Positions 1 to 41,724 of a DNA stretch of 41,724 nt are shown piece after piece. The stretch spans positions 1 to 41,724 of IMG/VR virus record IMGVR_UViG_3300018063_000025; one strand, 5' to 3'. Every line of letters starts with the position of its first letter. The stretch's first letter is position 1. This stretch comes from a virus. Under the pieces are notes generated by a model. That model worked only from the letters and a program-made list of their open reading frames with translations. It made no database searches and was not told the origin of the DNA. The translations under genes were made by a program, and so were the position numbers.

Positions 1-101
1 AGGACCAGTACCAGCCCAGCTATCGCCCCGGGCCATGACAGCGGGCGAAAATGATAAAGCTCCCTGATGCGCTTGATCTCTGACTCCTGAAAGTTATCCA
101 T
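1..101 (-). CDS. Small membrane protein, N-terminal part (gene runs off the window end)
   Basis: The ATG lies at 101-99 on the minus strand, 7 bases after a GGGGGG purine run. The 33 complete codons start MDNFQESEIKRIREL, a charged amphipathic stretch, and end in a hydrophobic run (AIAGLVLV) that is cut by the window edge. The reading frame continues into 41724-41668, which encodes LILWALILWALILLVLIK and a stop, if the two ends overlap by 2 bases (AG). The joined product would be about 51 residues with one long transmembrane helix. Function is unknown. The joining is inference; the two half-frames are seen directly. Confidence 0.6.
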   Translation of the reverse strand, partial: MDNFQESEIKRIRELYHFRPLSWPGAIAGLVLV

Positions 102-128
102 GGTCAACCCCCCGCGCTGAACTGGAAA

Positions 129-157
129 GGTATACTCAGCAACAGCGCTATTGCCAA
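129..157 (-). promoter_or_regulatory. Sigma70-like promoter, leftward
   Basis: On the minus strand TTGGCA (157-152) is followed after exactly 17 bases by TATACC (134-129). It reads toward the small membrane gene that starts at 101. The sequence between 102 and 189 holds no gene and is the only gap in this gene run. Confidence 0.5.
139..154. promoter_or_regulatory. Imperfect palindrome inside the promoter spacer (possible operator)
   Basis: GCAACAGCGCTATTGC is a 16-base palindrome with one mismatched symmetric pair and the core AGCGCT, the same core as the five GTGAGCGCTCAC palindromes of the control region. It lies between the -35 and -10 hexamers, a position where a bound protein would block RNA polymerase. 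Operator function is inferred. Confidence 0.35.
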
Positions 158-189
158 GTATACCATGAACCGGAACCAGATCGGCAGGC

Positions 190-417
190 TCAGCCACCGA
201 TAGACCCAAAGCGGCACGGGACCTCCTTTACGCTGATGCCTTCGATCATGCGCCCGCGCAGCAGGTACGAGATCGTGACGATACGCTTAACCGAGTCCGT
301 GTTCGCGCCCCGTAGGCGATAGAACTCGAACCGGGCGGGCATGTCGCTATTGTCGACCGCCGCGCCTATGCGCGACACCACCCGCACGTCGAACGATTTC
401 AGCCCGCATTGCATCAT
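190..417 (-). CDS. Hypothetical protein, 75 aa
   Basis: Starts MMQCGLKSFDVRVV and ends CRFGSIGG. I chose the ATG at 417 rather than the longer open frame reaching 561, because this ATG forms an ATGA overlap with the stop of the membrane gene 414-623 and has a purine-rich GGGGGAAGG just upstream; the upstream extension is only a shadow of that gene. The protein is basic (many Arg/Lys) with no recognised motif. It is the last gene before the gap with a promoter at 129-157. Function unknown. Confidence 0.6.
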   Translation of the reverse strand: MMQCGLKSFDVRVVSRIGAAVDNSDMPARFEFYRLRGANTDSVKRIVTISYLLRGRMIEGISVKEVPCRFGSIGG

Positions 418-623
418 GGCAACCTTCCCCCGAGGCCGTTGGGGCGGTCCGCGTAATAGGCCACGACGATCAGTTTCGTGAATCGCCAGATGGCCTTCAT
501 TAGCTGCCAACTGCAGATGGTGATCGTGCCCACCAGGCACACGACCGTACCCAACAGGCACAGGAAGGTCAAGGCCACCATGACCGGCACCACTACGTAG
601 GTAAAGAGTATTGAAGACAGCAT
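414..623 (-). CDS. Small membrane protein, 69 aa
   Basis: The N-terminal 40 residues are almost wholly hydrophobic (LFTYVVVPVMVALTFLCLLG and on), enough for one or two membrane spans. A short basic/aromatic stretch and a tail ending NGLGGRLP follow. A GGAGG ribosome site stands about 10 bases before the ATG, and that site lies in the end of the disrupted membrane gene 627-745. The stop overlaps the next gene by ATGA, so translation is coupled. It is one of several tiny membrane proteins in the early arm; whether it acts on the host envelope is not visible from sequence. Confidence 0.65.
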   Translation of the reverse strand: MLSSILFTYVVVPVMVALTFLCLLGTVVCLVGTITICSWQLMKAIWRFTKLIVVAYYADRPNGLGGRLP

Positions 624-626
624 GGC

Positions 627-745
627 TCAGTCCTCCAGGACGTTGACGATGAACCAGCAGAAACTATACCACAGGGCCATGCCCAGGGCATAGCAGGCAC
701 CCAGCAAGATGAACGGGTTATGAACGGGTTATAAACGGCTTCCAT
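627..745 (-). pseudogene. Tiny membrane-protein gene broken by an 11-bp duplication
   Basis: An ATG at 745 sits 7 bases after GAGGAG and opens MEAVYNPF. The frame then shifts because an 11-base unit is present twice in tandem (709-730). Removing one copy gives a continuous 35-residue protein that runs MEAVYNPFILLGACY through a hydrophobic helix to WFIVNVLED and a stop at 629-627. The stretch is 119 bases; minus 11 it is 36 codons. Either a true mutation inactivated the gene or the duplication is an assembly error. With the sequence as given, no in-frame start precedes the hydrophobic part. Confidence 0.6.
709..730. repeat. Perfect 11-bp tandem duplication
   Basis: ATGAACGGGTT occurs at 709-719 and again at 720-730. 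It shifts the frame of the small gene 627-745. Confidence 0.9.
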
Positions 746-812
746 GATCGTCTCCTCATACCCCCGAAATGGAGGCGAAGTGGACCCGCCCTCGCGGACA
801 GGCCCGAATCGC

Positions 813-1253
813 CTACTTCTCGGCTTTCTTGGTGCGGGCGGCGGCGAGCGCGCCGCGGATCTTGTTGCCCAGGTTCATGCGCTGCATGCCGACGTTCAGG
901 TGCCCATACTTCTTCTGCAGGTCCTTCACCGTCTGGCCGGTGGCCTTGGCAGCGAGCGCATACGCCTCGTCGAGGGTGCGGCCCGCCAACTTGCCAGCAA
1001 CCTCGTCGCCGCAATGCAGTGAGGAATTGCCGGCGGCGGTCTTCGCCTTGGTGTATTCCTCGATGTTGGCCGGGATCAGCCGGTCGCCATCGACAGCCTT
1101 CGGCTTGGCCTTCTTGACCGCGGGTTTGGCCTTGGGCTTCGGGGCCGCGGCCTTGGGCTTCGCGTGCACCTTCGGGCGGACCGGGGTGCCGGTGGGTACG
1201 GAGGCCGGCGCGTGACCGAGAACCGGCGTGGGGACTGGAATTTGCTCGTTCAT
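813..1253 (-). CDS. Conserved phage protein with basic linker, paralogue of 40112-40921
   Basis: The 146-residue protein has a disordered N-terminal half rich in Pro, Ala and Lys (repeated KPKA/PKPK, roughly residues 25-55) and a folded C-terminal half. The C-terminal half starts at GDRLIP and contains GDEVAGKLAGRTLDEAY and YGHLNVGMQRMNLGNKIR. The same series of motifs, including GDRLIP and GDEVAEALRGKTIEQVY, closes the protein encoded at 40112-40921, so the two are paralogues. AAAGGA stands before the ATG. The lysine-rich tail suggests nucleic-acid binding, but that is inference; I know no established function for this domain. Confidence 0.7.
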   Translation of the reverse strand: MNEQIPVPTPVLGHAPASVPTGTPVRPKVHAKPKAAAPKPKAKPAVKKAKPKAVDGDRLIPANIEEYTKAKTAAGNSSLHCGDEVAGKLAGRTLDEAYALAAKATGQTVKDLQKKYGHLNVGMQRMNLGNKIRGALAAARTKKAEK

Positions 1254-1305
1254 GATGCGTCCTTTAAGTGTATCCGGGAAGAGCCGGAACTCGGTGCGGA
1301 TGCAC

Positions 1306-1341
1306 CCGACTGGACCATGGGTGAGCCCATGGTCCAGTCGG
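1306..1341 (-). terminator. Strong 16-bp hairpin directly after a stop codon
   Basis: CCGACTGGACCATGGG (1306-1321) and CCCATGGTCCAGTCGG (1326-1341) form a perfect 16-bp stem with a TGAG loop. On the minus strand it begins right after the stop of the gene 1342-1644. No T-run follows, so it may be an RNA-processing or 3'-end-protecting hairpin rather than a classic intrinsic terminator. Confidence 0.55.
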
Positions 1342-1644
1342 CTACGCCCAGCGGACCCGCCAGAAACACTCGGCCCCGTGGTCCCACATGCCCGTGGACG
1401 AAATCAGCTCGCCCAGGAGCGCCTGGCCCACGAACGGGTCCGCGCCGCCCGCACCGCCCGCACCGCCCGGGTCACCCACGGGCAGGCCCGAGAGATCGCG
1501 CGCCTCGTCGACGGCACGCTTGAGCACGTAAGTCCCGTAAACGGTACGCCTAGGCGCGTGGACCCCGCGAACGCGTTCCCAACGCTTTCGCCCGACCGAT
1601 CGCTCGACTACCCACTCGCCTCGCACTTGCGCTTTCTTGCCCAT
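1342..1644 (-). CDS. Hypothetical early protein, 100 aa, first gene of the leftward arm
   Basis: I chose the ATG at 1644 because it follows GAGGAG with good spacing; a longer frame reaching 1731 runs through the promoter and has no ribosome site. The protein starts MGKKAQVRGEWVVERSVGRK, is strongly basic and Trp/Arg-rich in its first half, has a GGAGGAGGAD run near residue 67, and ends MWDHGAECFWRVRWA. No known DNA-binding motif is recognised. As the first gene after the control region it would be made earliest, so a regulatory or host-takeover role is possible but unproven. Confidence 0.55.
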   Translation of the reverse strand: MGKKAQVRGEWVVERSVGRKRWERVRGVHAPRRTVYGTYVLKRAVDEARDLSGLPVGDPGGAGGAGGADPFVGQALLGELISSTGMWDHGAECFWRVRWA

Positions 1645-1702
1645 GTCCGTCTCCTCATGCCCGCAACGGGGGGCTTCCGGGGCCTGGGTTGCCCACAGAC
1701 CA

Positions 1703-1731
1703 AGTAAACCACAGGCGGCGACGCCGCACAA
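1703..1731 (-). promoter_or_regulatory. Candidate early leftward promoter
   Basis: On the minus strand TTGTGC (1731-1726) is followed after 17 bases by TTTACT (1708-1703). It matches the sigma70 consensus moderately (3/6 and 4/6). It lies 60 bases upstream of the first leftward gene, and a palindrome (1736-1747) ends 4 bases before its -35 hexamer, mirroring the layout at the rightward promoter 2878-2906. Confidence 0.4.
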
Positions 1732-1735
1732 GTAG

Positions 1736-1747
1736 GTCAGCGCTCAC
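1736..1747. promoter_or_regulatory. Palindrome copy 1 (operator-like)
   Basis: GTCAGCGCTCAC differs at one base from the consensus GTGAGCGCTCAC. It is embedded in an 18-base element, GGTCAGCGCTCACTGACC (1735-1752), whose outer six bases on each side are complementary. It ends 4 bases upstream of the leftward -35. Confidence 0.55.
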
Positions 1748-2056
1748 TGACCGGGCCGTCACCGACAGAACCCACGCCCCCGGGCGGGCACAAGCAGGGC
1801 CGCGAGCGGCAGCCCCCGCCGGGGGGGCCTCAGCCCGGCCGACCCCCCAGCGCCCAAGCGACGCGGGCCAAGGGGCGCCAGCAGCGGCACGGGAACAAGC
1901 GGACGGACAGGGACAGGAGCAGGCAGGCGAGGCGGAAACGCACGGGGCACCCCCAGCGCCCCCAGCCGGGGGGCAGGCGGGCCGGGCCCAGGGAGGGCGG
2001 GACCGGCACCCGGAGGGTAAGCAGGGGCCGTGCCAGGCCGGGGTCGGCTCCGTCGG

Positions 2057-2068
2057 GTGAGCGCTCAC
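2057..2068. promoter_or_regulatory. Palindrome copy 2 (perfect)
   Basis: GTGAGCGCTCAC, a perfect 12-base palindrome identical to the core of the idealised symmetric lac operator. Confidence 0.6.
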
Positions 2069-2125
2069 TTGCGGGCGGCGCGGGGCTTTGCCCGGCGGGC
2101 GGGGGAAGGCGCACCCGGGTGACGG

Positions 2126-2154
2126 AGCAAGGGGGGCCCGGCACGACCCTTGCT
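2126..2154. repeat. 8-bp inverted repeat
   Basis: AGCAAGGG (2126-2133) and CCCTTGCT (2147-2154) can form a perfect stem around a 13-base loop within the control region. Confidence 0.5.
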
Positions 2155-2159
2155 TGGGG

Positions 2160-2174
2160 TGACGCGGGGCGTCA
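2160..2174. repeat. 15-base palindrome TGACGCGGGGCGTCA
   Basis: Six-base complementary arms TGACGC/GCGTCA surround GGG. A related GACGC-GCGGG-GCGTC hairpin occurs at 28076-28090 where the two arms converge. Confidence 0.5.
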
Positions 2175-2265
2175 TGTTGCGGTGCACCAGTGACGCGGGA
2201 CGGCACCTAAAGCAAAGGCCGTGCCGGGGTCGGGGGTGGCTCACCCCAGGGGCCGGCGGCGGTTA

Positions 2266-2277
2266 GTGAGCGCTCAT
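2266..2277. promoter_or_regulatory. Palindrome copy 3
   Basis: GTGAGCGCTCAT, one base from the perfect palindrome, in the left arm of the 28-bp inverted repeat. Confidence 0.55.
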
Positions 2278-2419
2278 CCTGTCACGCACCGCGAAAGACG
2301 CTCGGAGCCGGTGCAGCCGGTGCGTACGTAGGGCCAGGGGGGGTGCCGGGAAGGGGTCTCGGGGGGCGCAGAAGGACCGGACGCACCGGTCTGGGCCCCG
2401 CGGGACGGTGCATGACAGG

Positions 2420-2431
2420 ATGAGCGCTCAC
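2420..2431. promoter_or_regulatory. Palindrome copy 4
   Basis: ATGAGCGCTCAC, the mirror image of copy 3, in the right arm of the 28-bp inverted repeat. Confidence 0.55.
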
Positions 2432-2825
2432 TACCGCCGAGGAGGGCGACGGGGGCCGAGGGACGCCGGGGAGGGAGACACGCCCCGGGGGGGACAGACC
2501 GGGAGAACCGGCCTCACGCGCGCGTACGCTGGGGTGTGCACGCCTAACGCGAGAAGCGGTGCGTGGCACACTCGGTGATACCCCTGCCGGTGGCTCACGC
2601 CAAGGGGGCCGGGGCCGCGGCTTTCGGCTTCCTGTGCGGCGCGGCGCGGGGTGCCGGGTGCCCGCCGGCAGGGGCTTGCGGCCCACTTGCGGGGTGCGTG
2701 GGGCAAGGACCGTGGGCCCGGGCGCGCGGCAAGGGGCAGGAGGACCCGCGACGGGGGGAAGGGGCAAGCGAAGCGGGGCCCACGGGCAGGGTGCGGGGGG
2801 TCCTCCCCCTGTCTACAGTGTATTA

Positions 2826-2853
2826 TCCCCCTTTCCGTTCTTCTTTTTTCTTC
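2826..2853 (+). other. Pyrimidine tract beside the rightward promoter
   Basis: A 28-base stretch of C and T with a single G lies just upstream of palindrome copy 5, in otherwise very GC-rich DNA. TCTACAG at 2812-2818 and CTGTAGA at 2871-2877 form a 7-bp inverted repeat that brackets the tract and the palindrome. It could be a melting element or act as an upstream promoter element; this is inference. Confidence 0.4.
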
Positions 2854-2858
2854 TGATA

Positions 2859-2870
2859 GTGAGCGCTCAC
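2859..2870. promoter_or_regulatory. Palindrome copy 5 (perfect), upstream of the late promoter
   Basis: GTGAGCGCTCAC ends 7 bases before the -35 hexamer of the rightward promoter at 2878-2906. The position just upstream of -35 fits an activator site or one half of a looping repressor. Confidence 0.6.
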
Positions 2871-2877
2871 CTGTAGA

Positions 2878-2906
2878 TTGACTCCGGCTCACGCCTGTGC
2901 TATGAT
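2878..2906 (+). promoter_or_regulatory. Sigma70-type rightward promoter
   Basis: TTGACT (2878-2883), 17-base spacer, TATGAT (2901-2906). The last 15 spacer bases, the -10 and the next 3 bases are identical to the promoter at 12451-12479 (24 identical bases, 2886-2909 and 12459-12482). It would drive the terminase and virion genes. The expected transcript start is about 2912-2914. Confidence 0.8.
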
Positions 2907-2913
2907 CCGTGCC

Positions 2914-3348
2914 GTGGCCGCCCCACGCACGCGCAAGATTTCCCCGCCCCCGGATAAGACCAATGGCTCTCCGGATAGGCCCTTGCTGCCCGCGCTCCGG
3001 GAAATGCATGCGGTCGGCCGCGACCCGGACGGCAGGACGCTCCCGCACGATTTCGATATCCAGATCGCGGCGGTCGTGGCCCAACTTGCCGCAAACGGGG
3101 CGACCCCCGATGAAATATCCCGCCTTCTGAACCTGCGCCCGGGTACGCTGCGCAAACATTACCGGTACGAGCTTGAGAATGGCTGCCTGCATGCCAACAT
3201 GACCGTGGCCACCAGCCTGTTCGCGGCCGCCCGGGTTCCCGGGAACATACGGGCCGCCGAGATCTGGCTTAAGGCCCGGGCCGGCTGGCGGGAGACCGAT
3301 GATAAGAATGCCAACCAGTCGCCGTTGAACATTCACATCCACGCATGA
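2914..3348 (+). CDS. Probable terminase small subunit (HTH protein)
   Basis: The product carries a helix-turn-helix-like segment (DEISRLLNLRPGTLRKHYRY) about halfway along, followed by a helical C-terminal part with AARVPGNIRAAEIWLKARAGW. With its place two kilobases before the large terminase, this fits a small terminase that recognises the packaging site. The open frame extends to 2878, but that lies in the promoter. GTG at 2914 coincides with the expected transcript start, which would make a leaderless message of 144 codons; ATG 3004 is the alternative. The next gene overlaps by ATGA. Confidence 0.6.
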   Translation: MAAPRTRKISPPPDKTNGSPDRPLLPALREMHAVGRDPDGRTLPHDFDIQIAAVVAQLAANGATPDEISRLLNLRPGTLRKHYRYELENGCLHANMTVATSLFAAARVPGNIRAAEIWLKARAGWRETDDKNANQSPLNIHIHA

Positions 3349-3539
3349 AGCCCTCTCGCGCCGCCTGGAAGGATAATGAGAGCAAGTTTGAGGCGGCCTC
3401 GCGCCAGTATTGGGAATTGTGCTCACAGGCGGCGATGGCCCGGGGCCTGGACCCGCGGGCGGCGGCCAACTTTGCGGACGAATGCCTGGACCAGTTGCTG
3501 GAGCGCTATGCCCAGGATAAAGGACAGGCGGATCTCTGA
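3345..3539 (+). CDS. Hypothetical protein, 64 aa
   Basis: Begins MKPSRAAWKDNESKFEAASR with its ATG in an ATGA overlap with the preceding stop and ends at a TGATG overlap with the next gene, so it is translationally coupled on both sides. It is a small, mainly helical, charged protein (NFADECLDQLLERYAQDKG). No family recognised. Position suggests a helper of packaging or an early late-arm protein. Confidence 0.65.
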   Translation: MKPSRAAWKDNESKFEAASRQYWELCSQAAMARGLDPRAAANFADECLDQLLERYAQDKGQADL

Positions 3540-3694
3540 TGCCGTATACCCTGAAGCAACGTAATGCGCTGCGGGCGATCGCGCACGGGGCACGCCTGCG
3601 CGTAATGAAGAACGTCGGGCAGAGGAAGGCGAAGAAGATGCTGTCGCACGGCACCCGCCCAGCGGCCAAGAAGTTGTCTCAATCGGGCTACTAG
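3539..3694 (+). CDS. Small basic protein, 51 aa
   Basis: Starts MPYTLKQRNALRAIAHGARL at the TGATG junction with the preceding gene and ends KKLSQSGY. It has about 14 Lys/Arg in 51 residues and no acidic cluster, so it may bind nucleic acid. No family is recognised; the call rests on coupling and length. Confidence 0.55.
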   Translation: MPYTLKQRNALRAIAHGARLRVMKNVGQRKAKKMLSHGTRPAAKKLSQSGY

Positions 3695-3702
3695 GAGGCG
3701 AA

Positions 3703-3849
3703 ATGTGGGCATGGATCAAGATGGCGTGGGACAAGATCGACATCTGGGCATACCGGGTCTATCTTTTGTTCCAGTATGACTGGCTGACGGCGGGGATCGT
3801 GTTTTTCCTGGGTGCCGCCGCCGCGCTGATCGCCCGGTGGCTGCTGTGA
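3703..3849 (+). CDS. Small membrane protein, 48 aa
   Basis: ATG at 3703 follows TAGGAGGCGAA, one of the best ribosome sites in the window. The first 25 residues are Trp/Tyr-rich (MWAWIKMAWDKIDIWAYRVY), then one transmembrane helix (AGIVFFLGAAAALIARWLL) to the C-terminus. Its location before the terminase is unlike a lysis cassette, so I do not call it a holin. Confidence 0.6.
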   Translation: MWAWIKMAWDKIDIWAYRVYLLFQYDWLTAGIVFFLGAAAALIARWLL

Positions 3850-4137
3850 GCGACCGGCCGATACGACTGGATGGGGCCCCCCGGGTGTATTCCGTGTCAG
3901 GGAAGCTCGAGCAGGCGATCGGCCTGATCGTGGACGCGGCATTTGGGGAAAAGCCCCATGATTTGGAAGTGGGCCCCGCCGCCGAGGATCGGAGGATCAA
4001 GCGCGCCCAGGCCCGCCCAGGCCCGCACCACGCTCCTGCAACTCGTGATGCGTGCCAAGGCAGAGGGCCGGGCGGAAGCTAAGGCCGAGTACTTGGTGCT
4101 GAGTCAAATATATCCATATGCTCGTGCCGGGCACTAA
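3846..4137 (+). pseudogene. Hypothetical gene broken by a 10-bp duplication
   Basis: A GTG at 3846 (GTGA overlap with the membrane gene) opens MSDRPIRLDGAPRVYSVSGK and continues to IKRAQAR near 4010. The frame then becomes Pro/His-rich, while a second frame takes over with RTTLLQLVMRAKAEGRAEAK and ends ARAGH at the TAA 4135-4137. A perfect 10-bp tandem repeat at 4004-4023 lies exactly at the switch. Removing one copy gives one continuous 93-residue protein. The end overlaps the large terminase by 20 bases. Function unknown. Either a real frameshift or an assembly artefact. Confidence 0.6.
4004..4023. repeat. Perfect 10-bp tandem duplication
   Basis: CGCCCAGGCC at 4004-4013 and 4014-4023; CGC continues the pattern. 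It shifts the frame of the gene at 3846-4137. Confidence 0.9.
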
Positions 4138-5659
4138 AGGTCAAAAGATCGAGGGCGGGCCGGTCCGGTCCGACGGGGTGCATTACACCCCGGACGGGGG
4201 GATTTTGAAAGCTTTCCTGAATGACGACAGCTTCATATCGGGGGTGCGCGGGCCGTTCGGATCGGGCAAGTCGACCGCGGCCATAATGAAGTTGATCAAG
4301 AACGCTCAGGAGCAGGCGATCGGCCCGGACGGCTGGAGAAGGCGCAGGACCGCGATCATCAGGAATACCTATCCGGAACTTCGCACCACTACCATGAAGT
4401 CATGGCACATGTGGCTCCCGCAGCATCTGGGGAAATGGCGCGAGGCGGGCCCCCCCATGCATTACTTCAAGGATGACGCCAAGAAGTTTGAATGGGAGAT
4501 CCTGTTCCTGGCGCTGGACCGCCCGGACGATGCATCGAAAATCTTGTCGATGGACCTCTCTGACTGCTGGGTGAACGAGGCGCGGGAAGTTCCAAAGGGT
4601 ATCATAGATGCGCTTACCGGGCGGGTGGGCAGATACCCGCCGGTCTGGCAGGGCGAGGTCACGAAGGCCCAGATCCTGTTGGACACCAACCCCCCGGACA
4701 CTACCTCGTGGTGGTATGTGCTGGCCGAGCACGATATGACGAATGAACGCAACCGGCAATTGGTGGCGTCCATGCTGGAGGCCGAGGGCGTGCTTCGTAC
4801 CAAGGGAATCCTCCGCCCCAACCAGCCGATCATGAGCTTTTTCACACAGCCCTCGGGCAGGGGCCCCAATGCCGAGAACCTGAAGTTCCTGCGCCCGGGC
4901 TATTATGACTTGTTGATGGCCGGGAAATCCGAGGACTACATCAAAGTCTACGTGGACGGGGAATATGGGTTCATCATGGAGGGGCTCCCGATGTTCCCGG
5001 AGTACCGGGACACGACGCATGGGAGCCGCGAATTCCCGATCATCAGGACCCTCGGATTCCGCATCGGGTTGGATTTCGGGTTCACCCCGGCCGCGACCAT
5101 CAGTCAACGCCTGCCGTCTGGAAGATGGTTGGTGCAGGATGAACTGGTGTCGGAGAAGCTTGGCATCGACACCTTTGCAAAGGAACTTAAGAGAAGGCTG
5201 GCGGACAGATACTCCGGGATCAGGGTCATATCGGTACGGGGCGATCCGTCGGGAGACGTTTCCGCGCCGGGCGAGAGCTCGCCGTTCGCGATCATGCGGG
5301 CGAATGGATTTGACGCATGGCCCGCGACCACGCAAGATCCAATACGAAGGCGCGAGGGCGTGGCGTACCTGCTCAAGAATCTGGTGGACGGGGAGCCCGC
5401 CATCCAGATCCATCCGCGCTGCTCATGGTTGAGGAAGGGCATGGCGGGGGGCTATCACCGCCGCCGGCTGTTGGTGGCCGGGGAGATTAAGTACCGGCAC
5501 GTCCCGGAGAAGAACGAATACTCGCACATATGCGAGGCCCTCGAGTACGATTGCGTGTCGGCCGGTGAAGACCGTCACGTCACCATGAAGCCGGAATACC
5601 TCGACAATCCGAGGCAGCAGTACGCAGAGAGCGACGACTATCGTATTTTAGGAGGCTGA
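4118..5659 (+). CDS. Terminase large subunit
   Basis: 513 residues, the usual length. The ATPase half shows a Walker A motif, GPFGSGKST (residues 45-53), and a Walker-B-like DCWVNEARE (149-157), with acidic residues after the hydrophobic strand. The nuclease half has RIGLDFGFTPAA (Asp319), the acidic GDPSGD (376-380) and a late EALEYD, consistent with the RNase-H-like metal site. It packages DNA into the prohead through the portal. The ATG at 4118 has no clear ribosome site and overlaps the broken upstream gene, so translation may depend on it. Confidence 0.93.
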   Translation: MLVPGTKGQKIEGGPVRSDGVHYTPDGGILKAFLNDDSFISGVRGPFGSGKSTAAIMKLIKNAQEQAIGPDGWRRRRTAIIRNTYPELRTTTMKSWHMWLPQHLGKWREAGPPMHYFKDDAKKFEWEILFLALDRPDDASKILSMDLSDCWVNEAREVPKGIIDALTGRVGRYPPVWQGEVTKAQILLDTNPPDTTSWWYVLAEHDMTNERNRQLVASMLEAEGVLRTKGILRPNQPIMSFFTQPSGRGPNAENLKFLRPGYYDLLMAGKSEDYIKVYVDGEYGFIMEGLPMFPEYRDTTHGSREFPIIRTLGFRIGLDFGFTPAATISQRLPSGRWLVQDELVSEKLGIDTFAKELKRRLADRYSGIRVISVRGDPSGDVSAPGESSPFAIMRANGFDAWPATTQDPIRRREGVAYLLKNLVDGEPAIQIHPRCSWLRKGMAGGYHRRRLLVAGEIKYRHVPEKNEYSHICEALEYDCVSAGEDRHVTMKPEYLDNPRQQYAESDDYRILGG

Positions 5660-5660
5660 T

Positions 5661-5951
5661 ATGGGCTTTAAGCTGAAAAGGATCACCGGTGCACTGATCG
5701 GGTCCCCCTCTATATTTGGGGCGCGGGACCCTTTGTTGGACGCGATTTTTGATAAGAGGCCAAAGGAAGCGGCGGCGGCGGGGCCGGAAGCGTTGCCGGC
5801 CGCACCGACCCTTCCATCCGCCTTCGAGGGGGTGGCCCCGGATCTTATGCAACAGGTGAAGCGGCGGCGCACTAGGGCGTCCCTGGTGCTTACCGGGCCC
5901 GGCGGGGCGGGCCTGCCTAGAACGGCCACGAAGACTTTATTGGGGGAATGA
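5661..5951 (+). CDS. Small conserved phage protein with C-terminal KTLLG motif, 96 aa
   Basis: An AGGAG site overlaps the terminase stop. The chain starts MGFKLKRITGALIGSPS, has an Ala/Pro-rich middle, and ends LTGPGGAGLPRTATKTLLGE. From memory, small proteins with an RxxxxLTGPxG...KTLLG tail sit next to the terminase or portal in many podoviruses; their function is not established to my knowledge. It is likely a minor virion or assembly protein. Confidence 0.6.
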   Translation: MGFKLKRITGALIGSPSIFGARDPLLDAIFDKRPKEAAAAGPEALPAAPTLPSAFEGVAPDLMQQVKRRRTRASLVLTGPGGAGLPRTATKTLLGE

Positions 5952-5954
5952 GCC

Positions 5955-6281
5955 ATGGCGACCCTGTACGTTTCAGAGTACGCAAGACAGGCGCTCGATA
6001 ACCACGGCGCGCCGATCGCCGCCGGGGAGGAGCCGCCGCTCGCGAGTCAGACCGTGGCTATTGCGGTAGGTTCCACGGCCTCTGGTGCTTTCAATTTGAA
6101 GACGCGCTTTGTACGATTGCATGCCGACGTGGTGTGTTCATTCAAGTTCGGAACGGGCACTCCGGTAGCTGTTGCTACCGACGCCCGGATGGGGGCGAAT
6201 CAGACCGAGTACTTTGGTGTCCTGGAGCAGGCAGTTCGGGACCCGGCCGGATTCAAGGTTGCGGTAATCCAGAATACTTGA
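5955..6281 (+). CDS. Hypothetical structural-region protein, 108 aa
   Basis: Starts MATLYVSEYARQALDNHGAP, then a beta-rich pattern with FVRLHADVVCSFKFGTG, a Gln/Thr segment NQTEYFGV, and ends AVIQNT. The alternating hydrophobic pattern suggests a compact beta domain of the kind used in capsid decoration or joining proteins. ATG lies 3 bases after the previous stop. No confident family call. Confidence 0.6.
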   Translation: MATLYVSEYARQALDNHGAPIAAGEEPPLASQTVAIAVGSTASGAFNLKTRFVRLHADVVCSFKFGTGTPVAVATDARMGANQTEYFGVLEQAVRDPAGFKVAVIQNT

Positions 6282-6294
6282 TGAAAGGGTGATC

Positions 6295-6771
6295 ATGGGA
6301 CCGATTTCACAAGGCGGCGGGGCGACGGATCTGGCGCTGGCATTATTGGCCGCTGCTTCTGATCCGGATGGCACTAAGGTCAGGCTTTATGAACTGGGTG
6401 GTGCCCAGGCTAAAATGGAGGACGCCAGGGCAACTTTAATTATCGCCCAGAAAGATGCCGAGGCCAAAATAACCGAGGCTAATGGCAGGGTGACCGTGGC
6501 TGAAGAAGCAGAGAGCAAAGCACAGCGGGCCATGTCCATGGCCGATGTCAAGATGGACGCGGCCGATGCAATGAATAAAGGAGCCGAGGCCCTGATGCTG
6601 GATGCCGAGGCTCATTCGGACGAGGCCGATGTCAAGAATGCCGAGGCCGATAACAATAGAGCCCAGGCCGATGATCTCATGCTCAAGGCTCAGGAAACGA
6701 TGGCCGTTGCCGAAGCGCTGCAGGACGAGTATGAGGGCAAATTGACCAATTTACGGGCCCTTGTTCAGTGA
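6295..6771 (+). CDS. Alanine-rich coiled-coil protein, 158 aa
   Basis: ATG at 6295 follows AAAGGGTG. After a short Gly-rich head (GPISQGGGATD) almost the whole chain from about residue 40 is a long heptad-like helix rich in Ala, Glu, Asp and Met, with repeated (D/E)AE(A/D) blocks such as DVKNAEADNNRAQADD. This is a typical extended coiled coil. It could be a head fibre, a spacer or a scaffold accessory. The repeats make a high copy, elongated virion protein plausible but unproven. Confidence 0.6.
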   Translation: MGPISQGGGATDLALALLAAASDPDGTKVRLYELGGAQAKMEDARATLIIAQKDAEAKITEANGRVTVAEEAESKAQRAMSMADVKMDAADAMNKGAEALMLDAEAHSDEADVKNAEADNNRAQADDLMLKAQETMAVAEALQDEYEGKLTNLRALVQ

Positions 6772-6790
6772 TTTTTTAAGGGGGGACGCT

Positions 6791-7132
6791 GTGCCAAGTC
6801 ATAGACGGCGTGAAGGTTATCTGATGATCGATCATCGGAATTCGCCCGGGCTTACGGAAGAGCAGGTTCATGCGGCCGGGCTTCCACCCGGTGCGGGTCG
6901 GGGCCTGTTTGAAGCGCCAACGTTTGGTTGCGCGCACTGCGGCATCATCGTCATTCTTAACCCGGATCGCCAGCGAGATCGGGCTTACTGTTCAAAGTGT
7001 GACCGTCACCTTTGTGACAATTGCGGTGCGGCTTATGGGATAACACGTGAGTGTCGAAGTTTCGTAAGGGCGCTTGATGAGGCGCAAGAGGCTGCTGAAA
7101 AGCAGAGTTCACTTCTGTTTTTAGGAGACTGA
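6791..7132 (+). CDS. Zinc-ribbon protein, 113 aa
   Basis: GTG at 6791 follows AAGGGGGG with 5 bases spacing; the longer TTG-started frame overlaps the previous gene without a site. The core is CAHC...CSKCDRHLCDNCG, at least three Cys pairs that can hold one or two zinc ions, followed by a helical tail ending SSLLFLGD. From memory, similar short Cys-rich proteins lie among the virion genes of other podoviruses. Role unknown; it may be a nucleic-acid- or protein-binding module. Confidence 0.65.
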   Translation: MPSHRRREGYLMIDHRNSPGLTEEQVHAAGLPPGAGRGLFEAPTFGCAHCGIIVILNPDRQRDRAYCSKCDRHLCDNCGAAYGITRECRSFVRALDEAQEAAEKQSSLLFLGD

Positions 7133-7133
7133 A

Positions 7134-7643
7134 ATGGCGAAGCGGGTTTATACGATGGACACTAACACGCCGACGGCGACCGCCGACACGACAGCTTTGG
7201 TGAACGCCACTTATATAGGCGCTTTCAAAGGCGGCTCCGGCGCGCAGCGGACGGTCATCGATGAGATTTATCTCGGTGGCCAAGCGGCCGCGAGCACGCC
7301 GACCCTCATGCAGCTTGCCAGGGATTCGACGGTCGGAGTCGGGGCACAAAGTGGCGGTGACGATGCACCACTTGACCCGGCCACCGCTGCTTTGGCCGCT
7401 CCGGTGGGCGTGGGCAATTCTTTCGTCACGTCTGCGCCCCAGCGTGATGCCGCCGCAAAGTTGCTCCATCTTGATTTTAACGCTTTTGGCGGGATAGTAA
7501 GATGGAAGTCGCTTGCCGCTGATAGAAGCGATGCGCCGACGTTGCTTGGCAACACGGCCTCGTTCGGTGAAGCGTCGCTCTCTGCCTTTACTGGCGGTAC
7601 GCCCGGCGCGATGGGGGCACATGTCATTTACGAAACATTATAA
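7134..7643 (+). CDS. Putative virion protein, 169 aa, beta-rich
   Basis: Begins MAKRVYTMDTNTPTATADTT one base after the previous stop and ends FTGGTPGAMGAHVIYETL. It is rich in Thr, Ala, Gly and Ser with short hydrophobic strands, as in capsid-surface or tail-associated jelly-roll proteins. Tandem placement with the two following genes suggests a module. No family recognised with certainty. Confidence 0.6.
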   Translation: MAKRVYTMDTNTPTATADTTALVNATYIGAFKGGSGAQRTVIDEIYLGGQAAASTPTLMQLARDSTVGVGAQSGGDDAPLDPATAALAAPVGVGNSFVTSAPQRDAAAKLLHLDFNAFGGIVRWKSLAADRSDAPTLLGNTASFGEASLSAFTGGTPGAMGAHVIYETL

Positions 7644-7667
7644 ACCATTTTATATAGGAGGCGGTTT

Positions 7668-8813
7668 ATGAAGTCAGCCCATTCTCAACGCCTGGAAAAC
7701 TGGCTCGGTAAAGACGCTCTCGAGCGCGTTTCTCGTGCTATGTGTGGGCCACACCCTGAATCAAAGTGGTATGGACCGCCGATTGCGCTCAGTGGTGTCC
7801 CGGGGGCAGTCTACGCAACGCGGGACGGGGACTTTATCGGATATTGTGATGCGGGACAGTTCGGCAATGCTTATGACCGGGCCGAGGACACGGTGCGCCG
7901 TCTTGCTCGAATGCTGCGGGCAAGGGTGGCTCGCGGTGTGCGGGTTCATCATGGCGCGCTCTATGCGGGATTTGCCTCGCTGTCTGATCTGATAGCCGAG
8001 GCGACCGCCGGAAAGCGGCGCGAATGGACGTGGGCAAAATCTGGTACTGTCGGTGTTCTTGGCTCTACGAACACGTTGTGGCGCGTTGGGACATTTCCGG
8101 CTGCCGGCGGCAGCGCGGCGGCTGCGCCCGGTGGTGAAGCTCCTACGGACGCTACGACGGGAGCCATGCCGTTCGATAACGTCTCGACCGATACGCGGCA
8201 CATCGTGTCGGCATGGACCCAGGCAAGCGCAAACCCACGAAATCTATTGTTGTATGACCGTATCTTCGCCGTTGATAAGACGATGAATAGCACGGCGACC
8301 GAGGCCGTTACCGGTGTGCCGACACGTTATCAAAGCATCACGCAAGGCGCGGCGGATAGCGCGGAGGGGAACTTTTTATTCATGGAGTGTCACACGGCGC
8401 TCCCCGCAACCGCCCATAACTGGACGGTATGTCTGTATGAAGATCAAGGCGGAACCACGGGCGCTATCCTGCCATCCGTCACGGGCAACGCCTCGAACAT
8501 TATTAACCGCAATGATATGCCAGCCTTTACCTGGTTTGCGCCTCTCGCAAGCGGGGATACTGGCATCAGTGACCTGGAACAAATGCAATGCTCGGCGCTC
8601 GTGGCGACCGGGGTCATTAATTTCGTGATTGGTCACCCACTCGCTTGGATGGCAAATCCTTTAGCGAATGCCCTGTGCGTGTATGATTACATTGGGACGG
8701 CGTTCAATTTGGCGCGCATCTTCGATGATGCCGCCCTGGCGTGGCTTGATGTAATGGCGCCGGGCACAACTGCAACAACATTTTCGATGGGCATAACCGC
8801 AGTGCATGGTTGA
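7668..8813 (+). CDS. Putative virion protein, 381 aa
   Basis: An ATAGGAGGC site precedes the ATG. The N-terminal third is helical and charged (ENWLGKDALERVSRAMCG ... EDTVRRLARMLRARVARG), the rest beta-rich with many Thr/Ala/Asn and aromatic residues (ATAHNWTVCLYEDQGGTT). The mixture fits a surface-exposed virion component. Its stop overlaps the next gene by TGATG. I do not recognise the family. Confidence 0.6.
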   Translation: MKSAHSQRLENWLGKDALERVSRAMCGPHPESKWYGPPIALSGVPGAVYATRDGDFIGYCDAGQFGNAYDRAEDTVRRLARMLRARVARGVRVHHGALYAGFASLSDLIAEATAGKRREWTWAKSGTVGVLGSTNTLWRVGTFPAAGGSAAAAPGGEAPTDATTGAMPFDNVSTDTRHIVSAWTQASANPRNLLLYDRIFAVDKTMNSTATEAVTGVPTRYQSITQGAADSAEGNFLFMECHTALPATAHNWTVCLYEDQGGTTGAILPSVTGNASNIINRNDMPAFTWFAPLASGDTGISDLEQMQCSALVATGVINFVIGHPLAWMANPLANALCVYDYIGTAFNLARIFDDAALAWLDVMAPGTTATTFSMGITAVHG

Positions 8814-9442
8814 TGTTCAACGCAAAGCATAATCCCAGGGTCGGGGCCCAGATATTCTCTGAGTGGGGAAAGTATTGGCATCCGACTCTGACGTTTCATG
8901 ACCCTAATCCTCCGATTACGTTGGAGAATGCCGAGGCTGCGGGTTCACCGTTTTTTCAGAGTGATTGGTCGAGTGCGCGGGTAGGCCACGGAACACGCGG
9001 TTTTATTGATCTTACGTCGAATTTGCTATTGACGACCCTGGCGGTCGCCGTAGTAGTTGCGCCATTCGGGCCGATAGAATGGCCCGAGCGCCTCGGGCGA
9101 CGCGAAGTCGTCGTCGATCAGTCCCTAAATTCGCTCATTTCGACGCTCGCTCCGGTGGTGGAGACGCCGTTCGTGCAGTTTGACTGGCCAATTATTCGTC
9201 ATACCGCCACGCGGGAGGAATTCCGGTCACAAGGGCTGCTGCAAACAACGCTGTTGCCGCCCGCTGCGGCCGCACCTTTTATTCCGGTCGATCTCATGAT
9301 TCAGCATATTTTTCCGCGGCGGGGTATTGAGGTATCATTGAATTTGATGATGACTACTCTTGCCCCGTTGCCGCCGGCGCCGTCGGGCGATTTAAATTAT
9401 GTCGGTTTTATGGCCGATATGGGCAAACTGATGACGAGGTAA
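8813..9442 (+). CDS. Repeat protein with PF-DW/EW units, 209 aa
   Basis: The ATG at 8813 is within a TGATG overlap. The chain contains about four diverged repeats of some 40 residues, each with a hydrophobic LLxTTL-type strand followed by PF(x)xxDW or a variant: PFFQSDW, PFGPIEWP, PFVQFDWP, PFIPVDL. The last unit is truncated (MMTTLAPLPPAPSG). I recall similar DWP repeats in environmental phage proteins, but have no function to give. Position suggests a virion component, acting with the two preceding proteins. Confidence 0.6.
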   Translation: MFNAKHNPRVGAQIFSEWGKYWHPTLTFHDPNPPITLENAEAAGSPFFQSDWSSARVGHGTRGFIDLTSNLLLTTLAVAVVVAPFGPIEWPERLGRREVVVDQSLNSLISTLAPVVETPFVQFDWPIIRHTATREEFRSQGLLQTTLLPPAAAAPFIPVDLMIQHIFPRRGIEVSLNLMMTTLAPLPPAPSGDLNYVGFMADMGKLMTR

Positions 9443-9444
9443 AA

Positions 9445-11094
9445 ATGGCCGATTCTCGCACACTCGAAATCCTGGACCAGCAAAGTCAGCTGGAGAACGA
9501 TCGGTCCGTATGGGATTCTCACTGGCAGGAAGTGGCGGAACTATGCCTTCCCCGCCATGACGAGTTCAACGTCACCCGGACCGAGGGGGCGAAGCGCACG
9601 GACAAGATCTTTGATGCGACGGCCCTGCTGGCGATCGACCGGGCCGCGTCTGCCGTGGACTCGTTGATCACGCCTTCGACGATGTTTTGGCACGGGCTGG
9701 GGTCGATGGACGAGGCCCTGAACGAGGATCTGGGAATTAAGCAATACCTTGAAGTGATCACCAAGATCTTGTTCAAGATGCGATACCGCCCCGCCGCGAA
9801 TTTTGCATCGCAGGCGCATGAGTGCTACGTCAGCCTCATGGCGTTTGGCAATGATGCCCTGTTCACGGATGACGTGCTCGGGGTCGGTATCCGGTACAAG
9901 TCTTGCTCCATGTCGGAAATCTTTATCGCGGAAGACCATGCCGGGATCATCGATCTGGTCCACCGCCGCTTCCCGCTCACCGCCCGTCAGGCGGTGCAAA
10001 AGTTTGGGGAAGATAAGATTCCCGAGCGGATCAAGAAGGACGGGGAGAAGTACCCGTTCAGGAAGCATCAATTCATTCATTGCGTCAGGCCGAACCAAGA
10101 AATCAAGCGCGGGGCGCGGGATCACCGCGGCATGAAGTATTCGTCCTATTACGTTGCCAAGGACGATAAGATGATGGTCAGCGAGGGCGGGTACCGTACC
10201 TTTCCTTACGCCGTCGGCCGGCACGTCACCGCCCCTACCGAGACTTATGGGCGATCGCCCGCGATGATGGTCTTGCCCGACATCAAGATGGTCAATGAAA
10301 TGGAAAAGACCATGATCCGGGCGGCGCACAAGATCGTGGACCCGCCGCTGCTGCTTTATGGCGACGGGGTACTCAGTGCCTTCAATGCCCGCCCCAATGC
10401 CTTGAATTATGGCGGGGTGAACGATCAGGGGGTTCAGCTTGTGGTGCCCCTTAAGACGGGCTCGAACCTGCCGATCGGGATCGAAATGGCGGACCAGAAG
10501 CGCAAGGTCATCAACGATGCGTTGTATGTCACGCTGTTTCAGATTCTTGTCCAGAACCCGCAGATGACGGCCACGGAGGCCCTGCTACGGGCCCAGGAGA
10601 AGGGCCAATTGCTTGCGCCGACGATGGGGCGACAGCAATCCGAATTTCTTGAGCGCGTGATCACCCGGGAACTCGATATCGGCTCCGCCGCCGGAGTCTT
10701 TCCGCCGATGCCCGAGAAGTTGAGGCGTTCGGGCGGGGAGGTTAAGGTAGTATACACTTCGCCCCTGTCGAGGCTCCGTCGCGCCGAGGACGGGGTTGCA
10801 ATCATGCGCACCCTCGAGCAGGTTAGCATGATCGCGCAGGTGCGCCCGGATGTCTGGGATAATTTCGACGATGAGGCCATCGCGCGGGAATTGGCCGATA
10901 TCAACGGCATGCCGGCTAAGACGCTGCGGTTGCCGGAGATCGTGGCCCAGGTCCGTGCCGCCCGCAAAGAGGCCCAGGCACAGGCCCAGCAGATGGAACA
11001 GACCGAGCAAGCTGCCCGTTCGTTCAAGGCCGGGGCTCAGGGCTTGCAGGCCGCTGGTGTGAAGATCCCGCAACCGCAACCGGAGGAAGTGTGA
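9445..11094 (+). CDS. Portal protein (T7 gp8-like head-tail connector)
   Basis: 549 residues, close to the 536 of T7 gp8. The start MADSRTLEILDQQSQLENDR and the N-terminal SVWDSHWQEVAELCLPR segment, the central AAHKIVDPPLLLYG and the long Ala/Gln helical tail (ARKEAQAQAQQMEQTEQAAR) are all typical of this connector family. The dodecameric ring forms the DNA entry pore and binds terminase and the tail adaptor. It precedes scaffold and capsid as in other short-tailed phages. Confidence 0.9.
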   Translation: MADSRTLEILDQQSQLENDRSVWDSHWQEVAELCLPRHDEFNVTRTEGAKRTDKIFDATALLAIDRAASAVDSLITPSTMFWHGLGSMDEALNEDLGIKQYLEVITKILFKMRYRPAANFASQAHECYVSLMAFGNDALFTDDVLGVGIRYKSCSMSEIFIAEDHAGIIDLVHRRFPLTARQAVQKFGEDKIPERIKKDGEKYPFRKHQFIHCVRPNQEIKRGARDHRGMKYSSYYVAKDDKMMVSEGGYRTFPYAVGRHVTAPTETYGRSPAMMVLPDIKMVNEMEKTMIRAAHKIVDPPLLLYGDGVLSAFNARPNALNYGGVNDQGVQLVVPLKTGSNLPIGIEMADQKRKVINDALYVTLFQILVQNPQMTATEALLRAQEKGQLLAPTMGRQQSEFLERVITRELDIGSAAGVFPPMPEKLRRSGGEVKVVYTSPLSRLRRAEDGVAIMRTLEQVSMIAQVRPDVWDNFDDEAIARELADINGMPAKTLRLPEIVAQVRAARKEAQAQAQQMEQTEQAARSFKAGAQGLQAAGVKIPQPQPEEV

Positions 11095-11276
11095 TGGCTG
11101 AATCGGCAGCGAAGGTATTGAGTCAGCAAAAAGGCCCCACGGCCACCGAGATCTTGGCCAAGGACTCGATGCTGTCGGGCAAGAAGCGTCTGGCCTTCAC
11201 CAATTACGCCGAAGGGGGCGGCAGGAAGACCTATGCCGACTGGCTCAAGGCCGGGGAGCCCGAGGTAGATAAATAA
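11094..11276 (+). CDS. Hypothetical protein, 60 aa
   Basis: Starts MAESAAKVLSQQKGPTATEI, with GGAGGAAG before a TGATG junction with the portal stop. Small, charged, Lys/Ala-rich; ends AGEPEVDK. The next gene starts at its stop codon. No family recognised; it sits where some podoviruses encode a small assembly factor. Confidence 0.6.
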   Translation: MAESAAKVLSQQKGPTATEILAKDSMLSGKKRLAFTNYAEGGGRKTYADWLKAGEPEVDK

Positions 11277-11572
11277 TGGGCGCGCTGGACGGCATCCGTA
11301 AGGTCGTATTCCGTAAGCGCGCGGCATACCGGGCCGTATTCAAGCCCGGGGGTGACGTGTCGCCGGGGACCCACATCGTGCTTACCGATTTGCGGCGCTT
11401 TTGCCGGGCGACTCGCTCCACGACCATGATTTCATTGGTCACCATGTCCGTTGACCCGCTTGCGAGCGCCCAGGCGGAAGGGCGGCGAGAAGTTTGGCTC
11501 CGCATCCAGAATATGTTGAACCTCGATGATCAAGATGTAGCCCGCTTGATCGACGATGGAGACGCCGAGTAG
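11276..11572 (+). CDS. Bbp19-like phage structural-region protein, 98 aa
   Basis: The ATG overlaps the preceding TAA by one base. The chain contains LTDLRRFCRATRST and AQAEGRREVWLRIQNMLNLD, matching my memory of the short Bbp19-type proteins found beside the capsid genes of BPP-1-like podoviruses (AxxEGxR...L pattern). Exact function is not known to me. The call is by pattern only. Confidence 0.5.
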   Translation: MGALDGIRKVVFRKRAAYRAVFKPGGDVSPGTHIVLTDLRRFCRATRSTTMISLVTMSVDPLASAQAEGRREVWLRIQNMLNLDDQDVARLIDDGDAE

Positions 11573-11594
11573 TTAACTTTTAATGGAGTAAATC

Positions 11595-12443
11595 ATGCCT
11601 GATATTAAGGTTGAAACTTCTCCGACTGCCGCTGCCGCTGCCGCGGTATCCGATCCGAATGTCCCATGGCATGCCGGGTTCGAGAACAAAGATGTTGCGG
11701 GCTGGGTCGCATCGTTCGGAGACGCGTACAAGACGCCCGAGTCGATGGCGGTCAAGGCTTACAACCTGGAGAAGCTTCTGGGTGCCGATAAGGCGGGCCG
11801 GGCGATCGTTCCACCCAAGGCCGATGCCAAGCCGGAAGAGATCACGGCTTTTTATCGAAAACATTTAGGTGCTCCGGAAAAGATCGATGGCTATCCGATC
11901 CCCAAGGAGCGCGCCGAGGACAAGAACTTCCAGGCATTCAGGGAATTCGCGCATTCCATCGGCATGCCCGCGTCCCAATACAATGCCATGGTGGCCTGGA
12001 CCAATGAGCAGGCGGCAAAGCGTGATCAGACCTTCGAGTCCGTGCAGGAAGCCCAGGCCAACAAGGAAATGGGCGAGGTCGTGGTCGAGTGGGGCACCGA
12101 TTATGACCAGAAGACCGAGCTAGGTCGCCGCGCGGCCCGGTCCTTGATCCCTCACGAGACGCCCGACGAGTTGGAAGAAATCCTGGGCACCATGGAGGGG
12201 GCGCTGGGCACCAAGTTCACGATGAATTTGTGGGCAGCCATCGGCGCGGGCATGGGCGAGCATGCCTTTGTCCAGGGAAGCGGGGGCGGTGGGGGCGGGG
12301 GCATGACGCCCGAGGCCGCGCGGCTGCGGATCAACGAGCTTAAAGGTGATAAGGAATGGGGCAAGAAATTCATGAACGGCGACACCGAAGCCCGGGCCGA
12401 GTGGGATAAGCTCCATAAGGTCGCGAATATCGTCCCGGCCTGA
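11595..12443 (+). CDS. Capsid scaffolding protein
   Basis: 282 residues, directly before the capsid gene (only the HNH insertion intervenes). It has an acidic, Ala-rich N-terminus, a mostly helical middle (FQAFREFAHSIGMPASQYNA, EQAAKRDQTFESVQEAQANK), a Gly run GSGGGGGGGM near residue 233 and a basic helical end (ELKGDKEWGKKFMNGD ... EWDKLHKVANIVPA). Scaffolds guide prohead assembly through such a C-terminal helix and then leave. GGAG precedes the ATG. Confidence 0.85.
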   Translation: MPDIKVETSPTAAAAAAVSDPNVPWHAGFENKDVAGWVASFGDAYKTPESMAVKAYNLEKLLGADKAGRAIVPPKADAKPEEITAFYRKHLGAPEKIDGYPIPKERAEDKNFQAFREFAHSIGMPASQYNAMVAWTNEQAAKRDQTFESVQEAQANKEMGEVVVEWGTDYDQKTELGRRAARSLIPHETPDELEEILGTMEGALGTKFTMNLWAAIGAGMGEHAFVQGSGGGGGGGMTPEAARLRINELKGDKEWGKKFMNGDTEARAEWDKLHKVANIVPA

Positions 12444-12450
12444 TGGGGGC

Positions 12451-12479
12451 TTGACACGGGCTCACGCCTGTGCTATGAT
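12451..12479 (+). promoter_or_regulatory. Sigma70 promoter before the HNH gene
   Basis: TTGACA (12451-12456), 17-base spacer, TATGAT (12474-12479): a near-consensus promoter. It shares 24 consecutive bases with the control-region promoter (12459-12482 vs 2886-2909) but lacks the upstream palindrome. It would supply extra transcription of the HNH and capsid genes. Confidence 0.85.
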
Positions 12480-12502
12480 CCGGGTCGCATACGACCGCGC
12501 CC

Positions 12503-12889
12503 ATGCCCATGATCAGACGACGCCAGAGCCAAATGACCGATGCCGAACGGTCTTTGGCCCTGGCTCGTAAGGCCAGATACTTTAAGACCCCAAAGGGTCG
12601 GGCGGCAAGGAATGGTGTTGTAAGAAAGGTTAAGGTACAAGTTTTTGATCATTACGGGCATAGGTGCGTGTGGTGTGGATTTGATGACATGAGGACTTTG
12701 ACCATTGATCACGTTAACCAAGATGGGCATAAGCATAGAATGCCATCTGGAAGACGGTACACTGGTTATCATCTTTATGGGTGGCTCAAGGCCAATGGGT
12801 GGCCAAAAGGATTTAGAACCTTGTGTCGTAATTGTCAGGCCATAGCGCATGACAATTATGAGAGAAAACAGGCACTCTTAGTTCAATAG
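12503..12889 (+). CDS. HNH homing-type endonuclease, 128 aa
   Basis: Basic N-terminus (MPMIRRRQSQMTDAERS), then the zinc-bound HNH fold: CVWCG, IDHVNQDG (the His/Asn catalytic pair), GYHLYGWLKANGWPKGF and CRNC. The gene is AT-richer than its neighbours and sits alone between scaffold and capsid, typical of a mobile free-standing endonuclease. Its closest relative here is the protein at 35355-35819. It starts about 20 bases after the predicted transcript start and has no clear ribosome site. Confidence 0.88.
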   Translation: MPMIRRRQSQMTDAERSLALARKARYFKTPKGRAARNGVVRKVKVQVFDHYGHRCVWCGFDDMRTLTIDHVNQDGHKHRMPSGRRYTGYHLYGWLKANGWPKGFRTLCRNCQAIAHDNYERKQALLVQ

Positions 12890-12902
12890 GACCTGTTTGA
12901 CG

Positions 12903-12987
12903 GCTCAGGAAAGACTGAGCACCGGCGGTGTAAGCCGCAAGTAGGGGTCCGGGCAACCGGGACACTCCAACGAAATGGTTAACATTT
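12903..12987 (+). promoter_or_regulatory. Structured leader before the capsid gene
   Basis: The 114-base gap holds four consecutive possible hairpins: GCTCAG/CTGAGC (12903-12920), GCGG/CCGC (12925-12938), GTCCGG-GCAA-CCGGGAC with one bulged G (12947-12963) and AAATG/CATTT (12973-12987). The GCAA loop is of the stable GNRA type. None is followed by a T-run. It could stabilise the capsid message or be RNA linked to the HNH gene; both are inference. Confidence 0.4.
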
Positions 12988-13003
12988 TGAAGGAGTAGCT
13001 GGA

Positions 13004-13894
13004 ATGTCTCAGCAGATCCCGACCCATTACGCTCAGATGTATGCTTCGACCATCGAGCTTTTGCTGCAACAGCGGGGGTCCAAGCTGCGGGATACGGTCA
13101 GCTTCCAGGGTATTCGCGGCGCGAAGGCCGCAACCCCGGTGGAGCAGATCGGGCCCGTGGCCGCAACCAAGCGCACCACGCGCTACCCGCCGCTCACCCC
13201 GGTCGATACCCCGCACGCGCGGCCCTGGGTCTTTCCTGCCGATTACGACTGGAATGACCTGATCGATTCCATCGACAAGCTGCGCACGGTCGTCGACCCG
13301 CAATCCTCGTACGCTCAGAATGGTACTTACGCCATGGGGCGGGCTCAAGATGACGAACTCATCCAGTCCTTCTTTGGCGACCGGAAGACGGGCGAGGATG
13401 GCGCAACTGTCACCACGTTCCCCGCCAGTCAGCAGGTCGCCGTCAATTTTGGCGCGGCCGGCAGCGTCGGATTGACCGTGGCGAAGCTTCGGGAAGCGCG
13501 GCGTCTCCTCATGGCCGCGGAAGTCGACTTCGAGGCGGATCCCCTTACTCTGGGGGTTACTGCCAAGCAGCACGACAATCTGCTCGCGGAAATGCAGGTC
13601 ATCAGCACGGATTTCAATGAAAAGCCGGTGCTGGTCGAGGGAATGGTCACCCGCTTCCTGGGGTTCAACTTCAAGCAGACGGAGCGTCTTCAGACCAACG
13701 CCTCCGCGTTCCGCCGCTGCCCGGCCTATGCCAAGTCGGGTGTGTGCCTGGGCATGTGGAACGATATCACGACGGACATTTCTCAACGGAAGGACCTCGC
13801 AGGATTGCCGTGGCAGGTTTACGTGTTCGGCACGTTCGGCGCGACCCGGAAGGAAGAGAAGAAGGTCGTCGAGATCATCTGCTCCGAAGTCTAA
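13004..13894 (+). CDS. Major capsid protein (BPP-1-like)
   Basis: 296 residues, preceded by a strong GAAGGAG site. The N-terminal MSQQIPTHYAQMYASTIELLLQQRGSKLRD, the KRTTRYPPLTPVDTPH segment and the WVFPADYDWNDLIDSIDKLR stretch resemble the HK97-fold shell proteins of the BPP-1 type; the C-terminal part carries FLGFNFKQTERL and VFGTFGATRKEEKKVVEI. It lies after the scaffold and before a probable cement protein, the usual order. Shell formation by many copies is consistent with the terminator downstream of the next gene. Confidence 0.85.
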   Translation: MSQQIPTHYAQMYASTIELLLQQRGSKLRDTVSFQGIRGAKAATPVEQIGPVAATKRTTRYPPLTPVDTPHARPWVFPADYDWNDLIDSIDKLRTVVDPQSSYAQNGTYAMGRAQDDELIQSFFGDRKTGEDGATVTTFPASQQVAVNFGAAGSVGLTVAKLREARRLLMAAEVDFEADPLTLGVTAKQHDNLLAEMQVISTDFNEKPVLVEGMVTRFLGFNFKQTERLQTNASAFRRCPAYAKSGVCLGMWNDITTDISQRKDLAGLPWQVYVFGTFGATRKEEKKVVEIICSEV

Positions 13895-13921
13895 TCCGGC
13901 TGACGCGAAAGGAGATACATC

Positions 13922-14428
13922 ATGGCAGTTGTAGCACTCAAAAGCACTCCGCTCACGAACGCCGACTCGACGCCAGTGAAGCTGAACCGTGCCGACGTGG
14001 CCCGGGCCCGGAGGCTTCATAATCGGGGCGTGGTCACGACCGGCGCTGCCGACTCCATCGGCTCGACGTACCGTTTCACCCGCATCAAATCCTCGGATAT
14101 GATTCTTTCTGTCCTGTTGGACAACGATGCGATCGCGACGGCCCCGACGATGGATATCGGCTTGTACAGGACGACCAGGGACGGTGGCGCGGTGGTCAAT
14201 GCGACCCTATTCGCGTCGGCGGTGGCATTGGCGGCGGCCCAGGCGTCGCTGAACGTGACGCGGGAATCTCTCGTCATCACGGTCGCCAACATGGAGAAGC
14301 GGGTATGGGAGCTTCTCGCGTTGACGGAAGATCCGTTGCTCGAGTACGACGTGACCGGCACCCTTGTCGCCGCCACCACGGCGGTCGGGTCGATCGCCGT
14401 TGCGGTGGATGTGGTCGGCGGAAGCTGA
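13922..14428 (+). CDS. Putative capsid cement/decoration protein, 168 aa
   Basis: An AAAGGAGATA site precedes the ATG. The chain is beta-rich (YRFTRIKSSDMILSVLLD, ATLFASAVALAAAQASL, LEYDVTGTLVAATTAVGSIAV) and shows no catalytic motif. In BPP-1 the gene next to the shell protein encodes a cement protein; same place and size here make that the best guess. It is transcribed with the capsid gene and both end at the terminator 14448-14482. Confidence 0.6.
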   Translation: MAVVALKSTPLTNADSTPVKLNRADVARARRLHNRGVVTTGAADSIGSTYRFTRIKSSDMILSVLLDNDAIATAPTMDIGLYRTTRDGGAVVNATLFASAVALAAAQASLNVTRESLVITVANMEKRVWELLALTEDPLLEYDVTGTLVAATTAVGSIAVAVDVVGGS

Positions 14429-14447
14429 TCGAAAGTGCGTAGTGATG

Positions 14448-14482
14448 CGGCCCCGGGTCGATTCCCGGGGCCGTTCTTTTTT
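14448..14482 (+). terminator. Intrinsic terminator after capsid and cement genes
   Basis: CGGCCCCGGG (14448-14457) and CCCGGGGCCG (14464-14473) make a perfect 10-bp stem with a 6-base loop, followed by TTCTTTTTT. This is a textbook Rho-independent terminator. No promoter follows, so it must leak; it would lower expression of the tail genes relative to the shell genes. Confidence 0.92.
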
Positions 14483-14496
14483 GAAGGAGAGCAGCA

Positions 14497-14691
14497 ATGG
14501 CGACCCGACGTTATGGTTTGTCCCGTGCCGAAACCGATCAGCAAGTGACCGAGGCCGTCGGCGCGGCGATCGTTACCGATTCCATGGAGTTCACGTTCGA
14601 TCTGGCCGTGAGCTTGACCCGCGAGGACGTGTTGCTGGCCCTGGAGAAGTTCAAGTCTCACATCCTTAAGGGCAGCTTTCCGCCGGCCTGA
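14497..14691 (+). CDS. Hypothetical protein, 64 aa
   Basis: GAAGGAGAGCAGCA lies before the ATG; the ribosome site partly follows the terminator T-run. Chain MATRRYGLSRAETDQQVTEA ... LTREDVLLALEKFKSHILKG, short beta then helix. Not recognised; it stands between the cement and gp11-like genes. Confidence 0.6.
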   Translation: MATRRYGLSRAETDQQVTEAVGAAIVTDSMEFTFDLAVSLTREDVLLALEKFKSHILKGSFPPA

Positions 14692-14702
14692 TGGAGTAGG
14701 CC

Positions 14703-15302
14703 GTGGCCTCTGAAGTAGATATTGCTAACCTTGCGCTTACGCTCCTCGGCGAGGAGCGGATCATGGCGCTGTCCGATGACATAAAGCCTGCACGCGAGGC
14801 CGCTGCTGTTTTCGCTTTGGCCCGTGACTCGATGCAGGGGGCCTGGACCTGGAGCTTCACGAAGAAGCGTTCGGTGTTGCCCAAGCTGTCGTCCACGCCC
14901 GTCGGGCCTTATAGCCTCGAATTTCAACTCCCCAACGAGGCCCTGCGGATCATTCAAGTTGGTCAACATTACGTCGGGGTGGATTTGACCAATTACCGGG
15001 GATTCCCGGTTGAGGAATTTTCGATCGAGGGGCGTCGCATCCTGACCAATATCAGTGATCCCCTTGACCTGCTGTTTTGCCAGCGGGTAACGGACACCAC
15101 GCAATTCCCTTCCACGTTCATTACCGCGTTTGCGGGCGAATTGGCGGCGATGCTGGCGGAGCCTCTCACCCAATCCGATACCAAGCGTGACCGGGCCGAG
15201 AAATACCGGGACCGGCAAATAAAGTTGGCGATCAGGGCGAATGCCATCGAGCTATCGCCGGTATTGTTGGCGGACGACAGTTGGATCTTGTCGAGGCGAT
15301 GA
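14703..15302 (+). CDS. Tail tubular protein A (T7 gp11-like adaptor)
   Basis: 199 residues (T7 gp11 is 196). Start at GTG 14703 behind GGAG. Diagnostic pattern: EVDIANLALTLLGEERI at the N-terminus, FALARDSMQGAWTWSFTKKR (the WxW/F motif), FQLPNEALRII and a late helix LAAMLAEPLTQSDTKRDRAE. It bridges portal and nozzle. Ends next to the gp12-like gene. Confidence 0.9.
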   Translation: MASEVDIANLALTLLGEERIMALSDDIKPAREAAAVFALARDSMQGAWTWSFTKKRSVLPKLSSTPVGPYSLEFQLPNEALRIIQVGQHYVGVDLTNYRGFPVEEFSIEGRRILTNISDPLDLLFCQRVTDTTQFPSTFITAFAGELAAMLAEPLTQSDTKRDRAEKYRDRQIKLAIRANAIELSPVLLADDSWILSRR

Positions 15303-17864
15303 GTGAGCAAAGCCAGCCCCATTATAACCTCCTGCAATTCGGGGGAGTTTTCCCCGCTCCTGGCCGGGCGGACGGATATAAAGTATTGGGGCAACGCGTG
15401 CCGCCGGCTTCGTAATTTCATCCCCATGCCGCAGGGCCCGGGTCGCCGCCGGCCGGGCACGCGGTTCGTAGCAGAAGTCAAGAATTCGGCCCATCGCACG
15501 TGGCTGGCATCGTTCGAGTTCAGTGCTGATCAAGCCTATGTCCTTGAAATCGGGGACCGATACATCCGCTTCTACGCCAGTCATGGTGTGGTGCAAACTT
15601 CACCGGGCAGTGGCATTCCATTCGAGGTTTCTACCCCATGGCTGATTGACGATTTGACGGGGGTTGATGGCACCCTGCAACTTCGCGTGGTGCAATCGGG
15701 CGATGTGATGTATCTCGTGCATAATGATGTGCAGCCCCAGAAATTGGAACGGCTGGCGGCGGCATTGTTCACCCTCACTCCACTTGATTTAGAAGGCGGG
15801 CCATTCAAGGATGTGGACCTGACGCAAACGATCACGGTTTGGGCGAGCGCCGCAACCGGTAACATCACGCTCAATGCGTCTTCATCCATCTTTAACGATG
15901 CCCGGATGGTGGGCATGTTGTTCCTGCTCGAGCAGCGCGCGGCGGATGCCGTGCTCGCGTGGGAGGCGGGGAAGGCGGTAACTGTCAACGATATCCGCCA
16001 ATCGGATGGCAAGAATTATAAAGCCCTGCAGACCGGGACCACCGGCACGATCAAGCCCACGCATACGTCCGGGGCAAAGTTTGATGGCGCGGCAGTTCAA
16101 TGGGAATTTCAGGACCCGGGTTATGGCTGGTGCAAGATCACGGATATCACGGGCCTTACCGCCACCGCTACCGTCCTGTCGCGTTTTCCGGCCCAGGCCG
16201 TGGGCGCGCCGCAAGCTTCCACTCGCTGGGCATTTGGGGCATTTTCAAATGTTGTGGTGCCCATTGTTGGATTGTCCGAGGAAAATGGCCCCGGGCTGGG
16301 GTGGCCGGATTCCGTGACGTTTTTCCGTGAGCGGTTGGTACTTGCCAAAGATCGGTCGATCTATACATCTAAGAGCGGAGATTTTGAAAACTTTAACCGG
16401 AAGGATGATGGCGGACAGATCGTGGCCGATGGCGCGATCATCGTCGATACGACTTCTGACCGGGCAGACCGGATCGAGTGGATCTCGCCCACCGATAAGG
16501 GCTTGTTGGTCGGAACGGCGGGCGATGAGCAAGTGCTTACCGAGATCACTACGTCCGAGCCATTTGGCCCAAAGAATGCATTCTTGAGGAAGCAGACCGG
16601 GCATGGATCGCGGCATGTACAACCGGTCCGGGTCGGGGATGGAGTGATATTTGTCCAAAAGGCGGGGCGCAAGATTCGTGACATTCGCTTCCAATTCGAG
16701 CGCGATGCGCAGAGCACCACGGACCTGACGGTCCTCGCCGAACATGTCCCTAAGGGCGGGGTTATCGACATGATTTATCAGCAGGAGCCCGATTCCGTGG
16801 TTTGGATGGCGCGGAAGGATGGGGCATTGCTGGGATTCACGCTCAATCGTGAGCAGGACGTTCGCGGTTGGCACCCGCATCGAATCGGGGGCTTTGCGGA
16901 CGTGGCCAAGAAGCAATTCGCCAAGGTCGAGGCCATTACCGTGGTCCCGTCGCCCGATGGCGAGCGCGATGATCTTTGGATGATCGTCCAACGCACAGTC
17001 AACGGGGTGACGCGGCGTTATGTCGAATTCATGGAGAAATACCATGAAGAGGGGGACGATCAGCAGGATGCCTTCTACGTGGACTCGGGCCTAACGCTCG
17101 ATAACCTTCAGACCATGACATTGCAACCCGGCACCGGGGCCAATGTCGAGGATGCCGTTAACGTGGTGTTCATTGCCGGGGCGTCGGTATTTGCGGGCGG
17201 GGACGTCGGGAAATTTATTCATTTCCGGCACACTACTATCAGCATCACTGGAAAGATCACCTATAAGCTGGCCGTGGCCGAGATCACGGCCTTTGATTCG
17301 GTGGTGCAGGTGAAGTGTACCATTAATGAACCGTTCCCCAACCTGGATCTCATCCTGTCGAGCGGGTGGCGGATGACCGTAACCGTGATATCGGGCCTTG
17401 GGCATCTGGCCGGGGAAACCGTGGCGATATGGGCGGACGGGGCGGTGCAGCCATCGAAGGTGGTCAGTGGCGGTGGAACGATTACGTTTTCTACCCCGGC
17501 CAGTAAAGCGCAGGTCGGGTTGGGCGGGTCAGCCGTCATGCAACCCATGCCGATAGATGCGGGGGCGGAGGATGGAGGCACGGCGCAGGGCAAGACGATG
17601 CGGGCCCATAAGGTTACGATCCGGTTCAATGAAACCATCGGCGTTAAATTCGGGACCGATGAGGATAAGAAATTGGATGAAATAACGTATCGGAAACCCA
17701 CGGACCTGATGGATATCGCGGTACCGTTGTTCACGGGTGATAAGCTGGTGTCGTGGCCGGAGGGGTATGAGGGCCAGTTGCTAATCACCATTGTGCAGGA
17801 TCAGCCTGCCCCGTGCACGGTGGTTGCCATCATGCCGCACATGGTTACTTATGGTGCTCGATGA
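15303..17864 (+). CDS. Tail tubular protein B (T7 gp12-like nozzle)
   Basis: 853 residues, close to T7 gp12 (794). GTG start right after the gp11-like stop. The opening SCNSGEFSPLLAGRTDIKYW...ACRRLRNFIPMPQGPGRRRPGTRF is the hallmark of this family, followed by FSADQAYVLEIGDRYIRFY and, in the middle, FRERLVLAKDRSIYTSKSGDFENF. It forms the nozzle of the short tail through which DNA exits. Overlap ATGA with the next gene. Confidence 0.92.
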   Translation: MSKASPIITSCNSGEFSPLLAGRTDIKYWGNACRRLRNFIPMPQGPGRRRPGTRFVAEVKNSAHRTWLASFEFSADQAYVLEIGDRYIRFYASHGVVQTSPGSGIPFEVSTPWLIDDLTGVDGTLQLRVVQSGDVMYLVHNDVQPQKLERLAAALFTLTPLDLEGGPFKDVDLTQTITVWASAATGNITLNASSSIFNDARMVGMLFLLEQRAADAVLAWEAGKAVTVNDIRQSDGKNYKALQTGTTGTIKPTHTSGAKFDGAAVQWEFQDPGYGWCKITDITGLTATATVLSRFPAQAVGAPQASTRWAFGAFSNVVVPIVGLSEENGPGLGWPDSVTFFRERLVLAKDRSIYTSKSGDFENFNRKDDGGQIVADGAIIVDTTSDRADRIEWISPTDKGLLVGTAGDEQVLTEITTSEPFGPKNAFLRKQTGHGSRHVQPVRVGDGVIFVQKAGRKIRDIRFQFERDAQSTTDLTVLAEHVPKGGVIDMIYQQEPDSVVWMARKDGALLGFTLNREQDVRGWHPHRIGGFADVAKKQFAKVEAITVVPSPDGERDDLWMIVQRTVNGVTRRYVEFMEKYHEEGDDQQDAFYVDSGLTLDNLQTMTLQPGTGANVEDAVNVVFIAGASVFAGGDVGKFIHFRHTTISITGKITYKLAVAEITAFDSVVQVKCTINEPFPNLDLILSSGWRMTVTVISGLGHLAGETVAIWADGAVQPSKVVSGGGTITFSTPASKAQVGLGGSAVMQPMPIDAGAEDGGTAQGKTMRAHKVTIRFNETIGVKFGTDEDKKLDEITYRKPTDLMDIAVPLFTGDKLVSWPEGYEGQLLITIVQDQPAPCTVVAIMPHMVTYGAR

Positions 17865-18358
17865 AGTCACTGCATAGACAACGCGGCTGGTTCTGGATTA
17901 TTCCACTTGCGATGGCGGCGGTGAGTGCTATTGCCGGCGCCAAGGAAAAGAAGAAAAAGGCGAAGGCCGAAGCCGCCGCGATGCAATATGATGCATTGCA
18001 GCGTCAGCAGGAATCCGAGGCCACGTTAGCGACGTACAATCTCCGTGAGGAATCGCAGCGGCGGCGGGCGCGGCGGGTGCAGGGCAACTTGCGCGCCGGC
18101 TTGGCGGAATCGGGCATCGGGTATGGGCGGGGCACCGCGCTCGATGTCGAAATGGAATCGGCGGTGGAGTCGGAAATGGATGCTCTGAACATCCGGTACG
18201 AGGGCAATTTGAAGGCGCGCGGGTTGTTGGCCGAATCCGAGCAACAATTTGCGGCGCGGCGGGAACATCTACGTGGGGCCAGGGCTTCCGAACGTGCGGG
18301 GTACTTGAGTGCCGCCGGCACGGTGCTCGGGGGCGTTGGACAATATTTGGGCAGTTAG
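17861..18358 (+). CDS. Internal virion protein, small (gp14-like position)
   Basis: ATG at 17861 overlaps the gp12-like stop (ATGA); 165 residues. A short hydrophobic segment (FWIIPLAMAAVSAIAGA) near the N-terminus is followed by a Lys-rich patch and a long Arg/Glu/Ala helix (EESQRRRARRVQGNLRAG, NIRYEGNLKARGLLAESEQQ) and a Gly-rich membrane-like end. T7 gp14 has the same plan and forms the outer-membrane pore during ejection. Called by order and architecture. Confidence 0.75.
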   Translation: MKSLHRQRGWFWIIPLAMAAVSAIAGAKEKKKKAKAEAAAMQYDALQRQQESEATLATYNLREESQRRRARRVQGNLRAGLAESGIGYGRGTALDVEMESAVESEMDALNIRYEGNLKARGLLAESEQQFAARREHLRGARASERAGYLSAAGTVLGGVGQYLGS

Positions 18359-18400
18359 GGCGGGGGCGGCGGGGCCTTGGCCGGATCGACGGGATAGAAG

Positions 18401-20017
18401 ATGGCGCGCATCACCGAGTACACTCAGCAAACGCAGACCCCGGATATTCCACGTAGACGGGATGCCCCTGTCTTATATTCACCGGGGGTCCTGGCACAAG
18501 CCGCCCCGGATCTTACTCGGGGCGCCGCCATGCTGGCGGAAGGGCTCGAGAGGCGCGAGGAGCGGGAAGCCGCCGCATGGGCCGCGCAGGAAATGTCCGG
18601 GGCGCGTTTGCATTGGACCGTGCAAATGGTCGAGCGCCAGAGCGCGGCTGAGCCGGGTGCTCCCGATTTTACAGCGGGGGTGATGAAAGATTTTGACGCG
18701 TACGCCGAGGAACGCCTCAAAAAGGCTCCGTCCAAGCGGGCGCAGATGGCGGTCGGAGGCAAGTTTCTACAGTACAAATCTACGCTGGCCGAGGGGGCAG
18801 TCGGATTTGAGGCCAAGGCCCGGGTCGATTTGCAAGAGGACCAGTTCAAAGTTGGCATGAACAATGTGGCCAACCTGATGCAAGCTGACCCCAATCAATA
18901 TCGGGATGCCCTGGCCGAGCAACTTTCTGCCATTGACGCGGCCCCCATTCCCCCGGTGCGGCGCTCGGCCCTTCGTGAAACCGCGGTGAATAAGGTATCC
19001 GAGGCCGCTGTCTGGGCGCAAATCCAGAAGAGCCCGGGCCTGTTTCTGCAGAGCATCGGCATGACGCCGCAAGAAGGCGGCAAGCAGCGGATCGCCCCCG
19101 ATATGAAGGGCGTGACGGGGAACGCGGCGTTTGACGCCCTGCTCCCGGAGAAGCGGATTAAGTTCGTAGAGACGGCGTTCGCGGTCAAGGCTAATTTGGA
19201 CCGGGACGAAGAGAAATCTACCAAAGCACGGGCGGATCAGCTTTCTTCGGACGGGTTGAAATTGGCATGGGACATGGAGAAGGAAGGCAAGTTGTCCCGT
19301 ACCTATGTGGAAATGCTCAGGCCCATGGTCAGTCAGGGCGAGTATCACACGCTGTTGAACGCGCTGGAACGTTCACAGCGCGGCGAGCCGGAGCGCGATG
19401 ATCCGGAGGCCGTGCGCCAGTTGCTTAATACTTTGTACGGGCCGACCCCGGAAGCGACGCACGGCCTTGCAATGCGATTCAGTCAATCGAGGCTGATTAA
19501 GAATGACACGCTCACGTCCATGCGCAGCCATGCGCGCTCGATCTCGCGGACCGAAGGGCCCAAGTCCGATTACGAACGGGGGCGTGCTTATGTCCATGAT
19601 TCGCTTGATCCGGGGCCGATGGTTCCTGATCCGGCGGGCCGTCGCCGTTTGGCCGAGGCTCTGGATACTTTCGACCGTTGGCACAACGCCCAGGCTCGTA
19701 CCGATAAGGAAATCGAGACGCGGGCAAAAGAAGTCGTGGATCAGTATGTGTTTATCGATTTCCGCGAATCCGTGCTGATGTTGCCGCAGCCCCGGTATTC
19801 GACGGTTCGCCGTGATTTCAGTGATTTTCAAGCCACGGGCAAGGAAATTTCGCGTGCGATCGACCATGCCAAGGACCGACGCGATAAGGGCGAGATCACG
19901 CCGGGGGATTATAATGAAGAAATGCGAATCCTGAACCGGTGGATTAAGACTTATGAAGAGGCCAAGAGACAAAATGCCGAAGCGGAAGCCAGAAAAGCCG
20001 AGCGGAAGCGCCGCTAA
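18401..20017 (+). CDS. Internal virion protein, middle (gp15-like position)
   Basis: 538 residues, almost entirely helical and polar, starting MARITEYTQQTQTPDIPRRR. Features such as DFTAGVMKDFDAYAEERLKKA and LAEQLSAIDAAPIPPVRRSALRETAVNKVSEAA are typical of tail-channel internal proteins that line the DNA path into the cell. It precedes the giant internal protein and overlaps it. T7 gp15 is 747 residues, so this one is shorter. Confidence 0.7.
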   Translation: MARITEYTQQTQTPDIPRRRDAPVLYSPGVLAQAAPDLTRGAAMLAEGLERREEREAAAWAAQEMSGARLHWTVQMVERQSAAEPGAPDFTAGVMKDFDAYAEERLKKAPSKRAQMAVGGKFLQYKSTLAEGAVGFEAKARVDLQEDQFKVGMNNVANLMQADPNQYRDALAEQLSAIDAAPIPPVRRSALRETAVNKVSEAAVWAQIQKSPGLFLQSIGMTPQEGGKQRIAPDMKGVTGNAAFDALLPEKRIKFVETAFAVKANLDRDEEKSTKARADQLSSDGLKLAWDMEKEGKLSRTYVEMLRPMVSQGEYHTLLNALERSQRGEPERDDPEAVRQLLNTLYGPTPEATHGLAMRFSQSRLIKNDTLTSMRSHARSISRTEGPKSDYERGRAYVHDSLDPGPMVPDPAGRRRLAEALDTFDRWHNAQARTDKEIETRAKEVVDQYVFIDFRESVLMLPQPRYSTVRRDFSDFQATGKEISRAIDHAKDRRDKGEITPGDYNEEMRILNRWIKTYEEAKRQNAEAEARKAERKRR

Positions 20018-23000
20018 GATCTATAGCGGTAAGGGCCCTCGGTGGTTCATCGAGGATATTCTGCCTAAGATGCATGAAGAGGGCGGGGCGGAACGTGTCC
20101 TGGTGCCGAAAGTTACAGATCCGGAGCCAATGATCCGTGAGATCGATCCCGATGAATTTTTGAATCGGGACCCCAAGGATGGGCCCTTGATCATGGCCAC
20201 TGCCCCCATGCATCAGCCCGCACGCCGTGCCATTAAGGGTGATGTGACTGATCCGGAGCAGGTGGCTCAGCTTCAATTTGCCCCGGAGATTCAAGAGAAG
20301 GCCGATGCGATGCGCCGCAAGCAGGAAGCCGAGGCTGCCGCGCGCAAGAAGGCTGAGGAAGAGGCCACGGGGGCCCGGGTGCAAGAAGGCCTTAAAGAGC
20401 AGCGTGAACGTGAGAGGATGCTGGAGGATATCGACCTGGGGACCGGTAAGCCGAAGGTCAAGCCCGAGAAGAAGGGTGAAACAGAGCCTATTGTTGTTGC
20501 GGAGGGGGGCCCTACTCATAGGTTAGTGGTGCCGAATGTTGGGGAAATTGCCAAGGGCACCAAGCAGGAAATGCTGGATCTCAAGAAACAGAAGGCTACT
20601 GGTGGGTCGGTCCAAAAAATTCCGATCAAGATCGGAGAAGCAGAATTCGAGCCGCTTGAGCCCCCCATCCAACTTGCGCAGCTTGGCGTCAGGACCGACG
20701 TGCCCGTGTTCGAGGCCGACGACACCCCGCCCGCAGACCTTGGTCCCGACTATCAGAACCGAATCCAGGGCCGCAGCGCCGAGAATGATGCCCGCGAGAC
20801 GGAACTATGGGGCCAAACGTTCAAATCTACCGAGGGCTTGCCGCCGACGCAGATCGAGCCCATTGCCCCAAAGACCGGACCTGAAGGCCGAGAGCTTCCG
20901 GAGCCCAAGCCATCCCGTCGTCCGACCGAGGATCCCCTTGGATTGCAGCCGGGCGGGGAAAGTGGCATACGGACGGTGGGCCGACATGTCAAGGAGGCAT
21001 TTACCCAGATCCCGGCGGGCATGGCGGATGCCGTTATCAATGCATCAAATGTGTTCACCCCGCTCACGGAATGGTTTAACGAAAATATCGTGGATATTCA
21101 TGTTCCGGTGCCCCGGCCCGACGCCCCGCAGACCGTGACCGGGAACATTTCGCGTAAGATCTCGGAGTTTCTGACCGGATTCATTCCGGCACTCCGCGCA
21201 TTGCGCGGTACGGGCGCCGTTACGGGCGCCGCCACCGCACCGATGGCGGCGGGCGCGATCTCGGACTTCTTGGTCCATGATCCGCATGAAGGGCGTTTGG
21301 CCGATTTGTGGAAGGAAGCCAAACTTCCTAACGATATCCTCATCAATTATCTGGCGAGCGATCCCAATGACACCGAACTTGAAAGTCGGTTTAAGAATTC
21401 TCTGGAGGGCGCGGGCCTTGGCCTCGCGACGGAGGGCATATTCCTCGCAGCAAGGGCGATCCGCGCCGCCCGTGCCGTACGCAAGCTTCACACGAACGAG
21501 GTCGACTACTATCGGGCCAAATACGGTGAAATAACGGACGATGCGCTAAAGAATTTGGGCAATCCGAAGGGGTCATCGGTCCGGGTGATTCAGGGCAAGC
21601 TGGAGGGTGATGAGATCAACCTTGCGCCGCGGGCATTTTTGCGCAAGCATGGTGCCGAATTGCCCGAGGGCTTTGAAGTTTCGATCAATTGGGCCCGGAT
21701 CGATGAGCCGGACCAGATCAAGTTTGTCATTGGCAAGATGGCCGAGGCCGGAAAGGGTACGATCGATGAGGCCCGGCGCGGGGTGCAGACTCAGGAAATG
21801 ACGGAGAAGTTGGCCAAGGACATGGGCCTATCGGTCGGGGAGCTTCTTACCCGGCGCAAGGGCGCGGCCCTGAATGCCGAGCAGGCGCTCGCAGCCCGTC
21901 AACTCTGGCTCGCGTCCGGGGAAAAATTGCTGGAATTGGCTAAGGCCGCCGCCGATCCGAACGCCGGCCCTGTCGATATGTTCATATTTCGTAAGCAGAT
22001 GGCCACGCACGCGGCGATTCAATCAGAAGTCCTTGGGGCGCGGGCCGAGGCCGGGCGGGCACTTGCATCTTGGCGAATTCCGGCGACCGGGGCCGAGCGG
22101 GCCAGGGCGATCGAGCAAACGCTCGCGGCCCTGGGCGGGGTCAGCAATTCTAAGGAAATGGCGCGGCGGCTGGCGATCCTTGCGATTCATGGCGACGTGG
22201 GCCCGGCCTCGCTGGGCAAGCTTGCATTCAAGGGGTATACCGCCGCGAGCATCGATGCGTTCCGTGAGTTTTGGGTGAATATGCTCCTGTCGTCGCCCAC
22301 CACGCATTTTGTGAACACGCTGTCAAATACACTCGTTCCATTTCAGCAGATCATGGAGCGCGCGGTGGCGGGCGTCGGGCGCGGTATCGTTGGCGGAGAA
22401 GGCGCGCGACTTGGCGAGGCCGTGGCCATGACTTATGGCATGACCATGGCGCTTCGGGACGCATGGCGCATGGGCCTCAAATCTCTCAAGACCGGCGAGA
22501 CTTCCCTGGGCTTCAACAAGACCGAACTGGTCCGGCCCCGCGCAATTTCTGCCGAGGGCTTTGGCATGGCATCGCAGACCGGATTCGGGCGGGCCTTAGA
22601 TTTCATGGGCAATGTCTTTCGAATCCCGGGGCGGCTCCTGGGTGCCGAGGATGAATTCTTCAAGACCATCGGCTATCGGATGGAGGTTCATGCCCAGGCC
22701 CTTCGTCAGGCGTCGGGCGAAGGTTTGAAAGGTCGCGAGCTGGGCGCCCGGATCGCGGAGCTTGTGAAGAACCCGCCCGAGCATATTCATCTAGCGGCGG
22801 CAGACGCGGCGCTGATCAATACGTTCACATCGGAAGTGGGCACGTGGGGGCGGGCCGTGATCGGCTTGCGGGATGCCGGGCAATATAACCCCATGTTCCT
22901 CGTCTTGCCGTTCGTGCGTACGCCCGTGAATCTTGCCCGGTACGCGTTCGAGCGCACGCCATTGGCCCCGTTTTCGAAGCAATGGCGGGCGGATATTGGA

Positions 23001-24074
23001 GCGGGCGGGGCGCGGTCTGACTTAGCTCTCGCCAAGATGGCCACCGGCACCGCGATGATGATGACGGTCATGGACTATGCGGATCTCGGCATGATCTCTG
23101 GCAAGGGGCCCAAGGACAAGGAGACCCGGGAAGCGCTCAAACGGCAAGGGTGGAAAGAGTACTCATTCAAGGTCGGTGATACTTGGTATTCGTACAATCG
23201 CGTCGATCCCATGGGTATGGTGATGGGCTTTGCATCAAGTATCACCGAGGCCATTAAGGATGGCGAAATCAACGAGGACGACGTGGACGAGTGGAATGAA
23301 GTGGCCGCCATGTCGATTGCCGTGGTGTCGCAGACCGTTATCAATAAGACCTACATGGAGGGCTTTGCCAATTTCGTCGAGGCCATGGACGATCCGCACC
23401 GGCACTCGGAACATTGGGTGCAAAATCTTACTGCTTCCTTGGTGCCGAGTGCCTCGAATGCCCTTAAAAATGTCATGGACCCGCTGGCCCGTGAAGCAAA
23501 TTCCCCCGCCGAGGCGGTCATGGCCCGGATCGCGTTCCTGTCGGAGCGTTTGCCCCCGCGCCGGGACCTATGGGGCGCACCGTTGACGCTTCAACAGCAC
23601 GAAGAACGGGGGGCGGTCGGGACGGTGTACGATGCGCTGACGCCCGTGCGCTCGGCCAAGCAGGTCGAATCGCCCATCGATCGTGAAATCGTGCGCCTGG
23701 GCGAGGGAATCGAGCGGATCGCGAAGAAGTCTACATTCAGCGGGGTCCAGGTGAATTTTAAAGAATGGCCCGAAGTCTACGATGAGTACGTGCGGCTGGC
23801 CGGCAATGAACTCAAGCACCCGGGCTGGCAGATGGGGGCCAAGGACTACTTAAATCTCGTGGTCGAGGGCAAGCATTCCATGGGCCCAGTGTACAAGATC
23901 TTGCCCGACGCATCCCGGCAAGCGTTTATTCAATCAATGATCGGCGATTACCGGAAATTGGCCCAATATAAGATTCTATCGGACCCGCGATTTAAGGAAT
24001 TTGCGGCCTATGTCAAGCGGTTGCAGGAAAATTACCGGGGCGGCAGGATGCCCGTTCTAGGAGAGACGCAATGA
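19974..24074 (+). CDS. Large internal virion protein (gp16-like position), 1366 aa
   Basis: Two starts are possible: ATG 19953 and ATG 19974; neither has a strong site, and both overlap the preceding gene. The N-terminal 350 residues are polar and Pro/Glu/Lys-rich with (KK)AEEEATG-like helices. Then come a Gly/Ala hydrophobic patch (GTGAVTGAATAPMAAGAI), a region FRNSLEGAGLGLATEGIFLAARAIRA-like in the same neighbourhood, and long helical parts. T7 gp16 has a transglycosylase N-terminus; I see no such motif here. Its job is inferred to be DNA ejection, with a membrane-crossing part. Confidence 0.75.
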   Translation: MPKRKPEKPSGSAAKIYSGKGPRWFIEDILPKMHEEGGAERVLVPKVTDPEPMIREIDPDEFLNRDPKDGPLIMATAPMHQPARRAIKGDVTDPEQVAQLQFAPEIQEKADAMRRKQEAEAAARKKAEEEATGARVQEGLKEQRERERMLEDIDLGTGKPKVKPEKKGETEPIVVAEGGPTHRLVVPNVGEIAKGTKQEMLDLKKQKATGGSVQKIPIKIGEAEFEPLEPPIQLAQLGVRTDVPVFEADDTPPADLGPDYQNRIQGRSAENDARETELWGQTFKSTEGLPPTQIEPIAPKTGPEGRELPEPKPSRRPTEDPLGLQPGGESGIRTVGRHVKEAFTQIPAGMADAVINASNVFTPLTEWFNENIVDIHVPVPRPDAPQTVTGNISRKISEFLTGFIPALRALRGTGAVTGAATAPMAAGAISDFLVHDPHEGRLADLWKEAKLPNDILINYLASDPNDTELESRFKNSLEGAGLGLATEGIFLAARAIRAARAVRKLHTNEVDYYRAKYGEITDDALKNLGNPKGSSVRVIQGKLEGDEINLAPRAFLRKHGAELPEGFEVSINWARIDEPDQIKFVIGKMAEAGKGTIDEARRGVQTQEMTEKLAKDMGLSVGELLTRRKGAALNAEQALAARQLWLASGEKLLELAKAAADPNAGPVDMFIFRKQMATHAAIQSEVLGARAEAGRALASWRIPATGAERARAIEQTLAALGGVSNSKEMARRLAILAIHGDVGPASLGKLAFKGYTAASIDAFREFWVNMLLSSPTTHFVNTLSNTLVPFQQIMERAVAGVGRGIVGGEGARLGEAVAMTYGMTMALRDAWRMGLKSLKTGETSLGFNKTELVRPRAISAEGFGMASQTGFGRALDFMGNVFRIPGRLLGAEDEFFKTIGYRMEVHAQALRQASGEGLKGRELGARIAELVKNPPEHIHLAAADAALINTFTSEVGTWGRAVIGLRDAGQYNPMFLVLPFVRTPVNLARYAFERTPLAPFSKQWRADIGAGGARSDLALAKMATGTAMMMTVMDYADLGMISGKGPKDKETREALKRQGWKEYSFKVGDTWYSYNRVDPMGMVMGFASSITEAIKDGEINEDDVDEWNEVAAMSIAVVSQTVINKTYMEGFANFVEAMDDPHRHSEHWVQNLTASLVPSASNALKNVMDPLAREANSPAEAVMARIAFLSERLPPRRDLWGAPLTLQQHEERGAVGTVYDALTPVRSAKQVESPIDREIVRLGEGIERIAKKSTFSGVQVNFKEWPEVYDEYVRLAGNELKHPGWQMGAKDYLNLVVEGKHSMGPVYKILPDASRQAFIQSMIGDYRKLAQYKILSDPRFKEFAAYVKRLQENYRGGRMPVLGETQ

Positions 24075-26338
24075 CTGTTCAATCGAGCACGAACCGGATC
24101 TCATACACCGGAACCGGCGGGGGCACGACCGGTCCGTTCACGATCCCGTACTTTTTCCTTGAAGCCGATGACCTCAAGGTCGTTAAGGTTTTGATCGCGG
24201 ACGGATCGTCGGTCACGTTGGTCCTCACGGCCGATTATTCGGTGCTGGGGGCGGCGGACCCGGCCGGGGGCTCGCTAACCCTGGTCGCGGCCCTGTTCAG
24301 CACGCACCGGATCGAAATCATCCGGGACCCGGACGTCTTGCAACTTACGTCCTATCCCCTGGTCGATCCATTTCCTTCGAAGTCCCACGAGCGGGCGCTC
24401 GACAAGCTTACGATGCTGGCTCAGCGGGCCCTTGAGTTAATCAGCCGCAGCTTGAAATTGGCGGATTCGGTGTCCTCGGGCATCCTGGTCGATCTCATCC
24501 CCCAGGCATCAAAGTTTCTGCGTTGGAACGCCACGGCCACCGGCCTGGAGAATGCCGATATTTTCTTGGGTGGCTCGATTTCGGTGCCCGGTGGGGTGGG
24601 CATAGCCACTTATAACGGGGCCGGGGCCTTTGGCAACCGCACCATCATCGGCAGCGCCTTTGTCTCTGTCGTGAACGGGGATGGGCAGGCAGGGAATCCG
24701 GCGCTGAGCGTTCCGGACGATGCCATCACGTTCGCTAAGGTTCAGAACATCGCTACGGCCAAGTTACTTGGGCGCACGACCGGCGGCTCGGGTGATATCG
24801 AGGAGATCACGGCGTCCGATAACTTGAGCCTGTCGGCCGGATTGCTCAAGGCCAATCGCATTACGACCCCGCACCGTCAGACCGCGCTTGCAAGCGCCTT
24901 AGATGCGGGCGGATTTTCCAGCTTCATTACCATCGGCTCGGGACTGCGGCCCGGGATCGATGCTTCCCCCACGCCGCTCGTTCTTACCTGTGCCAAGGGG
25001 TATGATCAATATGGCGCGGTGGACCTGTGCGAGTTATTTAATGCCGATATCACGGACCCATTGGGCGCGGACCTGCCGGGATTGAACACAAGTTTCCTGT
25101 TCCGGGCCCTGGCCACGGCCTGGGGCGCCACTATCCTTCCGCCGCAATATAGGTATACCTTTGACCGGACGAGGCAAATACTTTGCCGGTTCCCCGGGAC
25201 GGACGGGGCAGCAGCGACGACCGAGGACTATGGCAATGCGCTCACCTTTAACGGCAACGCCCAGCTTGACACCGCCGTCCAGATCGATGGACTGAACACG
25301 CTGCTGCTGGACGGGACCGGCGACTTCGTCGACATTATTGGTATCACGACGCTCGGGGATGGGTCGTGGACGCTCGAGGGCAAGTTTCGGTCGAATACGC
25401 TGCCGACCTCCGGGCTTAGGCAAACGATCTTTGGGTTCACGAACGGTACTGATCCAGCGACTCGCACAGTTAGCCTACGTCTCTTTAATGATGTTGGCAC
25501 GATCACGACGGAGTTTTTCGCTTCCTCGAATAACACATCGCACGACATTGCCAACAATGTGAAGGGGGTTAAGACAAGTTGGGCTGTAGCAACTACATAT
25601 CACTTCGTGGTGGCGTTCGATGCACTCGCCAGCAAGTATCTGGTATATGTCGACGGCATTCAGGATATCAGTGTGTCGTCTACGCTTCGAATTGCGGCCG
25701 GCGATCGGTTTAGAATTGGGCGGGATGTTACGGCCACTCCGCAAGAATGGAACGGTGCCGTAGCAGGCTTCCGTTTCTCGCCAGCCTGCCGTTATCCCAA
25801 TGGTACGACGTTCACTCCGCCGAATATTTCTACCTTCGCCGTCGAGGGGCATTTCTTCTCGATTCCACAGATGAAGATGCTCGAGGCTACAGGGGCCTCG
25901 GTCGCCGCCGGAACGGACCCGACGTTCACGCAGCGTGACCGGATGTTCATCGGCGAGGCCGATACCTCCGGCGCGGCGGTCACGGCGGTGCGGAGCTACG
26001 GGCTGTTGGCGCGATACGTTAGTGAACTTTTCTCACTGACCGCCTTAACGACTGCGGTCAAAAACCATAACCTTGGTATTGTGCCTCTGCGCATGCGCTT
26101 GCTCGGTGTCTGCCAAACCACAGACCGCGGATACGTGTCAGGAGATACGCTCTCCCTGAATTTTACCGATACTTCCAGCGAAGGCACTGCGCGAGGGTTC
26201 CAGTTGGGGGCAGATAGAATGTCGCTCAATGTCGCGAATGCAAGCGCCTTGCTGCTTCTTGCGAAGAATAGTGCAAGTCAAACCGCCTTGACGCTAGCGA
26301 ACTGGAAGTTTCGCGCAGAAGTGAGTAGGGGCTGGTGA
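24071..26338 (+). CDS. Tail fibre with gp17-like N-terminus and LamG-like tip
   Basis: 755 residues. Residues 1-150 match the T7 gp17 attachment domain (RISYTGTGGGTTGPFTIPYF, SYPLVDPFPSKSHERALDKL). A middle domain follows, then LNTLLLDGTGDFVDIIG, GDGSWTLEGKFRS and YLVYVDGIQDISVS, typical of a LamG/concanavalin-like sandwich that binds glycans (from about residue 395). The last 250 residues are richer in A/T codons than the rest. The ATGA overlap couples it to the internal protein gene. It should carry host specificity. Confidence 0.88.
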   Translation: MTVQSSTNRISYTGTGGGTTGPFTIPYFFLEADDLKVVKVLIADGSSVTLVLTADYSVLGAADPAGGSLTLVAALFSTHRIEIIRDPDVLQLTSYPLVDPFPSKSHERALDKLTMLAQRALELISRSLKLADSVSSGILVDLIPQASKFLRWNATATGLENADIFLGGSISVPGGVGIATYNGAGAFGNRTIIGSAFVSVVNGDGQAGNPALSVPDDAITFAKVQNIATAKLLGRTTGGSGDIEEITASDNLSLSAGLLKANRITTPHRQTALASALDAGGFSSFITIGSGLRPGIDASPTPLVLTCAKGYDQYGAVDLCELFNADITDPLGADLPGLNTSFLFRALATAWGATILPPQYRYTFDRTRQILCRFPGTDGAAATTEDYGNALTFNGNAQLDTAVQIDGLNTLLLDGTGDFVDIIGITTLGDGSWTLEGKFRSNTLPTSGLRQTIFGFTNGTDPATRTVSLRLFNDVGTITTEFFASSNNTSHDIANNVKGVKTSWAVATTYHFVVAFDALASKYLVYVDGIQDISVSSTLRIAAGDRFRIGRDVTATPQEWNGAVAGFRFSPACRYPNGTTFTPPNISTFAVEGHFFSIPQMKMLEATGASVAAGTDPTFTQRDRMFIGEADTSGAAVTAVRSYGLLARYVSELFSLTALTTAVKNHNLGIVPLRMRLLGVCQTTDRGYVSGDTLSLNFTDTSSEGTARGFQLGADRMSLNVANASALLLLAKNSASQTALTLANWKFRAEVSRGW

Positions 26339-26628
26339 TGCAAGAGTGCTATAGGGTCGAGATCATCAGCCTGTTGAAGGGCCTGCGGCCCGTTTTTCGC
26401 AGCGCGGTCGAGGGGTTGGTGGTGATCTTTGTCTGTTACCTGTCATACCTGGCCTTTGTCTGGGCGATGCGGGTAGGGGGCATGGCGATAATGGAAAAAG
26501 GCACAGTGGATATCGGGGTGGCGGCGATTCTTGCCGCCGTCCTGACGCCATTGAGCACTTTACAGGGATACGTATTATCAAAATATATCCAATCTCGGAA
26601 TGGAGGAAACAAAGGGGACAATGCATAG
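26338..26628 (+). CDS. Putative holin or lysis-region membrane protein, 96 aa
   Basis: ATG in a TGATG overlap with the fibre. Two hydrophobic segments: GLVVIFVCYLSYLAFVWAM (about residues 26-46) and VGVAAILAAVLTPLSTLQG-like (about 60-80), ending with a charged, hydrophilic tail KYIQSRNGGNKGDNA. Size, two spans, charged tail and position ahead of the endolysin fit a class II holin. Other small membrane proteins in the window prevent certainty. Confidence 0.6.
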   Translation: MQECYRVEIISLLKGLRPVFRSAVEGLVVIFVCYLSYLAFVWAMRVGGMAIMEKGTVDIGVAAILAAVLTPLSTLQGYVLSKYIQSRNGGNKGDNA

Positions 26629-26638
26629 GAGTAATGTC

Positions 26639-27106
26639 ATGTTGCGAGATCCATATGATCGGGACCTACCATCCGGCGTCCTGAAGTTGTATTTCCTGTC
26701 GAAGATCTGCAAGTATACCGTCATCGTGCTGGTGCTGACGCTGGCGCTAGTGGCCACGGTTGCATTCGCTGATGACGGACCGGCCCTGGTGTTCCAGCAT
26801 GAGAAAGGTGATCGTGTTGTGCTGTTGACCACGGCCTGTGATGGGGGCACGGCCCTGGAGATCCTGCATGCGACTCTGAGCAAGCGGCTGCAGGACATGG
26901 GTACCTTGCAACGAGCCGTTTACCAGCACCGCAATGGCAATAATATCCCGGGATGCTGGGCTTTGTTCGATGGCGGGGTTAATATTGTCACTGCCTGGAC
27001 GGATGGTGACATGTTCATCCATGACCGCAATATCTTTAGCATCGGGCCGGCGGCGCGGCCCCCGGTCAAGGGTTCATGCTCCGCGGCCCAGGTGGGGTGC
27101 ACATGA
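26639..27106 (+). CDS. Hypothetical exported or membrane-anchored protein, 155 aa
   Basis: TAGGAG stands 7 bases before the ATG at 26639; longer frames from 26600 overlap the holin-like gene. A hydrophobic segment (YTVIVLVLTLALVATVAFA, about residues 27-45) is followed by a polar domain with Cys residues (TACDGG, IPGCWALFDGG, GSCSAAQVGC), so the rest may be periplasmic. It ends in an ATGA overlap with the endolysin. No family recognised; a lysis-associated role is possible. Confidence 0.6.
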   Translation: MLRDPYDRDLPSGVLKLYFLSKICKYTVIVLVLTLALVATVAFADDGPALVFQHEKGDRVVLLTTACDGGTALEILHATLSKRLQDMGTLQRAVYQHRNGNNIPGCWALFDGGVNIVTAWTDGDMFIHDRNIFSIGPAARPPVKGSCSAAQVGCT

Positions 27107-27540
27107 GGCTGAGCGAGCATTTCCACCTGGAGGAATTCACCATATCGCAGGAGGCGGTGCGGCGGGGGATCGATAACACCCTCCCCCCGCCCCTGATGGC
27201 GAACGCCCGGTTTATAGCCATTAAGATGGAGATCGTGCGAGCGCGGCTGGGGGCCCGTCCGATCCTTATTTCATCGGGCTATCGATGCGTGGAATTGAAT
27301 CAAGCTATCGGATCAAAAGCTACCAGCGCCCACCCATCGATGCTGGCCATCGACTTCACGTGCCCCGGCTACGGCACCCCGCACGAGATCTGCCTTGCTC
27401 TCGGCCCGCAGGCCAGGGAGATTGATTTCGATCAATTGATCCATGAATTCGCGGCATGGGTGCACATCGGATTTTCACTCGGGGCGCCCCGGCATGAACG
27501 ACTGACCATCGATCGCACTGGGGCCAGAGAAGGGTTCTGA
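27103..27540 (+). CDS. Endolysin, M15-type D-Ala peptidase, 145 aa
   Basis: ATG at 27103 (ATGA overlap). Residues 58-60 begin SGYRCVELNQAIGSKATSAH, then HPSMLAIDF (His77, Asp84) and WVHIGF (His121), the three zinc ligands of M15 (VanY-like/L-Ala-D-Glu) peptidases. It cuts the peptide cross-bridge of peptidoglycan. The usual Gly of SxHxxGxAxDF is Met here. Followed directly by the spanin genes. Confidence 0.85.
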   Translation: MRLSEHFHLEEFTISQEAVRRGIDNTLPPPLMANARFIAIKMEIVRARLGARPILISSGYRCVELNQAIGSKATSAHPSMLAIDFTCPGYGTPHEICLALGPQAREIDFDQLIHEFAAWVHIGFSLGAPRHERLTIDRTGAREGF

Positions 27541-28058
27541 TGACCAAGTACCTGCTTATAGCACTTGCTATAGCCGGGGCCTTATTGTCCTTTGCCTCAT
27601 GGCAATTGTGGGAATCGTGGAAGCGCGAAGCAGCCATACGGGGCGAATATGAGGGGTTCAAAGCAGAAGTTGAGGCGAAAGGGGAGAAGGCCGGAATCGT
27701 TGCTAAGGCCGAAGATAGTAAACGAAAGGAGAATGCCAATGCCACGCGTCTTGAAATGCGTCGTCTTAACGCTCTTATTGTCGGGCTGCGCGACCGGCCC
27801 AGTGTCCGTCCCGATGGCAGTTCCGTGTCCGTCACTCCCCCCTGTCCCTCGGGAGTTGATCGGCCCGCCGGCGAATGGGTATCTCTTACAGACTACCGAG
27901 CCCTCGAACAGCGAGCCCGTGAAGACGCGGCCCGACTGATGGGCTGGGAGAAGTGGCGCATAGATAACAACATTCCGGTAGCGGGGGATGAACACGACGT
28001 CATGCGTTGGAAATTCGCCCGCGATCAGGGCGTCGAGGGCATCGGCGGCCCACGCTGA
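27540..28058 (+). CDS. Rz-like i-spanin, 172 aa
   Basis: N-terminal membrane anchor (YLLIALAIAGALLSFASW), then a charged helical periplasmic part (ESWKREAAIRGEYEGFKAEV ... KRKENANATRLEMRRLNALI) typical of Rz coiled coils. The outer-membrane partner Rz1 is encoded within it in another frame (27739-27939). Together they join the two membranes at the last step of lysis. Overlaps the endolysin stop by TGATG. Its C-terminal part is longer than usual. Confidence 0.82.
   Translation: MTKYLLIALAIAGALLSFASWQLWESWKREAAIRGEYEGFKAEVEAKGEKAGIVAKAEDSKRKENANATRLEMRRLNALIVGLRDRPSVRPDGSSVSVTPPCPSGVDRPAGEWVSLTDYRALEQRAREDAARLMGWEKWRIDNNIPVAGDEHDVMRWKFARDQGVEGIGGPR
27739..27939 (+). CDS. Rz1-like o-spanin lipoprotein, nested in Rz
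   Basis: GGAG at 27728-27731 precedes the ATG. The 66-residue protein has a signal peptide MPRVLKCVVLTLLLSGC with lipobox LLSGC (Cys17) and a Pro-rich mature part (VPCPSLPPVPRELIGPP), the Rz1 signature. It lies wholly inside the Rz gene in the +1 frame. Two possible starts, 27733 and 27739, differ by two residues. Confidence 0.85.
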   Translation: MPRVLKCVVLTLLLSGCATGPVSVPMAVPCPSLPPVPRELIGPPANGYLLQTTEPSNSEPVKTRPD

Positions 28059-28069
28059 CGCAGCCCCCT

Positions 28070-28110
28070 CCGGTTGACGCGCGGGGCGTCGTCGTTGGCG
28101 CACTAACCGG
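28070..28110. terminator. Possible hairpin between converging arms
   Basis: The 72-base gap between the Rz stop and the nuclease stop can fold as CCGGTT (28070-28075)/AACCGG (28105-28110) with an inner GACGC-GCGGG-GCGTC stem (28076-28090). No T-run on either strand. A bidirectional end signal is plausible by place only. Confidence 0.35.
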
Positions 28111-28130
28111 TCCGCCCGCATATAGCTAGC

Positions 28131-28706
28131 CTAACGGCCGTTGGGGCCCGGGGCCATGGTTTCCCGGGCATGCCGCAGGATATCCTCGCCCGTGATCGAA
28201 TCGAGCCACGGCGTGGAATACTGGGTCAGGATCACCGGGCTCACTAACAAGAATTTATCGCGCGCGAAATTAATGTAATCGGTAATCGGGATGTAGGCCA
28301 TGAAGTTCTGGAGCGGGTGAACTACCCCCAGCTTGTAGAAGACCAGGAAGCCACACCATGAATTGCCGTTGGTCGCGTCGTGCCGGATACGCAGCCATTC
28401 CACCTGCTGACGGCGCAGATATTTCAATTTAAAGGTCTCGCCCCCCGACTTGAACTCCGTATACTTTAGCTCGAGCCAGTACTCGTGCCCTTCGTGTGCG
28501 ACGCTCAGATCCGGGACCCCGAGGGTGCGGGGCGCCTCATCAAGCACTTGCACGTGAGCGCCGGTCCCGAACAAGCGCTTGATGACCTCGCCCTGGAAAG
28601 ACAGTTCATTAAAGATGGACCCCCGGCTCACCGACGCGGGCGCCATGGCCCCTGCCGGCTTGGATTGCCCATTGAACGTGCGATCTTTCCACTTGCCGGT
28701 GCTCAT
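28131..28706 (-). CDS. PD-(D/E)XK nuclease (VRR-NUC-like), 191 aa
   Basis: Start MSTGKWKD at 28706, ATGA-coupled to the tiny membrane gene. The core is GVPDLSVAHEGHEYWLELKY, i.e. PD followed by ELK, and RRQQVEWL, a Q-xxx-W helix as in VRR-NUC and Holliday-junction-resolving nucleases. The remaining C-terminal half is a mixed fold. Likely resolves branched or replicating DNA intermediates. It ends the leftward arm. Confidence 0.7.
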   Translation of the reverse strand: MSTGKWKDRTFNGQSKPAGAMAPASVSRGSIFNELSFQGEVIKRLFGTGAHVQVLDEAPRTLGVPDLSVAHEGHEYWLELKYTEFKSGGETFKLKYLRRQQVEWLRIRHDATNGNSWCGFLVFYKLGVVHPLQNFMAYIPITDYINFARDKFLLVSPVILTQYSTPWLDSITGEDILRHARETMAPGPNGR

Positions 28707-28798
28707 CGGTATTTGCTCCATAGTTCAGCTATCTTCCATGCCATGGCGACGATCACGGCGATTATCACCATCCATGGCCCCGGTCGGTTGATTCTCAT
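28703..28798 (-). CDS. Tiny membrane protein, 31 aa, coupled to datZ
   Basis: Too short for routine gene finding. ATG at 28798 overlaps the datZ stop by ATGA, and its own stop overlaps the nuclease ATG by ATGA. Sequence starts MRINRPGPWMVIIAVIV and ends AELWSKYR: one transmembrane helix with a basic C-terminus. The double overlap is strong support; function unknown. Confidence 0.65.
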   Translation of the reverse strand: MRINRPGPWMVIIAVIVAMAWKIAELWSKYR

Positions 28799-29301
28799 TC
28801 CTGTACTTCCATGGCCCGTAGCACTTCGGCCACCGGCTCGGCCCACTCTTCCCCATACTCCGCCAGCATGGCCATGACCTCATCGGCATAGAGTTGGCGC
28901 ACCTTGGCAGAGTGCACCCCAACCCAGCGGTGATGAATCCAGCCAAGGGCCTCTAGCTTATCGGCCATTTTAACGAACCGGGCCAATTCGATCGACGGCT
29001 CCACGAAGAAGGCATGGTGAAACGGCATCACGGAGGGTCTGGGGAGCATGTTGGCCTTGGCCGGTGAGGGTATATCCCCGGTCCTAAACTCATCGGCATC
29101 ATGGAACATGCAGTATACCAGAAGCTGAAGCGCCCCTTCCCGGTTTCCCGGAGTGCCGGCAAGACCGATAATTCGATCGTACAGCATCAGCGCAATGAGC
29201 ATTACCCCATACTGGTGGTCCGCAAGGGTTTGCTCGCCGACGACTTGGATCGTGTGCCATCTGCGGACATGGCGTGATAGAAAGATCTCTTTCCAGTTCA
29301 T
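28795..29301 (-). CDS. datZ: HD-domain dATP phosphohydrolase, DatZ-like
   Basis: 168 residues from ATG 29301, which follows GGAGGAACG; the open frame to 29697 is upstream shadow. The HD site is visible: RRWHT (His16), ADHQ (His29), FHDADEF (His67-Asp68), GDIPSPAK (75-82) and ADKLEA (Asp114), the YfbR-type layout. In Z-phages this enzyme (DatZ) hydrolyses dATP so that adenine is depleted and only Z enters DNA. Its place beside purZ in an ATGA-linked operon supports that over a general 5'-nucleotidase. Confidence 0.8.
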   Translation of the reverse strand: MNWKEIFLSRHVRRWHTIQVVGEQTLADHQYGVMLIALMLYDRIIGLAGTPGNREGALQLLVYCMFHDADEFRTGDIPSPAKANMLPRPSVMPFHHAFFVEPSIELARFVKMADKLEALGWIHHRWVGVHSAKVRQLYADEVMAMLAEYGEEWAEPVAEVLRAMEVQE

Positions 29302-29552
29302 CGTTCCTCCAGCGGTGTTTGATAGTCCAGGCCATACTGCTCCAGGCACGCGACGCCTAAGGCAATTACCTGCACGATCTCGTTTAACGGGTGGCTGCGA
29401 TTCACGCTCCCGTAACGGATGCCATCTTCGGCCTCGACCATTTCGCGCCGCATGATTCTCAGCCATTCCTTGGCCGTATGCATTTGTACATACATGCCTT
29501 GGTGCGCGCGCTCGCGCACGATCTCGTTGAAAATCTCTTCTCTCGTAACCAT
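29298..29552 (-). CDS. Short MazG-like protein, candidate MazZ, 84 aa
   Basis: ATG 29552 follows GAGGAG. The chain has MazG-like helices with acidic motifs REMVEAED (36-43) and NEIVQVIALGVACLE (57-71), resembling the metal-binding EExxE and ExxD motifs of all-alpha NTP pyrophosphatases. It is shorter than usual MazG proteins and far shorter than full MazZ. In Z-phages MazZ converts dGTP to dGMP, the substrate of PurZ. Position between datZ and purZ is the main support; activity is not certain. Confidence 0.5.
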   Translation of the reverse strand: MVTREEIFNEIVRERAHQGMYVQMHTAKEWLRIMRREMVEAEDGIRYGSVNRSHPLNEIVQVIALGVACLEQYGLDYQTPLEER

Positions 29553-29554
29553 GG

Positions 29555-30574
29555 CTAAATCTCCTCAATATGATCTTCCCTCGGTCCCCAGCCCGTTCGG
29601 CCCACATGCGCGTATTTATTAATAATGGCGCACAGGCGCAAGGTTTCATTCCTGGGCACATAATTACAGAAGTTAAGGAAAACTTGATCCACCCCATTCA
29701 TTCGGATCGCCTGCCTGATCTGCTCCTCAGAAAACGAGAACAGCCGCCGGGGTAGCTTGGACACGGTTGTCAGCTCCGGCTCGACGCCGATGGATGACCA
29801 TTCGATCTCTTCTTGATCCCAATACCCTGGCCCGGACCAGCCTACCTGTTTGCCGTCTTTAAAGCGATTGGCCACCCGGATCGGAAGCGTGCGGGCAACG
29901 CCATAGACCATAAAATCAAAGTTGATTGGGATTGCGCAATCGCTCAGGATCTGATGCACCGAGCAGTCGCGCCATGTGCAATAAGGATAGATACCATTGT
30001 TGATGCCCAGCCCGAATCCCTGTGCGGCTTCGACCTGGATGAAATTGGCCCTATCTATCAGGTCATTGTACTCCTCGACCGATACCACCGATCCTTCTAG
30101 CAGGGTCCGCTGCAACCGGAGCCGGGCTATGTTACCAAGATCCCCGGTTGCCCGGCGCATCTTCTCCATCAATGCCTCCCCGCCCCCTTTCATCACGCCC
30201 CCGACCCGGTAAGCGTATTGGGAAACCAGATGCCGATGCTCGTCGTCCACGATCGCCGCATGCTCATGAATATAGAGTTCCACCCCGCCGTCGCTCAATC
30301 GGTCCAGCGCTCCCATTTCGGAGAGTAATAGATCCGGGTCAATGCATGATCCCGGCCCGAGCAGCACCCGCTTTACCGAATCGGACACGAGGCCCGACGG
30401 CAGGGCAATACTGACATATTTGTTGCCGAGGGCATCCACGAATGTGTGCCCGGCATTCGGGGCCCAGGCGGTCACGATGGTATCGGGCTTGAATTTCTTG
30501 GCCAGATACCCGGCCAGTAGCCCCTTGCCCTCTGACCCGAATTGCAGTCCCATTATTACGCATCCAGCTTTCAT
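29555..30574 (-). CDS. purZ: PurZ, succinyl-amino-deoxyadenylate synthetase
   Basis: 339 residues, clearly homologous to adenylosuccinate synthetase (PurA) but about 90 shorter. The P-loop reads MGLQFGSEGKG where PurA has GxQWGDEGKG: the catalytic Asp is replaced by Ser14, the reported mark of PurZ, which uses dGMP instead of IMP. NAGHT with the conserved His follows. Start at 30574 forms ATGA with the polymerase stop; the longer frame is rejected. The product gives dZMP after adenylosuccinate lyase and kinases of the host. Confidence 0.93.
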   Translation of the reverse strand: MKAGCVIMGLQFGSEGKGLLAGYLAKKFKPDTIVTAWAPNAGHTFVDALGNKYVSIALPSGLVSDSVKRVLLGPGSCIDPDLLLSEMGALDRLSDGGVELYIHEHAAIVDDEHRHLVSQYAYRVGGVMKGGGEALMEKMRRATGDLGNIARLRLQRTLLEGSVVSVEEYNDLIDRANFIQVEAAQGFGLGINNGIYPYCTWRDCSVHQILSDCAIPINFDFMVYGVARTLPIRVANRFKDGKQVGWSGPGYWDQEEIEWSSIGVEPELTTVSKLPRRLFSFSEEQIRQAIRMNGVDQVFLNFCNYVPRNETLRLCAIINKYAHVGRTGWGPREDHIEEI

Positions 30575-32430
30575 GATAGACTCGCTCCAGCCCAATGATC
30601 AGCGATCCTGACGTCACTTAAGATGGGCACCCGGCACGAGATCGCGGCGTGGGGGCCAAAGTCCTCGAGAATATACTTAATTGCACGCGGCACATGCTTC
30701 TTACCGCGCGGCACCGAGAAATCTATCTCGTCGTGCACCGACAACAGCATGCGAAATCCTTGTTTCTTGTGGGTGGCATGAAGTTCAATCATCTTCTGCT
30801 TCATGCAATCGGCGCTGGTGCCCTGGAATACTAGGCCCCCCGCCTTATATGCATGCGCGGGGCTGGGAAATCTGATCCGACGCCCAAGCATAGTTTTAAC
30901 GTATCCCCGACCCCGCGCAATGGACGCTGCTTGGTCCAAAAGCTGCCTGATACCAGGAATCGCGGAGTGATATTGTTCAAATTTAGCCTTGGCCTCAGGC
31001 CCCGCCACGAGCCATTCCCGTCCGGATCGGTCATGCCTGATGCTGAATTCAAGATCCATTTCCTCTGCCAGTTTGCCTTCGCCCATACCGAATACCAGGC
31101 CCAAATTAATTTGCTTCGCGTTGGCAGTGTTGCCAGCATATTTGGCGTCACGAGGAAGACCGGTGATGGCCGCAACCATCGCATGGAAATCGGTGGCCGG
31201 ATCGTCACGATACTTGGCGATGAGCGCCGGGTCATTAACATAATGGGCGAACCAACGGAATTCAAATTGTTCCCAATCTGCACAACACCAGTCTTGCCCC
31301 TCGTCCGGTACGAAACACGCACGCGTAATGAGCGCGATTTCCTTATCACGCTTCGGGATCTGTTGCAACGCCGGATCGTTGACTGAAAATCGCCCCGTAC
31401 CGGTCCCCAATTCGTTATCTCCGCGTGTTTGATTGTAATTCGGATGAACGTAGCCATTTACCTCGTGTCCCAGAATGTGATCCTTGAGGAAACTGCTCGC
31501 CTTCACCAAGGTCCGCACGTCGATCACGGCCTGGGCGCGCTTATCCCCCCGGTCCGCCATCAGCTTGAGTTTGATCTTGCTGAACGACCCCTCGCCCCCC
31601 GGCGTATCGTCCAGCAGCACCCCGTTATCCGCCCACCACCTGTCATCCTCGCCCTTCTTGACGTTGAACAATTTCCGCATCTGCGGCGGGGAGTTGGCGT
31701 TAAACTCCTGCCCCACCATCGCGTTCAGCGCGCTCTGTGCTCGCTGTATTCTGTCCTTGGTCAGGGCCAGTTCACGATGGGTGCGATCCAGGTCCACCCG
31801 GACCCCGCCCCATTCAAGGTCAACCAAGACCGGAGTGAGCGCTCGCTCCACCGCCCACACCCTTTCAAGCTCCTGTTCCGCAATTTGCTTCTCCTGCCAC
31901 AACCACAATTTGATAGCCAGTTGCGGGTCTTCGATTGCGTACTTACGAGCCAGCCGCTCGGGCGCGCGGTGAAGGTTCCCCATCTGGGCCTTGCGGGTCG
32001 GCTCGCCCCCGAACAGCTTGGCCAGATCACCGTATATGTCTACTTTGCCCTGGCCCACATACTTGCGGGCAAGCGCATCGAGTGAGAACGATGGCTCATG
32101 CTCATTAATCAATGCCGCCCGCACCATCGTGCATTCCATCCTATCGGCGGGGAACTCGATTCCTTTGCAACGGGCAAATAGGGCATCGAACTTGAGGTTG
32201 TGTCCCATGACCCGCCGGCATTGAGGCAGTAGCTTAATGAGCCACGGCACGATGTTGGAATTGGTGCGGACGTCCCAGTACCCGCTCGCCCATTCCTTTG
32301 TATCTGGGTCGTGCGCAGCAACTGCAACCCCGAACAGTCTGTCCTTTTTCCAGGATAGGCCCGTGGTTTCCACGTCCACCGACACTAGAGGATAGTCGGG
32401 CAGACGGGATAGATTGAGTTCCTTAATCAT
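30571..32430 (-). CDS. dpoZ: PolA-family DNA polymerase, DpoZ-like
   Basis: 619 residues, with 3'-5' exonuclease then polymerase. Exonuclease: VDVETTG (18-24), GHNLKFDALF (76-85), IEDPQLA (166-172). Polymerase: motif A CCADWEQFEFR (382-392, usual DYSQIELR), O-helix segment AKQINLGLVFGMG (438-450) and motif C VHDE (565-568). The coupling to purZ by ATGA, and to the helicase above by ATGA, is consistent with the dZTP-preferring DpoZ of Z-phages. Assignment as DpoZ relies on context; from motifs alone it is a family A polymerase. Confidence 0.88.
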   Translation of the reverse strand: MIKELNLSRLPDYPLVSVDVETTGLSWKKDRLFGVAVAAHDPDTKEWASGYWDVRTNSNIVPWLIKLLPQCRRVMGHNLKFDALFARCKGIEFPADRMECTMVRAALINEHEPSFSLDALARKYVGQGKVDIYGDLAKLFGGEPTRKAQMGNLHRAPERLARKYAIEDPQLAIKLWLWQEKQIAEQELERVWAVERALTPVLVDLEWGGVRVDLDRTHRELALTKDRIQRAQSALNAMVGQEFNANSPPQMRKLFNVKKGEDDRWWADNGVLLDDTPGGEGSFSKIKLKLMADRGDKRAQAVIDVRTLVKASSFLKDHILGHEVNGYVHPNYNQTRGDNELGTGTGRFSVNDPALQQIPKRDKEIALITRACFVPDEGQDWCCADWEQFEFRWFAHYVNDPALIAKYRDDPATDFHAMVAAITGLPRDAKYAGNTANAKQINLGLVFGMGEGKLAEEMDLEFSIRHDRSGREWLVAGPEAKAKFEQYHSAIPGIRQLLDQAASIARGRGYVKTMLGRRIRFPSPAHAYKAGGLVFQGTSADCMKQKMIELHATHKKQGFRMLLSVHDEIDFSVPRGKKHVPRAIKYILEDFGPHAAISCRVPILSDVRIADHWAGASLS

Positions 32431-33683
32431 TTTACTATGGGATTGTCGCCCGATAGGATCAGCCGTTGTTTCGCCCTCGTTAAACCGACGTACTGTACCC
32501 TCCGCTCGGCGTCCGGGTTGAGCGTCAACTGCTCCAGCACCCGGGCGGGCAGGTTCAGGTCCAGAATCACGGTGTCATGCTCCCGACCCTTGGCCTGATG
32601 GATCGTGGACACGATGTGTTTGATCGGCAAGCTAAGGTCCGCTTGCTCATAAAAATCGCGCCATGCCGGGGGCACTTCATTGATGATGATCCGCCCCGCT
32701 TTCAAATCCCGTGCGATATGGCTGGTCCACGGGCTCGGTCCGCCCCATACCTCATAGGGGGTCATGTCCTGATTAAGCATGCGCTTGATCTCGGCCACCC
32801 GGAATCTGTCGCGGGCCAGAATCAACGCCCCCTCGGGGGCCTCAGCCAGAATATCCAATGCATCAAATTCGCCCCACCGCACAACTTCACCATCCTCGGG
32901 GCGGGGCAGCCATGGTTTCAAGATTCGTAATTTAACACCGGTCATTGTGTCACTTGCCAATGTGGCAATTGTTCTGGGCACCCGATACGATTGCTCGAGC
33001 TTGATGTACTTGACGCCACCGTCATGGAACTTATGCATCCCGTGGGGGTCCGCGCCGCTCCATTCATAAATCGCCTGATCGTCGTCCCCGGCCACGAATA
33101 CTTCCTCCACGCCGGAATGTAGCAGCTTATGGAAAAATTTCCATTGCAAGGGGGTACAGTCCTGCGCTTCATCCAGGCACACCGTGGTATAAGGATGCCC
33201 CGCCCCCATGATTTTAGTCGCCCGCTCCAACATATCATCAAAGTCTACGTAGCCGTACGCCTTTTTCCACCGGCAGTAGGCTTCGATAAAGTACTCGTAG
33301 CGGGGCCGGGTGCCCGGTGCGCCTATTTCATCATACGCCTGATTGATGCTAATTATCTTGTTGCGGGCAAACGAAAAGCACGCCAGATACTCGTCGCCCT
33401 CTTGTTGTTCGTCATCGGTCTTGGTGCGAATCGGCACCCCGGTGGTGGCAGAAAGTACCTGCATCTTTATCGGGTCCGCCGCGACCGAGGCCCGGCTTAG
33501 GTTCAGGGCCTTAAATGCCAGTGAATGAAGGGTACTGGCATCGGCCTGGTTGGAGCGGAACGCAATCTCTTGCGCCGCGGCCTTGGTGTAGGACAGGCAT
33601 AGGGCATGGGCCCCCCGCACCCTGTCCATGAGTTCGGTCGTCTTGCCGGTGCCCGGGGGTCCGTAGATGACGGTTGATTTCAT
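32427..33683 (-). CDS. SF1 (UvrD/Rep-type) DNA helicase, 418 aa
   Basis: All signature motifs are visible: YGPPGTGKTT (7-16), DEAQD (171-175), GDDDQAIYEWSGA (199-211), LEQSYRVPRTI, a late VSTIHQAKGREHDTVIL and YVGLTRAKQRL. At 418 residues it is a compact member, about half of UvrD, like small phage repair helicases. It unwinds DNA with the polymerase. Start at 33683 follows GAGGAG and the terminator at 33698-33736. Confidence 0.92.
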   Translation of the reverse strand: MKSTVIYGPPGTGKTTELMDRVRGAHALCLSYTKAAAQEIAFRSNQADASTLHSLAFKALNLSRASVAADPIKMQVLSATTGVPIRTKTDDEQQEGDEYLACFSFARNKIISINQAYDEIGAPGTRPRYEYFIEAYCRWKKAYGYVDFDDMLERATKIMGAGHPYTTVCLDEAQDCTPLQWKFFHKLLHSGVEEVFVAGDDDQAIYEWSGADPHGMHKFHDGGVKYIKLEQSYRVPRTIATLASDTMTGVKLRILKPWLPRPEDGEVVRWGEFDALDILAEAPEGALILARDRFRVAEIKRMLNQDMTPYEVWGGPSPWTSHIARDLKAGRIIINEVPPAWRDFYEQADLSLPIKHIVSTIHQAKGREHDTVILDLNLPARVLEQLTLNPDAERRVQYVGLTRAKQRLILSGDNPIVK

Positions 33684-33697
33684 GCCCTCTCCTCCGA

Positions 33698-33736
33698 GGA
33701 AAAAGATGCCCCGGGCCGGGGAAAATAGCCCGGGGC
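33698..33736 (-). terminator. Intrinsic terminator after the ssDNA-binding candidate
   Basis: GCCCCGGGC (33708-33716) and GCCCGGGGC (33728-33736) form a perfect 9-bp stem; on the minus strand ATCTTTTTCC follows. It lies between the 275-residue protein gene and the SF1 helicase gene and would reduce transcription into the helicase and Z-cassette. Confidence 0.88.
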
Positions 33737-33745
33737 CAAAGGGTC

Positions 33746-34573
33746 TTACATTTCGGCGCCGGCCTCACCCGCTTCCGGCTCGTGCCCGGCGTCGTAACCG
33801 GTCACGTCCATGCGGACATTGCGCTCACCGCTTGCGATCTGGGTGTACAGATCCTCGGCGTGCTTGTAAAGGCGCTGTGCAGGGAACCCGGACTGGGCGA
33901 TCGTGTAGTTGTAGAAGTCGCCCTTCTGATTCTTTTGCATCTGAACCCCGACCCGATACACCCGTGCGAACCGATCGCCCCCGGCAAGGCTGACGAACGT
34001 ATTCCACTGACGGCTGATCTTGGCCTTGGTGCGCGGCATCGGAATCATGATTTTCTCAGCCTTGCCATCGGTCACGATCAGGCACAGGTGCTGCGGCGTG
34101 TCGATGACCATGATCTGGGACTTATCACCCTCGATCGTGGCGATCCGGCCCTTGGCATCCTCCGGGGTAGCAAACGCCCCAAAGAAGCCGCCGCCCGCCT
34201 TGCGCTCCTTCCACACGAGGAATTGCTTCGTGTAGTGGACCGGCACCACAAATACCTCGGTACCGTAAAGTTGGCGGGTGACCGAATTGGTCAGCATGCC
34301 GGGACGCGCCCCCTGGATGAAGCCGGGGTCACCATCCTTTACCGCCGGGGACAAGGCCTGTACCACTTCCAACCTGGGAATGACCAGATCTTCAATGGCC
34401 ACATGTTCCGATCCACGGCCGGCTCCCGTTGCGCATAGGTAATCGGGCGGAATATCACCCGCCACGATCAACGGGCCACCGGTCACGGCCAGAGCCTTGC
34501 CCTTATCTACCCCGGATGGGGCCTTTATTTCGAATGCCGACAGGTCGCCGGTCTTCTTTCCTTGCTTCGTCAT
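33746..34573 (-). CDS. Putative single-stranded DNA-binding protein, 275 aa
   Basis: Begins MTKQGKKTGDLSAFEIKAPS and includes IEDLVIPRLEVVQALSPAV, FVVPVHYTKQFLVWKERKAGGGFFGAF and RQWNTFVSLAGGDRFARVYRV, aromatic/basic strands in a beta-rich chain, and ends acidic (GYDAGHEPEAGEAGAEM). An acidic tail after a beta core is the plan of many phage SSBs such as gp2.5. It is followed by a terminator, so it would be overproduced, as a stoichiometric DNA-coating protein should be. The family is not recognised by motif, so this is a context call. Confidence 0.5.
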   Translation of the reverse strand: MTKQGKKTGDLSAFEIKAPSGVDKGKALAVTGGPLIVAGDIPPDYLCATGAGRGSEHVAIEDLVIPRLEVVQALSPAVKDGDPGFIQGARPGMLTNSVTRQLYGTEVFVVPVHYTKQFLVWKERKAGGGFFGAFATPEDAKGRIATIEGDKSQIMVIDTPQHLCLIVTDGKAEKIMIPMPRTKAKISRQWNTFVSLAGGDRFARVYRVGVQMQKNQKGDFYNYTIAQSGFPAQRLYKHAEDLYTQIASGERNVRMDVTGYDAGHEPEAGEAGAEM

Positions 34574-34574
34574 T

Positions 34575-34766
34575 CTAATCTCCTAAGTTAGTGATTCTGG
34601 GCGCACGATCAATGGGGGCCGCGCCCTTTACCCCGCAAACATCGCATACCGGCCCCCAATGGTAACGCTCCGGGTACCGATGCGATAGAAGCACTTGCCA
34701 CGATGACCCGCAACATTGCCACTCTATCAACATCCACTGCCGATAGGGGCATCGTATAGTGATCAT
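34575..34766 (-). CDS. Small Cys-rich protein, 63 aa
   Basis: ATG 34766 in an ATGA overlap with the preceding stop; TAG ends one base before the ATG of the next gene. Chain MITIRCPYRQWMLIEWQCCG ... WGPVCDVCGVKG, with CC and CDVC separated by about 22 residues, so a zinc ribbon is plausible. Function unknown. Confidence 0.6.
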   Translation of the reverse strand: MITIRCPYRQWMLIEWQCCGSSWQVLLSHRYPERYHWGPVCDVCGVKGAAPIDRAPRITNLGD

Positions 34767-35281
34767 CCTTTCGTGATTGACGCCCGCGTGTAGGGCGTGA
34801 CATTAAGAAGGTCGATCGGATATTCCTTCCCGTCCTTGATCGCCCGGATGACGTACGCCTTGAGGGTGCTGGAATTGATCGTCTCCTGGATCAAGTCGCC
34901 GAGCTTGCGCTTAGTCAGCCATGACCGCAGATCATCCTTGTGATCCGCCTTGACCGAGACGAATAGATCGGGGGTGAGGCTCAACCGCCCCAAGTCCTCG
35001 ATACGGATGTTCTCGATGTGCTCGCGCTCCATGGCCTCGGGCACGAGCTCCATGCGCATCACGTCGTGATACGCGTTCACGTACTTGGTCAGGTCGTCGA
35101 GGTAGTCTTTGGCGCGGCGAATGGCGTCGAGTTCAAAGGCCAGATCGATCGTCTTAGCCGATTGCCCGTATTCGCTGCGAGCCAGCGCCTTGCGCGTTTC
35201 CTCATCCACGCCCAAGTTCGCATTCATGGTGGCAGTGAACTTGCGAACCATATCCGTCGTCGGTGTCTTACGGCGCGTCAT
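34763..35281 (-). CDS. Hypothetical replication-region protein, 172 aa
   Basis: First gene of the transcript from 35325-35354, with a GGAGGA site before the ATG. N-terminal MTRRKTPTTDMVRKFTATMN is basic; the rest is helical with AFELDAIRRAKDYLDDLTKY and a C-terminal domain RKLGDLIQETINSSTLKAYV. No catalytic motif seen. It may be a replication accessory factor, judged by neighbours only. Confidence 0.55.
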   Translation of the reverse strand: MTRRKTPTTDMVRKFTATMNANLGVDEETRKALARSEYGQSAKTIDLAFELDAIRRAKDYLDDLTKYVNAYHDVMRMELVPEAMEREHIENIRIEDLGRLSLTPDLFVSVKADHKDDLRSWLTKRKLGDLIQETINSSTLKAYVIRAIKDGKEYPIDLLNVTPYTRASITKG

Positions 35282-35300
35282 TTCTCAATCCTCCAGTCGA

Positions 35301-35316
35301 GGTCCGGGGTCGGACC
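35301..35316 (-). promoter_or_regulatory. 5'-end hairpin of the replication transcript
   Basis: GGTCCG (35301-35306) and CGGACC (35311-35316) form a 6-bp stem with a 4-base loop at the predicted 5' end of the message from promoter 35325-35354, where it could protect the message. Confidence 0.45.
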
Positions 35317-35324
35317 GAGCCACT

Positions 35325-35354
35325 AGTATAGCACGACTGATACCCCGCTGTCAA
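35325..35354 (-). promoter_or_regulatory. Sigma70-type leftward promoter
   Basis: On the minus strand TTGACA (35354-35349), 18-base spacer, TATACT (35330-35325). The -35 directly follows the stop codon of the HNH gene 35355-35819. It drives the gene at 34763-35281 and those beyond. Confidence 0.82.
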
Positions 35355-35819
35355 CTACTGTCCATACTGCAGCGCACCATGTATCCGCCACGCCCTGACC
35401 TGGCAATTTGCACACAGTGTTCTGAACATCGGTGGAAAATTATTTTTGACGATCCATCGATACAACACATAGCCAGACATTCGTCGTTTTCCTTTCCTAC
35501 ACTTATACTTATAACCATCTTGATTAATGTGATCCATACTAAGTACCATGGGATCACGTTCACCGCACATTTTACAACGTTTACCGTATTTTTCAAACAC
35601 TAATTTTCGGTCTTTACTCGCCCTCTTTAAACGACTCGCTCTACGACTTGCTCTAGTACTGGCTATTAATTCTTCTTTACTCTTCCTAGGCGGACGTGGT
35701 TTTGGAACATAACTACGTTTACGATATTCCCTCATTTTTTCCCTATAATGCTCCTTTCTTTGCTCCATGGTAAGCTTTAAGCGATGCCGTCTCCTCCATT
35801 CTATCATCTTATTCATCAT
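35355..35819 (-). CDS. HNH endonuclease, 154 aa, relative of the gene at 12503
   Basis: A very basic N-terminus with Lys/Arg-rich repeats (MMNKMIEWRRRHRLKLTMEQ), then CKMCGERD, MDHINQDG, GYVLYRWIVKNNFPPMF and CANC, motif for motif like the protein at 12503-12889. The DNA is visibly richer in A/T than the flanks. It inserts between helicase and promoter, each intact, as a free-standing homing endonuclease would. Confidence 0.88.
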   Translation of the reverse strand: MMNKMIEWRRRHRLKLTMEQRKEHYREKMREYRKRSYVPKPRPPRKSKEELIASTRASRRASRLKRASKDRKLVFEKYGKRCKMCGERDPMVLSMDHINQDGYKYKCRKGKRRMSGYVLYRWIVKNNFPPMFRTLCANCQVRAWRIHGALQYGQ

Positions 35820-37577
35820 TTACCCCCCGTCCAGCAGGCGCGTTACGTCAGATATGCGCGCACGCATGAAATCGCTCAGGTCCTGCTTGCCCTTGAGCGC
35901 GGCCATGATCGCCGGGTCCACGGTCTTTTCCGCGATCAGGTCGATGTAAGCGGGCGATGCCTTGGTCTGATCGCCCCATGCCCGGTCCTCGGCCTGCGCC
36001 CGGTCGATATACTTGAACGTATTGTTATAGAAGATATTTATCGTGGACGTCGGCATCGGGTAGCCCATGCCCCCGGTCGCTGCGTTACCGAGGATGAACT
36101 GTATGCCCCCATCGCGCAGCGCACGGACCACGGGCTGACGATCGTTCTCGGGCACCCGGCCGTGCAATTCGCCGAATTTGATCTTCATCTGCTGCAAGGC
36201 CCAGCGCACCGCGTCTATCTCCGGATGGTAAACGCACCAGATCACGCCCTGCTCGTGCCTCGCCTCCTCGATGATGGCCTGGATCTCGATCACCTTGGGA
36301 TTCACCTTAGGGGCAACAATTTCAACAGGATCGTAATGGTGCCTGATGGCCGCGCCCACTTTGGTTTCGACTCGGCGAACGGTGTATCCGCCCGCGACTT
36401 GGTGCAAGCGCAGTGCTAATTCTAGAACGTTGGCGATCGTATGGTCGATATCCTTGAAGATGATCGCGTCCTCCGACCGTATGCGCTTGTAAACCTCGCG
36501 CTGGGCTTTGCTGATCTGGACCGTGCGGGTCTGGTAGCGTTTAGGAGGCAGATCATAAGCGTCCTTCTTAAGGACCTGAAACGTGTACGGGGCCACGGTT
36601 TCGATGAGTTCATCCAGGTTCTGATAGCCCACGACCTGGAGCGGCTTTCCCTTCTTCCCATCAGCCAGAGTCTTACGATACCCGCCGAAAACGGCATAGC
36701 GGTTCTTGAACGCATAAAAGTCTCCAATTCCGATGATGTTGGGATCAAGGAATTCGTATTGCATGTATAAGTTAAGGGGCGAATCGGCTATCGGGGTCCC
36801 GGTCATGGCGATTCGCTTAGGTACAAGCCGCCCATAACTTACGCAATGTCGGGCCCGGCCGGCGTCATGGCCCGCGATGTACGAAGTCTCGTCGCCTGCG
36901 ATCGCGGTCTTGGGGTTAAGGCGCAGAAACTCGGCCACAAGCTCGGGCATGCGGCCCTGCGATAGTGACTCGAAGCCGACCAGCAGACACTTGAATTTAA
37001 CCTCCGGGTCACTGGCCCATTGATAGACAAGCTTGTCATCGGTGTCCGCCATCCGCCAGTCGATCGGCAGGGGTGAGTGCAGGTCAAATTGTTCAAGCCA
37101 GTTATTGCGTAGCGTTAACTTGCACAGGACCAGCATCGACTCGATCACGTTCTCCATCCGCCATGCGCAACACAGATCGATGGCCACCTTACTTTTGCCC
37201 GTCTGCATATCCATGAACAGGGCGAAGGCATTCAGCCCATAACCTTTGGCAAGTGCAGCGTGCTGGTGCCTGCGCGGCTCGGTCTTAAACTTATACCACG
37301 TGGGGAACGGGATCTTGGGCCCGAGCTTAACGATCTCCTCCAATTTATCCATGGCCGCGAGCGCCCCCGGGCTGATCATCGCGTACGGGGTCACCTTATC
37401 CCGTATGTACTCTACGTTCAACCGGGTGACGGGCACCATCCAGCCCTGACGCGATTTCGCCCAACGGCGGGAGGGCATGTCGCGAACCAGGTCGTTGGCC
37501 CATATCGGCAGGCGCACCACCATCCGCCCATCGTCCTGGTCATAAGTAATGTTAATTGGCTTGGATTCGAGGCTCAT
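35820..37577 (-). CDS. SF2 (SNF2-type) helicase, 585 aa
   Basis: Motif I MDMQTGKSK (122-130), motif II GDETSYIAGHD (DETS 229-232), motif III MTGTPIADSPLNLYMQY, and in the second RecA-like domain GVIWCVYHPEIDAVRWALQQ, FILGNAATGGMGYPM and RAQAEDRAWGDQTK. This is the Swi2/Snf2-like layout common in phage replication helicases. It lies between primase and polymerase genes and probably opens DNA for replication. Confidence 0.9.
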   Translation of the reverse strand: MSLESKPINITYDQDDGRMVVRLPIWANDLVRDMPSRRWAKSRQGWMVPVTRLNVEYIRDKVTPYAMISPGALAAMDKLEEIVKLGPKIPFPTWYKFKTEPRRHQHAALAKGYGLNAFALFMDMQTGKSKVAIDLCCAWRMENVIESMLVLCKLTLRNNWLEQFDLHSPLPIDWRMADTDDKLVYQWASDPEVKFKCLLVGFESLSQGRMPELVAEFLRLNPKTAIAGDETSYIAGHDAGRARHCVSYGRLVPKRIAMTGTPIADSPLNLYMQYEFLDPNIIGIGDFYAFKNRYAVFGGYRKTLADGKKGKPLQVVGYQNLDELIETVAPYTFQVLKKDAYDLPPKRYQTRTVQISKAQREVYKRIRSEDAIIFKDIDHTIANVLELALRLHQVAGGYTVRRVETKVGAAIRHHYDPVEIVAPKVNPKVIEIQAIIEEARHEQGVIWCVYHPEIDAVRWALQQMKIKFGELHGRVPENDRQPVVRALRDGGIQFILGNAATGGMGYPMPTSTINIFYNNTFKYIDRAQAEDRAWGDQTKASPAYIDLIAEKTVDPAIMAALKGKQDLSDFMRARISDVTRLLDGG

Positions 37578-37584
37578 GATTTAC

Positions 37585-39168
37585 CTAGATCTCCGACTTG
37601 AATTCGGGCGGCATCGGCTCCGCGCCGCTGATCTCACGAGCCGGCAGGTACCACACATGAACGTAACCCTTGTCACTTTTAACCCCGATACGGAGCCGGG
37701 TCGTCCTCACCATGTCGCGCACCGCCGCCCATAGCGCCACGCCCTTTAATTCCTCAGACTTGGTGCGTTTCAAATAGGCGATGAAATCCGGGGCACGAAA
37801 TGCGACGCAGATCTCATCATCGATCCTCTGCGTGATCGGCAAGCCGCGCAACAAGCCGTCGCGATCCTCTAATGTCGGCTCCTTGCCATTGACCCACGCC
37901 TTCTGTGCATAATCACGTAACCGCTGGCGTATGACCCCCGACGTCGATGCCTCCTCCGGTACGTCCATCACCCGGGCCTTGGTCATAAGCTCGGTCAGGA
38001 TGCGATCCCATTCAACGGGCTTAAGCGCTGGCACCACCCGCAGTAGCTTTTCTGCAATGGCCATCCGTATGATGGGCCACGCCATCAATTGTTCAGTGCT
38101 GAACATCACTCGCGCCCCGTCCACGGTCAATTCCCATCGCACCGGGTCGGATGTGAATTTAATCAGGTCTGCGAATATGGGCAATTGGGCAAGTTGGGCC
38201 AGCGCCTCATACTCTGCCTTACTGACCCCAAACTTGCGGGTCATGCATGTTTCGCGCTCGCATAGGGTCCGTAGCGGCTCCTCCTGACAGCGGTATTTGT
38301 TCTCTTCCTTCTTGGCCGAGGCTATGGTGCGTACGGCCTCAGCCTTCGGCAGGGGCTTCTTAAATACCGCTGCATTGGCGTCATTCGCCGTCGTCTCATA
38401 TTTATCCGCCGGTTGACTCTTACGCAGGTACACGCTAATGTTGAATAAGGCTTCATTGCGATGGCCCTCCGCCACCCCCGATGCAAACATCTTCTGTACG
38501 CAAGGCGGGGCGTCGGGGTGATTGGACCCCATGACCTTGCGCAATCCATCCTTTGGTATGCGTAGCTTCTCGGCCAGTGATACGAAAGCCTCGAGCGGAA
38601 GCCGGTGCCCGTCGCGCACGGCGTACCGCACGGTTTCGGCCCCGCCCATATAGGGCAAGTTAATCCAATTGCCCATCTGTCGCACGCCGCGCCCATCGAT
38701 CGATAGCTTGGCCTGCTTGGGGAAGATCTCGGACCCGGAGTACCCGAGTTCCGCCGCCCATTTGCCCATCACCGCCCGCGCCTGGACCGCGAGCACCGGC
38801 TCCATGAAAAAGGCATAGACATGGACCCCGCCCGACTTGGACCGGCACGCCAGCAGCGGCAAATCGTGCTCGGTTATGTACTTATCAATGGGGGCAATTG
38901 ATATGTCCTCATCCCCCTCGTGATTGTCTATATCGACCGCGGACCATGCGCAGCGGTCGTCGTCCGTGATCGGGACCGAACCGACCCCCTCCTTTCCCTC
39001 CAGGTGTAGCTCCATGTCAGGGATCGACAGCGGCCGATATTCCGTGCGCATCTTACTAGTGCGTGGATCAAAGCGTCCGGACGAGCGTTGATTGCCCGCG
39101 AACAACTTTAGCAGCCGCTCGGCCGCATCAGACGGCGGCGGAAGCGGTAGCGGGGGCTTTTTTGCCAT
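37585..39168 (-). CDS. Archaeo-eukaryotic-type primase, 527 aa
   Basis: The AEP catalytic pieces appear in order: WSAVDIDNHEGD with DID (79-81), SKSGGVHVYAF with SGGVH (112-116) and GNWINLPY (about 166-173). A later Cys cluster CQEEPLRTLCERETC followed by RKFG is like the zinc-binding region of other phage AEP primases. The C-terminal third is helical and basic. It starts at MAKKPPLP with no visible ribosome site. It would prime DNA synthesis and replaces a DnaG-type primase, of which none is seen. Confidence 0.85.
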   Translation of the reverse strand: MAKKPPLPLPPPSDAAERLLKLFAGNQRSSGRFDPRTSKMRTEYRPLSIPDMELHLEGKEGVGSVPITDDDRCAWSAVDIDNHEGDEDISIAPIDKYITEHDLPLLACRSKSGGVHVYAFFMEPVLAVQARAVMGKWAAELGYSGSEIFPKQAKLSIDGRGVRQMGNWINLPYMGGAETVRYAVRDGHRLPLEAFVSLAEKLRIPKDGLRKVMGSNHPDAPPCVQKMFASGVAEGHRNEALFNISVYLRKSQPADKYETTANDANAAVFKKPLPKAEAVRTIASAKKEENKYRCQEEPLRTLCERETCMTRKFGVSKAEYEALAQLAQLPIFADLIKFTSDPVRWELTVDGARVMFSTEQLMAWPIIRMAIAEKLLRVVPALKPVEWDRILTELMTKARVMDVPEEASTSGVIRQRLRDYAQKAWVNGKEPTLEDRDGLLRGLPITQRIDDEICVAFRAPDFIAYLKRTKSEELKGVALWAAVRDMVRTTRLRIGVKSDKGYVHVWYLPAREISGAEPMPPEFKSEI

Positions 39169-39202
39169 TTGTATTTTCAGCAGACCGGCGCGCGTTTATG
39201 GG

Positions 39203-39394
39203 TTACAGCACATCATTCTTTTTAGGGCCCCATGATTCTGTTACTTGAGCCAATTCTCGATGTTCTGCAAATTCATATCGATCCCTCCCTGTGGCGCTGG
39301 CGCGGTGGAGTAAATAATCCCGCCCCCGGGCGCGCATACGACGCATCAATGCCGCCGTCTGTTCCCGCCGCTTTTTTAAATCCCGCGTGGGCAC
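39203..39394 (-). CDS. Hypothetical small basic protein, 63 aa
   Basis: GTG at 39394, overlapping the preceding gene by 19 bases. Very Arg-rich (LKKRREQTAALMRRMRARGR). Weak ribosome site, so the start may instead be the ATG at 39346. Not recognised. Confidence 0.45.
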   Translation of the reverse strand: MPTRDLKKRREQTAALMRRMRARGRDYLLHRASATGRDRYEFAEHRELAQVTESWGPKKNDVL

Positions 39395-39624
39395 AGGCGC
39401 TCGATGTGGGCCAGCATTGTAAACAGTTCACCGGCACTCTGTGCGGTGGCCGAGAACTCGATCTTATGCGTATCGCCACCGTACACCCGCATCCGCATCG
39501 GGAACCCGATGGCACGGGCCAGATCGATGCGGTCCGCCGACGGGCGGGCGAATGCGAGCGAATAGGCAATGAACCCATTGGGGTCGACGGCGTGCCAAAA
39601 CTTGGCAATCATCATCGCTTTCAT
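39376..39624 (-). CDS. Hypothetical protein, 82 aa
   Basis: ATG 39624 overlaps the preceding stop by ATGA. Sequence MKAMMIAKFWHAVDPNGFIA ... FPMRMRVYGGDTHKIEFSAT ... FTMLAHIERLCPRGI. A short mixed alpha/beta protein; no recognised domain. Confidence 0.6.
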   Translation of the reverse strand: MKAMMIAKFWHAVDPNGFIAYSLAFARPSADRIDLARAIGFPMRMRVYGGDTHKIEFSATAQSAGELFTMLAHIERLCPRGI

Positions 39625-39824
39625 GGATTGATCATCCCCAGCACGTGCTTCCTCGCCTGCTTGGCGATCTTGGTGCCGGGCGGGTTGCCGCCCTGTGGGC
39701 GGCGCTTACGGACCGGGCGCGGCCGATCGCTCGTCACCGCCATGCGGACCGGAGGGACCGGGGTCACGCGCCGGTTGCGAATGGCCCATTTGGCCCAATC
39801 ATAGAACCTTCTCAGCGTGCCCAT
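39621..39824 (-). CDS. Hypothetical basic protein, 67 aa
   Basis: AAAGGA precedes the ATG. Chain MGTLRRFYDWAKWAIRNRRV with later RPRPVRKRRPQGGNPPGTK; very rich in Arg/Pro, likely nucleic-acid binding. Stop overlaps the next gene by ATGA. Not recognised. Confidence 0.55.
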   Translation of the reverse strand: MGTLRRFYDWAKWAIRNRRVTPVPPVRMAVTSDRPRPVRKRRPQGGNPPGTKIAKQARKHVLGMINP

Positions 39825-39848
39825 GGTCTATCCTTTTCTCTATGCCAC

Positions 39849-40115
39849 TCAGAAACTCGGCTCGTTACCCTCACTACGTACATGTCGGCGCATGACCTCT
39901 TTCAACAGATCCACGCTAAATCTTACCCCATGCACTGGCCGGGGTAGGTTATCGTGCATTTCTCTATATACAGACAACTCACCACATGGGCATTCATATA
40001 CCCAATTAAACATGAGCCGGAACCTATGGGCGGGGCTGACACCCACTTCTACTGTGGATCCAGGCACTTCAGCCATGATACAGGCCGCCACTCGCTGCAA
40101 ATGGTTCATTTTCAT
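39849..40115 (-). CDS. Hypothetical protein, 88 aa
   Basis: ATG 40115 overlaps the preceding stop by ATGA. Chain MKMNHLQRVAACIMAEVPGS, a central YECPCGELSVYREM, and a helical basic end FSVDLLKEVMRRHVRSE. Cys pair (CPC) may bind metal. Not recognised. Confidence 0.6.
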   Translation of the reverse strand: MKMNHLQRVAACIMAEVPGSTVEVGVSPAHRFRLMFNWVYECPCGELSVYREMHDNLPRPVHGVRFSVDLLKEVMRRHVRSEGNEPSF

Positions 40116-40921
40116 TTCTTGAGTGCCCTCAAGCGGTTGCCAATAGTCATGCGCTTACGCCCCGTGTCCAGGTGCGCGTATTTCGCATCCAGTTCCGCAG
40201 CGGTGGCCTTGAGCAAGGGCGCCGCGTATTCGTACACTTGCTCGATGGTCTTGCCGCGCAGTGCCTCGGCCACTTCATCGCCGACGTCATGCCGGCCCGC
40301 CCTGGTGCGCTCGGCCCGCTCGACGTCGGCCTCGGACTTTATCTTATGGTAGCGGGTCTTGCCCAATCGCTCTTCGGGCAGCTTGGTCGCGGCCGCGACA
40401 GGCACGCTCTGGATCACGGCCTTGGGCACATGAGCATTGGTCTCATCCGGGCGGCGAGGCCTATCGCGCAGTCGCACAAAGTTGTTGCCCATGAACCCAT
40501 CGACGTACCAGATCTCGCCCCGGTACGTAACGACGTCTCCGTCCGTGAAGCCGGGATAGGTCGGGCTGATGGGTAGGGTTAGTGTGACCGCCGCCCGCAC
40601 CTCTGCGATCGGGATTAGTCGATCGCCTTTAACGGTAGGGTTAGCTGGACGTTCGGGCTGGTGTCGCCCGGGCCGACCGGGCCCGGCGAGTTCAAGTGCC
40701 CTTCGGGGAACGGATTGGGGATCGGGATCAGGGGCCCGAACTTTGGGTTCGGCTTGCGCAGGTCCGCAGCCTGCGGCGGGCACCGGGGCCCGGCCACTAT
40801 CAACAGGTCCCCGAACACGAACATCGTCCCCATTTCCAGGCCCGGGGGCAGGCTGATCACGAACTTTGGTTCCTTCAGGCTTTGCATCTGTCGCCCCCCA
40901 TTCATCTAAAAAGTCTCTCAT
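40112..40921 (-). CDS. Conserved phage protein, paralogue of 813-1253, 269 aa
   Basis: I chose ATG 40921, preceded by GGAGGA and forming ATGA with the stop of the upstream gene; a start at 40960 would overlap it. Layout: short head MRDFLDEWGATD, a Pro/Gly/Arg/Ala linker of about 70 residues, GDRLIP, a beta segment with SPTYPGFTDGDVVTYRGEIW, and the C-terminal domain GDEVAEALRGKTIEQVY, KYAHLDTGRKRMTIGNRLRA shared with 813-1253. The linker overlaps another candidate gene in a different frame. Function unknown. Confidence 0.7.
   Translation of the reverse strand: MRDFLDEWGATDAKPEGTKVRDQPAPGPGNGDDVRVRGPVDSGRAPVPAAGCGPAQAEPKVRAPDPDPQSVPRRALELAGPGRPGRHQPERPANPTVKGDRLIPIAEVRAAVTLTLPISPTYPGFTDGDVVTYRGEIWYVDGFMGNNFVRLRDRPRRPDETNAHVPKAVIQSVPVAAATKLPEERLGKTRYHKIKSEADVERAERTRAGRHDVGDEVAEALRGKTIEQVYEYAAPLLKATAAELDAKYAHLDTGRKRMTIGNRLRALKK
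40615..40887 (-). CDS. Possible overprinted gene inside the linker of 40112-40921, 90 aa
   Basis: In another minus-strand frame, ATG 40887 follows GGGGGGCGACAG and opens MQSLKEPKFVISLPPGLEMG, then MFVFGDLLIVAGPRCPPQAA and a natural-looking end NVQLTLPLKAID. The host frame here is only a low-complexity linker, as expected where a second gene constrains it. Evidence is the quality of the frame and the ribosome-like G run; it could also be chance. Confidence 0.42.
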   Translation of the reverse strand: MQSLKEPKFVISLPPGLEMGTMFVFGDLLIVAGPRCPPQAADLRKPNPKFGPLIPIPNPFPEGHLNSPGPVGPGDTSPNVQLTLPLKAID

Positions 40922-41166
40922 GATTGTATCCTCCGTGCGATGGCGTTTACGCGCCGGCACCAGCGTTTACCCGTCTGTGTCAACCGTCCATCCTTGCCCA
41001 CGAGCTTGGGCATATTGGGCAACACGAACGGGTCCGCCAGACTTCCATCCTTCACTTTCGCTCGTGCCTTTTTGCGCGGGGTCGTGCCGTCGATGACATT
41101 ATCCCGCATGGGCCGTGCGCCGAAGGACGCGCCGGCCCACTCTTCCAACAGTGACTTTTCGCCCAT
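40918..41166 (-). CDS. Hypothetical protein, 82 aa, first gene of an attenuated transcript
   Basis: ATG 41166 has GAGGAG 8 bases upstream; a GTG 15 bases earlier is rejected because the ribosome site overlaps it. Sequence MGEKSLLEEWAGASFGARPM ... DGSLADPFVLPNMPKLVGKD ... GKRWCRRVNAIARRIQS, basic. The leader contains a hairpin-plus-T attenuator. Not recognised. Confidence 0.6.
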   Translation of the reverse strand: MGEKSLLEEWAGASFGARPMRDNVIDGTTPRKKARAKVKDGSLADPFVLPNMPKLVGKDGRLTQTGKRWCRRVNAIARRIQS

Positions 41167-41190
41167 AGAAAGACTCCTCACGCCCGAGGT

Positions 41191-41219
41191 TAGAAAAGAT
41201 GGCGGGGATCACACCCGCC
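41191..41219 (-). terminator. Attenuator-like hairpin with T-run in the leader
   Basis: On the minus strand GGCGGG (41219-41214) pairs with CCCGCC (41206-41201), followed by ATCTTTTCTA (41200-41191). It lies between the promoter 41325-41353 and the gene 40918-41166, so it can shorten transcripts before the first gene. Confidence 0.65.
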
Positions 41220-41311
41220 CCGAGGTTCTTTGCAGCGCCGGGAGGAGGACCGCGCGCCACGCCCAGCAACCTCTAAGGCAAGCCCCCCAAAGCCGACTCG
41301 GGCGAAGCGGC

Positions 41312-41671
41312 TCAGGGGACGGCTAGTATACCACGGCCCGGCCCGGCTGTCCAGTCCCCCATCAGGTGAGCGATCACCTGCTCATCGCTTTCGGCCTCCG
41401 GCTTTCCGCGCGCATGCTCCGCCCCGCACCCGCGTTCGAGCATGCACAGGTGCACGAACTCGTCAAATGGGCGGTCACTCTCGGGTCCCGCTTTCACATA
41501 CGCGGACGCACCTTCATGCTCGCAATCCCACCACAGCCGCTCGCGGGGCGACAGAATGCGGACATTGCCTTCATTCCAAGCGGCGGGCACCCGGCTCTGC
41601 ACATATCCCGTGACCGAGGCCCCGGTGATCATGGCCGCGACCAAGTGCAGGATGGTGACGATCTCGATCAT
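41312..41671 (-). CDS. Hypothetical membrane-anchored protein, 119 aa
   Basis: ATG 41671 overlaps the preceding stop by ATGA. N-terminal hydrophobic stretch MIEIVTILHLVAAMITGASV, then a hydrophilic domain with RERLWWDCEHEG and FDEFVHLCMLERGCGAEHAR, which hold Cys and His residues that could bind metal. The gene carries a promoter and an operator-like palindrome in its 3' half. Function unknown. Confidence 0.6.
   Translation of the reverse strand: MIEIVTILHLVAAMITGASVTGYVQSRVPAAWNEGNVRILSPRERLWWDCEHEGASAYVKAGPESDRPFDEFVHLCMLERGCGAEHARGKPEAESDEQVIAHLMGDWTAGPGRGILAVP
41325..41353 (-). promoter_or_regulatory. Sigma70-type leftward promoter
   Basis: On the minus strand TGGACA (41353-41348), 17 bases, TATACT (41330-41325). 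It lies inside the 3' end of the gene 41312-41671. The -10 with its flank, TATACTAG, equals that at 35325-35330. Confidence 0.7.
41366..41377. promoter_or_regulatory. Operator-like palindrome variant
   Basis: GTGAGCGATCAC differs from GTGAGCGCTCAC at one central base; within CAGGTGAGCGATCACCTG (41363-41380) the outer 7 bases each side are complementary. It ends 12 bases upstream of the promoter 41325-41353, and is also coding. Confidence 0.4.
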
Positions 41672-41724
41672 TTGATCAGCACCAATAGGATCAGCGCCCA
41701 TAGGATCAGCGCCCATAGGATCAG
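41668..41724 (-). CDS. Small membrane protein, C-terminal part (continues at 1-101)
   Basis: Read on the minus strand the last 57 bases encode LILWALILWALILLVLIK and TGA, a hydrophobic helix, with no start codon; the 5' end is beyond the window edge. The stop overlaps the next ATG as ATGA. It joins in frame to the N-terminal part 101-1 if the ends overlap by 2 bases. Confidence 0.6.
   Translation of the reverse strand: MILWALILWALILLVLIK
41674..41724. repeat. 15-bp tandem repeat, 3.4 copies, at the window end
   Basis: GATCAGCGCCCATAG is present twice (41689-41703, 41704-41718), preceded by a diverged copy, GATCAGCACCAATAG (41674-41688), and followed by GATCAG (41719-41724). It encodes LILWA repeats in the small membrane protein. 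The copy number may be collapsed or expanded by assembly. Confidence 0.85.

Follow-up and report, generated by a model that had tools for sequence, protein, structure and literature searches.

Between the divergent gene arms of this phage genome lies a non-coding gap with five palindromes; judged from their sequence, SlmA-binding sites (SBS) explain them better than lac operators do. SlmA is a TetR-family nucleoid-occlusion protein of Gammaproteobacteria. We consider it somewhat more probable than the opposite that the array is an SlmA-binding cluster, which would let amplified phage DNA capture and activate SlmA and so halt the division of the host. The window, i.e. the whole stretch of DNA that was analysed, comprises the 41,724 bases of a virus record, with the following features around the array.

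1342 to 1731, minus strand: first leftward ORF, early arm (ORF map).
1732 to 2913: non-coding hub that separates the divergent arms (ORF map and family matches).
1736 to 1747: predicted SlmA-binding site 1, GTCAGCGCTCAC; 20-mer GTAGGTCAGCGCTCACTGAC; matrix score 15.6.
2057 to 2068: predicted SlmA-binding site 2, perfect GTGAGCGCTCAC; matrix score 6.2.
2137 to 2228: inverted element bounded by sigma-54-like -24/-12 sequences, alignable to the relative L051.
2266 to 2277: predicted SlmA-binding site 3, TAGTGAGCGCTCAT (last base T), inside an inverted repeat; matrix score 4.9.
2420 to 2431: predicted SlmA-binding site 4, ATGAGCGCTCACTA (first base A), in the other arm of the inverted repeat; matrix score 1.6.
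2739 to 2810, plus strand: conserved G-rich block, consensus about GGGGGTGGGGGCCAAAGCGNGCGGGTCC in relatives, upstream of terS; possibly cos/pac.
2859 to 2870: predicted SlmA-binding site 5, TAGTGAGCGCTCAC, perfect, 7 bp 5' of the rightward -35 element; matrix score 12.0.
2878 to 2906, plus strand: sigma-70-type promoter TTGACT-N17-TATGAT into the terminase arm, 7 bp from site 5.
2914 to 3348, plus strand: terminase small subunit gene (phrog_309, E=3e-8; GTG start uncertain).
4118 to 5659, plus strand: terminase large subunit gene (phrog_2, E=2e-24), used as bait for relatives (64-79% identical).

The array occupies the gap between the two arms, and the G+C skew flips sign near 2 kb. The left arm, on the minus strand, is the early/replication arm; it encodes a primase, a SNF2 helicase, a PolA-type polymerase, a PurZ-type synthetase and a dATP triphosphohydrolase, and extends past both ends of the record. 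The right arm, on the plus strand, carries terS, terL, a T7-like head-tail adaptor (portal), the major head protein and tail proteins. Divergent promoters had been placed beside the outermost sites by the first-pass annotation. The right one is a good sigma-70 match, while the left candidate (TTGTGC-N17-TTTACT, minus strand), 4 bp from the site at 1736, falls under the scanner threshold.

A scan of the window for GTGAGCGCTCAC with at most one mismatch located the five palindromes at 1736, 2057, 2266, 2420 and 2859. Sites 2 and 5 contain GTGAGCGCTCAC itself and the other three differ by one change each, as the first-pass annotation had described for this non-coding DNA; its array start, 1735, is off by one, the first site being present but beginning at 1736. 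In dinucleotide shuffles of the 1182-bp hub (n=3000) the mean was 0.004 sites and the maximum 1, so that the five observed stand far above the chance expectation and the array is not refuted on this ground. Across the whole window no other near-palindromic 12-mer had three copies inside 1.2 kb, and the further one-mismatch sites, at 31835 and 41366, are both isolated and within coding DNA. The sites at 2266 and 2420 form the ends of a 28-bp inverted repeat (2264-2291 / 2406-2433, 96% complementary). Two of the five sites have weak flanks, namely sites 4 and 3 (matrix scores 1.6 and 4.9), a point against the SlmA reading.

The same motif was found in the same gap in the TerL relatives (64-79% identity) and in L051, which came from the motif scan, so that conservation at the same place is also borne out. 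L004 contains six sites, L009 five, and L003, L005 and L051 two each. When the hubs of the relatives are aligned, only the sites, the G-rich block, the sigma-54-like element and a few short patches can be matched; the hub sequence thus turns over while the sites persist, the pattern expected from selection on the sites. The G-rich block was defined by hub-to-hub blastn (window, L003, L004, L005, L009 and L051) together with reading of L007 and L010. Two further members of the TerL clade of the window, L006 and L007, have no SBS in their short upstream stretch. Each carries in its hub one parS-like palindrome, TGTTTCACGTGGAACG with 2 mismatches (L006 274-289, L007 138-153), perhaps another chromosome-organising signal suited to a different host. 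Positions 1-110 of L006 are a contig-end tandem repeat of GGGGGGTCCGATAGTCGGAGACTATGGACTATGGACAGC.

The consensus of the phage family pointed to SlmA, and this identity was then borne out by published sequences. SlmA binding has been published for SBScons (AAGTAAGTGAGCGCTCACTTACGT), SBS17 (TCAACGTTAGTGACCATTTACTTACTTTTG) and SBS12 (CGCGAAGTGAACGCTAACTCACTG) (PMC4423959), and the window motif AGTGAGCGCTCACT is contained in SBScons, right flanks included. The E. coli ChIP consensus GTGAGTACTCAC, drawn from about 50 sites, none of them in Ter (PMC3116907), is a palindrome of the same form, and TA-centred variants are plentiful in the phages. A symmetric matrix of 102 distinct phage 20-mers scored SBScons at 30.7, SBS17 at 14.0, SBS12 at 11.4, the ideal lac operator at 1.9 and lacO1 at -21.1, absolute values that should not be over-read because the sites were picked with a fixed core.

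The first-pass annotation had called the palindromes lac-operator-like and proposed a host LacI/GalR-type repressor as their binder. The ideal lac operator does share its 12-bp core with the SlmA site, and the centre is always a pyrimidine-purine step, both of which speak for such a repressor. However, the phage family has A (0.81) outside GTGAG where lac has T, its ends are GTTA/TAAC, and its permitted centres are CG, TA and CA/TG, the last two being common, so that neither the T flank nor the fixed central CG of a LacI-family operator was found. The ideal lac operator also scores far below SBScons, the core tracks slmA in bacterial genomes as set out below, and no LacI-type match was found among the phage proteins scanned. 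Flanks, centres and the slmA association point to SlmA, and we regard a LacI/GalR-type repressor as very improbable.

The association with slmA was examined, independently of the matrix, in a sample of 120 Pseudomonadota genomes. The core GTNAGYRCTNAC occurs on average 14.1 times per genome with a strong SlmA match (n=14), compared with 2.6 times in those without (n=94) and 1.4 times in those with a weak SlmA-like match (n=12). Twenty or more copies were present in 6/14 strong-SlmA genomes and in 0/106 others (p=8e-7), and the reversed control of GTNAGYRCTNAC showed no difference between the groups (p=0.33). Since the species may share more than slmA, this tie is an association. Chromosomal SBS characteristically avoid the terminus of the chromosome; the largest gaps, taken as a measure of such avoidance in two genomes, gave p=0.06 (G047) and p=0.23 (G082).

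A scan for GTCAGTGAGCGCTSAC revealed more arrays in other phages. The extended 20-mer GTTAGTNAGYRCTNACTAAC occurs in at least 120 viral contigs and its reversed, equally palindromic control in 0, and it is found in 0/398 Pseudomonadota genomes, which argues that the phage sites are nearer the optimum than the chromosomal ones. A native bacterial operator was rejected as the identity of the array, the 18-mer having only 2 matches in all genome contigs, one of them within argS. Two to six cores per locus were present in 60 of the 80 loci fetched, and 2-11 sites per phage overall. The smallest distance between exact cores is 22 bp, so adjacent 20-bp sites do not overlap. In the 13 large contigs examined, nearly all sites of a contig fall into a single cluster. 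No array was found among the isolate phages fetched via TerL relatives, nor among those reached by blastn of the concatenated sites, a search of low sensitivity for 20-mers. As a clue to the host, prophage-like TerL proteins in Gammaproteobacteria were uninformative (best 44% identity).

In the mapped loci, the arrays adjoin terS/terL or sit between terS/terL and early genes, and they accompany the terminase genes of seven or more TerL lineages; the seven TerL representatives compared are mutually barely or not similar. Packaging sites (pac/cosB) for the terminase small subunit would fit this position directly 5' of terS/terL in most lineages. However, the TerS beside the arrays are of differing kinds (Sf6-type, Terminase_2, phrog_309-type or no family), and TerS that are unrelated would not all recognise a single 20-bp site; in the clade of the window, the G-rich block before terS is a better cos/pac candidate. 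The same site beside different TerS families and seven TerL lineages makes a packaging function very improbable. Conversely, the phage DSL-LC05 has a TerL 71% identical to that of the commonest lineage yet lacks the array. The array therefore does not track the phage backbone, which argues for a host protein as binder.

Alternatively, the sites could be origin iterons or operators bound by a protein of unknown fold that the phage itself encodes for DNA binding or replication, their match to SBS being a convergence. A divergent two-arm hub is a usual place of an origin, DnaA-box-like and other sites are enriched near the arrays, and the inverted element at 2137-2228 is conserved. Against this, the SNF2 helicase is the only convincing protein family common to the lineages, a TetR domain above cut-off was found in 0/27 array-bearing records, DSL-LC05 is without an array, and the match to SBS extends to flanks and centres with a core that tracks slmA in genomes. 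We therefore consider a phage-encoded binder improbable. With no convincing TetR-type gene in the 27 records, the binder should be host SlmA, and the first-pass picture of a symmetric array in a divergent hub, with a host protein as its probable binder and no gene for that binder in the phage, is upheld.

One protein domain of the window was considered as binder and rejected. The genes at 813-1253 and 40112-40960, both on the minus strand, have a common C-terminal domain, phrog_8941 (KYGHLNxGMQRMNLGNKIRG), which is present in two copies in the relatives too. A 62-bp stretch of the DNA for this domain shares about 85% identity with distant Z-phages, and the domain occurs in Z-phages without arrays. 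In the window, the dATPase-like and PurZ reading frames overlap within 28795-30595 (minus strand), and the presence of the PurZ-type synthetase and the dATP triphosphohydrolase suggests a Z genome, with 2-aminoadenine for A. By its early-arm gene set, PurZ included, the phage resembles the 2-aminoadenine phages Vibrio phage CJY and Alteromonas phage ZP6, from both of which the palindromes are absent. PurZ used as bait for further relatives gave no match. That the window phage probably has 2-aminoadenine in place of A is counted against the SlmA reading.

Other signals occur near the arrays. Sites of the sigma-54-like form TGGCACG-N4-TTGCW (at least 11/12) are about ten times denser near arrays, although most arrays are without any; in the window, -24/-12 sequences of this kind lie at 2139-2154 (plus), 2211-2226 (minus) and 2020-2035 (minus), in the hub only. 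Dense clusters were seen in the array phages L017, L005, L059, L060 and L050, and two of the sequences in L059 stand immediately before genes. As most arrays have no such sites, and as the records searched yielded no bEBP AAA+ or HTH_8 domain, a host bEBP/sigma-54 enhancer was rejected as the identity of the array, and the sigma-54-like sites are treated as a separate, second element. A PspF site was likewise rejected: the E. coli pspA UAS GTTAGTGTAATTCGCTAAC has the same half-site with a spacing of 5, not 6, and no N5-spaced (PspF-type) forms were present near arrays.

Additionally, the NtrC-type GCACCAN3TGGTGC was counted 44 times near arrays versus 4 times in the rest of the same contigs, mostly in one lineage, and Fur-type sites, DnaA boxes, IHF-type and sigma-54-type sites are also enriched there; these sites were searched for after the fact, in loci that are related within lineages. 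In TerL lineage c2, the arrays are interleaved with NtrC-type sites GCACC-N5-GGTGC and with Fur-box-like ones, both 40- to 150-fold enriched relative to the remainder of the contigs (L057 2507-2560; L104, L105, L113, L118, L138 and others). With several regulator-like site types near the arrays, the hub appears to combine signals read by several host proteins, and in some of the phages it may serve as an origin.

SlmA-binding sites could also act mainly in gene control, with SlmA repressing or activating the divergent early and late promoters and the phage programme thereby responding to the host's division state. SlmA is a direct activator of Pchb in Vibrio cholerae (PMC5519180) and represses a promoter carrying an SBS between -10 and -35 (PMC3573117). 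The arrays lie between divergent arms in several lineages; two window sites adjoin -35 elements, site 5 at 7 bp, and in L005 a minus-strand TTGACA is found about 3 bp away from one site. Such abutting promoters are however not a general trait, since sigma-70 promoters 0-9 bp from an SBS numbered 4 versus 5.8 expected (494 site-sides), and an operator would not need as many as 11 variably spaced sites per phage. Gene control as the main function thus seems unlikely to us, though it is the rival that we take most seriously.

We return to the capture and activation of SlmA by phage DNA. When two SlmA dimers are bound to an SBS, they disassemble polymers of FtsZ (PMC4423959). Multicopy plasmids with two or tandem SBS delocalise SlmA and, in its presence, thereby block division with lethal outcome (PMC3573117, PMC4117426). 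In E. coli, a few hundred molecules of SlmA face 24-52 SBS (PMC4423959, PMC3573117). By sequence identity, each site of about 20 bp in the phage would be taken by two SlmA dimers. Several sites per genome, combined with genome amplification, would move SlmA from the chromosome to the phage DNA; five sites in some hundred genome copies make several hundred sites, above the number on the chromosome, and could capture most of the SlmA. The phage sites would at the same time switch SlmA on, so that FtsZ would be disassembled wherever phage DNA is. Host division would thus be halted and the cell kept as one large factory, with no need for a phage inhibitor protein. The position of the array at the divergent early/late hub is not required by a pure sponge and counts against a sponge reading.

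The broader proposition, that unrelated phages have repeatedly acquired near-optimal SBS clusters and that the viral genome itself acts as a DNA-encoded division inhibitor through delocalised SlmA, without an inhibitory phage protein, is one to which we give slightly less than an even chance. Its elements can be compared with known systems. Chromosomal SBS of Escherichia coli and Vibrio cholerae have the same palindrome and the same predicted binder, but they stand singly and scattered, most of them are degenerate, and E. coli has none in Ter, whereas the phages have 2-11 near-consensus sites clustered in one intergenic hub. The multicopy plasmids pUC-2xSBS and p2SBSK likewise place extra SBS on replicating DNA and, with SlmA, block Z-ring assembly; they are laboratory constructs, while the arrays of the phages occur widely in nature, with a predicted effect. 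Lambda Kil, a phage protein inhibitor of FtsZ (PMC3961180), has the same presumed goal of stopping division during infection, but it acts as a protein, where the phage array would act as DNA sites activating a host protein. The ideal lac operator, finally, is identical in its 12-bp core and different in flanks and permitted centres. No natural SBS clusters in viruses were found in the open-access literature, the scope of the search; the SBS itself is known, and its clustered natural use by viruses appears to be new.

Work on SlmA sites has so far treated them as marks on the chromosome by which the nucleoid is kept free of the division ring. If the arrays act like the SBS plasmids, they would provide a protein-free viral route to stop host division and, if this is true, viruses would be copying a chromosome-organising signal. 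The motif may also serve as a host-range marker, as array phages should infect bacteria with a gammaproteobacterial SlmA.

Follow-up and report, generated by a model that had tools for sequence, protein, structure and literature searches.

A stretch of DNA of 41,724 nucleotides (the window) from an uncultured bacterial virus, known from a metagenomic contig without a host, most probably carries a working replication cassette for a Z-genome, i.e., one built with 2-aminoadenine (Z); we give this reading a chance of roughly four in five. The cassette would be of the PurZ/DpoZ-2 class, and the phage a podovirus whose virion module is HTVC010P-like. Judged from the encoded proteins, A is likely to be replaced by Z in the DNA of this phage, since its synthetase falls in the PurZ clade, its polymerase passes the DpoZ cut-off and has the steric-gate Phe, and its DatZ keeps the catalytic residues. 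Together with the placement of the polymerase in the DpoZ clade, this bears out the identity of the cassette as first proposed. Weighing against the reading are the PurZ score just short of the curated family cut-off, Val127 of PurZ, Thr17 of DatZ and the departures of the MazG-like protein from known MazZ.

The genes of the cassette and their neighbors all lie on the minus strand and have zero internal stops. A UvrD/PcrA-like helicase (32427..33683; PF00580, E=2e-22) is followed by DpoZ, a phiVC8-like family A DNA polymerase with a 3'-5' exonuclease (30571..32430), PurZ, the 2-amino-deoxyadenylosuccinate synthetase (29555..30574), a MazG-like protein of 84 aa that occupies the mazZ slot (29298..29552) and for which we use the label MazZ-3, and a DatZ-type HD phosphohydrolase (28795..29301). 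Beyond these lie a 31-aa peptide (28703..28798), whose sequence suggests a single hydrophobic, transmembrane-like helix, and a nuclease/helicase-associated protein (28131..28706), VRR-NUC-like by position and motifs, with a match to phrog_2165 (E=2e-8) and none in Pfam; this last gene lies inside the interval of the original prediction but goes unmentioned in its text. ATGA overlaps couple helicase to DpoZ, DpoZ to PurZ, MazG to DatZ, DatZ to the peptide and the peptide to the nuclease. The claim of a contiguous row with such an overlap at each junction except one is correct, because the PurZ/MazG junction (TAG-cc-ATG) alone differs. PADLOC returned nothing for the three cassette genes tested, and no nucleotide-level relative was found in the phage collection with either the cassette or window positions 1-20000 as query.

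The best NCBIfam family for the synthetase is by far NF038379 (E=4e-85, 285.6 bits), its score of about 286 bits lying just below the curated 300-bit cut-off, which is a naming threshold and no biological feature. Among solved structures it matches S-2L PurZ (7odx, E=2e-70) and phiVC8 PurZ (3e-61) much better than PurA (6e-24). As had been predicted, Ser14, in the motif QFGSEGKG, replaces the catalytic Asp13 of PurA, and Ser is found in all 108 Z-cluster sequences having that column. The residues S14, N40, H43, R141, Q185, R233, V234 and N304 match the contacts described for the S-2L and phiVC8 enzymes (PMC8342488). It is highly improbable that this is an ordinary PurA-type auxiliary gene in a phage with normal DNA: the E15 of its P-loop is PurA-like (GSEGKG vs the GDEGKG of PurA), but a Ser-Glu loop also occurs in PurZ0 relatives and other PurZ-like genes, Ser sits at the catalytic Asp, and DpoZ and DatZ are adjacent. 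A tree position inside PurA had been named as refuting the prediction; a FastTree phylogeny, for which the PurA proteins of Salmonella and P. horikoshii served as outgroup, places the protein inside the PurZ clade and outside PurA, with the survey loci L002 (IMG/VR contig 3300038408_000098), L021 and L028, which rules out an ordinary PurA identity. The idea that GSEGKG is unique to this phage was also rejected: the first survey used the pattern GSTGKG and was thus biased toward GSTGKG-only in DatZ-linked PurZ, and a codon scan found GSEGKG in about 70 contigs, so that E15 is not special by itself.

The polymerase is a standard DpoZ: it scores 694 bits (E=1e-208) against NF038380, whose cut-off is 500, and matches the phiVC8 DpoZ structure 7pbk with E=4e-123. 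It has the exonuclease residues D19/E21/D82, Leu443 and Gly532 (Leu455 and Gly548 in phiVC8 numbering), and Phe447 at the steric gate, where the nearest non-Z phage polymerases have Tyr. The tree proposed at the outset as a check puts this family A polymerase inside the DpoZ clade, apart from the three non-Z phage polymerases included. The prediction of a DatZ-type HD phosphohydrolase likewise stands, with matches to phrog_7076 'dATP triphosphohydrolase' (E=3e-15) and to the DatZ structure 6zpa (E=1.7e-6), and with all metal and phosphate ligands kept (R14, H29, H67, D68, E71, D76, K82, K111 and D114).

Against this conserved background, a few active-site positions of PurZ and DatZ are unusual, and these, like the type of the MazG protein, had escaped the original prediction. 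At the dGMP-pocket position Thr132 (S-2L numbering), which is Thr in 159 of 162 PurZ sequences, the window has Val127, a residue found in 2 of the 162, namely the window and L002. The pair likewise share G126 (usually Ser) and S272 (usually Thr), the rule elsewhere being S-T and T, while the window has E15 where Thr is usual. The DatZ gate is Thr17, where S-2L has Ile22, the position at which Ile (or Met or Leu) excludes 2-amino purines; among 100 sequences it is Ile in 87 and Thr in 3, and an I22A mutant of S-2L DatZ has relaxed specificity (PMC8065100). Among the loci with the same kind of MazG, L002 alone has, like the window, the GGV motif in PurZ and Thr at the gate of DatZ. One might accordingly imagine that PurZ and DatZ of this lineage have shifted to other nucleotides, leaving Z partial or replaced by a different purine. 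The changes are old and under selection, as the two loci are 59-61% identical with pN (0.25-0.29) well below pS (0.64-0.71) in purZ, mazG and datZ, values by which all three genes are being maintained. Yet Ser14, V234 and N304 are intact in PurZ, as are its remaining dGMP/ATP contacts, the polymerase has the F gate, and the DatZ position also varies (M, L, V, T, N) in other Z-clusters; such a shift is unlikely.

To our knowledge, two types of MazZ have been described in the literature, MazZ-1 and MazZ-2. The 84-aa protein is, on its sequence, a third type of protein in the mazZ slot, whose homology to either is undetectable at the sequence level. It finds no significant named family in Pfam, NCBIfam, PHROGs or PDB sequences; a weak PHROGs match, phrog_2831 (function unknown), is the sole family matching its homologues. 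Hence, of the predicted small MazG-like protein, the size and the occupation of the mazZ slot hold, while the label 'MazG-like' itself is weakly supported, with no Pfam or NCBIfam family behind it. No significant profile match was obtained to MazZ-1 (DUF550, S-2L type); aligned with its residues E35, E38, E50, D53, I56 and D60, the protein keeps the acidic residues E37, E40 and E58, with Q61 at the catalytic Asp (D53) and Ala at both I56 and D60. The MazZ-2 pattern, ExxE...ExxD with R83, was not found, no residue clearly corresponding to R83, and the profile similarity is weak: hhalign gives 18.1 for the third type vs MazZ-2, above 40/40 column shuffles, and 20.9 for MazZ-1 vs MazZ-2. A strong hhalign score between alignments A7 and A3 was discarded as circular because A3 includes the window protein. 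The AlphaFold model has three helices (pLDDT 93); Foldseek found no significant fold match to it (all E>0.001), and among the weak matches MazG/HisE proteins recur with VIA Z 5-6.4, level with ribosomal proteins and further helical ones.

It might then be asked whether Z is made while this protein is a general helical phage protein with some other role, dGMP coming from host pools or another enzyme, and this has real plausibility, short of an even chance. The metal-ligand Asp is replaced by Gln across the family, including all nine members from Z-clusters, counterparts of the guanine-contacting D60 and of R83 are lacking, the fold matches are mixed with ribosomal helical hairpins, and ten phage records that lack PurZ throughout contain homologues. 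On the other hand, the window encodes neither MazZ-1 nor MazZ-2, and in nine Z-clusters (the window, L002, L019, L020, L021, L028, L033, L178 and L192) this type stands exactly where MazZ would, with purZ on one side and datZ on the other; E37, E40 and E58 are in register with the catalytic Glu residues of MazZ-2, the hhalign score exceeds every shuffle, and the MazG/HisE entries 2q5z, 5ie9, 7ody, 2yxh, 7yh5 and 7bgm recur among the weak fold matches.

With the protein taken as a MazG-like enzyme, the pathway would run as follows: it would remove pyrophosphate from dGTP to give dGMP, which PurZ would join with aspartate to form dSMP; host PurB and kinases would convert this to dZTP; DatZ would deplete dATP; and DpoZ would favor dZTP opposite T, so that most adenine is replaced. 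The MazG step is the weakest part of this pathway, as the third type is without significant sequence similarity to the characterized MazZ-1 and MazZ-2. A retuned cassette in the window and L002, wherein the ExxQ MazG supplies substrate, coordinated changes in DatZ (T17) and PurZ (G126, V127, S272 and, in the window, E15) shift which purine is made and excluded, and selectivity falls to DpoZ, yielding partial Z or another purine, seems quite doubtful.

The coupled row with its minimal MazG had been thought distinctive, and this was not sustained: purZ-mazZ-datZ is the published "Z-cluster" (PMC8342488), and the window's order holds in 85 of the 85 survey loci that carry the four genes together on a single strand, with no inserted gene in four of them, the window included. 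Such loci were recovered only through profile scans, as single-sequence scans of viral contigs with whole PurZ or whole MazG gave nothing or one locus. Burkholderia phage Bm1 (PP183292) has DpoZ-PurZ-MazG-DatZ and a downstream 'DNA helicase'/nuclease gene contiguous in the same order, but its PurZ and DpoZ are only 40% and 38% identical to those of the window, its MazG (111 aa) matches the MazZ-1 profile and its DatZ gate is Met. The podoviruses Vibrio phage phiVC8 and Alteromonas phage ZP6 have DpoZ and a row of PurZ, MazG (86 and 85 aa) and DatZ, yet differ in a primase- or integrase-annotated gene between DpoZ and PurZ, in a MazG of the MazZ-2 type (ExxD) and in a PurZ about 41% identical; ZP6, too, has a 'DNA helicase' or nuclease gene downstream of DatZ. 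Acinetobacter phage SH-Ab 15497, with the closest PurZ from an isolate (44% identity), shares the order helicase-DpoZ-PurZ-MazG-DatZ, a PcrA/UvrD-like helicase preceding DpoZ there and in PMBT28, but has an SSB gene between DpoZ and PurZ and a 385-aa MazG fusing dGTP_diPhyd_N and dATP-dGTP_PPHyd. Cyanophage S-2L has the overlapping order PurZ-MazZ-DatZ, the experimentally proven triad (PMC8342488), but uses PrimPol in place of DpoZ and has MazZ-1, Ile22 at the DatZ gate and T132 in PurZ. The nearest PurZ and DpoZ are those of the other third-type loci; the capsid protein of the window has no match in L019, L020 or L033.

What is new on these comparisons is threefold: a third type of protein with ExxQ in the mazZ slot of nine Z-clusters, of which the six with enough DpoZ sequence to be placed in the tree (the window, L019, L020, L028, L033 and L192) form one DpoZ clade (support 0.998); the change of a near-invariant PurZ pocket Thr to Val in the window and L002; and, in the same two, Thr at the DatZ gate that excludes 2-amino purines. 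Nature offers no clearer example of a DNA base replaced throughout than the Z-genome phages, and the composition of the minimal Z-cluster matters both for understanding it and for its transfer between organisms. In the survey, Z-clusters prove to be common among uncultured viruses and their gene order strongly fixed. The PurZ Val and DatZ Thr represent natural variants at positions that structures mark for specificity, and the third MazG type poses the sharp question of whether an ExxQ MazG can hydrolyze dGTP. Should it hold, a third MazZ type within a supported DpoZ clade would widen the convergence already published for nucleotide-pool enzymes.

On the minus strand of the window, an IMG/VR virus record of 41,724 bases, DpoZ (32430-30571), PurZ (30574-29555; with Ser14), a MazG-like protein of 84 aa (29552-29298) and DatZ (29301-28795) form the row called in the original prediction, which is real and complete: its genes are intact and its junctions are ATGA overlaps, save that between PurZ and the MazG-like gene, where a TAG stop, cc and an ATG follow one another. 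The coupled chain extends past the reported row: upstream, a UvrD-like helicase overlaps DpoZ via ATGA and, downstream of DatZ, a hydrophobic peptide of 31 aa (MRINRPGPWMVIIAVIVAMAWKIAELWSKYR; 28703-28798, minus strand) is ATGA-coupled on both sides, to DatZ and to a nuclease-like gene. We place the probability that this is a working Z cassette at about 0.8.

The polymerase scores 694 bits against the model of aminoadenine-incorporating DpoZ (NF038380; cut-off 500 bits), PurZ scores 286 bits against NF038379, below its cut-off of 300 bits, and DatZ matches the PHROG of dATP triphosphohydrolase, the nearest solved structures being S-2L PurZ, S-2L DatZ and phiVC8 DpoZ. With published contact residues as reference (PMC8342488, PMC8065100, PMC8599892), DatZ conserves, residue by residue, all metal and phosphate ligands of S-2L DatZ; DpoZ conserves the exonuclease triad, the steric-gate Phe and the clade residues Leu455 and Gly548; and PurZ conserves Ser14 and most dGMP/ATP contacts. 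In trees with FastTree local supports, several deep nodes of which are weak, PurZ (with PurA as outgroup) lies deep within the PurZ clade beside survey loci L002, L021 and L028 and not inside ordinary PurA, the placement named beforehand as refuting. The polymerase likewise falls inside the DpoZ clade and is separate from those of three phages that are not listed among PurZ carriers, whose gate residue is Tyr. Elsewhere in the survey, the DpoZ of L117, L118, L189 and L012 have Thr or Ser at the steric gate, not Phe/Tyr, and form a clade of MazZ-2-type PurZ phages that includes Ochrobactrum phage OH. About 70 viral contigs (L099-L172) carry GSEGKG PurZ-like synthetases, many of them lacking any match to DatZ or MazZ, and several of these branch near PurZ0 or the OH lineage.

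The active sites hold new features. At the position of Thr132 in PurZ (S-2L numbering), 159 of 162 sequences carry Thr, and Val is confined to the window and L002. These two share Gly at 131 and Ser at 276 as well, residues that a few other sequences also show at these positions. The window's DatZ carries Thr at position 22, a site that is Ile in 87/100, and the I22A change in S-2L DatZ relaxes specificity (PMC8065100). Compared between the window and L002, purZ, mazG and datZ show purifying selection (pN 0.25-0.29, pS 0.64-0.71). As read from sequence, these residue changes may reflect either neutral tuning or a genuine shift, and an altered specificity of the cassette appears improbable.

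The original prediction suggested that the coupled row with its small MazG might set this phage apart from known Z-phages. However, purZ-mazZ-datZ is the published Z-cluster, with mazZ reported always between the other two (PMC8342488); phiVC8 and ZP6 have proteins of 86 and 85 aa in the mazZ slot, against 84 aa here; and in Bm1 all four genes are contiguous, as in the window, with the downstream gene annotated like the family of the window's next gene. In a survey built on PurZ, DatZ, DpoZ and MazZ profiles, all 85 one-strand loci with the four genes have the order DpoZ-PurZ-Maz-DatZ, with no sizeable gap among them in four, window included. Given this fixed order and these parallels, the cassette as such is ordinary among Z-phages. 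Its most likely mechanism is a pathway in which the MazG-like protein would, plausibly to judge by its position, yield dGMP, PurZ would make dSMP, host enzymes would lead on to dZTP, DatZ would remove dATP and DpoZ would prefer Z. The PurB (adenylosuccinate lyase) step is usually credited to the host; Streptomyces phage Hiyaa (L174; PurZ0 class) codes for its own PurB-like adenylosuccinate lyase (7482-8855).

The virion module is of podovirus type, with a head-tail connector, tail proteins and an internal virion protein of 1373 aa, and the capsid protein is closest to that of a spring-water podovirus record (52%), in which searches for PurZ, DatZ and MazZ gave no match, and next to those of Pelagibacter HTVC010P-type phages. 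It recurs at 74-78% identity in the records of L021, L028, L192 and L178, but a search of the L019, L020 and L033 records did not turn it up; thus, the Z module and this capsid do not always travel together. The L178 contig, a close cassette relative (PurZ 57%), is binned into an uncultured bacterial MAG that also contains a capsid protein of 78% identity, which may point to the host. Further features include a promoter-like repeat, TTGAC[T/A]..GGCTCACGCCTGTGCTATGAT, at 2878-2906 and 12451-12479 (plus strand), whose -35 and -10 hexamers are separated by 17 nt and which has a chance expectation of zero. A pair of small ORFs related to each other lies in the virion module (12503-12889, plus) and inside the replication operon (35355-35819, minus); both have Cys pairs and a DH(V/I)NQDG motif and resemble HNH homing endonucleases, with no HNH match in Pfam. 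ORFs near opposite contig ends (816-1253 and 40112-40960, both minus) share a similar C-terminal domain, and the GC of the first 4 kb (0.65-0.68) is clearly above the remainder.

Neither MazZ-1 nor MazZ-2 gives a significant match to the 84-aa protein. In a profile comparison with MazZ-2 its Glu residues fall in register, the score exceeding 40/40 column shuffles and lying close to that of MazZ-1 against MazZ-2. Its AlphaFold model is a confident three-helix fold (pLDDT 93), for which MazG/HisE proteins (iMazG, Bacillus MazG, S-2L MazZ, M. tuberculosis MazG, HISN2) recur in the PDB at Z 5-6.4, with unrelated helical proteins scoring equally; the predicted fold is compatible with MazG rather than proof of it. 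The same third type lies between purZ and datZ in eight other loci (L002, L019, L020, L021, L028, L033, L178 and L192), and the six members with enough DpoZ sequence (window, L019, L020, L028, L033, L192) form a single clade in the DpoZ tree (support 0.998). An ER..Q near the N-terminus, a W, ExxE and ExxQ are invariant, which puts Gln in place of the fourth acidic ligand in every copy. Two papers (PMC8342488, PMC12884076) list only MazZ-1/DUF550, MazZ-2 and DUF5664 as MazZ kinds; relative to them, this third MazG type in the mazZ slot is new. Phage records of 20 to 100 kb in which PurZ is absent from the whole record also encode relatives that share this motif, and one relative (gp72, an ExxQ MazG-like ORF) lies ~3 kb from the PurZ-like gene of Hiyaa; in a tree of 83 columns, most Z-linked copies separate from the others, with weak support. 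The simplest history is that a general phage family was recruited into the mazZ slot.
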